Position numbers and translations under genes: made by a program. Below the pieces are notes generated by a model that was not told where the DNA came from, searched no databases, and worked only from the letters and a program-made list of their open reading frames with translations. A stretch of DNA of 45,457 nt from a virus, in IMG/VR virus record IMGVR_UViG_3300020463_001463, positions 1-45,457 of that record. The stretch is one strand, 5' to 3'. Below are positions 1-45,457 of the stretch, piece by piece (within the stretch, counting starts at the first letter, position 1; each line of letters opens with the position of its first letter).

Positions 1-172
1 TACCAACTACTTTACTAAAAGGTTCTGTTTGGTAATCCATAATCATTCTAGCAAGCCCATCCCACCATTGGGGACGAATTGCATCACATTCAATCTTCCA
101 AGCAAGCGGAATACCTGCATGGCTTATAAAGTCAACTTGTTCAAATAAATTTGCTTCAGTATGATAAGTCAT
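1..172 (-). CDS. Phosphoribosyltransferase-like protein, N-terminal part (partial)
   Basis: An open frame begins with ATG at 172 and runs off the left edge after 57 codons, so only the N-terminus is visible. It lies 4 bases after the stop of the DUF454 gene, and a GAGGTA ribosome-binding sequence precedes the ATG. Motifs such as HAGIPLAWKIECDAI and a W-W-D-G-L-A segment remind me of a phosphoribosyltransferase-like family of marine phages (orotate-PRT-like N-terminus). The PRPP loop that would prove this lies outside the window. The frame itself is solid; the family is tentative. It would fit the two other phosphoribosyltransferases nearby. Confidence 0.5.
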   Translation of the reverse strand, partial: MTYHTEANLFEQVDFISHAGIPLAWKIECDAIRPQWWDGLARMIMDYQTEPFSKVVG

Positions 173-176
173 TTGT

Positions 177-599
177 CTACCTCAACCATGCTACACGTTT
201 TCCTGTTTCTACTCTTCGTGCATGTTCATCGTGTGATCCTGGATAACGCCAAGCCCATATAGCAACTAGTGCCATAAATCCACCACTCCATGCAACTGCT
301 TTAATATTACCTGTACTGAACCAAAGGAACAATACAGTTGAACTCATTGTCACCAACATAAAGTATTTAAACTTAGTTGGAAACACTCTTTTTTCACTCC
401 AGCCTCTTAAAAATGGACCGAATAATTTATGATTCATAATCCAGTTGTGCATACGATCACTTGACTTTGCGAAACAATATGCGGCTCCAACTGCTGGCGT
501 ACTCCAAGGTAGTCCTGGGAGGTATATGCCTATAAATGCAACTCCTAATAATAAACATCCTAAACTAAACCAGAATGCCTTCTTTAAATTAATTTTCAA
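177..599 (-). CDS. DUF454 (YbaN-like) inner-membrane protein
   Basis: The 140-residue product matches the DUF454/YbaN family by pattern: an N-terminal membrane segment (about residues 8-30) with G-C-L-L-L-G...G-I-x-L-P-G-L-P, then C-F-A-K-S-S-D-R, then the loop L-F-G-P-F-L-R-G-W, and a second hydrophobic hairpin (about 80-118). The function of the family is unknown; the protein should sit in the host inner membrane. The start is TTG, directly after the metK stop; the first ATG would remove the first membrane segment, so TTG is preferred. Translation is probably coupled to metK. Such a gene in a phage is unusual and suggests transfer from a bacterial host. Confidence 0.8.
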   Translation of the reverse strand: MKINLKKAFWFSLGCLLLGVAFIGIYLPGLPWSTPAVGAAYCFAKSSDRMHNWIMNHKLFGPFLRGWSEKRVFPTKFKYFMLVTMSSTVLFLWFSTGNIKAVAWSGGFMALVAIWAWRYPGSHDEHARRVETGKRVAWLR

Positions 600-603
600 T
601 TTT

Positions 604-1689
604 TTACCAACCTATCTTCTCCCATGGTACGTCTTTGTCGCCAAAGTGTCCATAGGTACAATTTTTACTATAATCAGTATACTTAAACAGATCAAATCTG
701 TCAATAATTCCTTTGGGTGTTAGATCAATTTCGTTTTCGATAAACTTTGCGATACTAGCATTATGTCCGTTTGAATCAACGTAAATGCTAGTAGGCTCCT
801 TTACTCCAATAGCATAACTTAGTTGTATATTACACCAGTCTGCCATGTTATCTTGTACTACATTTTTGGCTAACCAACGTGCCATGTATGCTGCACTCCT
901 ATCTACTTTGGTAGGATCTTTCCCACTAAAAGCACCACCACCATGAGGAGCAAAGCCGCCATAGGTATCAACAATAATTTTGCGACCAGTAACTCCTGAA
1001 TCGCCGTCAGGCCCACCAATAACAAAATTACCAGTAGGGTTAAGATGCCATACAGTATTTTCATCTACTAAATCTCCTAATTCTTCTAATGCTGAGAGTT
1101 TACAAACATGTCTTGCATTTTCGACATTACCTTCTACATGTTGTGTACTAATAACAACTTGGTCAATACGTTTAATTATACCATCTCTTCGAGCACCATA
1201 ATATTCGACACTTACTTGGCTCTTTGCATCTGGCCCTAGTATACTACCACGTTTTGTTTTCAAGTTTTTAAGTATTGCATGACTGTAATGAATAGGTGCT
1301 GGCATCATACTAGGTGTATGATTACAAGCATATCCAAACATCATTCCTTGATCTCCTGCACCAAAGTCATCTGTGCCTAAGCCAATGTCTCCGCTTTGTG
1401 CATGTATTTCATTATAGATATTTAAATTATCCCAATGAAATCCTTCTTGTTCGTATCCAATTTCTTTAACTTTATTGCGTATAATTTCTTCAACATTATC
1501 AACATTGAAGTTCTTTACTTCGCCAGCTACTGTTACATGATTAGTGGTCACTAGTGTTTCAACTGCAACGCGAGTAGTCTCATCTCCGTTGGCTAGACCT
1601 GCATCTACAATAGCATCACTGATCTGATCTGCTACTTTATCTGGGTGCCCATCGCTTACACTTTCGCTCGTAAAAATATGGTTCTTCAT
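604..1689 (-). CDS. metK: S-adenosylmethionine synthetase
   Basis: MetK makes S-adenosylmethionine from methionine and ATP in the cytoplasm. The 361-residue protein covers the whole family (usually about 380). It carries S-x-S-V-S-D-G-H-P-D-K (residues 8-18), the methionine/ATP-site hexapeptide GAGDQG (110-115) and the phosphate loop GGGAFSGKDPTKVDRSAAY near 250. It starts at ATG 1689 and ends five bases before the DUF454 start. SAM is the cofactor of the radical SAM enzymes in this window (QueE, 37432-38826) and the donor for any methyltransferase elsewhere. A complete SAM synthetase is rare in phages; many instead carry SAM-destroying enzymes. Nothing looks truncated and all recognisable active-site motifs are intact. 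Confidence 0.95.
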   Translation of the reverse strand: MKNHIFTSESVSDGHPDKVADQISDAIVDAGLANGDETTRVAVETLVTTNHVTVAGEVKNFNVDNVEEIIRNKVKEIGYEQEGFHWDNLNIYNEIHAQSGDIGLGTDDFGAGDQGMMFGYACNHTPSMMPAPIHYSHAILKNLKTKRGSILGPDAKSQVSVEYYGARRDGIIKRIDQVVISTQHVEGNVENARHVCKLSALEELGDLVDENTVWHLNPTGNFVIGGPDGDSGVTGRKIIVDTYGGFAPHGGGAFSGKDPTKVDRSAAYMARWLAKNVVQDNMADWCNIQLSYAIGVKEPTSIYVDSNGHNASIAKFIENEIDLTPKGIIDRFDLFKYTDYSKNCTYGHFGDKDVPWEKIGW

Positions 1690-1866
1690 TTACCATCCTG
1701 CCTTTCTAATTGCATCTGTTCTGTCTTTTATTTTTGCCTTCATGGCTTTTTCGTGTTGTGCATTTTTATATTCACGAATATTATCAAGCTCGTCTTGCGG
1801 ATAAGGCGGGTGATAAGGTACCCGATTGGGTTTCTTTTGAAAGAATCCTTTTATAAATTTTAGCAT
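1690..1866 (-). CDS. Small charged protein, 58 aa, unknown
   Basis: Open frame of 58 codons between queE and metK. It starts at ATG 1866, two bases after the queE stop, with AGGA about seven bases upstream, and ends next to the metK ATG. The product has a short hydrophobic, basic N-terminus (MLKFIKGFF), a proline/tyrosine-rich stretch (PYHPPYPQ) and a charged helix rich in lysine. I do not recognise it. Exact packing between two certain genes and the good ribosome site are the support. Confidence 0.6.
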   Translation of the reverse strand: MLKFIKGFFQKKPNRVPYHPPYPQDELDNIREYKNAQHEKAMKAKIKDRTDAIRKAGW

Positions 1867-1867
1867 T

Positions 1868-2812
1868 TTAAGTTCCTATTGCGTTACCAAACAAATATAC
1901 ATGTACTCTTGCCGCTACGTTGTAGCCTCTTTGAAATGCTCTTGCCGCAACATCACCAGCAGTTGCTTCTTGCTCTTCACTTCTGGCACCTACAGGCATA
2001 ACCCATACGGGCCATTTAACACCTGCACTACGCATTTGTGCAATTACACCTTCCATCTCTTCCCATTGTTCATCACTATTACCAAGTACAAACTTTAATT
2101 GTCCTTTTTGACTAAGTTCATAGTATTCACCAACTTTTTCTGGCTTGATTGCTTTATCAGCCTTTTCACCTGATACTGTCCATAGTTTAGGACTTACACT
2201 AAAAAATATTTCGGTATCGATCCTACTTGCCCAGTCTATAAAGTCTGGACGTAACTGTTGTGTACCATTAGTTTCAAATGTCATGCTACCTGGCATATTA
2301 TCTTGTTTTAGTAGTTCTTCGTATATTCCTATTGTAGCATTTTGTCCTGTAGTCATTAAAGGCTCACCGCCTGTAACACACAGATGCTGATTAAACTCAG
2401 ATACTGGATGCAAAAACTTTCCTTCTGGATTGCTTTCATTTCTTAATATATCTACAATTTTATTTGCAATAGTTGCTGGAGTTTCATGTCCCATAAGCCC
2501 TTTAAACTTCTTAGCCCATGTGTAGCTACTATCACAACCTTTATCCCAAACAGGTAAGTCTTCTACCCTGTTTACACTTTTAGGATCAAAATCCATAAAT
2601 GGTAAATCATATGTATCAGGATTAGTTGGATCTATTTGTCCAAATCCGTTACATTGCAAGTTACACAAAAAGTAACGTATCCAAGCAGTAGGAACACCTG
2701 TATAATGTCCTTCTCCTTGAATACTATAAAATATTTCACTGTAGTAGTATTTCTTTTCTTTAGTAGTAGTAGCATCTCTTTGTCTACCTGTATTTGCTAC
2801 TAAACTCATCAT
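1868..2812 (-). CDS. queE: 7-carboxy-7-deazaguanine synthase-like radical SAM enzyme
   Basis: QueE turns carboxytetrahydropterin into 7-carboxy-7-deazaguanine (CDG) with a 4Fe-4S cluster and SAM. The N-terminus YSEIFYSIQGEGHYTG (about 24-39) and TAWIRYFLCNLQC (42-54) are typical, and GGEP at 148-151 is the SAM-binding motif. The third cluster cysteine is not two residues after the second: C50 and C54 are followed by N-G-F, and the next match is G-C-D-S-S-Y-T-W with C93, so the motif is CX3CX38C. The start is ATG 2812, which forms an ATGA overlap with the flavodoxin stop; a TTG 12 bases upstream would give a longer overlap. Length 314 is above the usual 200-250, partly because of the insertion. 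It pairs with FolE, the QueD-like protein and DpdA. Confidence 0.82.
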   Translation of the reverse strand: MMSLVANTGRQRDATTTKEKKYYYSEIFYSIQGEGHYTGVPTAWIRYFLCNLQCNGFGQIDPTNPDTYDLPFMDFDPKSVNRVEDLPVWDKGCDSSYTWAKKFKGLMGHETPATIANKIVDILRNESNPEGKFLHPVSEFNQHLCVTGGEPLMTTGQNATIGIYEELLKQDNMPGSMTFETNGTQQLRPDFIDWASRIDTEIFFSVSPKLWTVSGEKADKAIKPEKVGEYYELSQKGQLKFVLGNSDEQWEEMEGVIAQMRSAGVKWPVWVMPVGARSEEQEATAGDVAARAFQRGYNVAARVHVYLFGNAIGT

Positions 2813-3309
2813 GTTATACCCCAACTAGAACGAATATCTTCTATCCAAGTATTTAAACGTTCTTTAGTCAAGTCAGGTTGATTATCTTCATCTATAGCAA
2901 GACCTACAAACTTACCATCTCTTAATGCTTCACTCTTTAAAAAACTATGTCCATCTGTACTAGTAAAACCTACAAATGTACCACCTAATTTTTTTATTGT
3001 TTCATATAGTGTACTCATTGAGTCTTGATACAAATCACTATAACCTACTTGATCGCCTAAGCCAACAAGTGCTACACTTTTATTGCTCCAGTTTACAGTT
3101 TGCAACTTATCCCATGCTTCTATATAATCTTCTTGTAAATCACCATAGTCCCAAGTGGGTGAGACTATGATAACTTTTTCATACTGTTCCAAAACCTCTA
3201 CGCCATCTTTAATATCGTGTAGTTCAGTTTCTTGCATAGTATTCCAAATAGTTTCCGCAGTACGTTCACTATTTGAAGTTGTTGATCCAAACATAAGACC
3301 TATTCTCAT
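2809..3309 (-). CDS. Flavodoxin
   Basis: FMN electron carrier, 166 residues, the length of long-chain flavodoxins. Residues 1-16 give the beta strand and phosphate loop (IGLMFGSTTSNSERTA), SPTWDYGDLQEDY is the first FMN loop around W53, and VALVGLGDQVGYSDLY the second. It is coupled on both sides: ATGA overlap with the UDP-glucose dehydrogenase-like gene upstream and ATGA overlap with queE downstream. QueE and other radical SAM enzymes need a reduced flavodoxin to reduce their cluster, so this gene is probably the electron donor for the neighbouring QueE. The ferredoxin-NADP reductase-like protein at 23794-24492 could reduce it; that link is inference. Confidence 0.9.
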   Translation of the reverse strand: MRIGLMFGSTTSNSERTAETIWNTMQETELHDIKDGVEVLEQYEKVIIVSPTWDYGDLQEDYIEAWDKLQTVNWSNKSVALVGLGDQVGYSDLYQDSMSTLYETIKKLGGTFVGFTSTDGHSFLKSEALRDGKFVGLAIDEDNQPDLTKERLNTWIEDIRSSWGIT

Positions 3310-4064
3310 CTTTTTAACAATTCCTCATTAGATTTGATTAGTTGTTTTAGTATACTATGATCTGTTAAGGTTGTCAAGGCTTTTACATCTTTAGGAAAAC
3401 AATGTCCTCCGTATCCAAATGTACCTTCGGAGTTTGGTGCAATCATATGACTGTTTCCGATGTTTTTCATATTACCTAATGTGCTTGTAAGTTCACTGTA
3501 ATTAAAGTCTTCCATCCTTCTTGTATTTAGAAACAATTCATGAAAGAACGCTACTTTAGTTGCTAACCAAGCATTATGAGTATACTTAATCATACTAGCA
3601 GTAGTTCTCGACATGCGTTTTATTGTTATTGGTCGATCCAAATGCGGTACAATTAAGTTCTCCCAAAACTGCATATGCTCTTCATTTTCCCCACCTAGTA
3701 TAAAAACTTCTTGTTTCTGAAAGTCTTTTTTTGCACTGTTAGCTCTGAGAAATTCAGGATTGTATGTAACATTACTAGGATAAGTTTCCATTAAGTCTGG
3801 TGTTACTGTGCTTTTTAACAGTATAGGTTTGTCAGTATCCAATTGATTAATTATAGTTCTTACAATGCTATCATCACATTCGCCATCTTTTCCTTCTGGA
3901 GTTGGAACACAAACAATAAAAGCTTCTAACTTTTCTCTAAGATCGAATATGTTAGTTTTAGGATAAAGTTTTGGATCTATTCTCCATACATTTATCAAAT
4001 GACCTTCTAAAAAGTCAGCTACTGTACCACCTACAAATCCACATCCTATAATACCTATATTCAA
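3306..4064 (-). CDS. UDP-glucose/GDP-mannose dehydrogenase-like protein, short form
   Basis: The family oxidises NDP-sugars to uronic acids with NAD. Visible: NAD loop IGIIGCGFVGGTVA (3-16), VCVPTPEG (51-58), STVTP (85-89), NPEFLRANSA (102-111), the lysine/asparagine helix MIKYTHNAW (158-166), and the catalytic cysteine C222 in GYGGHCFPKD. The protein is 252 residues and stops soon after the catalytic loop, while full enzymes run about 390-440; the C-terminal UDP-sugar-binding domain is missing. The start is TTG with a strong AGGAG seven bases upstream. It overlaps flavodoxin by ATGA. It could be an active minimal form working with a partner, act on another substrate, or be a decayed gene kept in frame. 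Confidence 0.85.
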   Translation of the reverse strand: MNIGIIGCGFVGGTVADFLEGHLINVWRIDPKLYPKTNIFDLREKLEAFIVCVPTPEGKDGECDDSIVRTIINQLDTDKPILLKSTVTPDLMETYPSNVTYNPEFLRANSAKKDFQKQEVFILGGENEEHMQFWENLIVPHLDRPITIKRMSRTTASMIKYTHNAWLATKVAFFHELFLNTRRMEDFNYSELTSTLGNMKNIGNSHMIAPNSEGTFGYGGHCFPKDVKALTTLTDHSILKQLIKSNEELLKR

Positions 4065-4074
4065 ACTACTTCTC

Positions 4075-4254
4075 CTAATCTTTTCTTACACTAAATGAAC
4101 CGTGATCCAATTCTTCCCAAATAAGAGTATCTCCGGTATCCCAACCAACTTGATCTAAACACCCAGGCGGGAATTCTATAAACAGTTCTTTGGTTTTGCC
4201 GTTCTCTTGTATTTGTACTAGCCAACTGTTCTCTCCTGTCTTTTGATACTTCAT
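4075..4254 (-). CDS. Small AbrB-like protein, 59 aa, tentative
   Basis: A 59-codon frame starting at ATG 4254 in ATGA overlap with the 36-residue frame upstream. The product contains PPGCLDQVGWDTGDTLIWEE followed by a short beta-like end (GSFSVRKD). The L-x-W-x-x-G-D-T-L-x-W pattern is like the swapped-hairpin AbrB/SpoVT DNA-binding fold, but the protein is very short, so this is a guess. It lies 10 bases before the UDP-glucose dehydrogenase-like gene. Role unknown. Confidence 0.55.
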   Translation of the reverse strand: MKYQKTGENSWLVQIQENGKTKELFIEFPPGCLDQVGWDTGDTLIWEELDHGSFSVRKD

Positions 4255-4361
4255 GCGTTATCTATCACCTTTTGCATTAGTAGTTGTGGCATCATACAAA
4301 TATAACCATAAATGGGCCAAAATATAAGATTACCTACTACTATTTCTACTACATCAATCAT
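4251..4361 (-). CDS. Small hydrophobic protein, 36 aa
   Basis: A 36-codon frame from ATG 4361 to the TGA that overlaps the next ATG. The middle (VVEIVVGNLIFWPIYGYIC) is one likely membrane segment. It sits between apt and the 59-residue gene in a stretch otherwise empty. The ATGA coupling is the main support; function unknown. Confidence 0.45.
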   Translation of the reverse strand: MIDVVEIVVGNLIFWPIYGYICMMPQLLMQKVIDNA

Positions 4362-4370
4362 ATTATATCC

Positions 4371-4928
4371 TTATGGAAAGTCAGGCCCTTCGTACACTTC
4401 GTGTGGAGGTACCCTCATGGTATTAACTATATTTAGGTCCAGTGGCTGTCCATCACGAACATATGCCAAATCAATTAAAGTAGTTGCACCTATAACAGTT
4501 GCACCTGTTTGTTCAATTAATTGTTTGGTAGCCATTACACTGCCTCCTGTAGCTATTAGATCATCTACTATGACACATCTATCAACATGCCCTAACAATC
4601 CTGTTTGTAATGTTAGTGTTGCTTCTCCATATTCTAAAGCATAACTTTGTTCTAACAGTTCTCCAGGATACTTTGCACCTTTTTTGCGTACCATTATAAA
4701 AGGCAAACCCATTTCATATGCAATTATACTACCCATTATAAAACCTCGGCTTTCAATACCAACAATATGTGTTGGAGTTTCATCACCAAAAGTATATTTT
4801 GTTTTGGTAATAAGTTGATGCATAGCTTCCAAAAACTTAGGTCCGGCAAACAAACTATTAAGGTCATAAAAATCAACACCCGGCACAGGATAGTCTGGTA
4901 CTGTTCTAATGTAGTCTTTAAGATTCAT
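4371..4928 (-). CDS. apt: Adenine phosphoribosyltransferase
   Basis: Apt joins adenine to PRPP to give AMP, a purine salvage step in the cytoplasm. The 185-residue protein has the family N-terminus (LKDYIRTVPDYPVPGVDFYD), the ESRGFIMG loop (59-66), RKKGAKYPGE, and the PRPP-binding motif CVIVDDLIATGGS (118-130). Length is normal (170-185). ATG start at 4928, overlapped by the end of the small membrane protein upstream. With thymidine kinase and a second phosphoribosyltransferase close by, it forms a nucleotide salvage set that would recycle bases from degraded host DNA. Confidence 0.93.
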   Translation of the reverse strand: MNLKDYIRTVPDYPVPGVDFYDLNSLFAGPKFLEAMHQLITKTKYTFGDETPTHIVGIESRGFIMGSIIAYEMGLPFIMVRKKGAKYPGELLEQSYALEYGEATLTLQTGLLGHVDRCVIVDDLIATGGSVMATKQLIEQTGATVIGATTLIDLAYVRDGQPLDLNIVNTMRVPPHEVYEGPDFP

Positions 4929-5094
4929 TTTCGTATTTCCTTTGCTCCAAGTTCATCTGTTCTATGTATTCGTATTCATATGCTTGCATGTCTAGTTCCA
5001 TTCCTACGAACGCAAGTTCCATTAGCATATACATTATAAAAAGCAAACCTAATACGCAGGCTTGTATTCCTAAAATAAGTTTAATAATTTTCAT
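4918..5094 (-). CDS. Small single-span membrane protein, 58 aa
   Basis: Begins at ATG 5094 in ATGA overlap with the thymidine kinase stop; a TTG 12 bases upstream is less likely. Residues about 3-30 (IIKLILGIQACVLGLLFIMY and onward) form one membrane segment, followed by an acidic, tyrosine-rich tail (QAYEYEYIEQ). No family recognised. It overlaps the start of apt by 11 bases. Confidence 0.6.
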   Translation of the reverse strand: MKIIKLILGIQACVLGLLFIMYMLMELAFVGMELDMQAYEYEYIEQMNLEQRKYENES

Positions 5095-5654
5095 TTTGGC
5101 TCCCAATGTTCAAGACATCTTGGTTCGTACATTCCAACACTACCAACCTGTATACGATCACCTGATGCTTTTACTCTATATGTTTTTGTGGCAGGTTTCC
5201 CACACACTGTACAAATTGCTTTGATCTTTTCTACACAATCTGCAAGTCCTAATAGTTGACTAGTAGTTTCAAACGGTACTCCTCTCGAGTCTTGATCCAA
5301 ACCTGTAGCAACTACATTTACGCCATTACGCAACCATTTTTCTACATGAAATATACATTCTTTGGTATCCATAAACTGTACTTCGTCTAAACATACGGTA
5401 TCATAATTGTATGGCATTATGTTGTAATTATCTTCAATTTCACTAAACTCGCTAAAACTAATACAAGGATAGCTAAGTTGATTATGTGTTGTTATTGTAT
5501 CTTCACTATACCTATCGTCTCTAGCAGGCTTTATTACTAATACTTTTTTGCTTTGGTGATTTAACCATAACACTCGTTGTAATAGTTTACTAGTTTTGCC
5601 TGCATACATAGGTCCGGCATATACATCTAATACGCCTCTAGACATAAACTTCAT
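5091..5654 (-). CDS. tdk: Thymidine kinase (type II)
   Basis: Phosphorylates thymidine to dTMP with ATP, feeding phage DNA synthesis. The 187-residue protein shows the P-loop GPMYAGKTS (14-22), the Walker B-like CLDEVQFM (88-95), the ATGLDQDSRGVPF lasso approach, and a zinc ribbon beginning C-T-V-C with a later cysteine near the end (P-R-C-L-E-H). This is the T4/E. coli Tdk type, of normal length. ATG 5654 is chosen because GGAG precedes it; an in-frame ATG at 5645 is the alternative. It overlaps the upstream 67-residue gene by 17 bases. Confidence 0.94.
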   Translation of the reverse strand: MKFMSRGVLDVYAGPMYAGKTSKLLQRVLWLNHQSKKVLVIKPARDDRYSEDTITTHNQLSYPCISFSEFSEIEDNYNIMPYNYDTVCLDEVQFMDTKECIFHVEKWLRNGVNVVATGLDQDSRGVPFETTSQLLGLADCVEKIKAICTVCGKPATKTYRVKASGDRIQVGSVGMYEPRCLEHWEPK

Positions 5655-5841
5655 GATCTCCTGCTCCAGGTGTTTGAAATCCTTGTGGTGCTACATATAG
5701 GGTTGAGTAGCCTTGAATTTCATCTGCACATTCAGCACAAAACCCATAACCGTTTGTGAGTATTTCGACCACGTGATCTTTTTCACATCTTCCTACTTTA
5801 CCAGTAAATTGAGCAAGTTCTTTAGTTACACCTTTAACCAT
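5638..5841 (-). CDS. Small cysteine-containing protein, 67 aa, unknown
   Basis: ATG at 5841, overlapping the stop of the upstream gene by 8 bases. The product has a lone cysteine at C19 and a CAEC pair near residue 35, spacing that could bind a metal, inside a compact alpha/beta-looking sequence (GRCEKDHVVEIL, GYGFCAECADEI). Its C-terminus, GDHEVYV, nearly repeats the SDHEVYG end of the preceding protein. Unknown family; coding is well supported by overlap on both sides. Confidence 0.65.
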   Translation of the reverse strand: MVKGVTKELAQFTGKVGRCEKDHVVEILTNGYGFCAECADEIQGYSTLYVAPQGFQTPGAGDHEVYV

Positions 5842-6364
5842 AAACTTCGTGGTCCGATTCTACTGCTTCAACTCCACCATGTATTTGCCAATTACAACCT
5901 AAACTTTCAAAGCCTCGTTCTTCTAACCATTCGTAACGACTCATCCAGTCATCACCTTCCATTTGCTCTTCATACTCTTCTGCAAGTGCTTCCTGTTCTT
6001 CTTCAGTAAAGTGATCACCATAGTGTACAAACTCTTCTGATTGTCCATCGTAACTACTGTCCATTTCAATTTCTTCGTAGCCTTCATAATCCCAAATTTC
6101 GCCATCTTCTCCCAAACACTCTTGCAGACTGTCAGCTTCGTCTTGATTGCAAACTTTGATAAAGAATGTGCCATTACGCCACAATATTTCTGTGTTAAGC
6201 ATACGCCCATCTTCGTGCTTGTACTGCTCTATTTCACATAGACTTTTCTTAAAGTATGCATTTACTTCATATGTTTTACCGACTTCAATTTTCATAGGAA
6301 CCTCCCAATACTCTTTCTGCTCTTTGGTATGAGCCATTGCTTCTATATCATCTTTGCTTATCAT
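5834..6364 (-). CDS. Acidic protein, 176 aa, unknown
   Basis: ATG 6364 forms an ATGA overlap with the upstream membrane gene; a longer TTG form is unlikely. The N-terminal half looks globular (VGKTYEVNAYFKKS, RNGTFFIKVC), whereas about residues 85-150 are extremely acidic (for example EGYEEIEMD, FTEEEQEALAEEYEEQMEGDD). It ends in ESDHEVYG. Strongly acidic tails of this kind occur in DNA-mimic phage inhibitors, but nothing here shows that function; this is only a possibility. No family recognised. Confidence 0.7.
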   Translation of the reverse strand: MISKDDIEAMAHTKEQKEYWEVPMKIEVGKTYEVNAYFKKSLCEIEQYKHEDGRMLNTEILWRNGTFFIKVCNQDEADSLQECLGEDGEIWDYEGYEEIEMDSSYDGQSEEFVHYGDHFTEEEQEALAEEYEEQMEGDDWMSRYEWLEERGFESLGCNWQIHGGVEAVESDHEVYG

Positions 6365-6642
6365 AATGCCATAAACAGTTGTACAAGTGCAAATATATTC
6401 ATACCTGTAAACCAACTACACAATACAATAACAAATGCCGCCTTACGAATTACTGCACTTACTATTCCTAACATACTACCAACCAAATACAGTGGCACAA
6501 ACTGCCAACCGTTTGGTTCTAGGATAGTAAAACTTAATATAGCACTTGCACTGATTAAAAATACTGCTTCTATCATTTCACAGATAAAAGCAAGTGGACT
6601 GCTAGTATAACTGTCTTTAAAAAATGTTACTACTTTGTTCAA
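6361..6642 (-). CDS. Multi-span membrane protein, 93 aa
   Basis: The product has three hydrophobic stretches (about 16-40, 46-64, 68-91), so it is probably a small inner-membrane protein. The start is TTG at 6642, overlapping the upstream TGA as TTGA, the same coupled arrangement as ATGA elsewhere; no ATG lies before the first hydrophobic segment. No family recognised. Confidence 0.65.
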   Translation of the reverse strand: MNKVVTFFKDSYTSSPLAFICEMIEAVFLISASAILSFTILEPNGWQFVPLYLVGSMLGIVSAVIRKAAFVIVLCSWFTGMNIFALVQLFMAL

Positions 6643-6800
6643 GTTTCTTTTTTCTTTCTGCCACGGCTACCTGCTTTGTAGATGTAAGTTATCTCATCTG
6701 GATCTGTTTTAGCTTCGGCTTCACATACTGTAATTTTGTTATGCTTTAGCCATTCTTCAATAGCTTTGGCATCTTCATCTGTTTTAATTGCTCTAGGCAT
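6639..6800 (-). CDS. Small basic-tailed protein, 53 aa
   Basis: ATG 6800 overlaps the upstream stop as TAATG, with GGAG seven bases before it, so this start is preferred over an in-frame start 39 bases upstream. The product (MPRAIKTDEDAKAIEEWLK...) has a short helix, a beta-like end ITYIYKAGSRG, and a basic tail RGRKKKET. The family is unknown. Confidence 0.65.
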   Translation of the reverse strand: MPRAIKTDEDAKAIEEWLKHNKITVCEAEAKTDPDEITYIYKAGSRGRKKKET

Positions 6801-7264
6801 TAATATACTCCTACGTTTTCCCAAGGATAAACTAACCAAACGTCTTCCTCAGTTTTATTAACTTCATGCACATGATAACTTACATCACCAAAATCACTAG
6901 CAATGTTTTCTGTTAATGTTGCGAACTTTACCTTGTGTAATATATTTTCTAACATCCAATCATTCTTTATCCATTCGAATGTAGCACCTGTATCATTGAT
7001 GTCATCTACAATAAGTATATTCTTTTCTTGAACTAGTTCACTTAACCAAAAGTCTTTGTCAACTCTATCATCATTTCTGAAACTTACTTTCATTGCTTCA
7101 CAAGGAACATCCAACATATTACTAATAATAGTAGCAGGAATATTACCACCTCTTGTTAGACCAACAATATAATCTGGTCTCCAGTTGTTGTTATACATTT
7201 GTAATACAATACTACTACACATGTTTTCAACGTCTTGCCAACTATAATAATGCTTCTTAATCAC
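6800..7264 (-). CDS. Purine-type phosphoribosyltransferase
   Basis: The 154-residue protein has the type I phosphoribosyltransferase fold: DYIVGLTRGGNIPA (31-44) and the PRPP motif ILIVDDINDTGAT (83-95). It looks like a xanthine or hypoxanthine-guanine phosphoribosyltransferase; the substrate cannot be fixed from motifs. It would make GMP, XMP or IMP from the free base and PRPP. The start is GTG at 7264, overlapping the upstream stop by 8 bases. It complements Apt in the same transcript. Confidence 0.85.
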   Translation of the reverse strand: MIKKHYYSWQDVENMCSSIVLQMYNNNWRPDYIVGLTRGGNIPATIISNMLDVPCEAMKVSFRNDDRVDKDFWLSELVQEKNILIVDDINDTGATFEWIKNDWMLENILHKVKFATLTENIASDFGDVSYHVHEVNKTEEDVWLVYPWENVGVY

Positions 7265-7505
7265 AGAAGTTCCTCCAAAATTTACAGTTTGCTAGTTTTG
7301 CGCCTTCTGTAGGCACAGTACAAACTCTTTCATGTCGGCTGTTTTCCCAACAATCACCTGTTACACCACGCATTTGTGCAAACTTTGCAAAGCCGTTATC
7401 TATACTTAAAATAATAATACCTGGCAAAACAAGTCCAAACAATACAATGTTTAGAAATGCCCAACCAAAGCCTTCGTTATGATATGGTTCATTAGGATTA
7501 TTCAT
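7257..7505 (-). CDS. Single-span membrane protein with cysteine-rich tail, 82 aa
   Basis: ATG 7505, overlapping the upstream stop by 8 bases. One membrane segment lies at about residues 14-35 (WAFLNIVLFGLVLPGIIILS). The remaining part holds four cysteines (D-C-W, V-C-T, N-C-K, F-C-D), which if exported could form two disulfides. No family recognised. Confidence 0.65.
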   Translation of the reverse strand: MNNPNEPYHNEGFGWAFLNIVLFGLVLPGIIILSIDNGFAKFAQMRGVTGDCWENSRHERVCTVPTEGAKLANCKFWRNFCD

Positions 7506-7776
7506 ATGTTTCCCTCATCTTATCTGCTATTAAAATTTCTCTATACAACTCCTGATAGGCGTCATATGCTTCTTTAAGCTCAGGGTACTTGTCTTCCAAC
7601 TTCTGATCTCTTGGTAATAATAACATAGATGAGTGTAGCTTGTCAAGTTCATTTAGTATGTTTCTATCTTTTACAACAAGATTTTTTGAAAGCATTACAT
7701 TGTCTTCGTCGGTAACAATACTACCGCCATAAACATCACTGGTATGTCTAGTGGTATAGCCTTTGTATTTCTTCAT
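7498..7776 (-). CDS. Small protein, 92 aa, unknown
   Basis: Start chosen at ATG 7776, with a G-rich stretch (GGGGG) about eight bases upstream; a GTG at 7809 would add 11 residues and overlap the upstream stop. The product begins MKKYKGYTTRHTSDVYGG and then forms one long charged helix (about 40-90). It may be a small coiled-coil protein. No family recognised. Confidence 0.6.
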   Translation of the reverse strand: MKKYKGYTTRHTSDVYGGSIVTDEDNVMLSKNLVVKDRNILNELDKLHSSMLLLPRDQKLEDKYPELKEAYDAYQELYREILIADKMRETYE

Positions 7777-7799
7777 GGTTGGTATGCCCCCAAATAGCA

Positions 7800-8816
7800 C
7801 TAATCCCACGCCTTGTATCGGTGTGCTTTAAAGCAACTGTTTTGTGCTCCGGTTATAAATTCGTTCAATGGGCTTGGATATTCTTCAAACCACGGGATAA
7901 CATATTCCCATACTGTTTCTCCTTCTGGTGTAACTTCAAACAATCTACCAAAGGCACTTTCACAAATAAATGTGTTGCCATTCCATAAACGTTGTACACT
8001 GCCCATATAAGGACTAAAGAAACTAGGAGGCATATCATCCACATAACTCCATATTTGTTCTTTAGTTGCTAAATCAAATTCTACAATTCTACTGTGATGT
8101 ACACCAGGTGGTCTAATATTTCCATTGCAAAATGCAATTACTGTACCGGATGTAGTAATAACTGGACAATGTTGTTGTGCAACATCGGGCCACTGCTTTT
8201 TCCATACAACTTCTTTTGTAGCTCTATCTACTCCAATAATACCACTTGTGTTACGCAAACTCAAATAGATAGTATGACCAGATAAACACACTCCGTTAAT
8301 CATGGGCCAATGATTGTCGGGCATACCTTCGTGTACTGGAAACTCTTCTTCTGTAATATGTTCCCATGCACACCATTCCCATACAACATCACCGTTACGG
8401 TCTACCATACGCACAATGTCACTGAATCGTCCGTCTTTATATTCAGCGGCGGCAACATATAACAATCCACCATCTAGCCATTGTGCATCGTGGTGTGCAT
8501 AAGGATCTTCATATTCCCAAACTATTTCACTGTCTTTTGTAGCTTCCATAAAGTGACCACCATGCCAAATATCCCAAGGTGGATAAAGATCAACACTGGT
8601 GTTGTGACTTCCGTTATAACCTAAGTTACCATTACCTAGCAACACTGCATCTCTGCCTGGTCTAACAGGCATGTTCCATTCGTGTACTACTTCACCGCCA
8701 TCATCAATGAGTGGTATACGTCCGCCTCCTGTTTGTGGTGCAAATAGTGTATACCCACCTGCTGTTTTATTATCCCAATGAGTTAGACCTAACTTTCTAC
8801 GAGCTATTGTTGTCAC
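7800..8816 (-). CDS. Arylsulfotransferase (ASST)-like beta-propeller protein
   Basis: The 338-residue protein resembles the arylsulfotransferase propeller family: GGYTLFAPQTGGGRIPLID, repeated blade ends of the form (V/I)-W-E-(Y/W) such as EVVHEW, EIVWEYED, DVVWEW and TVWEYV, and central histidines in HHDAQWL and GVHHSRIVEFD. ASST moves sulfate between phenols in the periplasm. Here no signal peptide is visible, so the protein is probably cytoplasmic or virion-borne, and the enzymatic role is unproven. The start is GTG 8816 because a strong GGAGG lies six bases upstream; a TTG at 8846 has no such site. It overlaps the oxygenase gene by 20 bases. Confidence 0.78.
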   Translation of the reverse strand: MTTIARRKLGLTHWDNKTAGGYTLFAPQTGGGRIPLIDDGGEVVHEWNMPVRPGRDAVLLGNGNLGYNGSHNTSVDLYPPWDIWHGGHFMEATKDSEIVWEYEDPYAHHDAQWLDGGLLYVAAAEYKDGRFSDIVRMVDRNGDVVWEWCAWEHITEEEFPVHEGMPDNHWPMINGVCLSGHTIYLSLRNTSGIIGVDRATKEVVWKKQWPDVAQQHCPVITTSGTVIAFCNGNIRPPGVHHSRIVEFDLATKEQIWSYVDDMPPSFFSPYMGSVQRLWNGNTFICESAFGRLFEVTPEGETVWEYVIPWFEEYPSPLNEFITGAQNSCFKAHRYKAWD

Positions 8817-9690
8817 TTTTTTCCTCCAAATTTTTGTTTTTGCCAAACTTCATCATTAGATGTTCACCTGATGTTGTACCATCTACTTCTACTTCATAGT
8901 TGGGTGCATGAAAGTATACTACACTCATACGTCTTGATTCACTTCCCACAGGAGGGTTTGTAACTCTATGTAGTGTACTACGCCATTCTGGGTTCCAACG
9001 TGGCATTAGATCACCTAAGTTTACAATAAATGTATAAGGCAACGGCTTTACATCATGCCATTCATCATCTAGTCCCATTACTTGTAAGCCGCCGGGCTTG
9101 TCTTCTGTAAGCAATAGTGTAAGTGTTCCAAAGTCTGTGTGCATACCTGCTCTGATACCTTCAGGCGATACATCTTGCTTTGGATAGTTATGTGTGATTA
9201 GTGTACTAATTGGTTTATCGCTACGCAATGGACAATGCATTAAGTCAAGTATACGTTGTGATAAGTCAACACACATTTTGTCGTAATCTCTATACACTTT
9301 TTCAAACTCTTCATTAGGATAAATGTTTGGAGCAAAGTGTCCTTGGGCACCTTGTGTTTCATAGTACGGATCACCTGGTACTGCTTCTTGTCCTGTTGTG
9401 AAACTTTCTTTCTCGTCAGGTTTAGCATCTTCAATGCCAAGTGTTTTAGCAAGTGCTTTGGCTCTTACTGCATAGTATCCTCTACCAATATCTGCTCTAT
9501 CGAATGTATCTTTATATTCTTGTGATTGGTCAAAAAAGTCTTTACTGACACTAAACATGTCGTCAATAAGGTCATTGCTTATGCCATGTCCACTTACAAC
9601 AATAAAGCCCCATTTCTTACAAGCTTCATCTATCTCTTTATGTACAACATCAGGATCTCTGCTGATGTCAATTACTGGTACTCCGTCCAT
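8797..9690 (-). CDS. 2-oxoglutarate/Fe(II) oxygenase, isopenicillin N synthase family
   Basis: Non-heme iron oxygenase of 297 residues. The N-terminal DIOX_N-like part shows VPVIDIS (4-10) and EACKKWGFIVVSGHG (22-36). The core carries the iron ligands H184-x-D186 (HTDFGTLTLLL) and H241 (LHRVT), and the 2-oxoglutarate arginine in SRRMSVVYF. All catalytic residues are present. The substrate is unknown; relatives hydroxylate or desaturate small molecules. It directly follows the ABC permease gene (ATG 9690 next to the permease stop), so it may act on the imported compound; that is inference. Confidence 0.9.
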   Translation of the reverse strand: MDGVPVIDISRDPDVVHKEIDEACKKWGFIVVSGHGISNDLIDDMFSVSKDFFDQSQEYKDTFDRADIGRGYYAVRAKALAKTLGIEDAKPDEKESFTTGQEAVPGDPYYETQGAQGHFAPNIYPNEEFEKVYRDYDKMCVDLSQRILDLMHCPLRSDKPISTLITHNYPKQDVSPEGIRAGMHTDFGTLTLLLTEDKPGGLQVMGLDDEWHDVKPLPYTFIVNLGDLMPRWNPEWRSTLHRVTNPPVGSESRRMSVVYFHAPNYEVEVDGTTSGEHLMMKFGKNKNLEEKSDNNSS

Positions 9691-10464
9691 TTAACTCCCT
9701 TTCATTTCTGATTCATGCCATTTACGCATCAACAGCCAACCGATGGTCTGTATTGTCATAAAAAATGCAAAGCCCAAGCCTGTCGCTGTTAATATAAGCG
9801 CCATAACTAATGCTGTTTCTAAGTTTGCTTGTGCATAGATAATTTGTATTCCTAATCCGCCTTCTTCACTGCCACTGCCAATAATGAACTCGCCTACAAT
9901 AGCACCGATAACACTAAGTCCTGCACTAATTTTTAGACCAGCAAAAATATTTGGTATTGCGGCAGGAAACCTAAGTTTATAAAATGTACTAAATTTGTTT
10001 GTTTTGTGATAGTTAAACATCTCAACTAGTGTTGTGTTTGTACTTTTTAGTCCTAGCAGTGTATTGTTTATGATAGGAAATAGTGCAATAATAACACTTA
10101 TAATGATTATACTTTTAATCTCAAATCCAAACCACAGTACAATTAGTGGTGCGACAGCAACAATAGGCACTGTCTGTAGTAGTATCGCATATGGATATAA
10201 ACTACGTTCTAGTATTTTACTTAGGCTCATTACAGTTGCTACACTAATACCTATCAGTGCCGCAATAATATATCCTACAAAAGCCGCTGTAAATGTTTGT
10301 GCTAGTCCAATCATAATAATGTCAAAGTCTGCAATAAATTGTTGTGCGACAGCCCAAGGTGTAGGCAATAAAAATGCCATATCATATATTAACGCACCAA
10401 TGTGCCAACTGCCTAAAAATAGTACAAGTATTAGTACAGGTGGTAATATCTTTTTTATCTCCAT
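9691..10464 (-). CDS. ABC importer permease, NitT/TauT/ThiX type
   Basis: Inner-membrane permease of 257 residues with about six membrane segments of the binding-protein-dependent transport family. The EAA loop that docks on the ATPase is visible near residues 165-185 (KLRFPAAIPNIFAGLKIS, then G-L-S-V-I-G-A-I-V-G-E). FLLPTPWAV near residue 31 is typical of the SsuC/TauC/ThiX branch. It overlaps the ATPase gene by 10 bases and belongs with the binding protein further upstream. Length is normal (250-260) and there is no sign of decay. Confidence 0.92.
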   Translation of the reverse strand: MEIKKILPPVLILVLFLGSWHIGALIYDMAFLLPTPWAVAQQFIADFDIIMIGLAQTFTAAFVGYIIAALIGISVATVMSLSKILERSLYPYAILLQTVPIVAVAPLIVLWFGFEIKSIIIISVIIALFPIINNTLLGLKSTNTTLVEMFNYHKTNKFSTFYKLRFPAAIPNIFAGLKISAGLSVIGAIVGEFIIGSGSEEGGLGIQIIYAQANLETALVMALILTATGLGFAFFMTIQTIGWLLMRKWHESEMKGS

Positions 10465-11159
10465 GTTCTTAACTTTCCTGATATATCATTTACCAGTTTT
10501 GTAAACTGTGGTTTTGTTCTAATGTCTGGTGTTCGTTTTTTAAATGGTATATCTACAATGTCTGTAATTTTACCTGGACGTGGACTCATGACGACAACTC
10601 TATTACTTAGATAAACTGCCTCCGCTATGTTGTGTGTTACAAGTATAGCAGTGAACTTGTCTCTAGTCCACATGTTGTGTAATTCTTCTTGCAGGACTTC
10701 TCTTGTTAATTCGTCTACTGCACTCAGTGGCTCATCTAGCAATATGTATTCTGGATCTAATACTAAACTTCTTGCTAGGCTTAATCGCATCTTCATACCG
10801 CCACTTAGTTGATGCGGGTAACTGTTTTCAAAGCCGTTTAGTCCTACTTGTCGTAGTGCAACACTAGCTTTGGCTCGTTTGTTGTCAGTGCCTTCTAGTT
10901 CCATTAATAGTTCTACATTGCCTTGCACTGTACGCCAAGGTAACAATGCACTGTCTTGGAATACAAAGGCACCTTTACTAGGTTTAGTAACACTTCCGTC
11001 TGTTTCAACTAGGTCAGCAATCACACGAAGTAGTGTAGATTTGCCACAGCCTGAAGGTCCAACAATACTGATGAACTCGCCTGTGGCAATGTCTAAGTTT
11101 ACTTCTGCTAGTGCTTGAACTTCGTCAAAGTGTTTACTTACTCTGCTTACTTCAATCAT
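10455..11159 (-). CDS. ABC importer ATP-binding protein, NitT/TauT type
   Basis: ATPase of 234 residues. Visible: Walker A GPSGCGKST (34-42), the Q-loop FVFQDSALLPWRTV, the signature LSGGMKMRLSLARSL, Walker B YILLDEPLSAVDELT and the switch histidine in LVTHNIAEAV. The QDSALLPW Q-loop and the A-V-D-x-x-T-R D-loop are typical of SsuB/TauB/ThiZ proteins. ATG at 11159, 12 bases after the binding-protein stop. Every catalytic motif is intact, so the transporter should be active. Confidence 0.94.
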   Translation of the reverse strand: MIEVSRVSKHFDEVQALAEVNLDIATGEFISIVGPSGCGKSTLLRVIADLVETDGSVTKPSKGAFVFQDSALLPWRTVQGNVELLMELEGTDNKRAKASVALRQVGLNGFENSYPHQLSGGMKMRLSLARSLVLDPEYILLDEPLSAVDELTREVLQEELHNMWTRDKFTAILVTHNIAEAVYLSNRVVVMSPRPGKITDIVDIPFKKRTPDIRTKPQFTKLVNDISGKLRTWR

Positions 11160-11171
11160 AGCTGATTCTTA

Positions 11172-12107
11172 TCACTCGCAGTTGCCCATAAAGGATAGAT
11201 TGAAACTACTTGATGAATCAAAGTCAGCTGGTACAACATCAACTTCTTTTAGTTGTTCTGCTAGTTCTGCCCAACGGTCACTTTTCATACAACCTAGTTT
11301 GCTATAGTCCTTAGGAAGAAATTCTTCTTTCATAAGTCCGATAGCATTCATGTGTACTGCTGGTGTGACTTTTTTACTTTTACCTAAGATCAAATCCATA
11401 GTTGGTTTTGGGTCGTTAAGCGATTTAACAAAAGCCGCTCTAAGTCTATCTACAACTTCTTGTACTAGTTCTGGGTTTTCGTCAATCATTTTTTGTGTAG
11501 TAAACAGTGTGCTATATGGTTTATAGCCCAAGTCTGCTACTTTAATTTGCTCGTTAGCAATACCTTTATCGTCAAGTCTTGCTGGAAGAAAAATTGAATA
11601 TCCTTGTTGGAACATTTCAGGTGATTTTCCAAATAGAGCTAGATCACCTTTTAGTGGGAATTCGTCAGCACTAATGCCGTACTCTTTCTTGATCCACTTC
11701 CAGTATGTAATACCTGGAACAACGGCAAAACGTCTGCCGTCTAAATCCTGCACAGTTTTAATACCTTGGTTTGGATGGAATACTAATGTATAAGGAACAT
11801 GGTCCAAGTTAGCAAATACTGCTACCAGTCCTGCACCTTTTGAATTAGCCATCATTACTGAATCTGACCCATTAAGTCCAAACTCAACTTGCCCTGAGGC
11901 TACCAGATTTGCTGTTTTAACACCAGGGCCACCTGCCTTAATATTAATTTTCAAATCGTGATTATCGTTATCTAACATTGCTTGCCAGAAAACACTTTGG
12001 TTACCTTGAGGGAACCAGTCCATAAGAAGTGTTACTTCTTTTGCTTGTACAGTAGTTGCGAATAGTAATGCTACTACACTAACTGCCAAAGATTTTAATA
12101 GTTTCAT
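11172..12107 (-). CDS. Periplasmic substrate-binding protein, NMT1/THI5-like
   Basis: Binding protein of 311 residues with a clear signal peptide (MKLLKSLAVSVVALLFATTV then Q-A, likely cut after A22), so it acts in the periplasm. The mature start TLLMDWFPQGNQSVFWQAML matches the NMT1/THI5-like group (usual pattern L-D-W-x-P-x-x-x-H), followed by V-A-S-G-Q-V-E-F-G-L-N. Close relatives bind pyrimidine precursors of thiamine, riboflavin, sulfonates or nitrate; the exact ligand cannot be read, but the D-W-F-P motif favours a thiamine-precursor or similar heterocycle. It is the first gene of the ABC unit, with AGGAG ahead of ATG 12107 and a terminator further upstream. Confidence 0.9.
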   Translation of the reverse strand: MKLLKSLAVSVVALLFATTVQAKEVTLLMDWFPQGNQSVFWQAMLDNDNHDLKINIKAGGPGVKTANLVASGQVEFGLNGSDSVMMANSKGAGLVAVFANLDHVPYTLVFHPNQGIKTVQDLDGRRFAVVPGITYWKWIKKEYGISADEFPLKGDLALFGKSPEMFQQGYSIFLPARLDDKGIANEQIKVADLGYKPYSTLFTTQKMIDENPELVQEVVDRLRAAFVKSLNDPKPTMDLILGKSKKVTPAVHMNAIGLMKEEFLPKDYSKLGCMKSDRWAELAEQLKEVDVVPADFDSSSSFNLSFMGNCE

Positions 12108-12166
12108 GTTTTTATCTCCTATTTGGTTTTTGGGTGTTCTTTAACTAAAATGCTTCACCCTAACTG
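12108..12166 (-). promoter_or_regulatory. Leader of the ABC transporter unit
   Basis: This 59-base stretch between the folE terminator and the binding-protein ATG is one of the largest gaps in the window. On the minus strand it holds AGGAGATAAAAAC just before the ATG, a strong ribosome site, and a weak GGGTG...CACCC pairing with a 19-base loop. I see no TATAAATA late element or convincing -35/-10 pair. A promoter is expected here because a terminator precedes it, but the element is not identified. Confidence 0.4.
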
Positions 12167-12190
12167 AAAAAGCGCCTTATGGCGCTTTTT
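12167..12190 (-). terminator. Rho-independent terminator after folE
   Basis: On the minus strand the folE stop is followed by AAAAAGCGCC, loop ATAA, GGCGCTTTTT: a 10-bp perfect stem whose right arm ends in a T run. The GCGCC core is a strong stem. Because the A and T runs are symmetric it could work in both directions. It closes the clamp-dpdA-folE unit and isolates the ABC transporter genes. Confidence 0.88.
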
Positions 12191-12193
12191 ACA

Positions 12194-12886
12194 TTATCTT
12201 ACTGTTGGTGCAAACTCTTGTTGCAGTTTTACATTATCAATAAATTCTTTCCTCACGTCAGGTTCATCTTTAAATGCACCTCTAAGCACTGTAGTTTGTG
12301 TTAAACTACTGTGTGCTCTGATGCCTCTGTTTTCACAACAACCATGTGTTGCCTGAACATAGACACCAACGTGATCTGTTCCAGTGATCTCTTGTATCTT
12401 GTTTGCAATCATTACATTAAGTTCTTCTTGTAATGTTCCACGTCTTGCACACCATTGTGCTATTCGTGTGTACTTGCTCAGTCCCAATAGTTTAGGACCT
12501 GCAATAATACCAATGTATGCTACACCTTTTACTGTTTGGTGGTGATGCGAACATAAACTTGTAAGTTCACTACGCACAACCAACATACCTTCATAACCGC
12601 CTTCAATGTAGTTAGGAAATGCACTAGGGTTAGGCATTGGATCATAACGACCAGACATAATCTCATTGATATACATCTTAGCCATTCGTCTTGCAGTATC
12701 CATACTGTTAGGATCAGTCTCTGTGTCAATCACTAGACTTTGTAATACATTTTCAAAAGCCGGCATTGCCTCTTCGATGAGTAACTGCTTTTCGCCTTCT
12801 TCCATGTAGTCGCTAATATTATCATTAGCCCATGCCCTAGCACCTGCGGCTTGAACACGCTCTTTAATTTTTTGGGAAATTTTCAT
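12194..12886 (-). CDS. folE: GTP cyclohydrolase I
   Basis: Opens GTP to dihydroneopterin triphosphate, the first step of both folate and 7-deazaguanine synthesis. The 230-residue protein has the catalytic core: RSELTSLCSHHHQT with zinc cysteine C112 and histidines 114-116, GVAYIGIIAGPKLLGLSKYTRI, and the second zinc cysteine in HGCCENRGIR (C183/C184). CSHHH replaces the CEHH of E. coli FolE, a variant I also know from other FolE proteins. ATG 12886 with GGAG nine bases ahead. It is the last gene before the terminator. With QueD-like, QueE and DpdA it points to DNA modification rather than folate. Confidence 0.94.
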   Translation of the reverse strand: MKISQKIKERVQAAGARAWANDNISDYMEEGEKQLLIEEAMPAFENVLQSLVIDTETDPNSMDTARRMAKMYINEIMSGRYDPMPNPSAFPNYIEGGYEGMLVVRSELTSLCSHHHQTVKGVAYIGIIAGPKLLGLSKYTRIAQWCARRGTLQEELNVMIANKIQEITGTDHVGVYVQATHGCCENRGIRAHSSLTQTTVLRGAFKDEPDVRKEFIDNVKLQQEFAPTVR

Positions 12887-12912
12887 TTATTGCTCCGAGT
12901 TATAGTGGTGTG

Positions 12913-13995
12913 TCACTTTATAGTCTTATACATTTCTGTTCCGCTAAAAAAATTAGCAGTAAGTTTTGCTGACTCTGTATTTAACTGATTATGATAATTT
13001 TTATGATATAACATATAATTTTTTAACTTCTCAATCAGTTTGGACTTGTGCTTTGTGTAACTGTCAAAACTTTCAGTCCATTCACTAGGATACAAGAAAT
13101 CATTATCATACATCTCTGTGTAACTCAAACGATCTGGCATCATAGGAATTGCTCCAACCAATGCACCTTCGTATGCACTGATACCAAGTGTCTCTTGCAA
13201 GTTTGCACTAAACACTATCTTAGCTTCTCCAAGCATATTATGATATTCATCTTTTGTCAACTCTTGTTCTTGACAAACTATAAATTCATACTCGGGTAAT
13301 TCTTTTTCTAAGTCTTTAAATATATCCAACTGTTTTTCAGGTGCTAGTCTATGAGGGAAAACAATGGTATCCTTTTTCTCCATATTTTTAAATGGAGTAA
13401 GTATTTCTTGCATATACTCCATGGGCCAACCTGTAATAACAATATTGTCATTAGCATCTTTGAGTGTCTCTGCAGGAGTCATTCCAAACATACCTTTGTA
13501 CTTCAATAATTCTGTAGCAAACATATTTAGATGAAACTCTGTAGCAAAGTAATTGTGATCATAGCACCAAAACATACTTTTCTCTGCATGTCTTACCCAT
13601 GCTTTCTCGCCAATTAATCTCCCAAGAAAATCATGCGGGTCATAACTACCAGCATGCCACATGCCACCAATGCGAATATCAATACCCAATAGTTCTGCCA
13701 TATACCGTAATTGAATAACTGTAGGGTTCCAGGCATCAGTGTAGAGAAAATAATCACCGTCCTCCACCCGTCCGTTACAGAAAAGTTCACCGATCTGCGC
13801 CATTTGGTTAGCCTTGTAGACATTTGTTCCTCCAAAGTTGAGAAAAGCTCCTGGAGTTGTAGCCTGAGGTGTCTCTCCGCCGCTAATAATCACAACGTTA
13901 TCTGTGTGCTTATTTAACTGTAATGGGAGATGTTTTTTCCACTGTGCAGTATAACGAGTGTCAACTGCTTCTAAGTCTACTATATAGACGGTCAT
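12913..13995 (-). CDS. Glycosyltransferase, GT-B fold
   Basis: A 360-residue protein with the C-terminal donor-binding half of group 1 glycosyltransferases: IVFPHRLAPEKQLDIFKDL (about 225-243), then FSANLQETLGISAYEGALVG and PMMPDRLSYTEMY, the E-x7-E type site for the sugar nucleotide. The N-terminal half (YIVDLEAVDTRYTAQWKKHL) is unlike common families. ATG 13995 makes an ATGA overlap with the upstream gene and has AGGAGG just before it; an upstream GTG is less likely. It could glucosylate DNA, as T4 alpha/beta-glucosyltransferases do, or a virion or host surface structure. Its position within the deazaguanine run makes DNA a reasonable hypothesis only. Confidence 0.85.
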   Translation of the reverse strand: MTVYIVDLEAVDTRYTAQWKKHLPLQLNKHTDNVVIISGGETPQATTPGAFLNFGGTNVYKANQMAQIGELFCNGRVEDGDYFLYTDAWNPTVIQLRYMAELLGIDIRIGGMWHAGSYDPHDFLGRLIGEKAWVRHAEKSMFWCYDHNYFATEFHLNMFATELLKYKGMFGMTPAETLKDANDNIVITGWPMEYMQEILTPFKNMEKKDTIVFPHRLAPEKQLDIFKDLEKELPEYEFIVCQEQELTKDEYHNMLGEAKIVFSANLQETLGISAYEGALVGAIPMMPDRLSYTEMYDNDFLYPSEWTESFDSYTKHKSKLIEKLKNYMLYHKNYHNQLNTESAKLTANFFSGTEMYKTIK

Positions 13996-14339
13996 GCCGC
14001 CTCCTTTTGTACCCACGGTGGTTGAAAGATACCTACATGGATCTTTAGTTTCTTAGGACTACGATCAGCACTAATTTTAATTGCCACATCATAAGTTATA
14101 GCAGTATCACGGATACTACCAACAATAGTAAAGTCTTGGATCTTCTTTTGTTTTACAAGATCACCTAAGTAACTTTTAAATAAGTTGAAAACGACTTGTT
14201 CGCTTTCGGGTTTGTTCTCAAGTATACCGTCCCAAGGATCAATAATCCTTATTAAGTCCCACTTGATATCGTTAATGCTAATACGATTCTGTCGCATTTT
14301 ATTAAATCCCATATTGAATTGTTGCACCATTTTCTCCAT
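13992..14339 (-). CDS. Protein of 115 aa, unknown
   Basis: Frame from ATG 14339 (an ATG at 14330 with GGAG closely upstream is an equal choice) to the ATGA overlap with the glycosyltransferase. The product has an N-terminal helix, then the segment FNLFKSYLGDLVKQKKIQ and a beta hairpin (DFTIVGSIRDTAITYDVAIKI). The hairpin recalls small phage tail or baseplate subunits, but I cannot assign it. It overlaps the QueD-like gene by 38 bases. Confidence 0.65.
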   Translation of the reverse strand: MEKMVQQFNMGFNKMRQNRISINDIKWDLIRIIDPWDGILENKPESEQVVFNLFKSYLGDLVKQKKIQDFTIVGSIRDTAITYDVAIKISADRSPKKLKIHVGIFQPPWVQKEAA

Positions 14340-14775
14340 CCTCGCTTACTGTAATTTCCATTCTGCGATTAGGATATTTTTTGTTGATTGTTTCTGCTAA
14401 TTCATCACAAATCATCTCACATGATTTATAATCTAGAACGAGCACTCCGCCAGTTTCACTACCACTGTATAGTTTTTCGAGCCATCTTTTAAATTGGATA
14501 AACTCGATGTCCCTATCATCGTGGAACACTTCAATGCACACCCGGAAGTGAAAGATATGCCTATGAGGATAACCAAGAAACGATACATCATATTCATCGC
14601 CTGTTGCTAACTTTGGATCATCCAATGCCGCTGGATATTTATGTATACCTTCTCTTTGAAATGTTACCCAAATCATCGATTTGCCTTTTTTTAATCTATT
14701 ATCTTCTTGTCGCATTTTCCATAACATCCATTCATAATAACGTTCAGGTTCTTTATTAAAGTCAGAACCGTCCAT
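14302..14775 (-). CDS. queD: QueD/6-pyruvoyltetrahydropterin synthase-like protein
   Basis: QueD converts dihydroneopterin triphosphate to carboxytetrahydropterin. The 157-residue protein has a tunnelling-fold-like layout: a possible zinc histidine H45 in GIHKYPAA, H71 and H73 in GYPHRHIFHFRV (the HxH that usually reads HGH), a mid segment IEFIQFKRWLEKL in the place of the usual D-F-x-x-L-K, and a C-terminal ITVSEDGENG. The catalytic cysteine normally a few residues before HGH is absent. I recognise this as a family common in marine T4-like phages rather than from textbook QueD. Its place between folE and dpdA supports the role. ATG overlaps the upstream stop as TAATG. Confidence 0.5.
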   Translation of the reverse strand: MDGSDFNKEPERYYEWMLWKMRQEDNRLKKGKSMIWVTFQREGIHKYPAALDDPKLATGDEYDVSFLGYPHRHIFHFRVCIEVFHDDRDIEFIQFKRWLEKLYSGSETGGVLVLDYKSCEMICDELAETINKKYPNRRMEITVSEDGENGATIQYGI

Positions 14776-14996
14776 TACTTTTTCTTTGTAGTAGCCTTAG
14801 TTTCAGTTACTTCGTCAGTTGTACTAATATTAAGACCACCTTCCTTAATAGTTTTTTCTAATCTTTGCATGATTTGCAAAATTTCCCAAAGTTTCCAATC
14901 CATGGTCTTTGCCATTTCCATCATGTCTCGATCACCAGAGTTAATGCCACCTGCTTCTTCTGGTGTATCATCGATTACTCTAATCTTCTTTACCAT
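14775..14996 (-). CDS. Small protein, 73 aa, unknown
   Basis: ATG 14996 to the TAATG overlap with the QueD-like gene. The product begins VKKIRVIDDTPEEAGGINSG, contains an amphipathic helix (about 28-52, WKLWEILQIMQRLEKTI) and ends in a threonine/lysine-rich tail (TKATTKKK). No family recognised; the helix may mediate oligomerisation. Confidence 0.65.
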   Translation of the reverse strand: MVKKIRVIDDTPEEAGGINSGDRDMMEMAKTMDWKLWEILQIMQRLEKTIKEGGLNISTTDEVTETKATTKKK

Positions 14997-15171
14997 TGCC
15001 TTCTCCTTTAATTTTACTAATTGTATCTTTTAGTTTGAGTTTTTTTATCTTAAGTTCTTTCAGTGTTTTCTCACTGTTTGTAGTATTGTATAACTTTTTA
15101 ACTTGTTCGTCAAGTAATTTATGTTCGTTTTCTAACTTAGTTAGACGATTTTGATTTGCTTTGTGGGGCAT
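14980..15171 (-). CDS. DUF465/YdcH-like coiled-coil protein, 63 aa
   Basis: The product is one helical hairpin: NRLTKLENEHKLLDEQVKKL (9-28) and LKELKIKKLKLKDTISKIKG (37-56). The H-x-x-L-D-x-x-V/I pattern and the L-K-x-x-K-L-x-L-K-D-x-I end match DUF465 (YdcH), a small family of unknown function. ATG 15171; overlaps both neighbours slightly. Confidence 0.7.
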   Translation of the reverse strand: MPHKANQNRLTKLENEHKLLDEQVKKLYNTTNSEKTLKELKIKKLKLKDTISKIKGEGNGKED

Positions 15172-15586
15172 TTAAAACTCTCTCCCTAAGATCAGTAGTA
15201 CTGAATCTATGTTCCCTTTTATTAAAGTGTAGTTCTATACCTCTTTTCCTACACACATCTTTGCCTGTAAAATCTCTTTCTCTGTACTCCTCACCAAGAA
15301 CTCTTATATTAATATGATACATTTCAAGTATATCAACCAAGTCTTGTTCTGTTTGATAAGGTACTATTTCATCTACATAACCTACTGCTTTTAGTTGTGT
15401 ATATCTTTCTACTAGTGTTTGTACTGGCGGGTTCTTGCTGTCAGGTCTATCAATAGTAGGGTCAGTTTGTAATCCAACTATTAGATAATCGCAATGCTCT
15501 TTTGCTTCACGCAACATAGCAATGTGTCCTGCATGTAGCAAATCAAACGTGCTACATGTAAATCCTATGTGTTTATTACCGTTCAT
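15137..15586 (-). CDS. Cytidylyltransferase, glycerol-3-phosphate type (TagD-like)
   Basis: A 149-residue nucleotidyltransferase with TFDLLHAGHIAMLREAK (13-29), whose H-A-G-H (18-21) is the HxGH catalytic motif, and FSTTDLRERV near residue 130, the second ISTTxxR-type motif. Such enzymes make CDP-glycerol, CDP-ethanolamine or similar activated alcohols. The start is ATG 15586 in ATGA overlap with the upstream gene; an in-frame extension upstream is unlikely. With two oxidoreductases and a glycosyltransferase in the same run it may supply an activated group; the substrate is unknown. Confidence 0.87.
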   Translation of the reverse strand: MNGNKHIGFTCSTFDLLHAGHIAMLREAKEHCDYLIVGLQTDPTIDRPDSKNPPVQTLVERYTQLKAVGYVDEIVPYQTEQDLVDILEMYHINIRVLGEEYRERDFTGKDVCRKRGIELHFNKREHRFSTTDLRERVLNAPQSKSKSSN

Positions 15587-16095
15587 TCTACTGGCTCGTC
15601 GCCTTTGTAATCTTTCCAATCAGTGTATACTGATCTTCGTTGAAGGGAATGTAAACTATGACACCATACGCCTGAATTACTGTGTCCCCAAGTTGTGTCA
15701 TCTAGTTTTACTGTTGCGTTATAGTTAAATTGTCTAATGTATGGAAGTTTAACACTTATCATACTAATGTAGTTATCATATTCATCAAGGCCCATTCCTA
15801 AAACCTGTTCTGCATACTCAACGCCAAAGTCTAGTGTACACCAAAACTTTTTTTCTAGTAGCTCTCGAATCATGTGTGTCCATGCCGCCCACTCTAGTTC
15901 TTTTTCTGGTGTAAAACTTTGACTTGTACCAAAGTATAAATGTCTAATACCGTGTGCTAGTGCATGTTCTACAATCTCATTAACTTCTTTAACACCCACA
16001 ATGAACAATGTCTTTTCACCTTTCATTGCTGTATTCTCGACTTCAGTACCGATAAAATAATCAGTCTTTTGTCTTTCGTGTGTATTTAATCCCAT
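15583..16095 (-). CDS. Protein of 170 aa, unknown
   Basis: ATG 16095, overlapping the MDR stop. The product has a clear alpha/beta pattern: TLFIVGVKEVNEIVEHALAH (29-48), GIRHLYFGTSQSFTPEKELE, then FWCTLDFGVEYAEQVLGMG and ISMISVKLPYIRQFNYNATV, which reads like part of a TIM-barrel or Rossmann-like domain. The end is rich in histidine, tryptophan and serine (HSNSGVWCHSLHSL). I do not recognise a family. Its position between a cytidylyltransferase and an MDR enzyme in the dpdA run makes it a good candidate for an undescribed step. Confidence 0.75.
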   Translation of the reverse strand: MGLNTHERQKTDYFIGTEVENTAMKGEKTLFIVGVKEVNEIVEHALAHGIRHLYFGTSQSFTPEKELEWAAWTHMIRELLEKKFWCTLDFGVEYAEQVLGMGLDEYDNYISMISVKLPYIRQFNYNATVKLDDTTWGHSNSGVWCHSLHSLQRRSVYTDWKDYKGDEPVE

Positions 16096-17009
16096 TTGAT
16101 ATAACCTCTACTGTAGCCTGCTGGACGTTCATTAGCATCAGTAAATGCTTCTTGCCAGTTGTTAGTTCTACTATAACAATTAGTCCATACATTGTCAAGT
16201 GTTAATGTTTTTTGTGTTACCATGCTTACTGCCCTACGCATACTTTGTAAAAAGCAAGGTGCTCTAGGACTTGGCATTTTAATAGTTGCACTTTTCCAAA
16301 GCCAGTTACTAAAATCAGTAGCAATTGGCACCTGCTTTTGCGAGCATAGTATAATCAAAGGATTATCATTTACTTCTACGTCTAACACTTGTTTTGTAGC
16401 TTTTAGATCAACTACAATATCATATGAACCGTTTGGTTCGGATACCAACTTATCTCCCCAAAACTCTTTATCAGCATTGCCCCAAACATCAATTTCAAAT
16501 GCGTAGCTTTGCATACACTGATAAAATATTTTTGCTAAAAACCCACTGCCTATAATTAACATGCGTCTTTCGTTGTCGTGATGTTTTCTTACAATATCAT
16601 CTAAACAAAAAGTTTCAATGTTTACTGCACAAGCCACAGGTTCTATAATGTATTTAGGATCTGCTTCGGGTACTTTTACCCATGTCATAGGTTTACAGTT
16701 GTAGTAATCTGCATACGCAGGTTCGCCTCTGGTTGCTACATAGTCTCCTATTTTACAATCATAGTCATGCACACCTATACCACGCTCTACAACTTGTCCT
16801 AGCCCTTCATGCCCATGCATACTTTCTGGAAGTAAAGGAAACGATCCTTTCATCATGTCAATGTCACTACGACATACTCCAGTCATTACTGCTTTGACTC
16901 GAATTTCTAACTTGCCTAAAGGTTCTAGTTTATAGTTAGTTTCATAAAAAGTACCCTTACCTTGTGTACTTAATAATCTTACAGATTGTCCAGTAACTGG
17001 TGTATCCAT
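16086..17009 (-). CDS. MDR family (zinc alcohol dehydrogenase-like) oxidoreductase
   Basis: The 307-residue protein has a GroES-like domain with IRVKAVMTGVCRSDIDMMKG (catalytic-zinc cysteine in GVCRSD), MHGHEGLGQVVERG, KIGDYVATRG, and a Rossmann half beginning RRMLIIGSGFLAKIF. The four-cysteine structural zinc lobe of typical alcohol dehydrogenases is reduced or absent. ATG 17009 is chosen because GGAG lies eight bases upstream and it limits overlap with the preceding gene to 31 bases; an ATG-less extension to 17060 is less likely. Substrate unknown; polyol or sugar-phosphate dehydrogenases of this type feed cytidylyltransferases in teichoic acid pathways, which would suit the neighbour. Confidence 0.83.
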   Translation of the reverse strand: MDTPVTGQSVRLLSTQGKGTFYETNYKLEPLGKLEIRVKAVMTGVCRSDIDMMKGSFPLLPESMHGHEGLGQVVERGIGVHDYDCKIGDYVATRGEPAYADYYNCKPMTWVKVPEADPKYIIEPVACAVNIETFCLDDIVRKHHDNERRMLIIGSGFLAKIFYQCMQSYAFEIDVWGNADKEFWGDKLVSEPNGSYDIVVDLKATKQVLDVEVNDNPLIILCSQKQVPIATDFSNWLWKSATIKMPSPRAPCFLQSMRRAVSMVTQKTLTLDNVWTNCYSRTNNWQEAFTDANERPAGYSRGYIKWD

Positions 17010-17866
17010 AAGTCCATCTCCATTTGTTGTTGCCAAAATTTGTCGTTTGTTTTTTCCCATAATGCAGTTGTAATCATATTATGGTATGCTAGTTCAGGAC
17101 ATAGTCCTAGTTCGAAACTCTTTGTTTGTGTATGAACTGCAATATCGTCTGTATCTAAACTACGCCAATCAGTTTGTAGTTGGAAGTCTCCAAAGTCAAT
17201 ATATGCAAAATCATCTACATCATAAATGCCGTTGGAATCTACTTCACCATAATCACTATCAGTTAAATCTTCTAAGTTCCAACGTCTTTCTTTCTTAGCC
17301 CACTTGGGTTGTGTTGTACGCCAGTCTGGTTCAAACATTTGATACAAGCTCAACAAGTGTGGCATTAAATCTCGGCTTACACCACCAAATGCTAGTTCCT
17401 TGTTTGTAAACCAACTACCCGGCTTGGGTACTCTATTGTCGTTAATCCAATTGATTCTTGTAACACCATGCTTAGGATCAGCCGCTTGTGCCATTTCCAC
17501 AATGTTATCTCTGTATTGATTATTCTTGGTCATCATTATTCTTGTGTCATGATGATCTACTAACAATTGACTCCAAAGTGTAACACTGCCAACACCGGGC
17601 TTTTCAACAAACACAATGTCTGCGTACAATGCACACAAGTCTGCTAATTCATAATGTGTATGATTTGGAGTTGTAATATGACAGGTGTCCCAATAACTTC
17701 CGTTATGTCCACTGCCACTTTCTATTGCACGAGCAACTGTTTTAAAGTCTGCGTTGGGGTCAGCTACATCAATAGTAGTAACTTGCCAGCCCATACTTTC
17801 GTATATACCTTTGTATAGGCTACCAAATCCTGTACCAATTATTAGTGCTTTATTCGAAGAGTGCAT
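16979..17866 (-). CDS. Gfo/Idh/MocA family oxidoreductase
   Basis: A 295-residue NAD(P)-dependent oxidoreductase: nucleotide loop ALIIGTGFGSLYKG (7-20), HITTPNHTHYELA (63-75) and the family signature VFVEKPG (85-91), with the C-terminal half starting near the GGVSRDLMPHLLSLY helix whose histidine is the usual active-site base. Substrates of the family are mostly sugars or inositols. It overlaps dpdA by 17 bases and the MDR gene by 31 bases. Its role in the phage is unknown. Confidence 0.85.
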   Translation of the reverse strand: MHSSNKALIIGTGFGSLYKGIYESMGWQVTTIDVADPNADFKTVARAIESGSGHNGSYWDTCHITTPNHTHYELADLCALYADIVFVEKPGVGSVTLWSQLLVDHHDTRIMMTKNNQYRDNIVEMAQAADPKHGVTRINWINDNRVPKPGSWFTNKELAFGGVSRDLMPHLLSLYQMFEPDWRTTQPKWAKKERRWNLEDLTDSDYGEVDSNGIYDVDDFAYIDFGDFQLQTDWRSLDTDDIAVHTQTKSFELGLCPELAYHNMITTALWEKTNDKFWQQQMEMDLWIHQLLDNL

Positions 17867-19355
17867 TGAACTGTGCTGAACTGTTAATTGTTTTCTTTCC
17901 TACGGCACCACGTGTGCCAATTACCTTCATCCATAGTTTACGATGATTTTCAATAATTTGCAAGCTCTTTCCTTTGTCGCTTTCTGCAAATACTTCCATA
18001 ATAACGTCTTTGACTTCTTGTTTGTCAAAACTTTCATCTACCATCATACCTGGATATACTCCAGTATCAAATGCTTTGTTTGCTTCTTGTACACTCATAA
18101 TATGTTGCCATACATTGTGATTCATCAACAAGCAATATGCAAAACTATCCCAACTTGTTTTAGTTTCGGTGCCCATTCTACTTACATCACCAGGAGCATA
18201 ATAACAAATATCATCTATACTTAGACCTTTACTCATTGGACTACTGATAAAGTCTGGGTACATTTGTCTTACAACATCATCAAAAGCAACGCCACTTCCT
18301 TTGTAACTTTTATCATCTGGGCCTACATTCATCATGTAACTCCATTTGCCCCTGTGATCTAATCTCCAGTTTGTGTAAAACTGTCCGTTAGCCGTACACA
18401 AGAAAGGACTTGCACAATCATATGTAATATTGAAACTAGGATTATGATACTTTCGAACTGCTCTTTGCATTGCAGTAAGTACCACTGCCCATTCTAATTT
18501 GCTGGTTCCTAGGAAGTGCATAACATCATGCTTGCCCTCTTCAAGTAGCCCATCATGTCTAAGTTCAACTAGACGTTTTAGTGCTAGTTCAATATCACAC
18601 ATGTTTTGACCACCCATAGCCCAACCATTAAAGTGTGCATCTGGATACTGTTTTGGATCACAAAACTTTTTCATTTGTGAATACCAATCATCTGCTTGTG
18701 CGAAGTTTTCACCTTGTAGCACATTTAAGAACTTGCATTCACCGTTACGATTCTTAATAAAATATTCGTTATTGTATGCAGTACCATCGACTGCTTCTTG
18801 ATAACTGCTGATGTTACTTGCTTTTGCACCCTCAGGACTTCTACTTACCCAAGCTGGAATATCTAATATCATTCCATAGTCCATAAATGCATCCATCCAT
18901 TTTAGAACACCATCACGTTTTTTCTGTGCTAGATTACAGCCACTTCCTGATCTCCAGTCACCTTCCCATTTACCTTTACCAATCTGAAAGCCTCCACTGT
19001 CACCTAATAGCCAACTGTATTGTCTATCACGTTCTCTGTATTGACTTTCTCTATACATGTCTTTTTGTAGATCTAAACTTGCATGTCCTGCACTGTGTAA
19101 ACTCCACTTGTAACGCCACATACCTTCTTTTGCAAGCCAGTTTATACTTTCAACTCCATTTGTGAGGTGCGAGGGAATTCGATTGAGTGGGATATAAGGT
19201 TCGCCACTACCTTTCTTATTTTCGTCTAATGGTTCTAAGCCTCGTCTTTGCCTACCTACAAACAGAGCATAGAAAGTACTAAGTGCTGGCAAAAATGTTG
19301 CATAGTCACTTTGTCTGGCAGTTAAGTCTGTTTCAGTTGTGTAATCTGTTGTCAT
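17850..19355 (-). CDS. dpdA: DpdA-like guanine/7-deazaguanine transglycosylase
   Basis: Tgt-superfamily protein of 501 residues that would swap guanine in DNA for a 7-deazaguanine base. Tgt landmarks in order: GDSGGFQIGKG (118-128, the substrate-binding D-S-G-G-F-Q), ILDIPAW (163-169), FLNVLQGEN (209-217, the V-Q-G loop), GWAMGGQ (244-250, usual G-G-L), HFLGTSK (280-286) and FNITYDCASPF (308-318, with D313 as likely nucleophile). The C-terminal zinc site of tRNA Tgt is not apparent, as expected for a DNA-acting DpdA. ATG 19355 forms ATGA with the upstream 52-residue gene, in the clamp transcript. The genes for CDG synthesis are in the same window, which favours DNA over tRNA as target. Confidence 0.82.
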   Translation of the reverse strand: MTTDYTTETDLTARQSDYATFLPALSTFYALFVGRQRRGLEPLDENKKGSGEPYIPLNRIPSHLTNGVESINWLAKEGMWRYKWSLHSAGHASLDLQKDMYRESQYRERDRQYSWLLGDSGGFQIGKGKWEGDWRSGSGCNLAQKKRDGVLKWMDAFMDYGMILDIPAWVSRSPEGAKASNISSYQEAVDGTAYNNEYFIKNRNGECKFLNVLQGENFAQADDWYSQMKKFCDPKQYPDAHFNGWAMGGQNMCDIELALKRLVELRHDGLLEEGKHDVMHFLGTSKLEWAVVLTAMQRAVRKYHNPSFNITYDCASPFLCTANGQFYTNWRLDHRGKWSYMMNVGPDDKSYKGSGVAFDDVVRQMYPDFISSPMSKGLSIDDICYYAPGDVSRMGTETKTSWDSFAYCLLMNHNVWQHIMSVQEANKAFDTGVYPGMMVDESFDKQEVKDVIMEVFAESDKGKSLQIIENHRKLWMKVIGTRGAVGKKTINSSAQFNALFE

Positions 19356-19510
19356 GTAACCTTTAATACTTTCCTAAGTTCAGCACCTTCAAAATTATCC
19401 ATAGCTAGATATTTTGCAAGCACAGGACTATCTGGATCTAATCTTGCAACTTCTTTTGCAAGTTGTTCTATCATCTCATAGTCCATTTTTGTTTTTATAT
19501 GCTTGCCCAT
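19352..19510 (-). CDS. Small protein, 52 aa, between clamp and dpdA
   Basis: Frame from ATG 19510, overlapping the clamp stop as TAATG, to a TGA overlapping the dpdA ATG. The product is helical and charged: YEMIEQLAKEVARLDPDSPV, then LAKYLAMDNFEGAELRKVLK. Double coupling makes coding very likely. Unknown family; it could be a small partner of the clamp or of DpdA. Confidence 0.7.
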   Translation of the reverse strand: MGKHIKTKMDYEMIEQLAKEVARLDPDSPVLAKYLAMDNFEGAELRKVLKVT

Positions 19511-20241
19511 TACTTACTCTGTGCTGGAAGGATGTAATCATAACTTGCCATGCCACTGTCAACTGTAATCATAGCCGCACCTGCATCACTAAACTTCATA
19601 GTAATGTCTCCTGGCAAACTTAATATACTCAAAACTTGTGCTACGGGCCAACTCCAACCTGTATTTAATGCACCTTCAACGCCTGCCGCAAATACAAAGT
19701 TACCTGCATGTGTACTACTATCACCAAAGAAAAACTTGAGATCAGTACCTTCAGTTTTTGCAACAAATACAGTTTCTTCACTGTTGGCTTGTGCTTGCAT
19801 TTTAAATCTTGCAATGCTGGCACTGTTTGGCTGGATAGTAATATCCCAATTAACACCTTTAAACTTAACACTTTTAAGTTTTTCTTCAACTACTTCTTTA
19901 CTCATAAATCTGTAGTCATTTTTAAAGTCACCACTTGCATTTTCAAAATGCAAACCAAATGGAACAGTTTCGCCGTTACGATCTTGTTCGTTAACTGTGA
20001 TATTAGCATTATCTTTATACTCATCAATGTTAAGCAAAATGTTCAACTTGCTAAGATTAGGCAAACCAAATGTACCACTTAGTCCTTGCACTTGGCTTTT
20101 GAAATCAGCTTGTACAATTACTGTACGATCATCATCCATAGCTTCTAGTTGTGTACCGCCATTTTCATTAACAATCTTTGCACTTTCAATAAAGCCAAGT
20201 CCATGTGTATGTTGTACGATATCTTTTAAGTTATCTCTCAT
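19510..20241 (-). CDS. gp45: Sliding clamp (T4 gp45-like)
   Basis: Ring-shaped processivity factor of the DNA polymerase; in T4 it also activates late transcription. The 243-residue product has the form of marine T4-like clamps: VKFKGVNWDITIQPN, LKFFFGDSSTHAGNFVFAAG, GWSWPVAQVLSILSLPGD, and the C-terminal AMITVDSGMASYDYILPAQ. T4 gp45 is 228 residues. ATG 20241 with AAGGAA upstream, ATGA overlap with the Smr gene. It lies downstream of the polymerase as in other T4-like genomes, though with extra genes between. Confidence 0.88.
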   Translation of the reverse strand: MRDNLKDIVQHTHGLGFIESAKIVNENGGTQLEAMDDDRTVIVQADFKSQVQGLSGTFGLPNLSKLNILLNIDEYKDNANITVNEQDRNGETVPFGLHFENASGDFKNDYRFMSKEVVEEKLKSVKFKGVNWDITIQPNSASIARFKMQAQANSEETVFVAKTEGTDLKFFFGDSSTHAGNFVFAAGVEGALNTGWSWPVAQVLSILSLPGDITMKFSDAGAAMITVDSGMASYDYILPAQSK

Positions 20242-20489
20242 TTGTTCCTTATCCTTTTCTTTCTAAGTTTAATATTGTAACTGCCTTGTGTTCTAGTATT
20301 AAGTCTGTATTCTTGTACATGACTATTTAGGCTCAGCCACTGTTCTATTTCTATTTTTATAGCGCCTTGCCCACAAATAATTTCACAATTTGTATAGTTT
20401 GTATAATAACACGACTCTAAAAACTTTGCAACCTTTTTCCACGCTTCATGTACATGATTACCGTGTAGGTCTAAACTAGGTCTGTGCAT
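20238..20489 (-). CDS. Smr-domain protein, 83 aa
   Basis: Short Smr domain: LDLHGNHVHEAWKKVAKFLE (6-25) contains the L-D-L-H-G motif, IICGQGAIKIEIEQWL (about 37-52) the usual G-x-G-x-x-x-x-x-x-x-x-W/L loop, and a basic end KLRKKRIRNK. Smr domains bind or nick nucleic acids, as in MutS2. Here it stands alone, between an oxygenase and the clamp, coupled to the clamp by ATGA. A role in replication or branched-DNA handling is inference. Confidence 0.82.
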   Translation of the reverse strand: MHRPSLDLHGNHVHEAWKKVAKFLESCYYTNYTNCEIICGQGAIKIEIEQWLSLNSHVQEYRLNTRTQGSYNIKLRKKRIRNK

Positions 20490-21093
20490 TTGCAGGAGCC
20501 TCGTGAACTGTCATGTTAAATGCTACTACTATCCTATCTTTTTCGCCTGTATATAGTTTTTGTGTATGAGCTAGATACGAAGGAAACAGAACCAACAACC
20601 CTTCTTTAGGATTTATATCCAAAGAAGTATCCATTAGAAATCTATTGCCATGGTCATGGTAACTACTATCAACAGGCGTTATAAATGAGGTTTTACCATC
20701 TTCGCCTTCACCTGGATCTAAATAAAATACACCGCACCAACTACAATTAGGATGTTTATGTACACCATGCATACCATTTGTTTTTGTTATATGATACCAA
20801 GTTTCATTAAAACCTATTTGATAATTTTCCTCTGAACCATGTATTGCGTTTAATGTTGCCTTCAAGCATTCACATATCCATTGTATTGTTTTTTGTATTA
20901 CTGGTTCATTACTGTGGAAAAAATTAAACTTTGATTCTATTAGATTATGTTTCACAAATTCAGCAACACCACTTTCTATTCCTTGTGCATCTTGTGTAAG
21001 AACATATTCTTTAAGTTCTTGTGCAAGTTCAGCATTGACATAATCTGCTATAGGAGTTGCCCAAAACGGTATTACATTTGCTTTTACTGTCAT
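20476..21093 (-). CDS. 2-oxoglutarate/Fe(II) oxygenase, phage type
   Basis: Oxygenase of 205 residues of the small phage double-stranded beta-helix group: MHGVHKHPNCSWCGVFYL (108-125, iron-binding H-x-H region), a distal histidine in FPSYLAHTQKLY and the 2-oxoglutarate arginine in DRIVVAFNM. The start is ATG 21093, one base after the polymerase stop; an in-frame start 54 bases upstream would overlap the polymerase. Substrates of this group in phages are unknown; protein or DNA-base hydroxylation are possibilities. Confidence 0.82.
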   Translation of the reverse strand: MTVKANVIPFWATPIADYVNAELAQELKEYVLTQDAQGIESGVAEFVKHNLIESKFNFFHSNEPVIQKTIQWICECLKATLNAIHGSEENYQIGFNETWYHITKTNGMHGVHKHPNCSWCGVFYLDPGEGEDGKTSFITPVDSSYHDHGNRFLMDTSLDINPKEGLLVLFPSYLAHTQKLYTGEKDRIVVAFNMTVHEAPANAQT

Positions 21094-21094
21094 A

Positions 21095-23794
21095 TTAGTT
21101 CCAATCGAATAAACTATCGAATGTAGTTTTATCTTCAGCTTTTGCAAGATCCCAATTCATTACACCTAATAAGTTTTCAATCTTTTTAGTAATAATACCC
21201 TGCTCCATTGTATCTGTATCAAATGGAAGTTCTTTATACCATTCGGGCAAACGAGTTTCGTCTGTAGGATAACCAATACTAGTAAAGCCCATTGGATTAT
21301 CTTTTAGTTTACAAACAATGGTCTTCATACCATCCATAATTTCCATACTATACTTGTCACCATTCATTCTACGCATTCTGTTGTAGTTGATAGCCGCTCT
21401 AACATGACCTGGCATATTGCTTTTGCCTTTATATACTTCGTCTCTAGTTTTTGGATCAATCATATACTCACTGTTATAGTAGTGTGTAAGTTTATTCACA
21501 CGTTTAGGTGTACCTTTAAGCCAAGCTGGCATATTTCTAAACTCACTACGAAACTCAATAATGCGTTCAATGATCTCATCTTCTTTAGATCCTGTTAGTG
21601 TTTTTAGTAACAGTTCACTCAAGAAGTCTTGCATAAATGCTGGCGTGTCTGACCTTTTGAGGTCCAGGCCCATTGCTTTTATTTTGCCTGGCTTATCATC
21701 TTTATCTTCTCTATGACCTTCATTGTCATACACTAAAATAGCATAACGTTTCTTTGTTATGTATATACCAGCAGTTGCACTTACTTCTCTAGCCGCCGCG
21801 ATTATTTCGCCTTGCTCTCTGTTTTGAACGTTGTGTGCAGTTGCCATATAATCTGGAAATGTTTCGTTGGCTTGTTCGCATACAGTTTCATAAAGTTCTG
21901 TTACTCTGTCTTTGTCCCATGCAAACTCACCACTTTCTATTTGCGATTTAAATACAGGGTAAGCACTAAAGTATACACTATCAGTATCGCCATAGATAAT
22001 ACTATCTCCAATATGATCATAAATTCCTGTGAAAAGTTCATTTACCTTTGCTCCCATGTGTCTTGCAATAGTTCTACCTGTGAGTGTTGTGCTTTGTCCC
22101 ATGCGAGGATCATTAAATCTACTACCAGGATTCAACAACGCACCATATAAACTATTCAAGTTAATCTTTTTAACCAGCTGACGCTTGTCCCAATATGCAG
22201 TTTTTTCCACATCACCTGCACTTTGATGTTCACGCATATTCTTTTGCAGTATTTTACGTTCAGCATACCAGCGTTCTAATAGTCCAGGAATAATACCTTT
22301 CTTAGTTTGATCAAGTATTGTACCATTACTACTCAATACCCAAGGTTGATCACTTTCAAATATTATTTGATACAGTTCTTTACCTGTACCTTGCAGTTCT
22401 TCACCATTCTCAAAGTCAATGTACAACAATGTTTCGTCATTCTTTTCAATAACAAGTTCATACTCTGGACAAGCAAACTTGCCTTCCCATGCACTTGCAA
22501 CTATCCATTTGTGTTCATTTAACATTGGCACAGTTAGTGTGTGTCTAATTTGACCTACAATAGTTTCTGTACTCATGTTCAAGCTACGCAAGATACTAGG
22601 ATATAGACTGTTCAAGTCCATACTGCCTATCCATTCATGAAAGCCTTTCTTTGGAGTTGCGACATAAGCACCTGCCGCCGTACATGTTTGCGGATAATGT
22701 TTTTGTGTTTTGTCATGTTGTTTATCTGGACAAATAAGTCCTCTGCTATGTGCTTCATTGAGAATAGCTTGATCTGTAACTGCAACTGCACCCATTGTTG
22801 TTTGTACAAGAACTGTGTTGTCATGTGCAATAACATTTGCTAAGTCAATAAACTGTAGCTTCTTATCCATGCGTACCAGCAAGTCAACATCTTGTCTTGA
22901 ATATGTAATAAATGTTTCAAAGTCGTTGTTGTACAGTTGATCCAGTGTGCCTTGGTATTCTGTTTTGCGTTCACCAAGTTCATATTCACCAATAGCATCC
23001 AAACTGTAACTGTGCATTTCATGGTATGTATACTTGCGATACAATTCCATATAATCCAAGTGCAGTCTACCCACTGTATCATATGTTTCTTGTGCTTTAC
23101 CATAACGTTCAAACTCACGTCTGTTGGGATATTTGCCCCACAAACAAAAACGTCTTGTATGCTCTTTACCAAGAACTCTTGCTATGCGATTAACCAAGTA
23201 CGGAATATCAAAGCCTTCACTGTTCCAACCACTCATTACATCTGCATCATCAATCAGTTGTAAGAATGTGTCTAGCATTTCGTCTTCTGTGTCTAGCAGG
23301 ATTGTATCTTCAAATCTATCTACAATAGTTTGTGCATCTGCTTTTGTAAGTGTCTTGGGCTTGTTTACCAAACATATAGTTTTACCTATCCAATCCAAGT
23401 GTACACTGATTGCAGTTACAGGATTAAACGGATCGCTGGGATCTGCAAAGCCTTTCTCAGGATCAAAGTCAACCTCAATATCAAAAAATGCTTGTTGTAG
23501 TTTTGGAGTGTCAGCACCCAAATAGTTATCAGCTAAACATCTAAACACAGGGTTAACATCACTTTCAAATAGCCGGTGACTGCTATACATTTTCTTTTCT
23601 TTTTTGAATTGTTTACCACTAGTAGTTACTACACGATCCAATCTGTCACCAAATATACTTTCAAACTTGCCACGACTGTCTTTGTAATAGAAAACATAAC
23701 GTGCAGGATATTCTCTGAACACACGTTTTCCGTCAACACGTTCTACAACATGTATTACATCTTTGTCTCTGTCAATAAGTGCATCGATATACAT
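21095..23794 (-). CDS. gp43: DNA polymerase, family B (T4 gp43-like)
   Basis: Replicative polymerase of 899 residues, against 898 in T4. The proofreading domain shows Exo I FFDIEVDF (103-110), Exo II SGWNSEGFDIPYL (188-200) and Exo III YSRQD (298-302). The polymerase domain shows motif A SMDLNSLYPSILR (391-403), motif B KKINLNSLYGALLN, and motif C IYGDTDSVYF. The C-terminus TTFDSLFDWN is like the T4 clamp-binding peptide (S-L-F-D-M-F). All catalytic aspartates are intact and no intein or split is seen. The gene overlaps the FNR gene as TAATG and is followed one base after its stop by the oxygenase ATG. Confidence 0.97.
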   Translation of the reverse strand: MYIDALIDRDKDVIHVVERVDGKRVFREYPARYVFYYKDSRGKFESIFGDRLDRVVTTSGKQFKKEKKMYSSHRLFESDVNPVFRCLADNYLGADTPKLQQAFFDIEVDFDPEKGFADPSDPFNPVTAISVHLDWIGKTICLVNKPKTLTKADAQTIVDRFEDTILLDTEDEMLDTFLQLIDDADVMSGWNSEGFDIPYLVNRIARVLGKEHTRRFCLWGKYPNRREFERYGKAQETYDTVGRLHLDYMELYRKYTYHEMHSYSLDAIGEYELGERKTEYQGTLDQLYNNDFETFITYSRQDVDLLVRMDKKLQFIDLANVIAHDNTVLVQTTMGAVAVTDQAILNEAHSRGLICPDKQHDKTQKHYPQTCTAAGAYVATPKKGFHEWIGSMDLNSLYPSILRSLNMSTETIVGQIRHTLTVPMLNEHKWIVASAWEGKFACPEYELVIEKNDETLLYIDFENGEELQGTGKELYQIIFESDQPWVLSSNGTILDQTKKGIIPGLLERWYAERKILQKNMREHQSAGDVEKTAYWDKRQLVKKINLNSLYGALLNPGSRFNDPRMGQSTTLTGRTIARHMGAKVNELFTGIYDHIGDSIIYGDTDSVYFSAYPVFKSQIESGEFAWDKDRVTELYETVCEQANETFPDYMATAHNVQNREQGEIIAAAREVSATAGIYITKKRYAILVYDNEGHREDKDDKPGKIKAMGLDLKRSDTPAFMQDFLSELLLKTLTGSKEDEIIERIIEFRSEFRNMPAWLKGTPKRVNKLTHYYNSEYMIDPKTRDEVYKGKSNMPGHVRAAINYNRMRRMNGDKYSMEIMDGMKTIVCKLKDNPMGFTSIGYPTDETRLPEWYKELPFDTDTMEQGIITKKIENLLGVMNWDLAKAEDKTTFDSLFDWN

Positions 23795-24492
23795 TAGCCG
23801 ACAAATGCCCTTTCTTGTACAAATGTACCTTGTGTTTTTTTATTACCTTCACTAAAACCTAGTGAGTTAAAATATTCTTTGAGATCGTTGTTAAATCCGA
23901 TACTTCCACATAACATTATACGTTGTTCTGTAGGATTGTCAATAGTTAGTGTACCATCTTCCATAAACTTTTGTATACGTCCTTGTAGTTCAGCTGGCTC
24001 TTGTGTAACTGTGCTGATGTATTCGATTGGCATCTCATTCAAGAAGTCTCGGTAACAATCCTGCTCCGCATGTAGTCTTGTAGTCCAAGTTACTGTAATA
24101 TTCTCAAACAAATCATACGTTTCCGGCTCACGCAACAAACTAATAAACGGAGCAATACCAGTACCACTTGCCATCATTACTAAGTGTCCACCTAGTTCTA
24201 AATTAGCAAGTATAAGTGTACCAGTGGGCTTATCACCTACTTTTACAGTATCGCCCACTTTTACATGTTGTAGTTTGCTAGTAAGTGGTCCGTCTTGTAC
24301 TTTGATACTATAAAACTCTAAGTAATCATCGTAAGGTCCGCTTGTAATGCTATATGCTCTATTAGGAGCATCTTCTAAACCTATCATAACAAACTCTCCC
24401 GCAGTAAATCTATAACTGCGGGGTCGTTCTAAACGTATTCTAAATAATTTGTCTGTGTAATGTTGTACTTCGGTAACCTGTAAGTCCAGCAT
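23794..24492 (-). CDS. Ferredoxin/flavodoxin-NADP reductase-like protein
   Basis: FAD/NAD(P)-binding reductase of 232 residues: FAD motif NRAYSITSG (44-52, R-x-Y-S), MASGTGIAPFISLL (107-120, pyridine-nucleotide site) and the C-terminal IMLCGSIGFNNDLKEYF, which matches the C-G-S/N-x-x-M/N-x-x-D motif of bacterial flavodoxin reductases (Fpr). It shuttles electrons between NADPH and flavodoxin or ferredoxin. It sits directly upstream of the polymerase. A partner flavodoxin is encoded at 2809-3309, so the phage carries both halves of a reducing chain. Confidence 0.9.
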   Translation of the reverse strand: MLDLQVTEVQHYTDKLFRIRLERPRSYRFTAGEFVMIGLEDAPNRAYSITSGPYDDYLEFYSIKVQDGPLTSKLQHVKVGDTVKVGDKPTGTLILANLELGGHLVMMASGTGIAPFISLLREPETYDLFENITVTWTTRLHAEQDCYRDFLNEMPIEYISTVTQEPAELQGRIQKFMEDGTLTIDNPTEQRIMLCGSIGFNNDLKEYFNSLGFSEGNKKTQGTFVQERAFVG

Positions 24493-24752
24493 TAAGTGTC
24501 TCTACCTACTGCTTGGAGTACTTCTTCAACTGCACTAAAACTATCTTGTACTTGTGCAAATTCATTCTTATATGCAATTCTAATTGCTTTGTTTAGTGTA
24601 GCTGGCTTCATGTCCATTTCTTCACTAATAGCTTTTACTGTGTCTTTGAGACCTTCTCTTAGTGCCTCAACTTCTCCAGTAACTTGAATACCTTCATTCA
24701 TTAACTGTTTTAGTTTAGCAATTTCTGTTGGATTGAATGATCGTATTGGCAT
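24492..24752 (-). CDS. DsbA-like double-stranded DNA-binding protein
   Basis: An 86-residue all-helical protein: IAKLKQLMNEGIQVTGEVEA, then LREGLKDTVKAISEEMDMKP and ATLNKAIRIAYKNEFAQ. The arrangement resembles T4 DsbA, an 89-residue late-transcription dsDNA-binding protein, and I recognise the D-T-V-K-A-I-(A/S)-E-E pattern from marine T4-like phages. This is similarity by pattern only. ATG 24752, TAATG overlap with the FNR gene. Confidence 0.6.
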   Translation of the reverse strand: MPIRSFNPTEIAKLKQLMNEGIQVTGEVEALREGLKDTVKAISEEMDMKPATLNKAIRIAYKNEFAQVQDSFSAVEEVLQAVGRDT

Positions 24753-24755
24753 AGT

Positions 24756-25400
24756 TTACTCCTTTGGTTGTACGTTCCATTTTACTATATTAAAGCTCAT
24801 GCTTACTCTTGTAACATCTTCTGTATGGAACGGATATGCAATATGTTTTAACTGACTAGGAAAAAGCAAAATATCTCCTGTGCTAGGAACTATCTTATGC
24901 GATCCTGTTCCTCCTAAGTCTCCTGACCCGTATACAAATTCAATTTGCCCAGGACAGTTCATGTTAGTATCTTTTGTGTATTCTTCTTGTTCAATCTCTT
25001 TGGGTATATCGATATACACAACACTACTGATTTCACCTATGTGTTCATGACATGGTTGAAATTCTCCAGCACGTTGATAATTTATCCAAGGCCCCTTCCC
25101 CAAATCAAAGTTTACATTAGAAAAATCTGGCTCTTGTTCCGGTAATACATATAACTGGTTTCGGCGTTGCCATTCATGCTTTGCATAGTTTCTAATATGA
25201 GGCTGTAACAAACCTAAAAACTTTTGTATATCTTTAACTTCAGCTGACATATGATCTTTCATTATGCCTACTAAAGATTTACCCATGCGTTTGTTTGCTT
25301 CAAGCGTATCTTTGGATACTTGCTGTAAATAATCTACTTCTTCTTCAGTAAATTTACCGTGATAAATTGTAGGGCCGAAAGGTCTAATGTAATCGGGCAA
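24756..25400 (-). CDS. 2-oxoglutarate/Fe(II) oxygenase, prolyl-hydroxylase-like
   Basis: A 214-residue oxygenase with the iron site in WINYQRAGEFQPCHEHIGE (105-123, H118/H120), VVYIDIP, and the distal GDILLFPSQLKHIAYPF with a histidine and T-R-V-S-M-S-F-N arginine. It belongs with small phage P4H-type oxygenases. Start TTG at 25400 with AAGGAAAG about eight bases upstream; no ATG lies near. It heads the left-running replication group after the lysis block. Substrate unknown. Confidence 0.82.
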   Translation of the reverse strand: MPDYIRPFGPTIYHGKFTEEEVDYLQQVSKDTLEANKRMGKSLVGIMKDHMSAEVKDIQKFLGLLQPHIRNYAKHEWQRRNQLYVLPEQEPDFSNVNFDLGKGPWINYQRAGEFQPCHEHIGEISSVVYIDIPKEIEQEEYTKDTNMNCPGQIEFVYGSGDLGGTGSHKIVPSTGDILLFPSQLKHIAYPFHTEDVTRVSMSFNIVKWNVQPKE

Positions 25401-25440
25401 TTTGCTTTCCTTTAGTTACATTTAATAATATACAGAATTT
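25401..25440 (-). promoter_or_regulatory. Possible promoter region between lysis and replication blocks
   Basis: This 40-base gap is one of few in the window. On the minus strand it contains TATATTATTAAATG, a fair -10-like element, upstream of the TTG of the oxygenase gene and of the ribosome site AAGGAAAG. No matching -35 is certain. It marks the border between the lysis and replication blocks, so a promoter here would make sense. Confidence 0.3.
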
Positions 25441-25917
25441 TTACTTAGATGTCAATGATTCTTTTATTCTATCGCTAAGTTTTTTATCCAACGCTTTGAT
25501 CTGTGAATCAATTTCTTCCCAAATAGCTTCGTCTTCAGCTTGAAGTTCGTCGATCCATTGTTCATGTTGTATTAGCAACTTTTGTAAATCTGCTACTAGG
25601 TTTGATATCTTTGTATCAGTATACTCACCCAGATTCTCTACACGGGTATCAGTATGTTGACCAGCTTTGTCAACTTGTGCTAGAACATCTAGCATAGCAT
25701 CTTTTGTTTTATCACTAAGTTCTTGTATGTCTTTTTTGAGTTGCTCAACATCGTTGATAAGTGTAACTTCTTTCTCAACTTCTGTCCTTGCGGTTAGTTC
25801 AGCTACTTCACTTTTTAGTGTGTCTATTGTTTGTGATTGCTGTGCTATCCACCATACAAAACCTGATACTTGTAGTACAATAGCTATAACAATACCTATA
25901 CTAAATTTAGCGTTCAT
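25441..25917 (-). CDS. Membrane-anchored coiled-coil protein, spanin-like candidate
   Basis: A 158-residue protein with an N-terminal membrane segment (about 5-26, FSIGIVIAIVLQVSGFVWWI) followed by a long, almost uninterrupted coiled coil (30-155) rich in E, K, D and Q. That plan (N-in anchor, periplasmic coiled coil) fits an inner-membrane spanin such as Rz, and the gene is in the lysis block. No outer-membrane spanin lipoprotein is recognised beside it. A tail-fibre or virion role is possible. ATGA coupling to the upstream gene. Confidence 0.6.
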   Translation of the reverse strand: MNAKFSIGIVIAIVLQVSGFVWWIAQQSQTIDTLKSEVAELTARTEVEKEVTLINDVEQLKKDIQELSDKTKDAMLDVLAQVDKAGQHTDTRVENLGEYTDTKISNLVADLQKLLIQHEQWIDELQAEDEAIWEEIDSQIKALDKKLSDRIKESLTSK

Positions 25918-26198
25918 TTTTTCTTCCTTTCGATCTTTTGAATACGACTTTCCAATTCATCAATCTTTGCTGTAATTTTAGGATAACGTTTACGCCAAGC
26001 ATCTTCTGGTTGCTCTAACCAAGTAAGCCCCCAACGTTTAACAAGGTAATCTACTATACGATCCACTTGTGCATAAAACCATAACCCAATTCGTGTGGTA
26101 CTGATGTATGCGATAAAAATTGCTCCACCTATGCTTCCAGCCAGAGCTGTGTATATCCACAACCTATCAGTTGCCATACGTTCAATCATTTCCCACAT
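25914..26198 (-). CDS. Small membrane protein of the lysis block, 94 aa
   Basis: One clear membrane segment at about 13-33 (WIYTALAGSIGGAIFIAYIS), a possible second weak one, and a basic helical tail (KITAKIDELESRIQKIERKKK is strongly charged). ATG 26198 overlaps the DUF6356 stop as TAATG. Possibly a holin or regulator of lysis, but this is position-based. Confidence 0.6.
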   Translation of the reverse strand: MWEMIERMATDRLWIYTALAGSIGGAIFIAYISTTRIGLWFYAQVDRIVDYLVKRWGLTWLEQPEDAWRKRYPKITAKIDELESRIQKIERKKK

Positions 26199-26392
26199 TA
26201 TTTTCTACTTTCTAATACTTCTTTGCATTTGTCACTAGCGTATGTAGTGAACCAGCGTGGAGCAAACGCATGAATAAAACATGCGTATGCCGCCTTCTCA
26301 AGTTGCCAAGACACCCAGCAAGCACGTTTAAAGTGTTGCCAGCGTGTCTCACCAACCTCTTCTAAATGTAATTTACATTTCTTGCTGAACAT
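26198..26392 (-). CDS. DUF6356-like small protein, 64 aa
   Basis: The pattern H-L-E-E-V-G-E-T-R-W-Q-H, a middle L-E-K-A-A-Y-A-C-F-I-H-A-F-A-P-R-W-F, and the ending S-D-K-C-K-E-V-L matches DUF6356, a short family with a semi-hydrophobic helix and conserved histidines, function unknown. It overlaps both neighbours as TAATG. Found here within the lysis block. Confidence 0.7.
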   Translation of the reverse strand: MFSKKCKLHLEEVGETRWQHFKRACWVSWQLEKAAYACFIHAFAPRWFTTYASDKCKEVLESRK

Positions 26393-26553
26393 TATTCAGC
26401 TTTCCAAATAGTCCAAGCACCATATGCTATTGCGGCTATGGCGGCAATTTTAATAAAACCAGTTGCAAATAACGCAATTAGTCCCATTGCTATCATAACG
26501 CCACCATCCCATGTGGTACGCTCACCTATTCGTGATTTAATCCAATCCATCAT
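26392..26553 (-). CDS. Small membrane protein, 53 aa, holin candidate
   Basis: Frame from ATG 26553, overlapping the endolysin stop as TAATG, to a TAA overlapping the next ATG. After a basic start (DWIKSRIGERTTWDGG) it has a hydrophobic stretch of about 33 residues (18-50) that could span once or form a hairpin. Small size, one or two spans and position straight after the endolysin make it a holin candidate; function is not shown by sequence. Confidence 0.65.
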   Translation of the reverse strand: MMDWIKSRIGERTTWDGGVMIAMGLIALFATGFIKIAAIAAIAYGAWTIWKAE

Positions 26554-27395
26554 TATTTTATTCCCATTGCGGCAAGAGTAGCTTTGCCTACTATACCATC
26601 AGGTACTAGTCCTCTGCTCTTTTGCCATTGCATAACCGCGGCTTCAGTTCCTGGACCAAAGTCACCGTCTGCTCCTATGCCCAAGGCTTTTTGAACTGCT
26701 TTAACAGTTTCACCTTTGCTTCCTTTGCGTACTGTACTGTGTACTACTTTTGGAGGTTCCCATGTACCACCTAGCACTTCGAGTGCGTGGGCATAATGCT
26801 TTTTACGGTCTTCTAATCCAATAGTTCCACCGTTAATACGCTTTGTCATTGTGATGATATCTTGTGCATCACAATACTTGTTAATCTTGTTTGTTTTCCA
26901 ATACCAACAAGCACTTTCTAAAGCACCTGGTTTGGTCTTAATATACTTGATAGCTTGTTCAGCTGTATAGCCAAGTGTTTTACCAAATTGAGTGTAGTTG
27001 TATCTACCCGTCAATTGAATAATACCTCGACCTCTGAAGCGCCAACCGTCGCCGCTATCTGTATCACCATTTTCCATTCTATTAGCATAAACAATATTTG
27101 CAATTTTTTCTGGCTGTCTATGATAAGGTTTGCTGTCTCTGCCAGCCCTTACAAAATACTTGCCAAATACTGCATCTAATGCTTTGCTACTGTAGTTTAG
27201 GTTTTCTTCAATAATTCTGAAGTTAGCACTTTCGTGGCAACACTGTGCCAAAAAGCCTGCTACTCTGTTTACCGTGTTAATCTCATAGTAAGGAAGTATT
27301 TCTTCCATTGCTTCGTACCATTGATTAGCTTCGTTATTACCGTGTAGAAGTTCTATAACTTGGTCTTCGGTAAAGTTAAATTCAAACTTACTCAT
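26553..27395 (-). CDS. Endolysin: GH19 chitinase-like domain plus peptidoglycan-binding domain
   Basis: A 280-residue lysin. Residues about 10-205 form a glycoside hydrolase 19 domain: GFLAQCCHESANFR with the catalytic glutamate E55, FRGRGIIQLTGRYNY and the MTKRINGG region. Residues about 216-278 are a PG_binding_1 domain (GETVKAVQKALGIGADGDFG and VDG-type repeat PDGIVGKATLAAMG). It has no signal peptide, so it needs a holin to reach the wall. ATG 27395 with AAGGAAC upstream and a late-promoter-like AATAAATA further up. Confidence 0.93.
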   Translation of the reverse strand: MSKFEFNFTEDQVIELLHGNNEANQWYEAMEEILPYYEINTVNRVAGFLAQCCHESANFRIIEENLNYSSKALDAVFGKYFVRAGRDSKPYHRQPEKIANIVYANRMENGDTDSGDGWRFRGRGIIQLTGRYNYTQFGKTLGYTAEQAIKYIKTKPGALESACWYWKTNKINKYCDAQDIITMTKRINGGTIGLEDRKKHYAHALEVLGGTWEPPKVVHSTVRKGSKGETVKAVQKALGIGADGDFGPGTEAAVMQWQKSRGLVPDGIVGKATLAAMGIK

Positions 27396-27411
27396 GTGGA
27401 GTTCCTTTTGT

Positions 27412-28116
27412 TTACTGTGTATTTATTTTTCTATAGTATCCTAGACGTATATCTCTAAGATTTCCAGCGGCTGTATAGTCTTCTTCTTGTGTACTTAGAT
27501 TAGAAATGAACTCTAAGTGTTGCATATCCGCATAATCATCGCCCTGCCATACCGGATAAATTTCATCACCTACATTGCTTACAAGACATATATCGTTGCC
27601 ACTTCTCAAGTGGATCTCAGTAATCTTATCGCCTTTAAACTCTATGTTTAGTTCTTTGACATCAATATCATGTACCCAACTGGGTAAAGCAATATCTGGT
27701 GGATCAATCATAAGCCAACGATCGAACTTAGTCAAGTTATCTTCGCTTTTGTGAAATCCTTGACAAGCGTTTATAGGTATCCAGTCGTTTTTACCTTTCC
27801 AATTTTTACCACGCTTATAGTCTACGCTATAATGTTCACCTTCAAGCCATTCACACCAAAAGTATCCAGGTGGTATATGATGGTGATTAGATATATCATC
27901 TTTCCAGTTAACATCTAGCCATTTTTTGTGTGCGCCTATACCCATGCCATATGGATTATATACTGGTCTGACTATATACCAACCAGTGTGCTTAACTGGT
28001 ATGCCTGCAGGACCTGCATGATAACCTAAACGCAAACTTACTTCTAATTTATTAAAAATCCATCGGTAGTGTGGATATGCTTCCCAAGCATGATAATCAT
28101 CGATTACTTGATTCAT
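27412..28116 (-). CDS. Protein of 234 aa, unknown, conserved-looking phage protein
   Basis: A soluble protein. RPVYNPYGMGIGAHKKW, IPPGYFWCEWLEGEHYSVDY, and IELRSG-like ITEIHLRSGNDICLV are motifs I associate with an uncharacterised marine-phage family; the glycine-rich loop and acid/histidine stretch are somewhat like ATP-grasp enzymes. No assignment is made. It is coupled to the metallothionein-like gene upstream by ATGA, which is a reason to look at metal binding: the segment N-H-H-H-I-P-P is also present. Confidence 0.7.
   Translation of the reverse strand: MNQVIDDYHAWEAYPHYRWIFNKLEVSLRLGYHAGPAGIPVKHTGWYIVRPVYNPYGMGIGAHKKWLDVNWKDDISNHHHIPPGYFWCEWLEGEHYSVDYKRGKNWKGKNDWIPINACQGFHKSEDNLTKFDRWLMIDPPDIALPSWVHDIDVKELNIEFKGDKITEIHLRSGNDICLVSNVGDEIYPVWQGDDYADMQHLEFISNLSTQEEDYTAAGNLRDIRLGYYRKINTQ
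27420..27427 (-). promoter_or_regulatory. Possible T4-type late promoter before the endolysin
   Basis: The minus strand reads AATAAATA, one mismatch from the T4 late promoter TATAAATA. It lies 25 bases ahead of the endolysin ATG, leaving room for a short leader with AAGGAAC. It overlaps the end of the preceding coding frame, so chance is possible. Confidence 0.35.
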
Positions 28117-28220
28117 TTACAGTGTTTACACTCACACCCCGTACAAACATCATTAGCACAACTTTCACACTGTTTATTACAGTGACAGTTACACCCACAT
28201 TTTTCACATTTACATTCCAT
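28113..28220 (-). CDS. Metallothionein-like cysteine-rich miniprotein, 35 aa
   Basis: A 35-residue frame with 12 cysteines, 2 histidines, no tyrosine, phenylalanine, tryptophan, leucine or isoleucine. Cysteines come as CKC, CEKC, CGC, CNCHC, CESC, CTGC, CEC and a final KHCK, the pattern and composition of a metallothionein: a peptide that wraps around Zn, Cu or Cd clusters. The frame is supported by AGGAAA six bases ahead of ATG 28220, by TAATG overlap with the gene before and ATGA overlap with the gene after. Known metallothionein families differ in exact spacing, so this may be a new type. It would act in the cytoplasm or virion, perhaps storing or buffering metal. Confidence 0.72.
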   Translation of the reverse strand: MECKCEKCGCNCHCNKQCESCANDVCTGCECKHCK

Positions 28221-29143
28221 TACGATTTCCTTGTTGTATTAGAAACGTTTTTGGCTTTCCCTTTGCGATTTTTGTTGGGGTCTTCTCTACGTTTTTTGTT
28301 TACTGCTTTTGCAATAGCTTTTTTGCCGCCTTTGGCTCTTAGACTTGCGGCTCTACTTTTACTTAGACATTTAGGCTTTCCTTCGCCTTTTTTACTGTCT
28401 CCGCATTTACCTATACGTTCGCCTTTTGAATTGTAACGATCCCAGCCGCCTCCGCCAGCACCGCCTTTTTTACCTTTGCCAAACCAGGCTTTAAGATCTT
28501 CATTAACTACATGTCCGCATACAATCGAATGTCCTTCTGCATAAAAAGGATTCTCAGGATCTGCATCACCAGACTCATCTGCCCACCAGTCCAATGAATA
28601 TTTCATACCACGCTCGAACATGTCTTTCATACCAAGTATGCGTTTTTCGTATTCTTCTTTAGTTGGTTCAGCTCTGCCTGCTACAACATCTAATACAAAG
28701 TTTAGTGTAGTTGCATTTGCAGTAAGGCTACCACAACGTGCGCCTACTTCATTTTTAAGATGGTCAATTAGTATACTGCCACTACAATTAGCAAGTTCGT
28801 CACTTAGATCTTCTGGAACTTCTATATCAACATAACAGTATACAAAGTCATAGTGTGGTGCTGGTGATCCATGTAGTATGTATTCATCTCTGCACACAAT
28901 ACGCTTGAATCCGTCTTTATTGTGCCATACAGTTTGCTCATCTGTCATTTCGTCAGGAGCACCAAATGTTTTTTCTAAATGTTTACTGTATTCTGCTGGC
29001 TCTTCATGATCCCATGCACTGTACTTACCACCAACATCTTCTCGCTTAACACAGTTAGGCACACGTTTTCCGAACATAGTTTTCATGCCCTTCTTCTCGT
29101 AACCTTTCCAACATTTTTCTGTTAAGATTTCTTCTATCAGCAT
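28220..29143 (-). CDS. Putative head-associated protein with basic Cys-containing tail, 307 aa
   Basis: Begins with a leader MLIEEILTE (L-T-E at 7-9) followed by a basic Cys-pair module from C11 to C31 (CWKGYEKKGMKTMFGKR is the core). The middle (about 40-215) is an acidic globular domain of unknown type. The C-terminal 80 residues are glycine then lysine/arginine rich: GGAGGGGWDRYNSKGER, K-C-G-D-S-K-K, P-K-C-L-S-K-S-R-A-A-S-L-R, ending in K-K-R-R-E-D-P-N. Such tails are seen in phage proteins carried in the head and probably bind DNA. DUF5872-like; tentative. Confidence 0.7.
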   Translation of the reverse strand: MLIEEILTEKCWKGYEKKGMKTMFGKRVPNCVKREDVGGKYSAWDHEEPAEYSKHLEKTFGAPDEMTDEQTVWHNKDGFKRIVCRDEYILHGSPAPHYDFVYCYVDIEVPEDLSDELANCSGSILIDHLKNEVGARCGSLTANATTLNFVLDVVAGRAEPTKEEYEKRILGMKDMFERGMKYSLDWWADESGDADPENPFYAEGHSIVCGHVVNEDLKAWFGKGKKGGAGGGGWDRYNSKGERIGKCGDSKKGEGKPKCLSKSRAASLRAKGGKKAIAKAVNKKRREDPNKNRKGKAKNVSNTTRKS

Positions 29144-29144
29144 G

Positions 29145-29333
29145 TTACTTCTTCTTGCTGTTGCCCCAGTTCTTAGCGCCTTTCTTACGACACTGAACTA
29201 GTGCTCCACTTGCATATGCACTGGGCCATACTTTATAACGTGATTTTACTTTGTGATAGCAAGCATCTTTTTTGCCTGCTTTTTCATCAAATTGTTCTTC
29301 GGTTAGTTCTTCGTATACTTCATTTAGTTTCAT
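29145..29333 (-). CDS. Small basic protein with leader, 62 aa
   Basis: Leader MKLNEVYEELTE (L-T-E at 10-12) then a basic module: C25-Y-H-K-V-K-S-R-Y-K-V-W-P, S-A-Y-A-S-G-A-L-V-Q-C48-R-K, ending GAKNWGNSKKK. I recognise this Cys-pair module from marine T4-like phages, where it recurs at the ends of structural proteins. It would follow the leader model: targeted to the prohead, cleaved, and bound to packaged DNA. ATG 29333 with the upstream stop three bases ahead. Confidence 0.75.
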   Translation of the reverse strand: MKLNEVYEELTEEQFDEKAGKKDACYHKVKSRYKVWPSAYASGALVQCRKKGAKNWGNSKKK

Positions 29334-29336
29334 AGC

Positions 29337-30941
29337 TTAACCAATCATACTATACATTTTATCTAACACACTTAAAAAGCCTGCTTTTGTTTGAATTCTA
29401 TCTACAATCTTTGCTTGTGTTTCTTCTTTTACTTTATCAAAAACTTGTAAGAAAATACTAGCTGTGGTCATATCAACTTTCATTGATCCATCTGCAAATT
29501 TCACTGACATTGCACTTTTATCTTTAACAATATCTCTTAGCTTGTCTATGTTTTCTTTTACTAGTATGTTGTGATCTAAATTTTCACGTTCATGCATCTT
29601 ACGAAGCATTGTAGCAACTGCATTTACATCAACATCTTCTTTTACAAAACTTTTAATAAATGCAATTTGCTCATTAACTTGCTTCCAATTTTTATATGAA
29701 CGATCTAGTGTTGCTCTTGTATATTCTGCAACTACTGTGTTAGCATTTGCACTTTCATCTAGTTTTAGTGCATCACGCATTGTATTTAGGTCTACACTGT
29801 TGGCATGCATTGCCGCCATGTGTTTTTTGTATTTCTCTGTACCTTTTTTGTGTGGGCTTTTTCCTTCTCTAGTAGTACTAAGATTAGACGAAGGATATAA
29901 ACTTTGATAGCGTTTAGCGAAATTTTTTCTAAAGTTTTGTGTATTAGACATTGGAGCTCGTTTTGTTTGTTGTAGTGGTCGTAATGTAAAATCTTCTTTC
30001 ATTCTACCTGTGTCAGGTTTTGGGTCGTCTAATGCTTTGAATTCTGCATATGTGAGATACATGTCTGTGTCTCTGTCATAGTAAGCACCTTCTTTTGGAT
30101 CATAGTATATGGGTTTTCCAACTCTTGTTTGGAATGGACCTTCTAATCCTTGCATTGGTGTATAACGTTCTTTGTCAATATCAGGCATCACATAGTAACC
30201 TTCAAACGGCATATCACCTTCCATTTCGTCGACCATTCTATCAATGATATCTTCAAAGTCATCATCTGGATGCAGTCCGTATTCAGCTGATGTATCATTG
30301 TACATATCTTGAATGTACTTTTCTTCTGGACCATCTTGTGTCAACATTTTGTAAATTGCATCATGCGGATCATCTGAGCTCATTATTCGTGCATGAAGAT
30401 CGCTCATTGAACCTTCATCATCGAATAAGTCCATTTGTGCTGGCTTTACGACTTTTGGTGTAGGTAATTTGTTTTTATCTTTTAATCTATTCTGTGCATC
30501 AAAACTTGATCTATTGCGTAATGTCGATAGACTCTTGCCTTCATTCATTCTAAACTTAATGCGTGAATACATCACATCAATTAGTAGTGGATCATTATCT
30601 TTGTCAGCATACTTGCTGATAATTGCATCTTTACTCATGCCTGCTTTAATGTCAGCATAAATCTTATCTTCCAAGCTCTTGCCTTCTGTTTCCATTCTTT
30701 CCATTGCACTTTGCATAAGCAAACGTTTAAGGTCTTCTGGGCTATAATTATCTCTAGGATCAATACCTCTAGTAGCTCCGGTTTTAGGGTCGCTACCAAT
30801 ATTAATAGTAGGTCTTGGTTTAGGACGTGGAACTTTAGTAGGTCTAGTTTTAGGTACAGGTATATCCGAATCCAATGCTTGTTGAACAGCGGCATCTATA
30901 GATCCTTTGTCAACTTCGTTTACTTTTTTCTTTTGTTCCAT
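29337..30941 (-). CDS. Putative head-associated structural protein, 534 aa
   Basis: Long, hydrophilic, low in hydrophobic core. It has a proline/lysine-rich start (PVPKTRPTKVPRPKPRPT at 29-46), a central acidic region (about 175-265), and a basic motif KSPHKKGTEKYKKHMAAMHA (about 363-382) that I know from marine-phage head proteins. The C-terminal 150 residues look helical. It begins MEQKKKVNEV, so it lacks the usual leader or carries a variant. A perfect TATAAATA late promoter lies 30 bases upstream of ATG 30941 with AGGAAGAG as ribosome site, which fits a late virion gene. No enzyme motif seen. Confidence 0.75.
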   Translation of the reverse strand: MEQKKKVNEVDKGSIDAAVQQALDSDIPVPKTRPTKVPRPKPRPTINIGSDPKTGATRGIDPRDNYSPEDLKRLLMQSAMERMETEGKSLEDKIYADIKAGMSKDAIISKYADKDNDPLLIDVMYSRIKFRMNEGKSLSTLRNRSSFDAQNRLKDKNKLPTPKVVKPAQMDLFDDEGSMSDLHARIMSSDDPHDAIYKMLTQDGPEEKYIQDMYNDTSAEYGLHPDDDFEDIIDRMVDEMEGDMPFEGYYVMPDIDKERYTPMQGLEGPFQTRVGKPIYYDPKEGAYYDRDTDMYLTYAEFKALDDPKPDTGRMKEDFTLRPLQQTKRAPMSNTQNFRKNFAKRYQSLYPSSNLSTTREGKSPHKKGTEKYKKHMAAMHANSVDLNTMRDALKLDESANANTVVAEYTRATLDRSYKNWKQVNEQIAFIKSFVKEDVDVNAVATMLRKMHERENLDHNILVKENIDKLRDIVKDKSAMSVKFADGSMKVDMTTASIFLQVFDKVKEETQAKIVDRIQTKAGFLSVLDKMYSMIG

Positions 30942-30970
30942 AACTCTCTTCCTAATTTGTCCGTTTGTAA

Positions 30971-30978
30971 TATTTATA
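30971..30978 (-). promoter_or_regulatory. T4-type late promoter (TATAAATA)
   Basis: The minus strand has the exact T4 late promoter octamer TATAAATA, read by gp55-gp33-gp45-dependent RNA polymerase in T4. A start about six bases further would give a leader of about 23 bases with AGGAAGAG before ATG 30941. The octamer overlaps the stop codon of the preceding gene. The presence of a gp45-like clamp in this genome agrees with clamp-dependent late transcription. Confidence 0.7.
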
Positions 30979-31246
30979 CACCACTCATTGATCGTGCCAT
31001 GCCGCCTCGATAATCCTTCATTGTAATTGGCGTTACTTTTATTTGACTTTGAGGCATTTGCATATCAGGTCCTGTGCCAGCTCCTGGTTGGGCTTGAGGT
31101 TGCTGTTGCTGTTTCGCTTTCGTCTTCGCTTTTTTGTTGTGTTCAGGATGTCCTGGTGGAGGAGTATTTGATCCGCCAACCTTTTTTTGCATAGCTTTGG
31201 ATAGTCCTGGGTCAATCTTATCTAAATTTAATTCGTGTAATCTCAT
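30974..31246 (-). CDS. Low-complexity protein with MRLHEL leader, 90 aa
   Basis: Starts MRLHELNLDKIDPGLSKAM; then a proline, lysine and glutamine-rich stretch (KAKTKAKQQQQPQAQPGAG) and the end PITMKDYRGGMARSMSGV. Likely disordered and basic. The leader is close at DNA level to those at 43402 and 43785. ATGA overlap with the 1497-residue gene. Possibly an internal head protein. Confidence 0.65.
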   Translation of the reverse strand: MRLHELNLDKIDPGLSKAMQKKVGGSNTPPPGHPEHNKKAKTKAKQQQQPQAQPGAGTGPDMQMPQSQIKVTPITMKDYRGGMARSMSGV

Positions 31247-34200
31247 TGTCCTGCTCCTCCTGTAAAGCCCATTTGTTTCTGCATGCCGCCTTTGTACTTT
31301 TCTAAGTCCAGCGGATCTTTGTATTTGGCAGGATTAAATCTAAGCATATCTTTAAAATCTGTACTATCATCTTTGCTACCTAATCCACCTTTTGGCCTAG
31401 GATTTTTATCTTGTTGCGTATCTGTTTGTCTAGTTTTACCTTTTTTAGCTTTAAACGTTTTGGTTGCTACAGGACCTGTTAATCCCATTGCAATATCAGC
31501 TTGACTTTGATTAGTTGTACTAGGATCAACTTGCTGTGCGGTATCAGTACTAGTGTCAGTACTAGTATCGTTAGGATTGTTTTGTTGTCCTGTCATATTA
31601 GTTGTTTGACTCGGTGAAGTAATTCCTGACGGGATTTCTGTATCAGTTTCGTTATCTTGATTTGCTACTTTGTCCAGTTTATCCTGATTTTGTTTTAGTT
31701 TATCTTTTGCTTGTTGTGCTCTAGTTTCTGCATCAGTGCCTGCGGCTTTTTCCTGGTCTGCTTGATTACGTTTAGCAATATCGTCTAGCTCTTTTTTCTG
31801 ACTCGGACTTAGTGTTTTAGGATCAATAAAGTTTACAGGACCACCTGCTTCAGGATCTGTAACAGGTACTTCTAGTTTAGATGGTTCCTTTATTGTAACT
31901 GGTTCATCTACACCTATATCAAGCTCTGGAGAATCCATACTACCCGGTTGTTCCGGCTGTACAGGAGCAGTTGTAGTAACAGTAACCTTAGGTATCTCCG
32001 GTGCTAATTCATCTGGCTTAGGTGATTTATCTTTTTTATCTGGTTGTTGTAGTTCGTCTGGTTTTTTAGTTTTGACTTTAGGATCTTGCGTAGGCTCAAC
32101 ATCAATATCTAGTTCGTCATTGCCCTGTGGTATTTCTGGCTGTGTAACTGTAGTACTAACATCTGGTGGTGCAGGTGAACCTGTATCAAGGTCTATATTA
32201 TTAGCATCTGCTTCAGCATCTGCTTTTGCTTGTGCTTCGGCATCTGCTTTTGCTTTGTCTAGTACTCGCTTTCGTCTAGCGTCTAGTTCAGCTTGCCCAT
32301 CGCCTCTGCCACTACCAGTTACTGGATCTGGAGCACTTGTACTAGGCAAGTCTAATGCATCTGGTCTACTGGACGGTGTAATTGGTGGATTCATTCTCAA
32401 ACTACCTGCTTGATTAGCCGGTAATCCTTTTAAGAATCTATCAATTTTAATTGCATTTTTAGTAGCAAGAACTTCTTTATATTGATCTTGTACTGATTGA
32501 GGTACTGTAACATCTTTATACTGTTGATCATCAGGTTTAGCTTTACTAGGATCGAAAAACTTAGGTTCAGCTGGTGGTGTATTTTCAGTATCAGTATCAT
32601 CTATATCACTAACACCTTGTGCAACTCCACCTTCTTGATCCACTGGTTCTCCGTTGTTAGCAATATTTGTTACGTTATTGGTATTTGCTTGTTTTTGTTT
32701 TTCTTTTGTAGCTGTACGCAATGCTTCGTCGTCTGCATCAAACTCATCTACTTCAGGTGATGTAGGTTTTACAGGCTTTGTTGTATCTATAGTAGAGTCT
32801 TTCCACTTTTTCATAAGTGCTTTATGATTTTGGTGGTTAGTTGTGCCTCTAGTTCCATCTTCTTTTACTTCTGCCCACATACCGCCAACACCGTTAGGGA
32901 CACCTTGCCAAGCATAGATTTTTCCATCTAATTCAACTTGTACGCCTGTTGGTGGTCGGTCCATTTGTGGTTGAGGTAGTGACTGTGGTGGGTTTTGTTT
33001 TGCTTCGTCATTGAGTTTTTCTTTTACTTCTGCTGGACGTTGTTCATACTTTGCTAAATCTTCTTGACTAATAATATCATTGCTTATACCCGGATATGCT
33101 TTCTCTAATGACTTGAGCATTGCTTTAACTGCTATAGGATCCATATCTCTTGTAGAAATTTCTAGCTTTGTGCTTGCAACAATATGTGCTCTACTTAAAC
33201 TGTGATTCTCTTCATTAGCAGGATTAAGTTCTGGAGAAGTAGGTGCCTCAGTCATCACTTCAATGCCATCAACATCAGCATTGTCTTTTTTAACTTGCTC
33301 TAGTTTTTCTTTTTCAACTTCTCTCGCCGCTTGGTCAGCTTTAAACTTCTCGTCAAAATATTCTCTGCCTTTTTTGATACTACCATCTTGTAAATGTGTT
33401 TCTCCGTATTCAGCGTCCCATGCTTTAACATCATTATCGAAACTCTTTCTAAGATTTTTAATTTTTGATTCAGCATTTGTTATTTGTAATGCTTGAGCGT
33501 TTTGATAATATTCTCCTCTAGCTTCTAAGTTTTCTCTTGTGGGCCTTGGATTATCAGGGTTGTTTGGATCTGCATCTGGGTTCCTACTATCCCAAGCACG
33601 TTGTTGTTGTGCAAGGTTACGTTCAGCGGCTTTGTTTGCAATATCAATTTGTTGTTGAGCACCGTTGATTTCAAATTTTATATCAGCATATTCTTCACTG
33701 TTTAAATCTGGACGAGAAAATGTATTGTCTTGTAAGTTTTCTAGGTCTTCTGGTATAGTATCATTATTTCTTCTACTATTAAACAGTATCTGGTTTCTAG
33801 TCCAAGTCTGATTTCCTCTTTCTTTGTCACCAGTAAATGTTACTTTGCCTTCTTTCCAATATTGTAATTTTTGTTGTTCATCTAAATCACTAAAGATAGG
33901 AGCTTCTAGCGTACTACGTCCTTTTACTCTTACATCAATTTTTCTTACATCTTCAATTCTTTTAAGTACACTATTGATACTACCTTTGCTATCAATACCT
34001 AATAGTGCCGCTATACGTCTTACTTCATTTTTGTCACCTACGTTTACAACAACAATGCCTTCATCTGGGTCAAGTTCATTATCATCTAATATTGAAATAA
34101 GCTCAATGTCTTTGTCATTCTGCTGTGCTTCTTTTACTGTAATTTTAACTGTTTTGCCGTCTTTGGTAATAGTGTATTGACCTCTTCTGTTTACTCTAGC

Positions 34201-35736
34201 ACCGTTCTTTTTTGCTTCTTCAATATCAGCACTGCCTATGGATCTAGCTTTTACCAAGTCACTAATAGCAAATCTTCTTACACCATTCTCGTCTACTTTT
34301 GTAATCAACTGCATCAATTCGTTAGGATTGATTGTCATCAAGTCTACTAGTGCTTTAGGATCTTTGCTTCCGCCCATTACGAATTGTCTTAGTCTAGCCG
34401 CACCTGCTCTAATTCTCTGAGCACCTCCAACAGTTGCCGCTGTTATGTTACCTGACTGTGCCGCAAGCATACCGTTGTATGCGGCATTAACAACACCTTC
34501 TGTTTTTGTTGTAATATTACCAGCCCCGTCAATAATACCTCCATTTTCAAACCATTGTTCTGCCGCCTCACTAGCACCTTCGGTGAGTGTTCCAATTTTT
34601 GCTTTCATAATAGCGTTTTTCATAAACTTTGGTTTGATAACTTTTCCGTACAATACTTTGTTTTGTATTGTGTCAAGTACACCGCCAGTTACGGCTACTT
34701 TATAAAATGCATTTCTAATACTAGCATCAATAGCAAACTTTCTTGCCATATCTTCTGCTTCTGCTTCTGCCTCAGCAGGAGTTCTATCTTCCCCATCTTC
34801 TTGTAGTTGTTGTAAAGCGGCTTCTTTGTAAATATCAAAATGACCTGTTTGTTGTAATTTTCCGTCATTGAATGCTTTGTTAACTCTGTCAGTAATACTT
34901 TGTGCTACCGCGCCTCCAGCTTCTAGTGCATTGAGTTTTGTAGAAATAGCCATCCCTGCTAGTGGACCTGTTGTTGTAATCGTAATCACATCTACAATCT
35001 CACTAGGCAATTCACCAATAATAACACCAGCCGCGCCTTCTAAATTAAATCCTGTTGCACCCATAAACAATCCAACGGCAGAGTTAAAGTCTGTTACTGC
35101 GCCTGTGGTTAAATCTACATTGTCTCTAAATGACTGATCTGTTTTGTTTTCTAAGTATTCTTGAAAGCGATCCATAAAAAACTTATCGCCTTTGTTTTTG
35201 TATTCGCCTTGGTCATCCATTTCTGGATCATTGTAACCACTAAGAGTTGATTTGCTTAAATCACTTAGCTTTTCGCCTTTGGCTTTTGCTAATTGTCCTG
35301 CCATAGTTAAGTTGTTTATTGCATCGTCGATAACATATGAACCACCTTTCATCCAACTGGATGCTAGTTCTGCTGTACCAGCCGCAAATGCCCAACCCAA
35401 GTCTACTAAAGTATTGTTTTCATCATAAGGTCTAAGTTCATTATCCCTCATAATTACACCTTTGATTTCACCACCGTCCTGGTATTCCTTAACTGCCATT
35501 GCAATTTTTGGATCTACTCCATTATCGCCTCCGACTGTATAGGTCTTTTTGTCGTGAAATCCTTCTGGATAGATTAACTGTCCATTAGGTCCTTCTTTTG
35601 CAGGTGGTGTTCTGTTAGTCATTTTATAGATGTCAGCTAGACTTAGTGTAACAGTTTTAGGAGGTACAGGTTTGTTACCGTCGTCCGGTGCTTCGACTAT
35701 AATAGGTTTATTTTCAAACAACTCATTAAGACGCAT
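31243..35736 (-). CDS. Giant putative virion protein, 1497 aa
   Basis: Start at ATG 35736, giving leader MRLNELFE (L-F-E at 6-8), two bases after the preceding stop; an in-frame extension of nine residues would overlap that stop. Residues about 100-460 form helical, partly hydrophobic segments (such as AAGVIIGELPSEIVDVITIT and LAGMAISTKL), possibly membrane active. The middle (460-1000) is charged and helical with a small domain Q-V-E-L-D-G-K-I-Y-A-W-Q-G near 960. The last 450 residues are proline, aspartate and threonine rich and contain a short ADAEA-type repeat. No catalytic motif recognised. Size, leader and hydrophobic helices suggest a head-internal or DNA-ejection protein. Confidence 0.75.
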   Translation of the reverse strand: MRLNELFENKPIIVEAPDDGNKPVPPKTVTLSLADIYKMTNRTPPAKEGPNGQLIYPEGFHDKKTYTVGGDNGVDPKIAMAVKEYQDGGEIKGVIMRDNELRPYDENNTLVDLGWAFAAGTAELASSWMKGGSYVIDDAINNLTMAGQLAKAKGEKLSDLSKSTLSGYNDPEMDDQGEYKNKGDKFFMDRFQEYLENKTDQSFRDNVDLTTGAVTDFNSAVGLFMGATGFNLEGAAGVIIGELPSEIVDVITITTTGPLAGMAISTKLNALEAGGAVAQSITDRVNKAFNDGKLQQTGHFDIYKEAALQQLQEDGEDRTPAEAEAEAEDMARKFAIDASIRNAFYKVAVTGGVLDTIQNKVLYGKVIKPKFMKNAIMKAKIGTLTEGASEAAEQWFENGGIIDGAGNITTKTEGVVNAAYNGMLAAQSGNITAATVGGAQRIRAGAARLRQFVMGGSKDPKALVDLMTINPNELMQLITKVDENGVRRFAISDLVKARSIGSADIEEAKKNGARVNRRGQYTITKDGKTVKITVKEAQQNDKDIELISILDDNELDPDEGIVVVNVGDKNEVRRIAALLGIDSKGSINSVLKRIEDVRKIDVRVKGRSTLEAPIFSDLDEQQKLQYWKEGKVTFTGDKERGNQTWTRNQILFNSRRNNDTIPEDLENLQDNTFSRPDLNSEEYADIKFEINGAQQQIDIANKAAERNLAQQQRAWDSRNPDADPNNPDNPRPTRENLEARGEYYQNAQALQITNAESKIKNLRKSFDNDVKAWDAEYGETHLQDGSIKKGREYFDEKFKADQAAREVEKEKLEQVKKDNADVDGIEVMTEAPTSPELNPANEENHSLSRAHIVASTKLEISTRDMDPIAVKAMLKSLEKAYPGISNDIISQEDLAKYEQRPAEVKEKLNDEAKQNPPQSLPQPQMDRPPTGVQVELDGKIYAWQGVPNGVGGMWAEVKEDGTRGTTNHQNHKALMKKWKDSTIDTTKPVKPTSPEVDEFDADDEALRTATKEKQKQANTNNVTNIANNGEPVDQEGGVAQGVSDIDDTDTENTPPAEPKFFDPSKAKPDDQQYKDVTVPQSVQDQYKEVLATKNAIKIDRFLKGLPANQAGSLRMNPPITPSSRPDALDLPSTSAPDPVTGSGRGDGQAELDARRKRVLDKAKADAEAQAKADAEADANNIDLDTGSPAPPDVSTTVTQPEIPQGNDELDIDVEPTQDPKVKTKKPDELQQPDKKDKSPKPDELAPEIPKVTVTTTAPVQPEQPGSMDSPELDIGVDEPVTIKEPSKLEVPVTDPEAGGPVNFIDPKTLSPSQKKELDDIAKRNQADQEKAAGTDAETRAQQAKDKLKQNQDKLDKVANQDNETDTEIPSGITSPSQTTNMTGQQNNPNDTSTDTSTDTAQQVDPSTTNQSQADIAMGLTGPVATKTFKAKKGKTRQTDTQQDKNPRPKGGLGSKDDSTDFKDMLRFNPAKYKDPLDLEKYKGGMQKQMGFTGGAGQ
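32204..32256. repeat. Short in-frame repeat in the 1497-aa gene
   Basis: The 15-mer GCATCTGCTTTTGCT occurs at 32216-32230 and again at 32240-32254, preceded by a near copy at 32204. On the coding strand it encodes K-A-D-A-E-A-type units. It is part of the low-complexity C-terminal region and probably a slippage product. Confidence 0.75.
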
Positions 35737-35737
35737 T

Positions 35738-36193
35738 TTACATCTCTTCTGGCATGTCGTCAACTACTACTGGTGGTACTTCAGGATAACCATTAATCTC
35801 TAAGTATTCCATATAGTGTTTAACTGCGCCAATGTAATCACATGCTTTTGTAATCTTTGCCTGTACCCAAGGCTCTAAGTTATCAGTATCGTTAATCATA
35901 CCATGTAGCTGTACACTGTACTTGCTGAGTTTGTATAGTTGACTTTTTGCCATCCAACCATCTTCGTCAGTTGAATCAAGTACACCTTCAAACAATTCAC
36001 TGGTATATAACACAGGCTCTTTACCTTCTTTAAGTTCTGGTTTGTGCTTATTCATCCAAAGTTTTGCGAGATCAATGTCTTCGAATACTTTGCGTTCTAC
36101 ACCGTTTACGTCCAAAACTTTATACTGAGAACCTTCTTTTACTAGCTTAGGTTTAGCTACAGTTTTTTCAGTTGATATTTTTTCCAATCTCAT
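35738..36193 (-). CDS. Putative structural protein, 151 aa
   Basis: Starts MRLEKISTEK (leader-like but without L-x-E). The second half, DGWMAKSQLYKLSKYSVQLH followed by LEPWVQAKITKACDYIGAVK, is a helical module I associate with T4-like cyanophage and pelagiphage virion proteins. ATG 36193, ATGA overlap with the 61-residue gene upstream. Function unknown. Confidence 0.7.
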   Translation of the reverse strand: MRLEKISTEKTVAKPKLVKEGSQYKVLDVNGVERKVFEDIDLAKLWMNKHKPELKEGKEPVLYTSELFEGVLDSTDEDGWMAKSQLYKLSKYSVQLHGMINDTDNLEPWVQAKITKACDYIGAVKHYMEYLEINGYPEVPPVVVDDMPEEM

Positions 36194-36375
36194 GGGTTTC
36201 TCCGTATCATTTTATTTTTGTCTGAGGCAACAGGAGCATTACTATCCTCTGTTTTCTTTTTCTTCCTACGTTGGATAGTGCCAGGGCCACCGTCTACAAA
36301 ACCGTTGCCACTGCCCATACTAGTAGCTATTCCACCACTAGTAGTATCTTCCTGTATGACTTCCCAGACTTTCAT
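36190..36375 (-). CDS. Small protein with leader MKVWEVIQE, 61 aa
   Basis: Leader MKVWEVIQE (I-Q-E at 7-9) followed by TTSGGIATSMGSGNGF, a Gly-rich piece I know from marine-phage proteins, then the basic patch RRKKKK. It probably belongs to the head-internal set. No Shine-Dalgarno sequence precedes ATG 36375; a late-promoter-like CATAAATA ends only five bases upstream. Confidence 0.65.
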   Translation of the reverse strand: MKVWEVIQEDTTSGGIATSMGSGNGFVDGGPGTIQRRKKKKTEDSNAPVASDKNKMIRRNP

Positions 36376-36380
36376 ATAGT

Positions 36381-36388
36381 TATTTATG
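36381..36388 (-). promoter_or_regulatory. Late-promoter-like CATAAATA directly before ATG 36375
   Basis: Minus strand CATAAATA differs from TATAAATA at the first base only. Its usual start point would fall on or next to the ATG of the 61-residue gene, which has no ribosome-binding sequence, so the transcript would be leaderless for that gene. It could also serve the following genes (35738 and 31243). Confidence 0.45.
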
Positions 36389-36393
36389 CTGGT

Positions 36394-37296
36394 TTAAGGT
36401 TTAGTATCACCTACAGTATGAGCAATATAATCGTGTTTTTCTACTTCGTGTTTCTTATATGCTTCTTCTAAGTATTGATAATTTTTATCCAATACAAACT
36501 CATCACTACGCAATAGACAAGCTCCAAATGGAACGGGCCATACAACACTAATTGCAAGCCAATCAGTTCTACTGTACATGCTTAGTCTACTCCATAACCA
36601 ATGAGGGAAAGGTATCTCAGGATCGACCATATAGTCGCTCAACAAGTGTTTGTCATGTGTTGCTAATTTTACCAAGTGTTGATCCATGTTGCGAATAAAA
36701 TTTTGTATTAGTTTACTACGACCAACAAAAGCTAAATCTCCAAAGAATGGTAAACCATTTCGTATACGCAACCAAGGAGTAAAGATATTATCATTGAATG
36801 CTGTTTGTCTCAACATGTTTCTTAGTAAATTTTGCCAATGGTGTTCTGGCATTGGATTAAGTATGCAGTCAGTTCTTGTTTTAAATGCAATATCGTACTG
36901 TTCATGATATGGTTCAAATGTTTCTGCCACTTTAGCACTTGCTAGATACATTCCTGGAAAATTATAAGTGTATTGGCTGAGATTTTCTGTTTTATAACAT
37001 ACTGTGTGTTGTACATAGTCAGGAGCAAGCCACCAATCTCCTGCATTTTCATTACCTTGTTTTACTTTTTCAATATGATCGGTAACAACTTCGTCATAGT
37101 TGCTTACATCTACAACTTTAGCATCATATAGTTCTTTTACTCTATCATCTAAGTTGTCTGTTCCGTCGTCCCACAAATGAAAATAATAATCTACATGTAT
37201 CCTATTGTGCCAATCTGGGAACAAACGTTGACGCCACCATGCGGCACCTTGTTCAAGATGTCTTGCCTGACCACTCATCAGAACTGCAATTTTCAT
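36394..37296 (-). CDS. Glycosyltransferase-like protein, 300 aa
   Basis: Starts MKIAVLMSGQARHLEQG, the A-x-x-x-S-G-x-x-R opening of a glycosyltransferase-like family common in phages and surface-polysaccharide loci. YDIAFKTRTDCILNPMP (about 134-150) is the I-x-x-R-x-D donor-site pattern. It may glycosylate virion proteins, the host surface or DNA; no substrate can be named. ATGA overlap with the small membrane gene upstream. Confidence 0.7.
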   Translation of the reverse strand: MKIAVLMSGQARHLEQGAAWWRQRLFPDWHNRIHVDYYFHLWDDGTDNLDDRVKELYDAKVVDVSNYDEVVTDHIEKVKQGNENAGDWWLAPDYVQHTVCYKTENLSQYTYNFPGMYLASAKVAETFEPYHEQYDIAFKTRTDCILNPMPEHHWQNLLRNMLRQTAFNDNIFTPWLRIRNGLPFFGDLAFVGRSKLIQNFIRNMDQHLVKLATHDKHLLSDYMVDPEIPFPHWLWSRLSMYSRTDWLAISVVWPVPFGACLLRSDEFVLDKNYQYLEEAYKKHEVEKHDYIAHTVGDTKP

Positions 37297-37508
37297 TCAC
37301 CTTCTCCGTCGTATTCTTTGTAATCTTTGTTAGTTGTATCAGTGTCAACACGTTTGCGAGTATCATCTTCAAATAAACTGGCGGCAACGAATCCCATTGC
37401 GGCTAACATAGGTACAACATATACCATTTTATCAGTTAGATAAGCAACTATGTAAGTTGGAACTAGTACTACTGTTCCTCTTACTAATGCTTTTTTCAAT
37501 GAATTCAT
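37293..37508 (-). CDS. Small membrane protein, 71 aa
   Basis: Two hydrophobic segments (LVRGTVVLVPTYIVAYLTD and VYVVPMLAAMGFVAASLF) and an acidic tail. The start is uncertain: ATG 37508 (taken here), ATG 37523 and ATG 37544 are in frame, and all lie inside the end of the radical SAM gene, which runs to 37432. An overlap of 77-113 bases is unusual in this window. Coupled to the glycosyltransferase by ATGA. Confidence 0.55.
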   Translation of the reverse strand: MNSLKKALVRGTVVLVPTYIVAYLTDKMVYVVPMLAAMGFVAASLFEDDTRKRVDTDTTNKDYKEYDGEGE

Positions 37509-38826
37509 CTCTAAATCTTTCATATTTGTAACCAATTGATTCATTTAGTTCTGCAAAAAACGGTATGTGATCAAATAAAGTGGTACTTTTATTTAAGTCA
37601 ATGAAAGACGCACGTTTAAAGAAACTTTCAAGAGCTATGGGGTTATGAGGTCTCTCCAGCTCTTTTATCAACATTTTCATTTTTTTTACTTTAGGGTGTA
37701 ATCCATTTTTTGTTAAATCAGTTGCATCATACCACTTCCGTGTTCTGCATATAATGTCTTGTTTAATCTTGTCTGGTATAATTTGTATACAACACCATTC
37801 ATTTTGCACAAGATTAAGATTAACCTTAGTCTCAGTCATTTGATACAATTCTTCGATCAACTCAGGTAATCTTATAACATTGTAACCTCCTATACTAGTA
37901 TTACAACTAAAGTTTAAACCTGCTTCTATTACTTGCTGTATGTTATTTTCTACTTTACTCCAAATTGTACCAGCTCTTATCCATTCTGCACGAAGTCCAG
38001 TTTCATCTATACTGCCTTCAATACTTACTTTTTCAAATGGAAATTGTTTCCAATAGTCTATTGCTGTTTCGCCTTTGTAGTCAATCTTAAGCATGTTAGT
38101 GTTATACTTAATTTTAACATCGAACCTTTTATTTTCTACTAACTTTTTAAGTATATACCAATGCTCGTCCATGATTAGAGGTTCACCTCCAGCAAAGTAA
38201 ATGTGTTCAACATCCTCGATATGTTTGTCTACAAATTCTTTGTGTGGCACAGTTCTTATTTTACCTGGAACTTCTTCAATTCTATTTTTCCAAATACTTA
38301 ACATTGCATCTTTTTTAATAGTTTGTTCTGTGAAATATGATAGCTTGTTTTTAATATCTTGTGTCCATAAACTGCTCCATTCCGGATCACACATAACACA
38401 ATTCATATTACAGATATTACTCCACCGTAGATCCCAATACTTGATTTTGTAATCATATATAGTGCCATCAGCTTTTGTGTTTGGAATATTATCTAAGACT
38501 TCTTTCGCCCATGCTTGATTGTTTGCAAAATGTCTAGGACTGTGCAAATTTAATTTTTCAAATGCTATGCATTTACCGCATGTATCTTCTGGCAAAACAC
38601 CATTCAACATATCCAGTCTAAGTTTTCGAATCTTTTCTCCATTGAAGATTTCATCAACGTCTTGATGTTTGACGTTGCCTAAAACATTAGGTGTTCTCCT
38701 TTGATGACAGCAAGGCCATACATCACCTTGTGGATTGATGTTTATATGGCTCCAAGGATATACACAGATTTTGTTGTTTTCAGAGAATCTGTCAAGGTCT
38801 TCGTGAAGCCTCATATCATTATTCAT
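37432..38826 (-). CDS. Radical SAM protein with SPASM/twitch-like part, 464 aa
   Basis: Contains the radical SAM cluster motif SNICNMNCVMCDPEW (CX3CX2C, about residues 136-150) and IYFAGGEPLIMDEHW (SAM binding). Before it lies a twitch/SPASM-like cysteine block: CVYPWSHININPQGDVWPCC (21-40) and C-G-K-C near 83. Such proteins modify peptides or other macromolecules; I know them from marine T4-like phages as twitch-domain radical SAM proteins, without a proven substrate. Starts at ATG 38826 in ATGA overlap with the 1270-residue gene; residues 5-9 read MRLHE, like the leaders nearby. The last 20 residues are Ser/Asn rich and overlap the next gene. Confidence 0.88.
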   Translation of the reverse strand: MNNDMRLHEDLDRFSENNKICVYPWSHININPQGDVWPCCHQRRTPNVLGNVKHQDVDEIFNGEKIRKLRLDMLNGVLPEDTCGKCIAFEKLNLHSPRHFANNQAWAKEVLDNIPNTKADGTIYDYKIKYWDLRWSNICNMNCVMCDPEWSSLWTQDIKNKLSYFTEQTIKKDAMLSIWKNRIEEVPGKIRTVPHKEFVDKHIEDVEHIYFAGGEPLIMDEHWYILKKLVENKRFDVKIKYNTNMLKIDYKGETAIDYWKQFPFEKVSIEGSIDETGLRAEWIRAGTIWSKVENNIQQVIEAGLNFSCNTSIGGYNVIRLPELIEELYQMTETKVNLNLVQNEWCCIQIIPDKIKQDIICRTRKWYDATDLTKNGLHPKVKKMKMLIKELERPHNPIALESFFKRASFIDLNKSTTLFDHIPFFAELNESIGYKYERFRDEFIEKSISKRNSSTSSNLHSCLSN

Positions 38827-41800
38827 TTATTCTTATTTTTACCTCGTCGCATGTTAAGTTGCCACTGCGCCATGCGTCTCTTTTCACCTGTTGAATTTTT
38901 GGCAATTTTTTCTAGCTGTGCTATTGTTGCGTTTTTGGGAATACCTACACGTTTGCTAAGTCCTTTGCGTCCTGGCTTCTTTCCGTCTGCAAAGTTTTCA
39001 TCCATCATTGCTAGTTTGGCGGCAATAGCCATTTGTCTGCGTTTCTCTTTGTTTTTGCCTTTGAACTGTGGCGCATCACTTTTGTAAAAGTCGTCAATGA
39101 CATCTCCCATTGGAGTATCTTTATTGATCTTCTCAAACATTGTATTACCATATGTATCTAAATATTCTGCTTGTAGTTCACGCCAATTTATTTTGTTTCC
39201 AGTTTGATTAGCAATCATCTGTGCATAGTAACCAAGTGTATGTCTTAGTTTGCCACCAGTTTCTTTATACTTTCTTTGAAGTATTTTATGCAAAAATTCT
39301 GCCGCTTTCATATACTGTGATTTGTTTATTACATGACTAGCTTTACGAGCAATAACACCAAAAGGTCCTTCTTCGTTTATCCCTTTAACAATTTCCACAC
39401 TACTTAAATCAACAGGGCCAGCAATCCAATATTCATCAATTTCTTCTGGTTCATATAGGTATGCATCATCATAAACACTAGGGTTTTTCATATGCATTGT
39501 TTGTAGATATGTTCTGTTTCCAGCTATTGGATATATTTTATTGTTAATTGTACTTGAGTCAATTCGTATAAGTGTGTTACCTTCCCAACTGCTAATATGT
39601 TGTTCGTCAGTAAAACTATTGCCTTTTACAAAATCATCTATAGACTCTATGTAATGTGCATATCCTCTCTTTAAGGGTAATTTTTTTGCATCAATATACT
39701 TTTGAAATTGAGGCATGTCAACCCATTTGTACAGATATTTTGGTATTGATGTATCTTCTTGTAATTTTTCATTCATAGTTTTCAATAGTTCGTCTTTGCT
39801 TGCACTAAAGTTACCAGCTTTCCATTGATTGCGTAGTGCCATAAGTGTTTTGCCTATAGCAGGACCACGTTCATGTCCCATCTTTATTAGATCATTGCCA
39901 TCTACAGGAAACTCTGGTGCTTTGAAAGATTTTATATATTGTATCATATCATCTTGGTTGTTGTATCTAGCAAGTGCATCTAGTTGTGTTCTATCAAATC
40001 CATCTGCCATCTGATCAGTGTACCACTTTTTATCGTGTGTTTGACCTTTTTGACTTATAAGAAAACCCAGCTTGCTTTTTTCTTCGTTGCTCATTTTCCA
40101 ACGTACACCAACTGATTCATCATCAGTTATTCTTGCTAGGTTAATAATTGGATCTCCACCGTCCATTATATCTTGCGATGGTTTAACATCTAAACCAATT
40201 GCATCAAGCACACCAGTTTTTTGCATTGCGCCTAGTATTTGCTGTATGTTTGAACCGCTGAGTATTTTACCCATTTCCATCCATACACGTTCAACACTGA
40301 GTTGTTTTAGTCCATCAGTATTATTAGCTATGGCTTGCATTGTTTCTCTGTCAAATGTAGGTGTATCTAATCTACCTTGAAATCTAAAGTAACGCAATGT
40401 ACGCAAGTAATCTTCTTTGATACGCTCTTCTGGGTCACCAACAAACCTAGTTACTTTGTCTTGTAGGTCATCCATGCCGCCGTGATAGTCATACAAGTTA
40501 CCTACAAAGTCCATGCTCATAGCATTATATGTTAGGTCTCTACGTTTAGCATCTTCTTCCCAACTACGCACAAACTCTACTTCTGCACGTCTACCATCTG
40601 TTTCAACATCTGCTCTTAGTGTTGTAACTTCAAACTCTTCGCCATTTATTACTGCGGTAATAGTTCCATGTTCTATACCCGTGGGTATATGACGCACACC
40701 TGCACTGTCAAACATCTTTTGCATTTCTTGTGGTGTTGCATCTGTTGCTAGGTCTATATCTTTGGGTGTTTTATTTAAAGCAAGATCTCTTACTGCTCCG
40801 CCAACAATTCGTATCTCATGTCCGCCTCTGTTAAAGATATTTGATAGCTTGTTAAGTTCGTCGGTTATTTCAAACTTTTTTTTTAGTTCAAGTTTTTCTA
40901 CGTCTTCGCCCATAACTTTTTGTTTAATTTTTTGCCACCAAGCTAGTTGTTGATTGTTGTTACCATTACTTGAACTTGTATTTTTCTTAATAGGTTTGTT
41001 TTGGCTACCCCAATTGATTTTTTGTGCTAAACTACCGGGTGCATTTTCTACAGGAAATTCTTTGTTGGGTGTTTTAAAATCCTGTTTTCTCATAACAGTT
41101 TTAGCGATCAAATCCAACTCATTGTTCTTGTCGTCCCATTGTAATACAAATGGCAAGTTTATATTTGTTTGCAAATCTTTCATTACGGCTTGACTGTTAG
41201 GACCCATCTGTGCAATAGGTTTACCCCACCGCTTGTATTCTTGTTTAAATAATCTTGTCAGCTCACTCATTGTAATTGGTTTCTTATTACGCACATCATT
41301 TACTCTATCCATAAAATGTCTAGTAAATTCTACGTCAATACCAACTTTGCCAAACAGTCTATCTGCAAATTTTTCTAGTTGTTCTACATCAACTTTTTGT
41401 ATACCTTCACTCATATTCAATTGTTGTTTAGGTATGTTTTGTGTTACACTAGCTTTTTTACCTTGTCCTAAAGTATAGTCCACTTTGACTTGTTTAGAAC
41501 CGTCGTATCGTTGTTTTGCCTGAGTACTAAAACCGCCTATACTTGTTTTTGCTGTGTTTGTGTATCCAGTCTCCGGACTACCTTTTACATCTAGTGTAGT
41601 GCCACCTGACTTGTAATTTGCTTGTCCATACCCTGGTGTGCTATCAGGTCTAAATGTTTGTGTTGCTTGAAAGCCACCTACTCTAGGAGTACTAACACTT
41701 CTTATACCACCACTACGATCTTTTACAACTGTACCTGCATCACTTCGTGTAGTTATTCTATTTGCTTTTTTGTTCACAGTAGTTTGTACACCTGTGTTAG

Positions 41801-42635
41801 GATTGGTTGTATTAACTTCTGCTTCTCTAAGATAAGGCAAGTCAAACCAATGTTTAAACCATTCCGGAGATCCGATTTCTAAGCCTTTCTTCTTTTCTAG
41901 GCGTCGACGTTCTGTGCCAGTGACACTCATATTTTCTTTAAGTTCGTCTGGCAACATTGCCAAAGCGGCGGATCTTAAATTACTATCACCTTTTGTCATT
42001 ACTCGTAACAGGTCTGCTTTTTCTTTCATGTATACTTTGGCAAACTTAGGATCATTTTGCATAATATCTTTGCCATTGCTTATCAAGTCAGCATACTTTA
42101 TTGTCTGTGCTTCAGCACTAACACCTGCTAGCTTATCTCTATCAATACCTTTTCTTACTGCCCTGTTGCCATCTTCTGGTTTACTTACATCAGTAAGTTC
42201 TACAACCAGTTTAGCAATACGAGGACCAAATTCTTTCATTACATCAGCTGAAGTAACACTTGTATCTTCTACTGTGTCGTGTAATAATGCCGCGGCTTGC
42301 ATATCTTCACTGCCGCCTGCGCCTTTTACAATACGTCTTACTTCATCTAAATGCACATAGTATGGATCACCTGTGTACTTGCGTTGATGATCTTTATGAG
42401 CCTGTTGTGCAAACATTTCTGCACGTTGTACAGTTGTTAATTCGTCTTCAGTTAATCCCAAGTTAAATGCAACATTAGGACTAGCACCTGGCACACCTAA
42501 CGACTGTGGTTTGCCATTTTTGTTCATAGGAAATAATTTTTTAGCTTGACGTTCTGTTTCACCTGGCTGAACATCAGGTGTAGTGTTTACACCTTTAACA
42601 ATTCTTCCATCTTCTGTCAAGTCACTTATTTTCAT
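38823..42635 (-). CDS. HD domain-tRNA nucleotidyltransferase fusion, putative head protein, 1270 aa
   Basis: Leader MKISDLTE (L-T-E at 6-8). Residues about 70-230 are a RelA/SpoT-type HD domain: H-x-D-E-V-R-R-I-V and AALLHDTVEDT with H119-D120. Residues about 430-520 form a module (VEFTRHFMDRVNDVRNKKPI) common in marine-phage virion proteins. Residues about 590-770 are a class II CCA-adding/poly(A) polymerase head: IRIVGGAVRDLAL (609-621), DIDLATDATP (626-635), EEDAKRRDLTYNAM (693-706) and EDYLRTLRYFRFQGRL. Residues about 1000-1110 are an unassigned domain (YLYKWVDMPQFQKYI). The C-terminus is basic (FKGKNKEKRRQMAIAAKLAM; KRVGIPKNATIAQLEKIAKN). TAATG overlap with the lysin gene upstream. Whether the enzyme acts in the virion is inference. 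Confidence 0.82.
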   Translation of the reverse strand: MKISDLTEDGRIVKGVNTTPDVQPGETERQAKKLFPMNKNGKPQSLGVPGASPNVAFNLGLTEDELTTVQRAEMFAQQAHKDHQRKYTGDPYYVHLDEVRRIVKGAGGSEDMQAAALLHDTVEDTSVTSADVMKEFGPRIAKLVVELTDVSKPEDGNRAVRKGIDRDKLAGVSAEAQTIKYADLISNGKDIMQNDPKFAKVYMKEKADLLRVMTKGDSNLRSAALAMLPDELKENMSVTGTERRRLEKKKGLEIGSPEWFKHWFDLPYLREAEVNTTNPNTGVQTTVNKKANRITTRSDAGTVVKDRSGGIRSVSTPRVGGFQATQTFRPDSTPGYGQANYKSGGTTLDVKGSPETGYTNTAKTSIGGFSTQAKQRYDGSKQVKVDYTLGQGKKASVTQNIPKQQLNMSEGIQKVDVEQLEKFADRLFGKVGIDVEFTRHFMDRVNDVRNKKPITMSELTRLFKQEYKRWGKPIAQMGPNSQAVMKDLQTNINLPFVLQWDDKNNELDLIAKTVMRKQDFKTPNKEFPVENAPGSLAQKINWGSQNKPIKKNTSSSNGNNNQQLAWWQKIKQKVMGEDVEKLELKKKFEITDELNKLSNIFNRGGHEIRIVGGAVRDLALNKTPKDIDLATDATPQEMQKMFDSAGVRHIPTGIEHGTITAVINGEEFEVTTLRADVETDGRRAEVEFVRSWEEDAKRRDLTYNAMSMDFVGNLYDYHGGMDDLQDKVTRFVGDPEERIKEDYLRTLRYFRFQGRLDTPTFDRETMQAIANNTDGLKQLSVERVWMEMGKILSGSNIQQILGAMQKTGVLDAIGLDVKPSQDIMDGGDPIINLARITDDESVGVRWKMSNEEKSKLGFLISQKGQTHDKKWYTDQMADGFDRTQLDALARYNNQDDMIQYIKSFKAPEFPVDGNDLIKMGHERGPAIGKTLMALRNQWKAGNFSASKDELLKTMNEKLQEDTSIPKYLYKWVDMPQFQKYIDAKKLPLKRGYAHYIESIDDFVKGNSFTDEQHISSWEGNTLIRIDSSTINNKIYPIAGNRTYLQTMHMKNPSVYDDAYLYEPEEIDEYWIAGPVDLSSVEIVKGINEEGPFGVIARKASHVINKSQYMKAAEFLHKILQRKYKETGGKLRHTLGYYAQMIANQTGNKINWRELQAEYLDTYGNTMFEKINKDTPMGDVIDDFYKSDAPQFKGKNKEKRRQMAIAAKLAMMDENFADGKKPGRKGLSKRVGIPKNATIAQLEKIAKNSTGEKRRMAQWQLNMRRGKNKNK

Positions 42636-43402
42636 TATGCACTACTTATCGGTGAAATTTTATTCAATGCAGTAACAGTTTGATCACCTGCTACGCCGTC
42701 TACTGACAATCCATAATCTTTTTGAAATTTTTGTACTGCTCGTCTTGTAGCTGGACCAAAATCTCCATCAGCGCCGGCTTTACCTAAATTATATCCAAGT
42801 CCTATTAGCCTTGCTTGTAAATCTCGTACACTTTGTCCTGTTGTTCCACGTCTTATATTATATCTACTTGTACCAGGTCCTGGTAACATAGCTGTATCAA
42901 CTCCTGTGCTAGGTGGAGTATACACTGCTGGTTGTACAGTAGCAGGCTTGTCCATTGGTTTACCTGATGCAAGTGTTATACCCGAACGTATAACATCTGG
43001 TGTAAAATATCCTGATCCTTTACCACCTTCAAAGTCGATCATTTGCTTCATTACTTTTGCTTGTAGTTCTGGATTTTTAGCAAAGTCAACTTCAGCATTA
43101 GAATCAACTCCAATATTTTTAGAAACATAGTTAGCATAAGCATCTGGATCATTATTATCACCCGCTGGTGCCCATCTAGCAACAATATCTTTTATTGTTT
43201 TTAATCCGTACTTCTTTTGATAGTTGTTTAGAATTTTTGCCATTGCTCTTGCACCCATTTCAGGTGAATCAAACTTTACAAATTTCCCATCATCGCCGCT
43301 TGCACCTTGCCAGTCATCTCCACTTATTTTGATGTTTCCTGGATTGTTATTTCTAACATTCCTTGGCATTCTTGGTGCTTCTGTTAATTCATGTAATCTC
43401 AT
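42635..43402 (-). CDS. Virion-type lysin with peptidoglycan-binding domain
   Basis: Leader MRLHELTE (L-T-E at 6-8), then RNNNPGNIKIS (17-27), the N-N-P-G-N-I signature of phage structural muralytic domains, with FDSPEMGARAMAKILNNYQK. Residues about 186-250 form a PG_binding_1 domain (VRDLQARLIGLGYNLGKAGA, GDFGPATRRAVQKFQ, VDGVAGDQTVTALN). It would open the cell wall at infection. That a wall-cutting protein carries the same leader as head proteins is notable; otherwise it would be a tail lysin. TAATG overlaps at both ends. Confidence 0.85.
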   Translation of the reverse strand: MRLHELTEAPRMPRNVRNNNPGNIKISGDDWQGASGDDGKFVKFDSPEMGARAMAKILNNYQKKYGLKTIKDIVARWAPAGDNNDPDAYANYVSKNIGVDSNAEVDFAKNPELQAKVMKQMIDFEGGKGSGYFTPDVIRSGITLASGKPMDKPATVQPAVYTPPSTGVDTAMLPGPGTSRYNIRRGTTGQSVRDLQARLIGLGYNLGKAGADGDFGPATRRAVQKFQKDYGLSVDGVAGDQTVTALNKISPISSA

Positions 43403-43785
43403 TATAAGTTTCCTCTGAATGTATTAGTTGTATTCAGCTTAGTACTGCCTTTGGGTTTTGTTGTAGTTGTTGTAATTTTAGCATTAACACTAGGAAATCT
43501 TGTTACTTTGCTACCTTTGTCAGTTCTAGTTGTTTGTGTATAACCGCCGCCACTAAAGTCAGTTGTCATTGATGCATTATATGATGCATCTTTATTTGTT
43601 CTAGCTTTGTCAAAAGCGGCACTAGTACCAGGAATAATCTCATCAGCATCTTTGTCTAATGATTTTTTATCCCATCCAGAACCTAATTGTTTTTGATAAA
43701 AAGGACTAACCTTGTCTCCATCTGGCTGATACTCTGGAGCACCTTTTACCATTTTGTAGCCTTTTTCTAATTCGTATAATCTCAT
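43402..43785 (-). CDS. Low-complexity protein with MRLYEL leader, 127 aa
   Basis: Starts MRLYELEKGYKMVKGAPEY. The rest is short of hydrophobic residues, rich in T, S, K and G (TDFSGGGYTQTTRTDKGSK, AKITTTTTKPKGSTKLN), like the region 280-400 of the 1270-residue protein. Possibly disordered or beta-rich, part of the head-internal set. Overlaps the lysin as TAATG. Confidence 0.65.
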   Translation of the reverse strand: MRLYELEKGYKMVKGAPEYQPDGDKVSPFYQKQLGSGWDKKSLDKDADEIIPGTSAAFDKARTNKDASYNASMTTDFSGGGYTQTTRTDKGSKVTRFPSVNAKITTTTTKPKGSTKLNTTNTFRGNL

Positions 43786-43793
43786 GGTCTTTC

Positions 43794-45116
43794 CTACGTC
43801 AGCATTGTTAATAGTTGCAGGATCGCCTGCGGGTTAAGGGTTTGTCTATTAGCAGTTAAACTTTGTACACCTCTTCTCATCAAGTCAGCATCTTGGGGTT
43901 GAATGTTTTGCCTACTCTCTAATTGTTGTATATAACTGAATATTCCATTTGTGTCAATAGGTAATTCTTGTTGTTCTTCTTCTTGTTCTTTTTGTATGTT
44001 TCTACTTCGAGCACCACCTTGTTTGCGTATTGCTTGTAGTCCATCGAGTGCATCAATTAGTGCAGAAAGTTTTGTTAAAAATACTTTATTGTTGTTTAAC
44101 TGATAGTCGGCAAAACGCATTCCGTCTGTACCTTGCTTCATACGATCTACTAATTCCATAGCACTTTGTATTAAATTTTTCATCAATCCTTCAATACTCA
44201 TTGTGCCGTAACCTGGCACTGCTACTGTGCTTTTCATTGGTGTTTCTTTATCAAAGTCATAAAGTTCTTCTGTATAGATGTCTTTGTAAGTTGTTTTAGG
44301 AAATGCTTTTACTAGTTTTAATAGTTCATCAGCATCCATGTTTACTTTGAATACTTCAACAGCATCTCTTGTGTTCCATGCTACTAACCATCTATGATGT
44401 CCGTCAATTATGTAATTGTCTTCACTAGCAATAATTGGCTTCTTAGGTTTGCCCGCTTGCATCTTAGCTAGCTGTCTTTCAACACCAGCATTGCTGAATT
44501 CACCTTGTGTTGCTTTAAGTGACTTTGCAGGCATAGTTTGTTTTGTAAACTCTGCACCATTGTCTTTGAGGTATTCAATAAACTCAGGATAGTCTTTTGT
44601 AGCTACTTGTGGCATTTCTGCACGTTTAACACCTTTGGTATCTACACTGTCAGGTTTTTCAATTTTAAGTTCGTTGAGATATTCTAGTGTAATTTCTTTG
44701 GCGGCTTCTACCATTATACTGTGTACATGTTTTGCAACTGAATCTGTAACTCCTATAGTTTTAAGAGCTCCCATTGCATCACCCTTTTTAAATTGATCAA
44801 ATGCACCTGGATATCTGTCTTTTACTTTATCTCGTATTTCGAGACCTTTATTAATTCTGTCCTGTGGGATTTTATTTGCCGCTCCATACATTTTAGCACC
44901 AATTTTACCAATGTTAGCATAGGCTCCATACGCCTTACCCATTGCCTTTACCCAACCTGGATTTTGCTTAACAAATGCTTTTACATCACTTTTGCTATTA
45001 GCATTGTAGCCAAACTGTCCCATAAATTGACCTATCTCAGGATTCTGCTGAGTTGCTTGCGACCATAAATCCCACCATTCGGTTAAGATAAATTCATTTA
45101 TTTGATTAATTTTCAT
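43794..45116 (-). CDS. Putative head protein with ParB-like domain, 440 aa
   Basis: Start ATG 45116; a TTG nine bases upstream adds little. Leader MKINQINEFILTE (L-T-E at 11-13). Residues 14-165 are helical. Then comes a second leader-like piece, YLNELKIEKPDSVDTKG, followed by a ParB/Srx-like domain with IIDGHHRWLVAW (about residue 235) as the catalytic-type D-G-H-H-R motif. The C-terminal third is helical with a Q/E-rich linker (QKEQEEEQQELP). ParB-like domains can be nucleases or CTPases; here function is unknown. It looks like two modules fused. Confidence 0.75.
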   Translation of the reverse strand: MKINQINEFILTEWWDLWSQATQQNPEIGQFMGQFGYNANSKSDVKAFVKQNPGWVKAMGKAYGAYANIGKIGAKMYGAANKIPQDRINKGLEIRDKVKDRYPGAFDQFKKGDAMGALKTIGVTDSVAKHVHSIMVEAAKEITLEYLNELKIEKPDSVDTKGVKRAEMPQVATKDYPEFIEYLKDNGAEFTKQTMPAKSLKATQGEFSNAGVERQLAKMQAGKPKKPIIASEDNYIIDGHHRWLVAWNTRDAVEVFKVNMDADELLKLVKAFPKTTYKDIYTEELYDFDKETPMKSTVAVPGYGTMSIEGLMKNLIQSAMELVDRMKQGTDGMRFADYQLNNNKVFLTKLSALIDALDGLQAIRKQGGARSRNIQKEQEEEQQELPIDTNGIFSYIQQLESRQNIQPQDADLMRRGVQSLTANRQTLNPQAILQLLTMLT

Positions 45117-45121
45117 GTTCT

Positions 45122-45169
45122 TCAATCTCTACTACCTGGCTTTTCAATTTTTAGTTCTTGTAGTTTCAT
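45122..45169 (-). other. Mini-ORF of 15 codons resembling a leader
   Basis: Between the right-edge gene and the ParB-like gene, ATG 45169 opens a frame MKLQELKIEKPGSRD then TGA. It matches the internal N-E-L-K-I-E-K-P-D-S segment of the following protein almost exactly. It may be a relic of a duplicated gene start, or a short translated leader coupling the genes. Translation is not proven. Confidence 0.4.
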
Positions 45170-45170
45170 A

Positions 45171-45457
45171 CTACCACTTTCTACATGACCAATAACGTGC
45201 TTTATGCTTTGGTCCTGGATTATCACAGTTGTGTCTTGCTCTAAAACTTCTGCGTCTTGCAGGGTTTGATTTTTTAATCCTCATATTGGGATCACCGAAG
45301 TTAACTTTTACAACATTGCCTTTTGGGTTCTTTACATACACCTTAAACTTTTTAACATCACCACGCATGGGTTTGTTTAGTTTAACTTTACGTCCTTGAT
45401 ATTCTGCTTCGAATAGACCAGCTTCACAGTATGCAAGATAGCCATATTCTTCATGGA
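45171..45457 (-). CDS. Structural protein, C-terminal part (partial)
   Basis: The frame is open to the right edge, so the start is outside the window; 94 residues are visible. It contains EAGLFEAEYQGRKVKLNKPM, then V-Y-V-K-N-P-K-G-N-V-V-K-V-N-F-G-D-P-N and the basic Cys-pair end K-S-N-P-A-R-R-R-S-F-R-A-R-H-N-C, P-G-P-K-H-K-A-R-Y-W-S-C-R-K-W. I recognise this end from marine T4-like phages, attached to head proteins. The Cys pair and basic residues fit DNA or metal binding. An internal ATG at 45368 is not a likely start. Confidence 0.75.
   Translation of the reverse strand, partial: HEEYGYLAYCEAGLFEAEYQGRKVKLNKPMRGDVKKFKVYVKNPKGNVVKVNFGDPNMRIKKSNPARRRSFRARHNCDNPGPKHKARYWSCRKW

Follow-up and report, generated by a model that had tools for sequence, protein, structure and literature searches.

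A conserved ABC importer operon with an ASST-like partner enzyme in phage genomes, and its possible link to nucleobase salvage

Results

A complete ABC importer on a viral contig

We analyzed an IMG/VR virus record of 45,457 bases (hereafter the window), in which three importer genes lie intact on the minus strand. The features of the module and its surroundings are as follows:

4371..4928, minus strand: adenine phosphoribosyltransferase (167 against a cut-off of 125)
6800..7264, minus strand: xanthine/hypoxanthine-type phosphoribosyltransferase-like protein (XPRT-like), a recurrent neighbor, below the curated XPRT cut-off
7800..8816, minus strand: arylsulfotransferase-like (ASST-like) beta-propeller (PF05935), predicted cytosolic, the constant partner; GTG start at 8816 with a GGAGG ribosome site
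8797..9690, minus strand: 2OG-Fe(II) oxygenase of the DIOX_N/2OG-FeII_Oxy type, a facultative partner; HTD at 184 and H241 present
9691..10464, minus strand: ABC permease (PF00528), 257 residues
10455..11159, minus strand: ABC ATPase (PF00005) with the full motif set, 234 residues
11172..12107, minus strand: substrate-binding protein (SBP), NMT1/THI5-like (PF09084), predicted periplasmic, with a Sec signal peptide, 311 residues
12167..12190, no strand assigned: intrinsic-terminator-like hairpin with a T-tail between folE and the operon, from a sequence scan
12194..12886, minus strand: GTP cyclohydrolase I (FolE) by family models, just upstream and a neighbor in part of the relatives
21095..23794, minus strand: T4-type family B DNA polymerase by homology, a phage hallmark on the same contig

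The SBP scores 79.1 bits against the Pfam NMT1 model (cut-off 20.5), in agreement with the NMT1/THI5 group named in the first-pass annotation. Its N-terminus has the features of a Sec-type signal peptide, including the hydrophobic run LAVSVVALLFAT and AQA-K. The ATPase (ABC_tran, 96.6 bits) carries the Walker A motif GPSGCGKST, the Q-loop VFQ, the signature LSGG, LLDEP, and THN, and the permease (BPD_transp_1, 86.9 bits) has approximately six hydrophobic segments. The SBP and ATPase genes are spaced by 12 bp, the ATPase and permease genes overlap by 10 bp, and the 2OG oxygenase gene follows the permease gene at a distance of 0 bp. An SBP, an ATPase with all motifs, a permease with about six transmembrane segments, and a co-transcribable layout together make up a type I ABC importer, which is complete and in the normal gene order, as had been claimed; its protein families identify it as the NitT/TauT-NMT1 type. 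Between Walker A and the Q-loop, TauB has about 11 residues more than the phage ATPase; a Variovorax homologue (see below) is short there too, hinting at a common origin of the phage and Variovorax proteins.

The operon had also been described as isolated by a terminator, which is true of its upstream side only. The hairpin at 12167-12190 separates it from folE, though terminator-like sites are about as frequent in the region as in shuffled sequences (5 observed vs. 4.2). Downstream, there is no break: the 2OG oxygenase gene begins directly after the permease stop codon and the ASST-like gene starts inside the end of the oxygenase gene, so that the operon comprises at least five genes.

An ASST-like enzyme as the constant partner

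The 2OG oxygenase gene does lie next to the importer, and the first-pass annotation had proposed its product as a possible processing enzyme. However, the constant partner is the ASST-like enzyme, which had not been named. This protein scores 64.4 bits against PF05935 (cut-off 24.2) and is modeled as a beta-propeller with a pLDDT of 80. Residues H226 and R198 (numbered on the ORF 7800-8846) align with His436 and Arg374 of AssT (3elq), of which we take His436 to be the sulfated nucleophile, and both are invariant in 19 sequences from phage and bacterial members. The best solved relatives are Cpz4 (9KF4), which belongs to a nucleoside-antibiotic pathway and is the nearest, and E. coli AssT (3ELQ). 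Both share the fold and the catalytic His/Arg columns with the phage protein, whereas the latter, known from its sequence and model, is shorter and only about 14–21% identical in fold alignments. We found no hydrophobic N-terminal segment in the ASST-like protein, and it should therefore be cytosolic, unlike AssT, which is exported to the periplasm by means of its signal peptide.

The ASST-like gene follows the permease gene in every contig that is long enough, usually together with the 2OG oxygenase gene. An independent scan for ASST-like proteins returned 29 viral loci, 23 of which have the importer upstream; the other six contigs are cut off within the ASST-like gene or shortly ahead of it, so the linkage between the enzyme and the importer is complete as far as it is visible. 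The viral ASST-like proteins form a single clade with full support.

Recurrence in phages and purifying selection

The polymerase of the window is closest to those of jumbo phages such as Phosso, GAP32, and 121Q (44–49% identity), and the contig also encodes an endolysin. Following the suggestion to look for the same three genes in other viral contigs, we found 28 further IMG/VR loci (L numbers below), 27 by the SBP search and one by a profile scan. Gene order is retained in these 27–28 loci, with SBP identities of 62–94%. Near-identical copies from different samples occur among them (L015/L016/L027 and L021/L024), and the lineages are thus fewer than 28. SBP, ATPase, permease, and ASST-like genes appear in this order in all contigs of sufficient length (L014 is completed by L046), with extra genes inserted between them in some lineages. 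In L018, a gene for an SbmA/BacA-type peptide transporter (7518-8546; 388 bits vs. 24) lies between the ATPase and permease genes. A phage polymerase flanks the module in L003, L012, L015, and others, and a T4-type terminase gene stands immediately behind the ASST-like gene in L006. Judged by gene content, the carriers are large uncultivated T4-like phages.

Codon comparisons of pairs without synonymous saturation gave dN/dS values of about 0.07–0.26; by this measure, the module is under strong purifying selection. Since the genes are found in phage genomes with hallmarks and are retained by selection, we regard the module as a phage auxiliary metabolic gene (AMG) set, which would be expressed and useful during infection.

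The window is known from one assembly and a single virus record, which could raise the suspicion of a chimeric assembly or bacterial contamination. We consider the probability of either negligible: the same genes occur in 28 viral loci with a phage polymerase or terminase nearby, and both junctions recur in independent contigs, making a chimera untenable. It had been conceded at the outset that the three genes would lose their phage assignment if they turned up solely in a bacterial contig, which is not what we observed, given the many viral contigs. The sole match in a bacterial genome (GTDB), contig L029 (PAAV01000031.1) of a 'Chloroflexi' MAG, matches the viral L021 at 100% identity in almost all genes that the two share and hence represents a mis-binned viral sequence in the reference genome set. 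Matches to records labeled 'Listeria', 'Pseudomonas', and 'Acinetobacter phage' were set aside because they are distant (22–34% identity) and for the most part lack annotation. No close viral SBP of the NMT1 importer type was found in BFVD.

Nucleotide salvage genes around the module

An XPRT-like phosphoribosyltransferase gene lies near the module in 23 of the 28 loci, and phosphoribosyltransferase domains above the cut-off are encoded in 22 of 25 viral records. Genes for PRPP synthetase (6/28 loci) and GMP reductase (7/28) also occur near the module; two GMP reductase proteins were scored and both pass the curated cut-off. Aspartate carbamoyltransferase (ATCase; two of the 28 loci) and RpiB (one) exceed their cut-offs, and OMP decarboxylase (PyrF) is present in two loci. 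PurA is encoded directly after the module in three contigs, L003, L046, and L080, among them the two largest SBP contigs. Upstream of the operon in L015, a 377-residue membrane protein (8273-9406), for which no Pfam or NCBIfam model gave a match, is encoded between a BMP protein and an APRT-type gene and could represent a novel transporter of nucleobases.

As for the relatives, half of the loci (14/28) encode a second SBP, of the BMP family, upstream of the operon and usually directly adjoining it. The window itself has no BMP protein. The viral BMP protein is closest to AtzT (6PI5) and 3s99. The affinity of AtzT is 110 nM for guanine and 2.5 µM for adenine, and 3s99 was modeled with adenine (PMC6834077). 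The viral copies keep most of the purine contacts: Ser97, Phe98, Glu165, and Trp194 of AtzT are retained, Tyr45 is replaced by Trp and Asn220 by Asp, both as in adenine-bound 3s99, and Asn218 is replaced by Thr (His in L011). In contrast to this likeness to AtzT, a BMP-type permease (PF02653) was not found in 23 viral records, from which we infer that the BMP protein may deliver its ligand to a transporter of the host.

Bacterial counterparts

The closest match found for the whole set is on the Variovorax paradoxus plasmid CP063167 (L031), where all four genes form one operon with identities of 42% (SBP), 54% (ATPase), 51% (permease), and 50% (ASST). Its order is ASST-SBP-ATPase-permease, in contrast to SBP-ATPase-permease-ASST in the phages, and it is accompanied by a LysR regulator and no salvage genes, unlike the phage loci. 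The phages probably acquired their operon in one piece from a bacterial source. FMN monooxygenases are encoded near the Variovorax locus, together with MsuE, and near a Streptomyces locus; both surroundings look sulfur-related.

In other bacteria, the ASST-like gene is joined to different transporters. Alloyangia, Salipiger, and Allorhizobium combine it with a different NitT-type importer and a LacI regulator, and the Salipiger locus includes an arylsulfatase. A type III polyketide synthase is encoded near the ASST-like/ABC operon of Alloyangia (L032, 5103-11910); the Cpz4 pathway also uses a type III polyketide synthase product as sulfate carrier. Its partner in Salmonella, Pantoea, and Burkholderia is an NCS2 purine/pyrimidine permease gene, although these NCS2 proteins miss the cut-off of the xanthine permease model. 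Salmonella STM3633-STM3632-STM3631 encode a LacI regulator, an ASST-like protein that shares 57% identity with its phage counterpart, and the NCS2 permease. The Salmonella enzyme thus also has a dedicated transporter, which is a symporter there but an ABC importer in the phages. A constant enzyme with a changing transporter fits an enzyme acting on the imported compound. The next-nearest bacterial SBPs, from Agrobacterium and Rhizobium (28–30% identity), are encoded in operons that also contain a genuine cytosine deaminase gene (652 bits vs. a cut-off of 403).

Other features of the phages

Many ORFs start with short, similar leaders, e.g., MRLHELTE, MKINQINEFILTE, MLIEEILTE, and MRFHEFKLTE. 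The regions concerned are:

28220-31246, window: leader-bearing ORFs
31243-36193, window: leader-bearing ORFs
38823-42635, window: leader-bearing ORFs
42635-45125, window: leader-bearing ORFs
8627-9754 of L007, 2432-2944 of L013, and 18506-19960 of L048: leader-bearing ORFs in relatives

The leaders look like the capsid-targeting sequences found on internal head proteins of T4. It is therefore possible that these phages package numerous proteins, including enzyme-like ones, and inject them. A radical SAM protein with a SPASM domain is encoded at 37432-38826, in the structural-gene half of the contig. Genes for MetK (604-1689), QueE-like (1868-2824), and FolE (12194-12886) proteins in the window suggest a partial deazapurine route, for modified DNA or tRNA, plus SAM supply.

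Discussion

Candidate substrates of the importer

A complete, conserved importer operon maintained by selection is present in phages, accompanied by a constant partner enzyme and surrounded by nucleotide genes. With modest confidence, we favor the view that it is a nucleobase-type importer coupled to salvage, where the substrate class is read from genomic context and distant relatives. The conserved module in 28 IMG/VR loci with nucleotide genes beside it points this way, as do the bacterial pairing of ASST-like genes with NCS2 permeases and the cytosine deaminase operons of the next-nearest SBPs. The nearest folds of the SBP are those of pyrimidine binders, namely ThiY, the thiamin-bound SBP 4nmy, and Thi5, ahead of TauA and SsuA, and Cpz4 adds a link to a nucleoside-antibiotic pathway. 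Several observations count against the nucleobase reading. NMT1 proteins bind many ligands, and the SBP model (AlphaFold, from 19 similar sequences) is mediocre, with a pLDDT of 70.7 that is too poor for reading a ligand pocket. The Variovorax four-gene match is situated near FMN monooxygenases and MsuE, and the catalytic His of the ASST-like protein points to sulfuryl transfer, a step that the salvage of nucleobases does not require. The window has no BMP protein, the NCS2 proteins fall below the xanthine permease cut-off, and gene adjacency is weaker evidence than in bacteria because phages often cluster nucleotide genes.

The first-pass annotation had suggested uptake of a vitamin, a pyrimidine, or a sulfonate. 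Curated NCBIfam models give little encouragement to the sulfur compounds. In the recommended comparison with the SsuA and TauA families, the SBP reached 45.4 bits (cut-off 163.5) and 21 bits (cut-off 304), respectively; the permease scored 70.7 vs. 347 for SsuC and 51.9 vs. 342 for TauC, and was far below the cut-off for the nitrate permease NrtB. By blastp, the similarity of the SBP to TauA was not significant (E 0.18), and none to SsuA was found. Acquisition of organosulfur is nevertheless the strongest competitor, though in our view an unlikely one. An aryl sulfate or sulfonate would be imported, the ASST-like protein would move the sulfate in the cytosol, and the 2OG oxygenase would oxidize the remainder, providing sulfur and carbon for the cell. 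The retained equivalents of His436 and Arg374, the FMN monooxygenases of Variovorax and Streptomyces with MsuE in the former, the Salipiger arylsulfatase, and even the weak SsuA score of the SBP are consistent with this scheme. Against it stand the missed SsuA, TauA, SsuC, and TauC models, the absence of an SsuD-type monooxygenase (PF00296) from 23 viral records, the NCS2 permeases paired with ASST-like genes in Salmonella, Pantoea, and Burkholderia, and the DIOX_N type of the 2OG enzyme, which is not TauD.

Uptake of a vitamin precursor, such as the thiamine pyrimidine HMP or similar, agrees with the Pfam NMT1/THI5 assignment and with the best folds, but we judge it improbable. In 23 viral records, all possibly fragments, there was no match to the HMP-kinase family (PF08543) and none over the cut-off to TMP-synthase (PF02581), so these searches gave no neighboring thiamine genes of the kind that would place the operon in ThiXYZ, and the bacterial relatives adjoin cytosine deaminase or ASST rather than thiamine genes. 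Uptake of a vitamin, taurine, or a sulfonate thus found no backing, whereas the pyrimidine proposal comes close to the nucleobase reading. Still more improbable is a role in base modification, in which imported deazaguanine- or pterin-like compounds would feed a FolE/QueE pathway that modifies the DNA or tRNA of the phage. In the window and several relatives, the operon has FolE immediately upstream and QueE no more than 10 kb away, but neither was found beside the operon in the L009, L013, L015, L021, L023, and L028 lineages, which keep the importer.

A possible route from import to nucleotides

In the nucleobase reading, the SBP would capture a nucleobase-like heteroaromatic ring, a purine or pyrimidine that is possibly decorated, in the periplasm, and the ABC pump would bring it into the cell with ATP. 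The ASST-like enzyme and the 2OG oxygenase would modify the imported compound to make it usable. The adjacent phosphoribosyltransferases would then use PRPP, with a phage PRPP synthetase or RpiB contributing in some relatives, and PurA or GMP reductase would lead on to nucleotides for phage DNA. In nutrient-poor water, the importer might in this way supplement the usual recycling of host DNA with material from outside the cell. More tentatively, and with less than even confidence, one may envisage a closed circuit in one operon, consisting of the pump, the ASST-like/2OG pair that strips or modifies, a purine-binding scavenger, and the salvage enzymes; the ASST-like propeller would then be a new base-specific enzyme class, also in Salmonella.

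Relation to known systems and significance

The phage importer shares its Pfam families and subunit set with the NitT/TauT importers TauABC, SsuABC, and ThiXYZ, whereas its SBP has no significant blastp similarity to TauA or SsuA and misses the curated models. Phage genes that boost uptake are already a known kind of AMG, including cyanophage PstS and the 'ABC transporter' KOs of marine viromes. PstS in cyanophages is a lone SBP, in contrast to the whole importer with a partner enzyme in a conserved operon described here, and the part that appears to be new is this conserved full importer with its ASST-like partner. In aphotic viromes, KOs for ABC transporters and those for nucleotides show joint enrichment (PMC5504273), and bulk surveys report that ABC transporters as well as the synthesis of nucleotides are enriched among viruses of proteobacteria and of deep water (PMC5504273; PMC10224230). 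In the literature covered, which extended to few subscription journals and preprints, we found such bulk ABC-transporter statistics and no earlier account of a whole importer conserved together with an ASST-like enzyme.

The prevailing view is that phages make new DNA chiefly out of what the breakdown of host DNA and the metabolism of the host provide. If the nucleobase reading is true, infected cells (virocells) would also take up building blocks from outside, which would affect the turnover of dissolved nucleobases. It would further offer a testable role for a widespread, uncharacterized bacterial pair of an ASST-like protein and a transporter, including STM3632-STM3631 of Salmonella.
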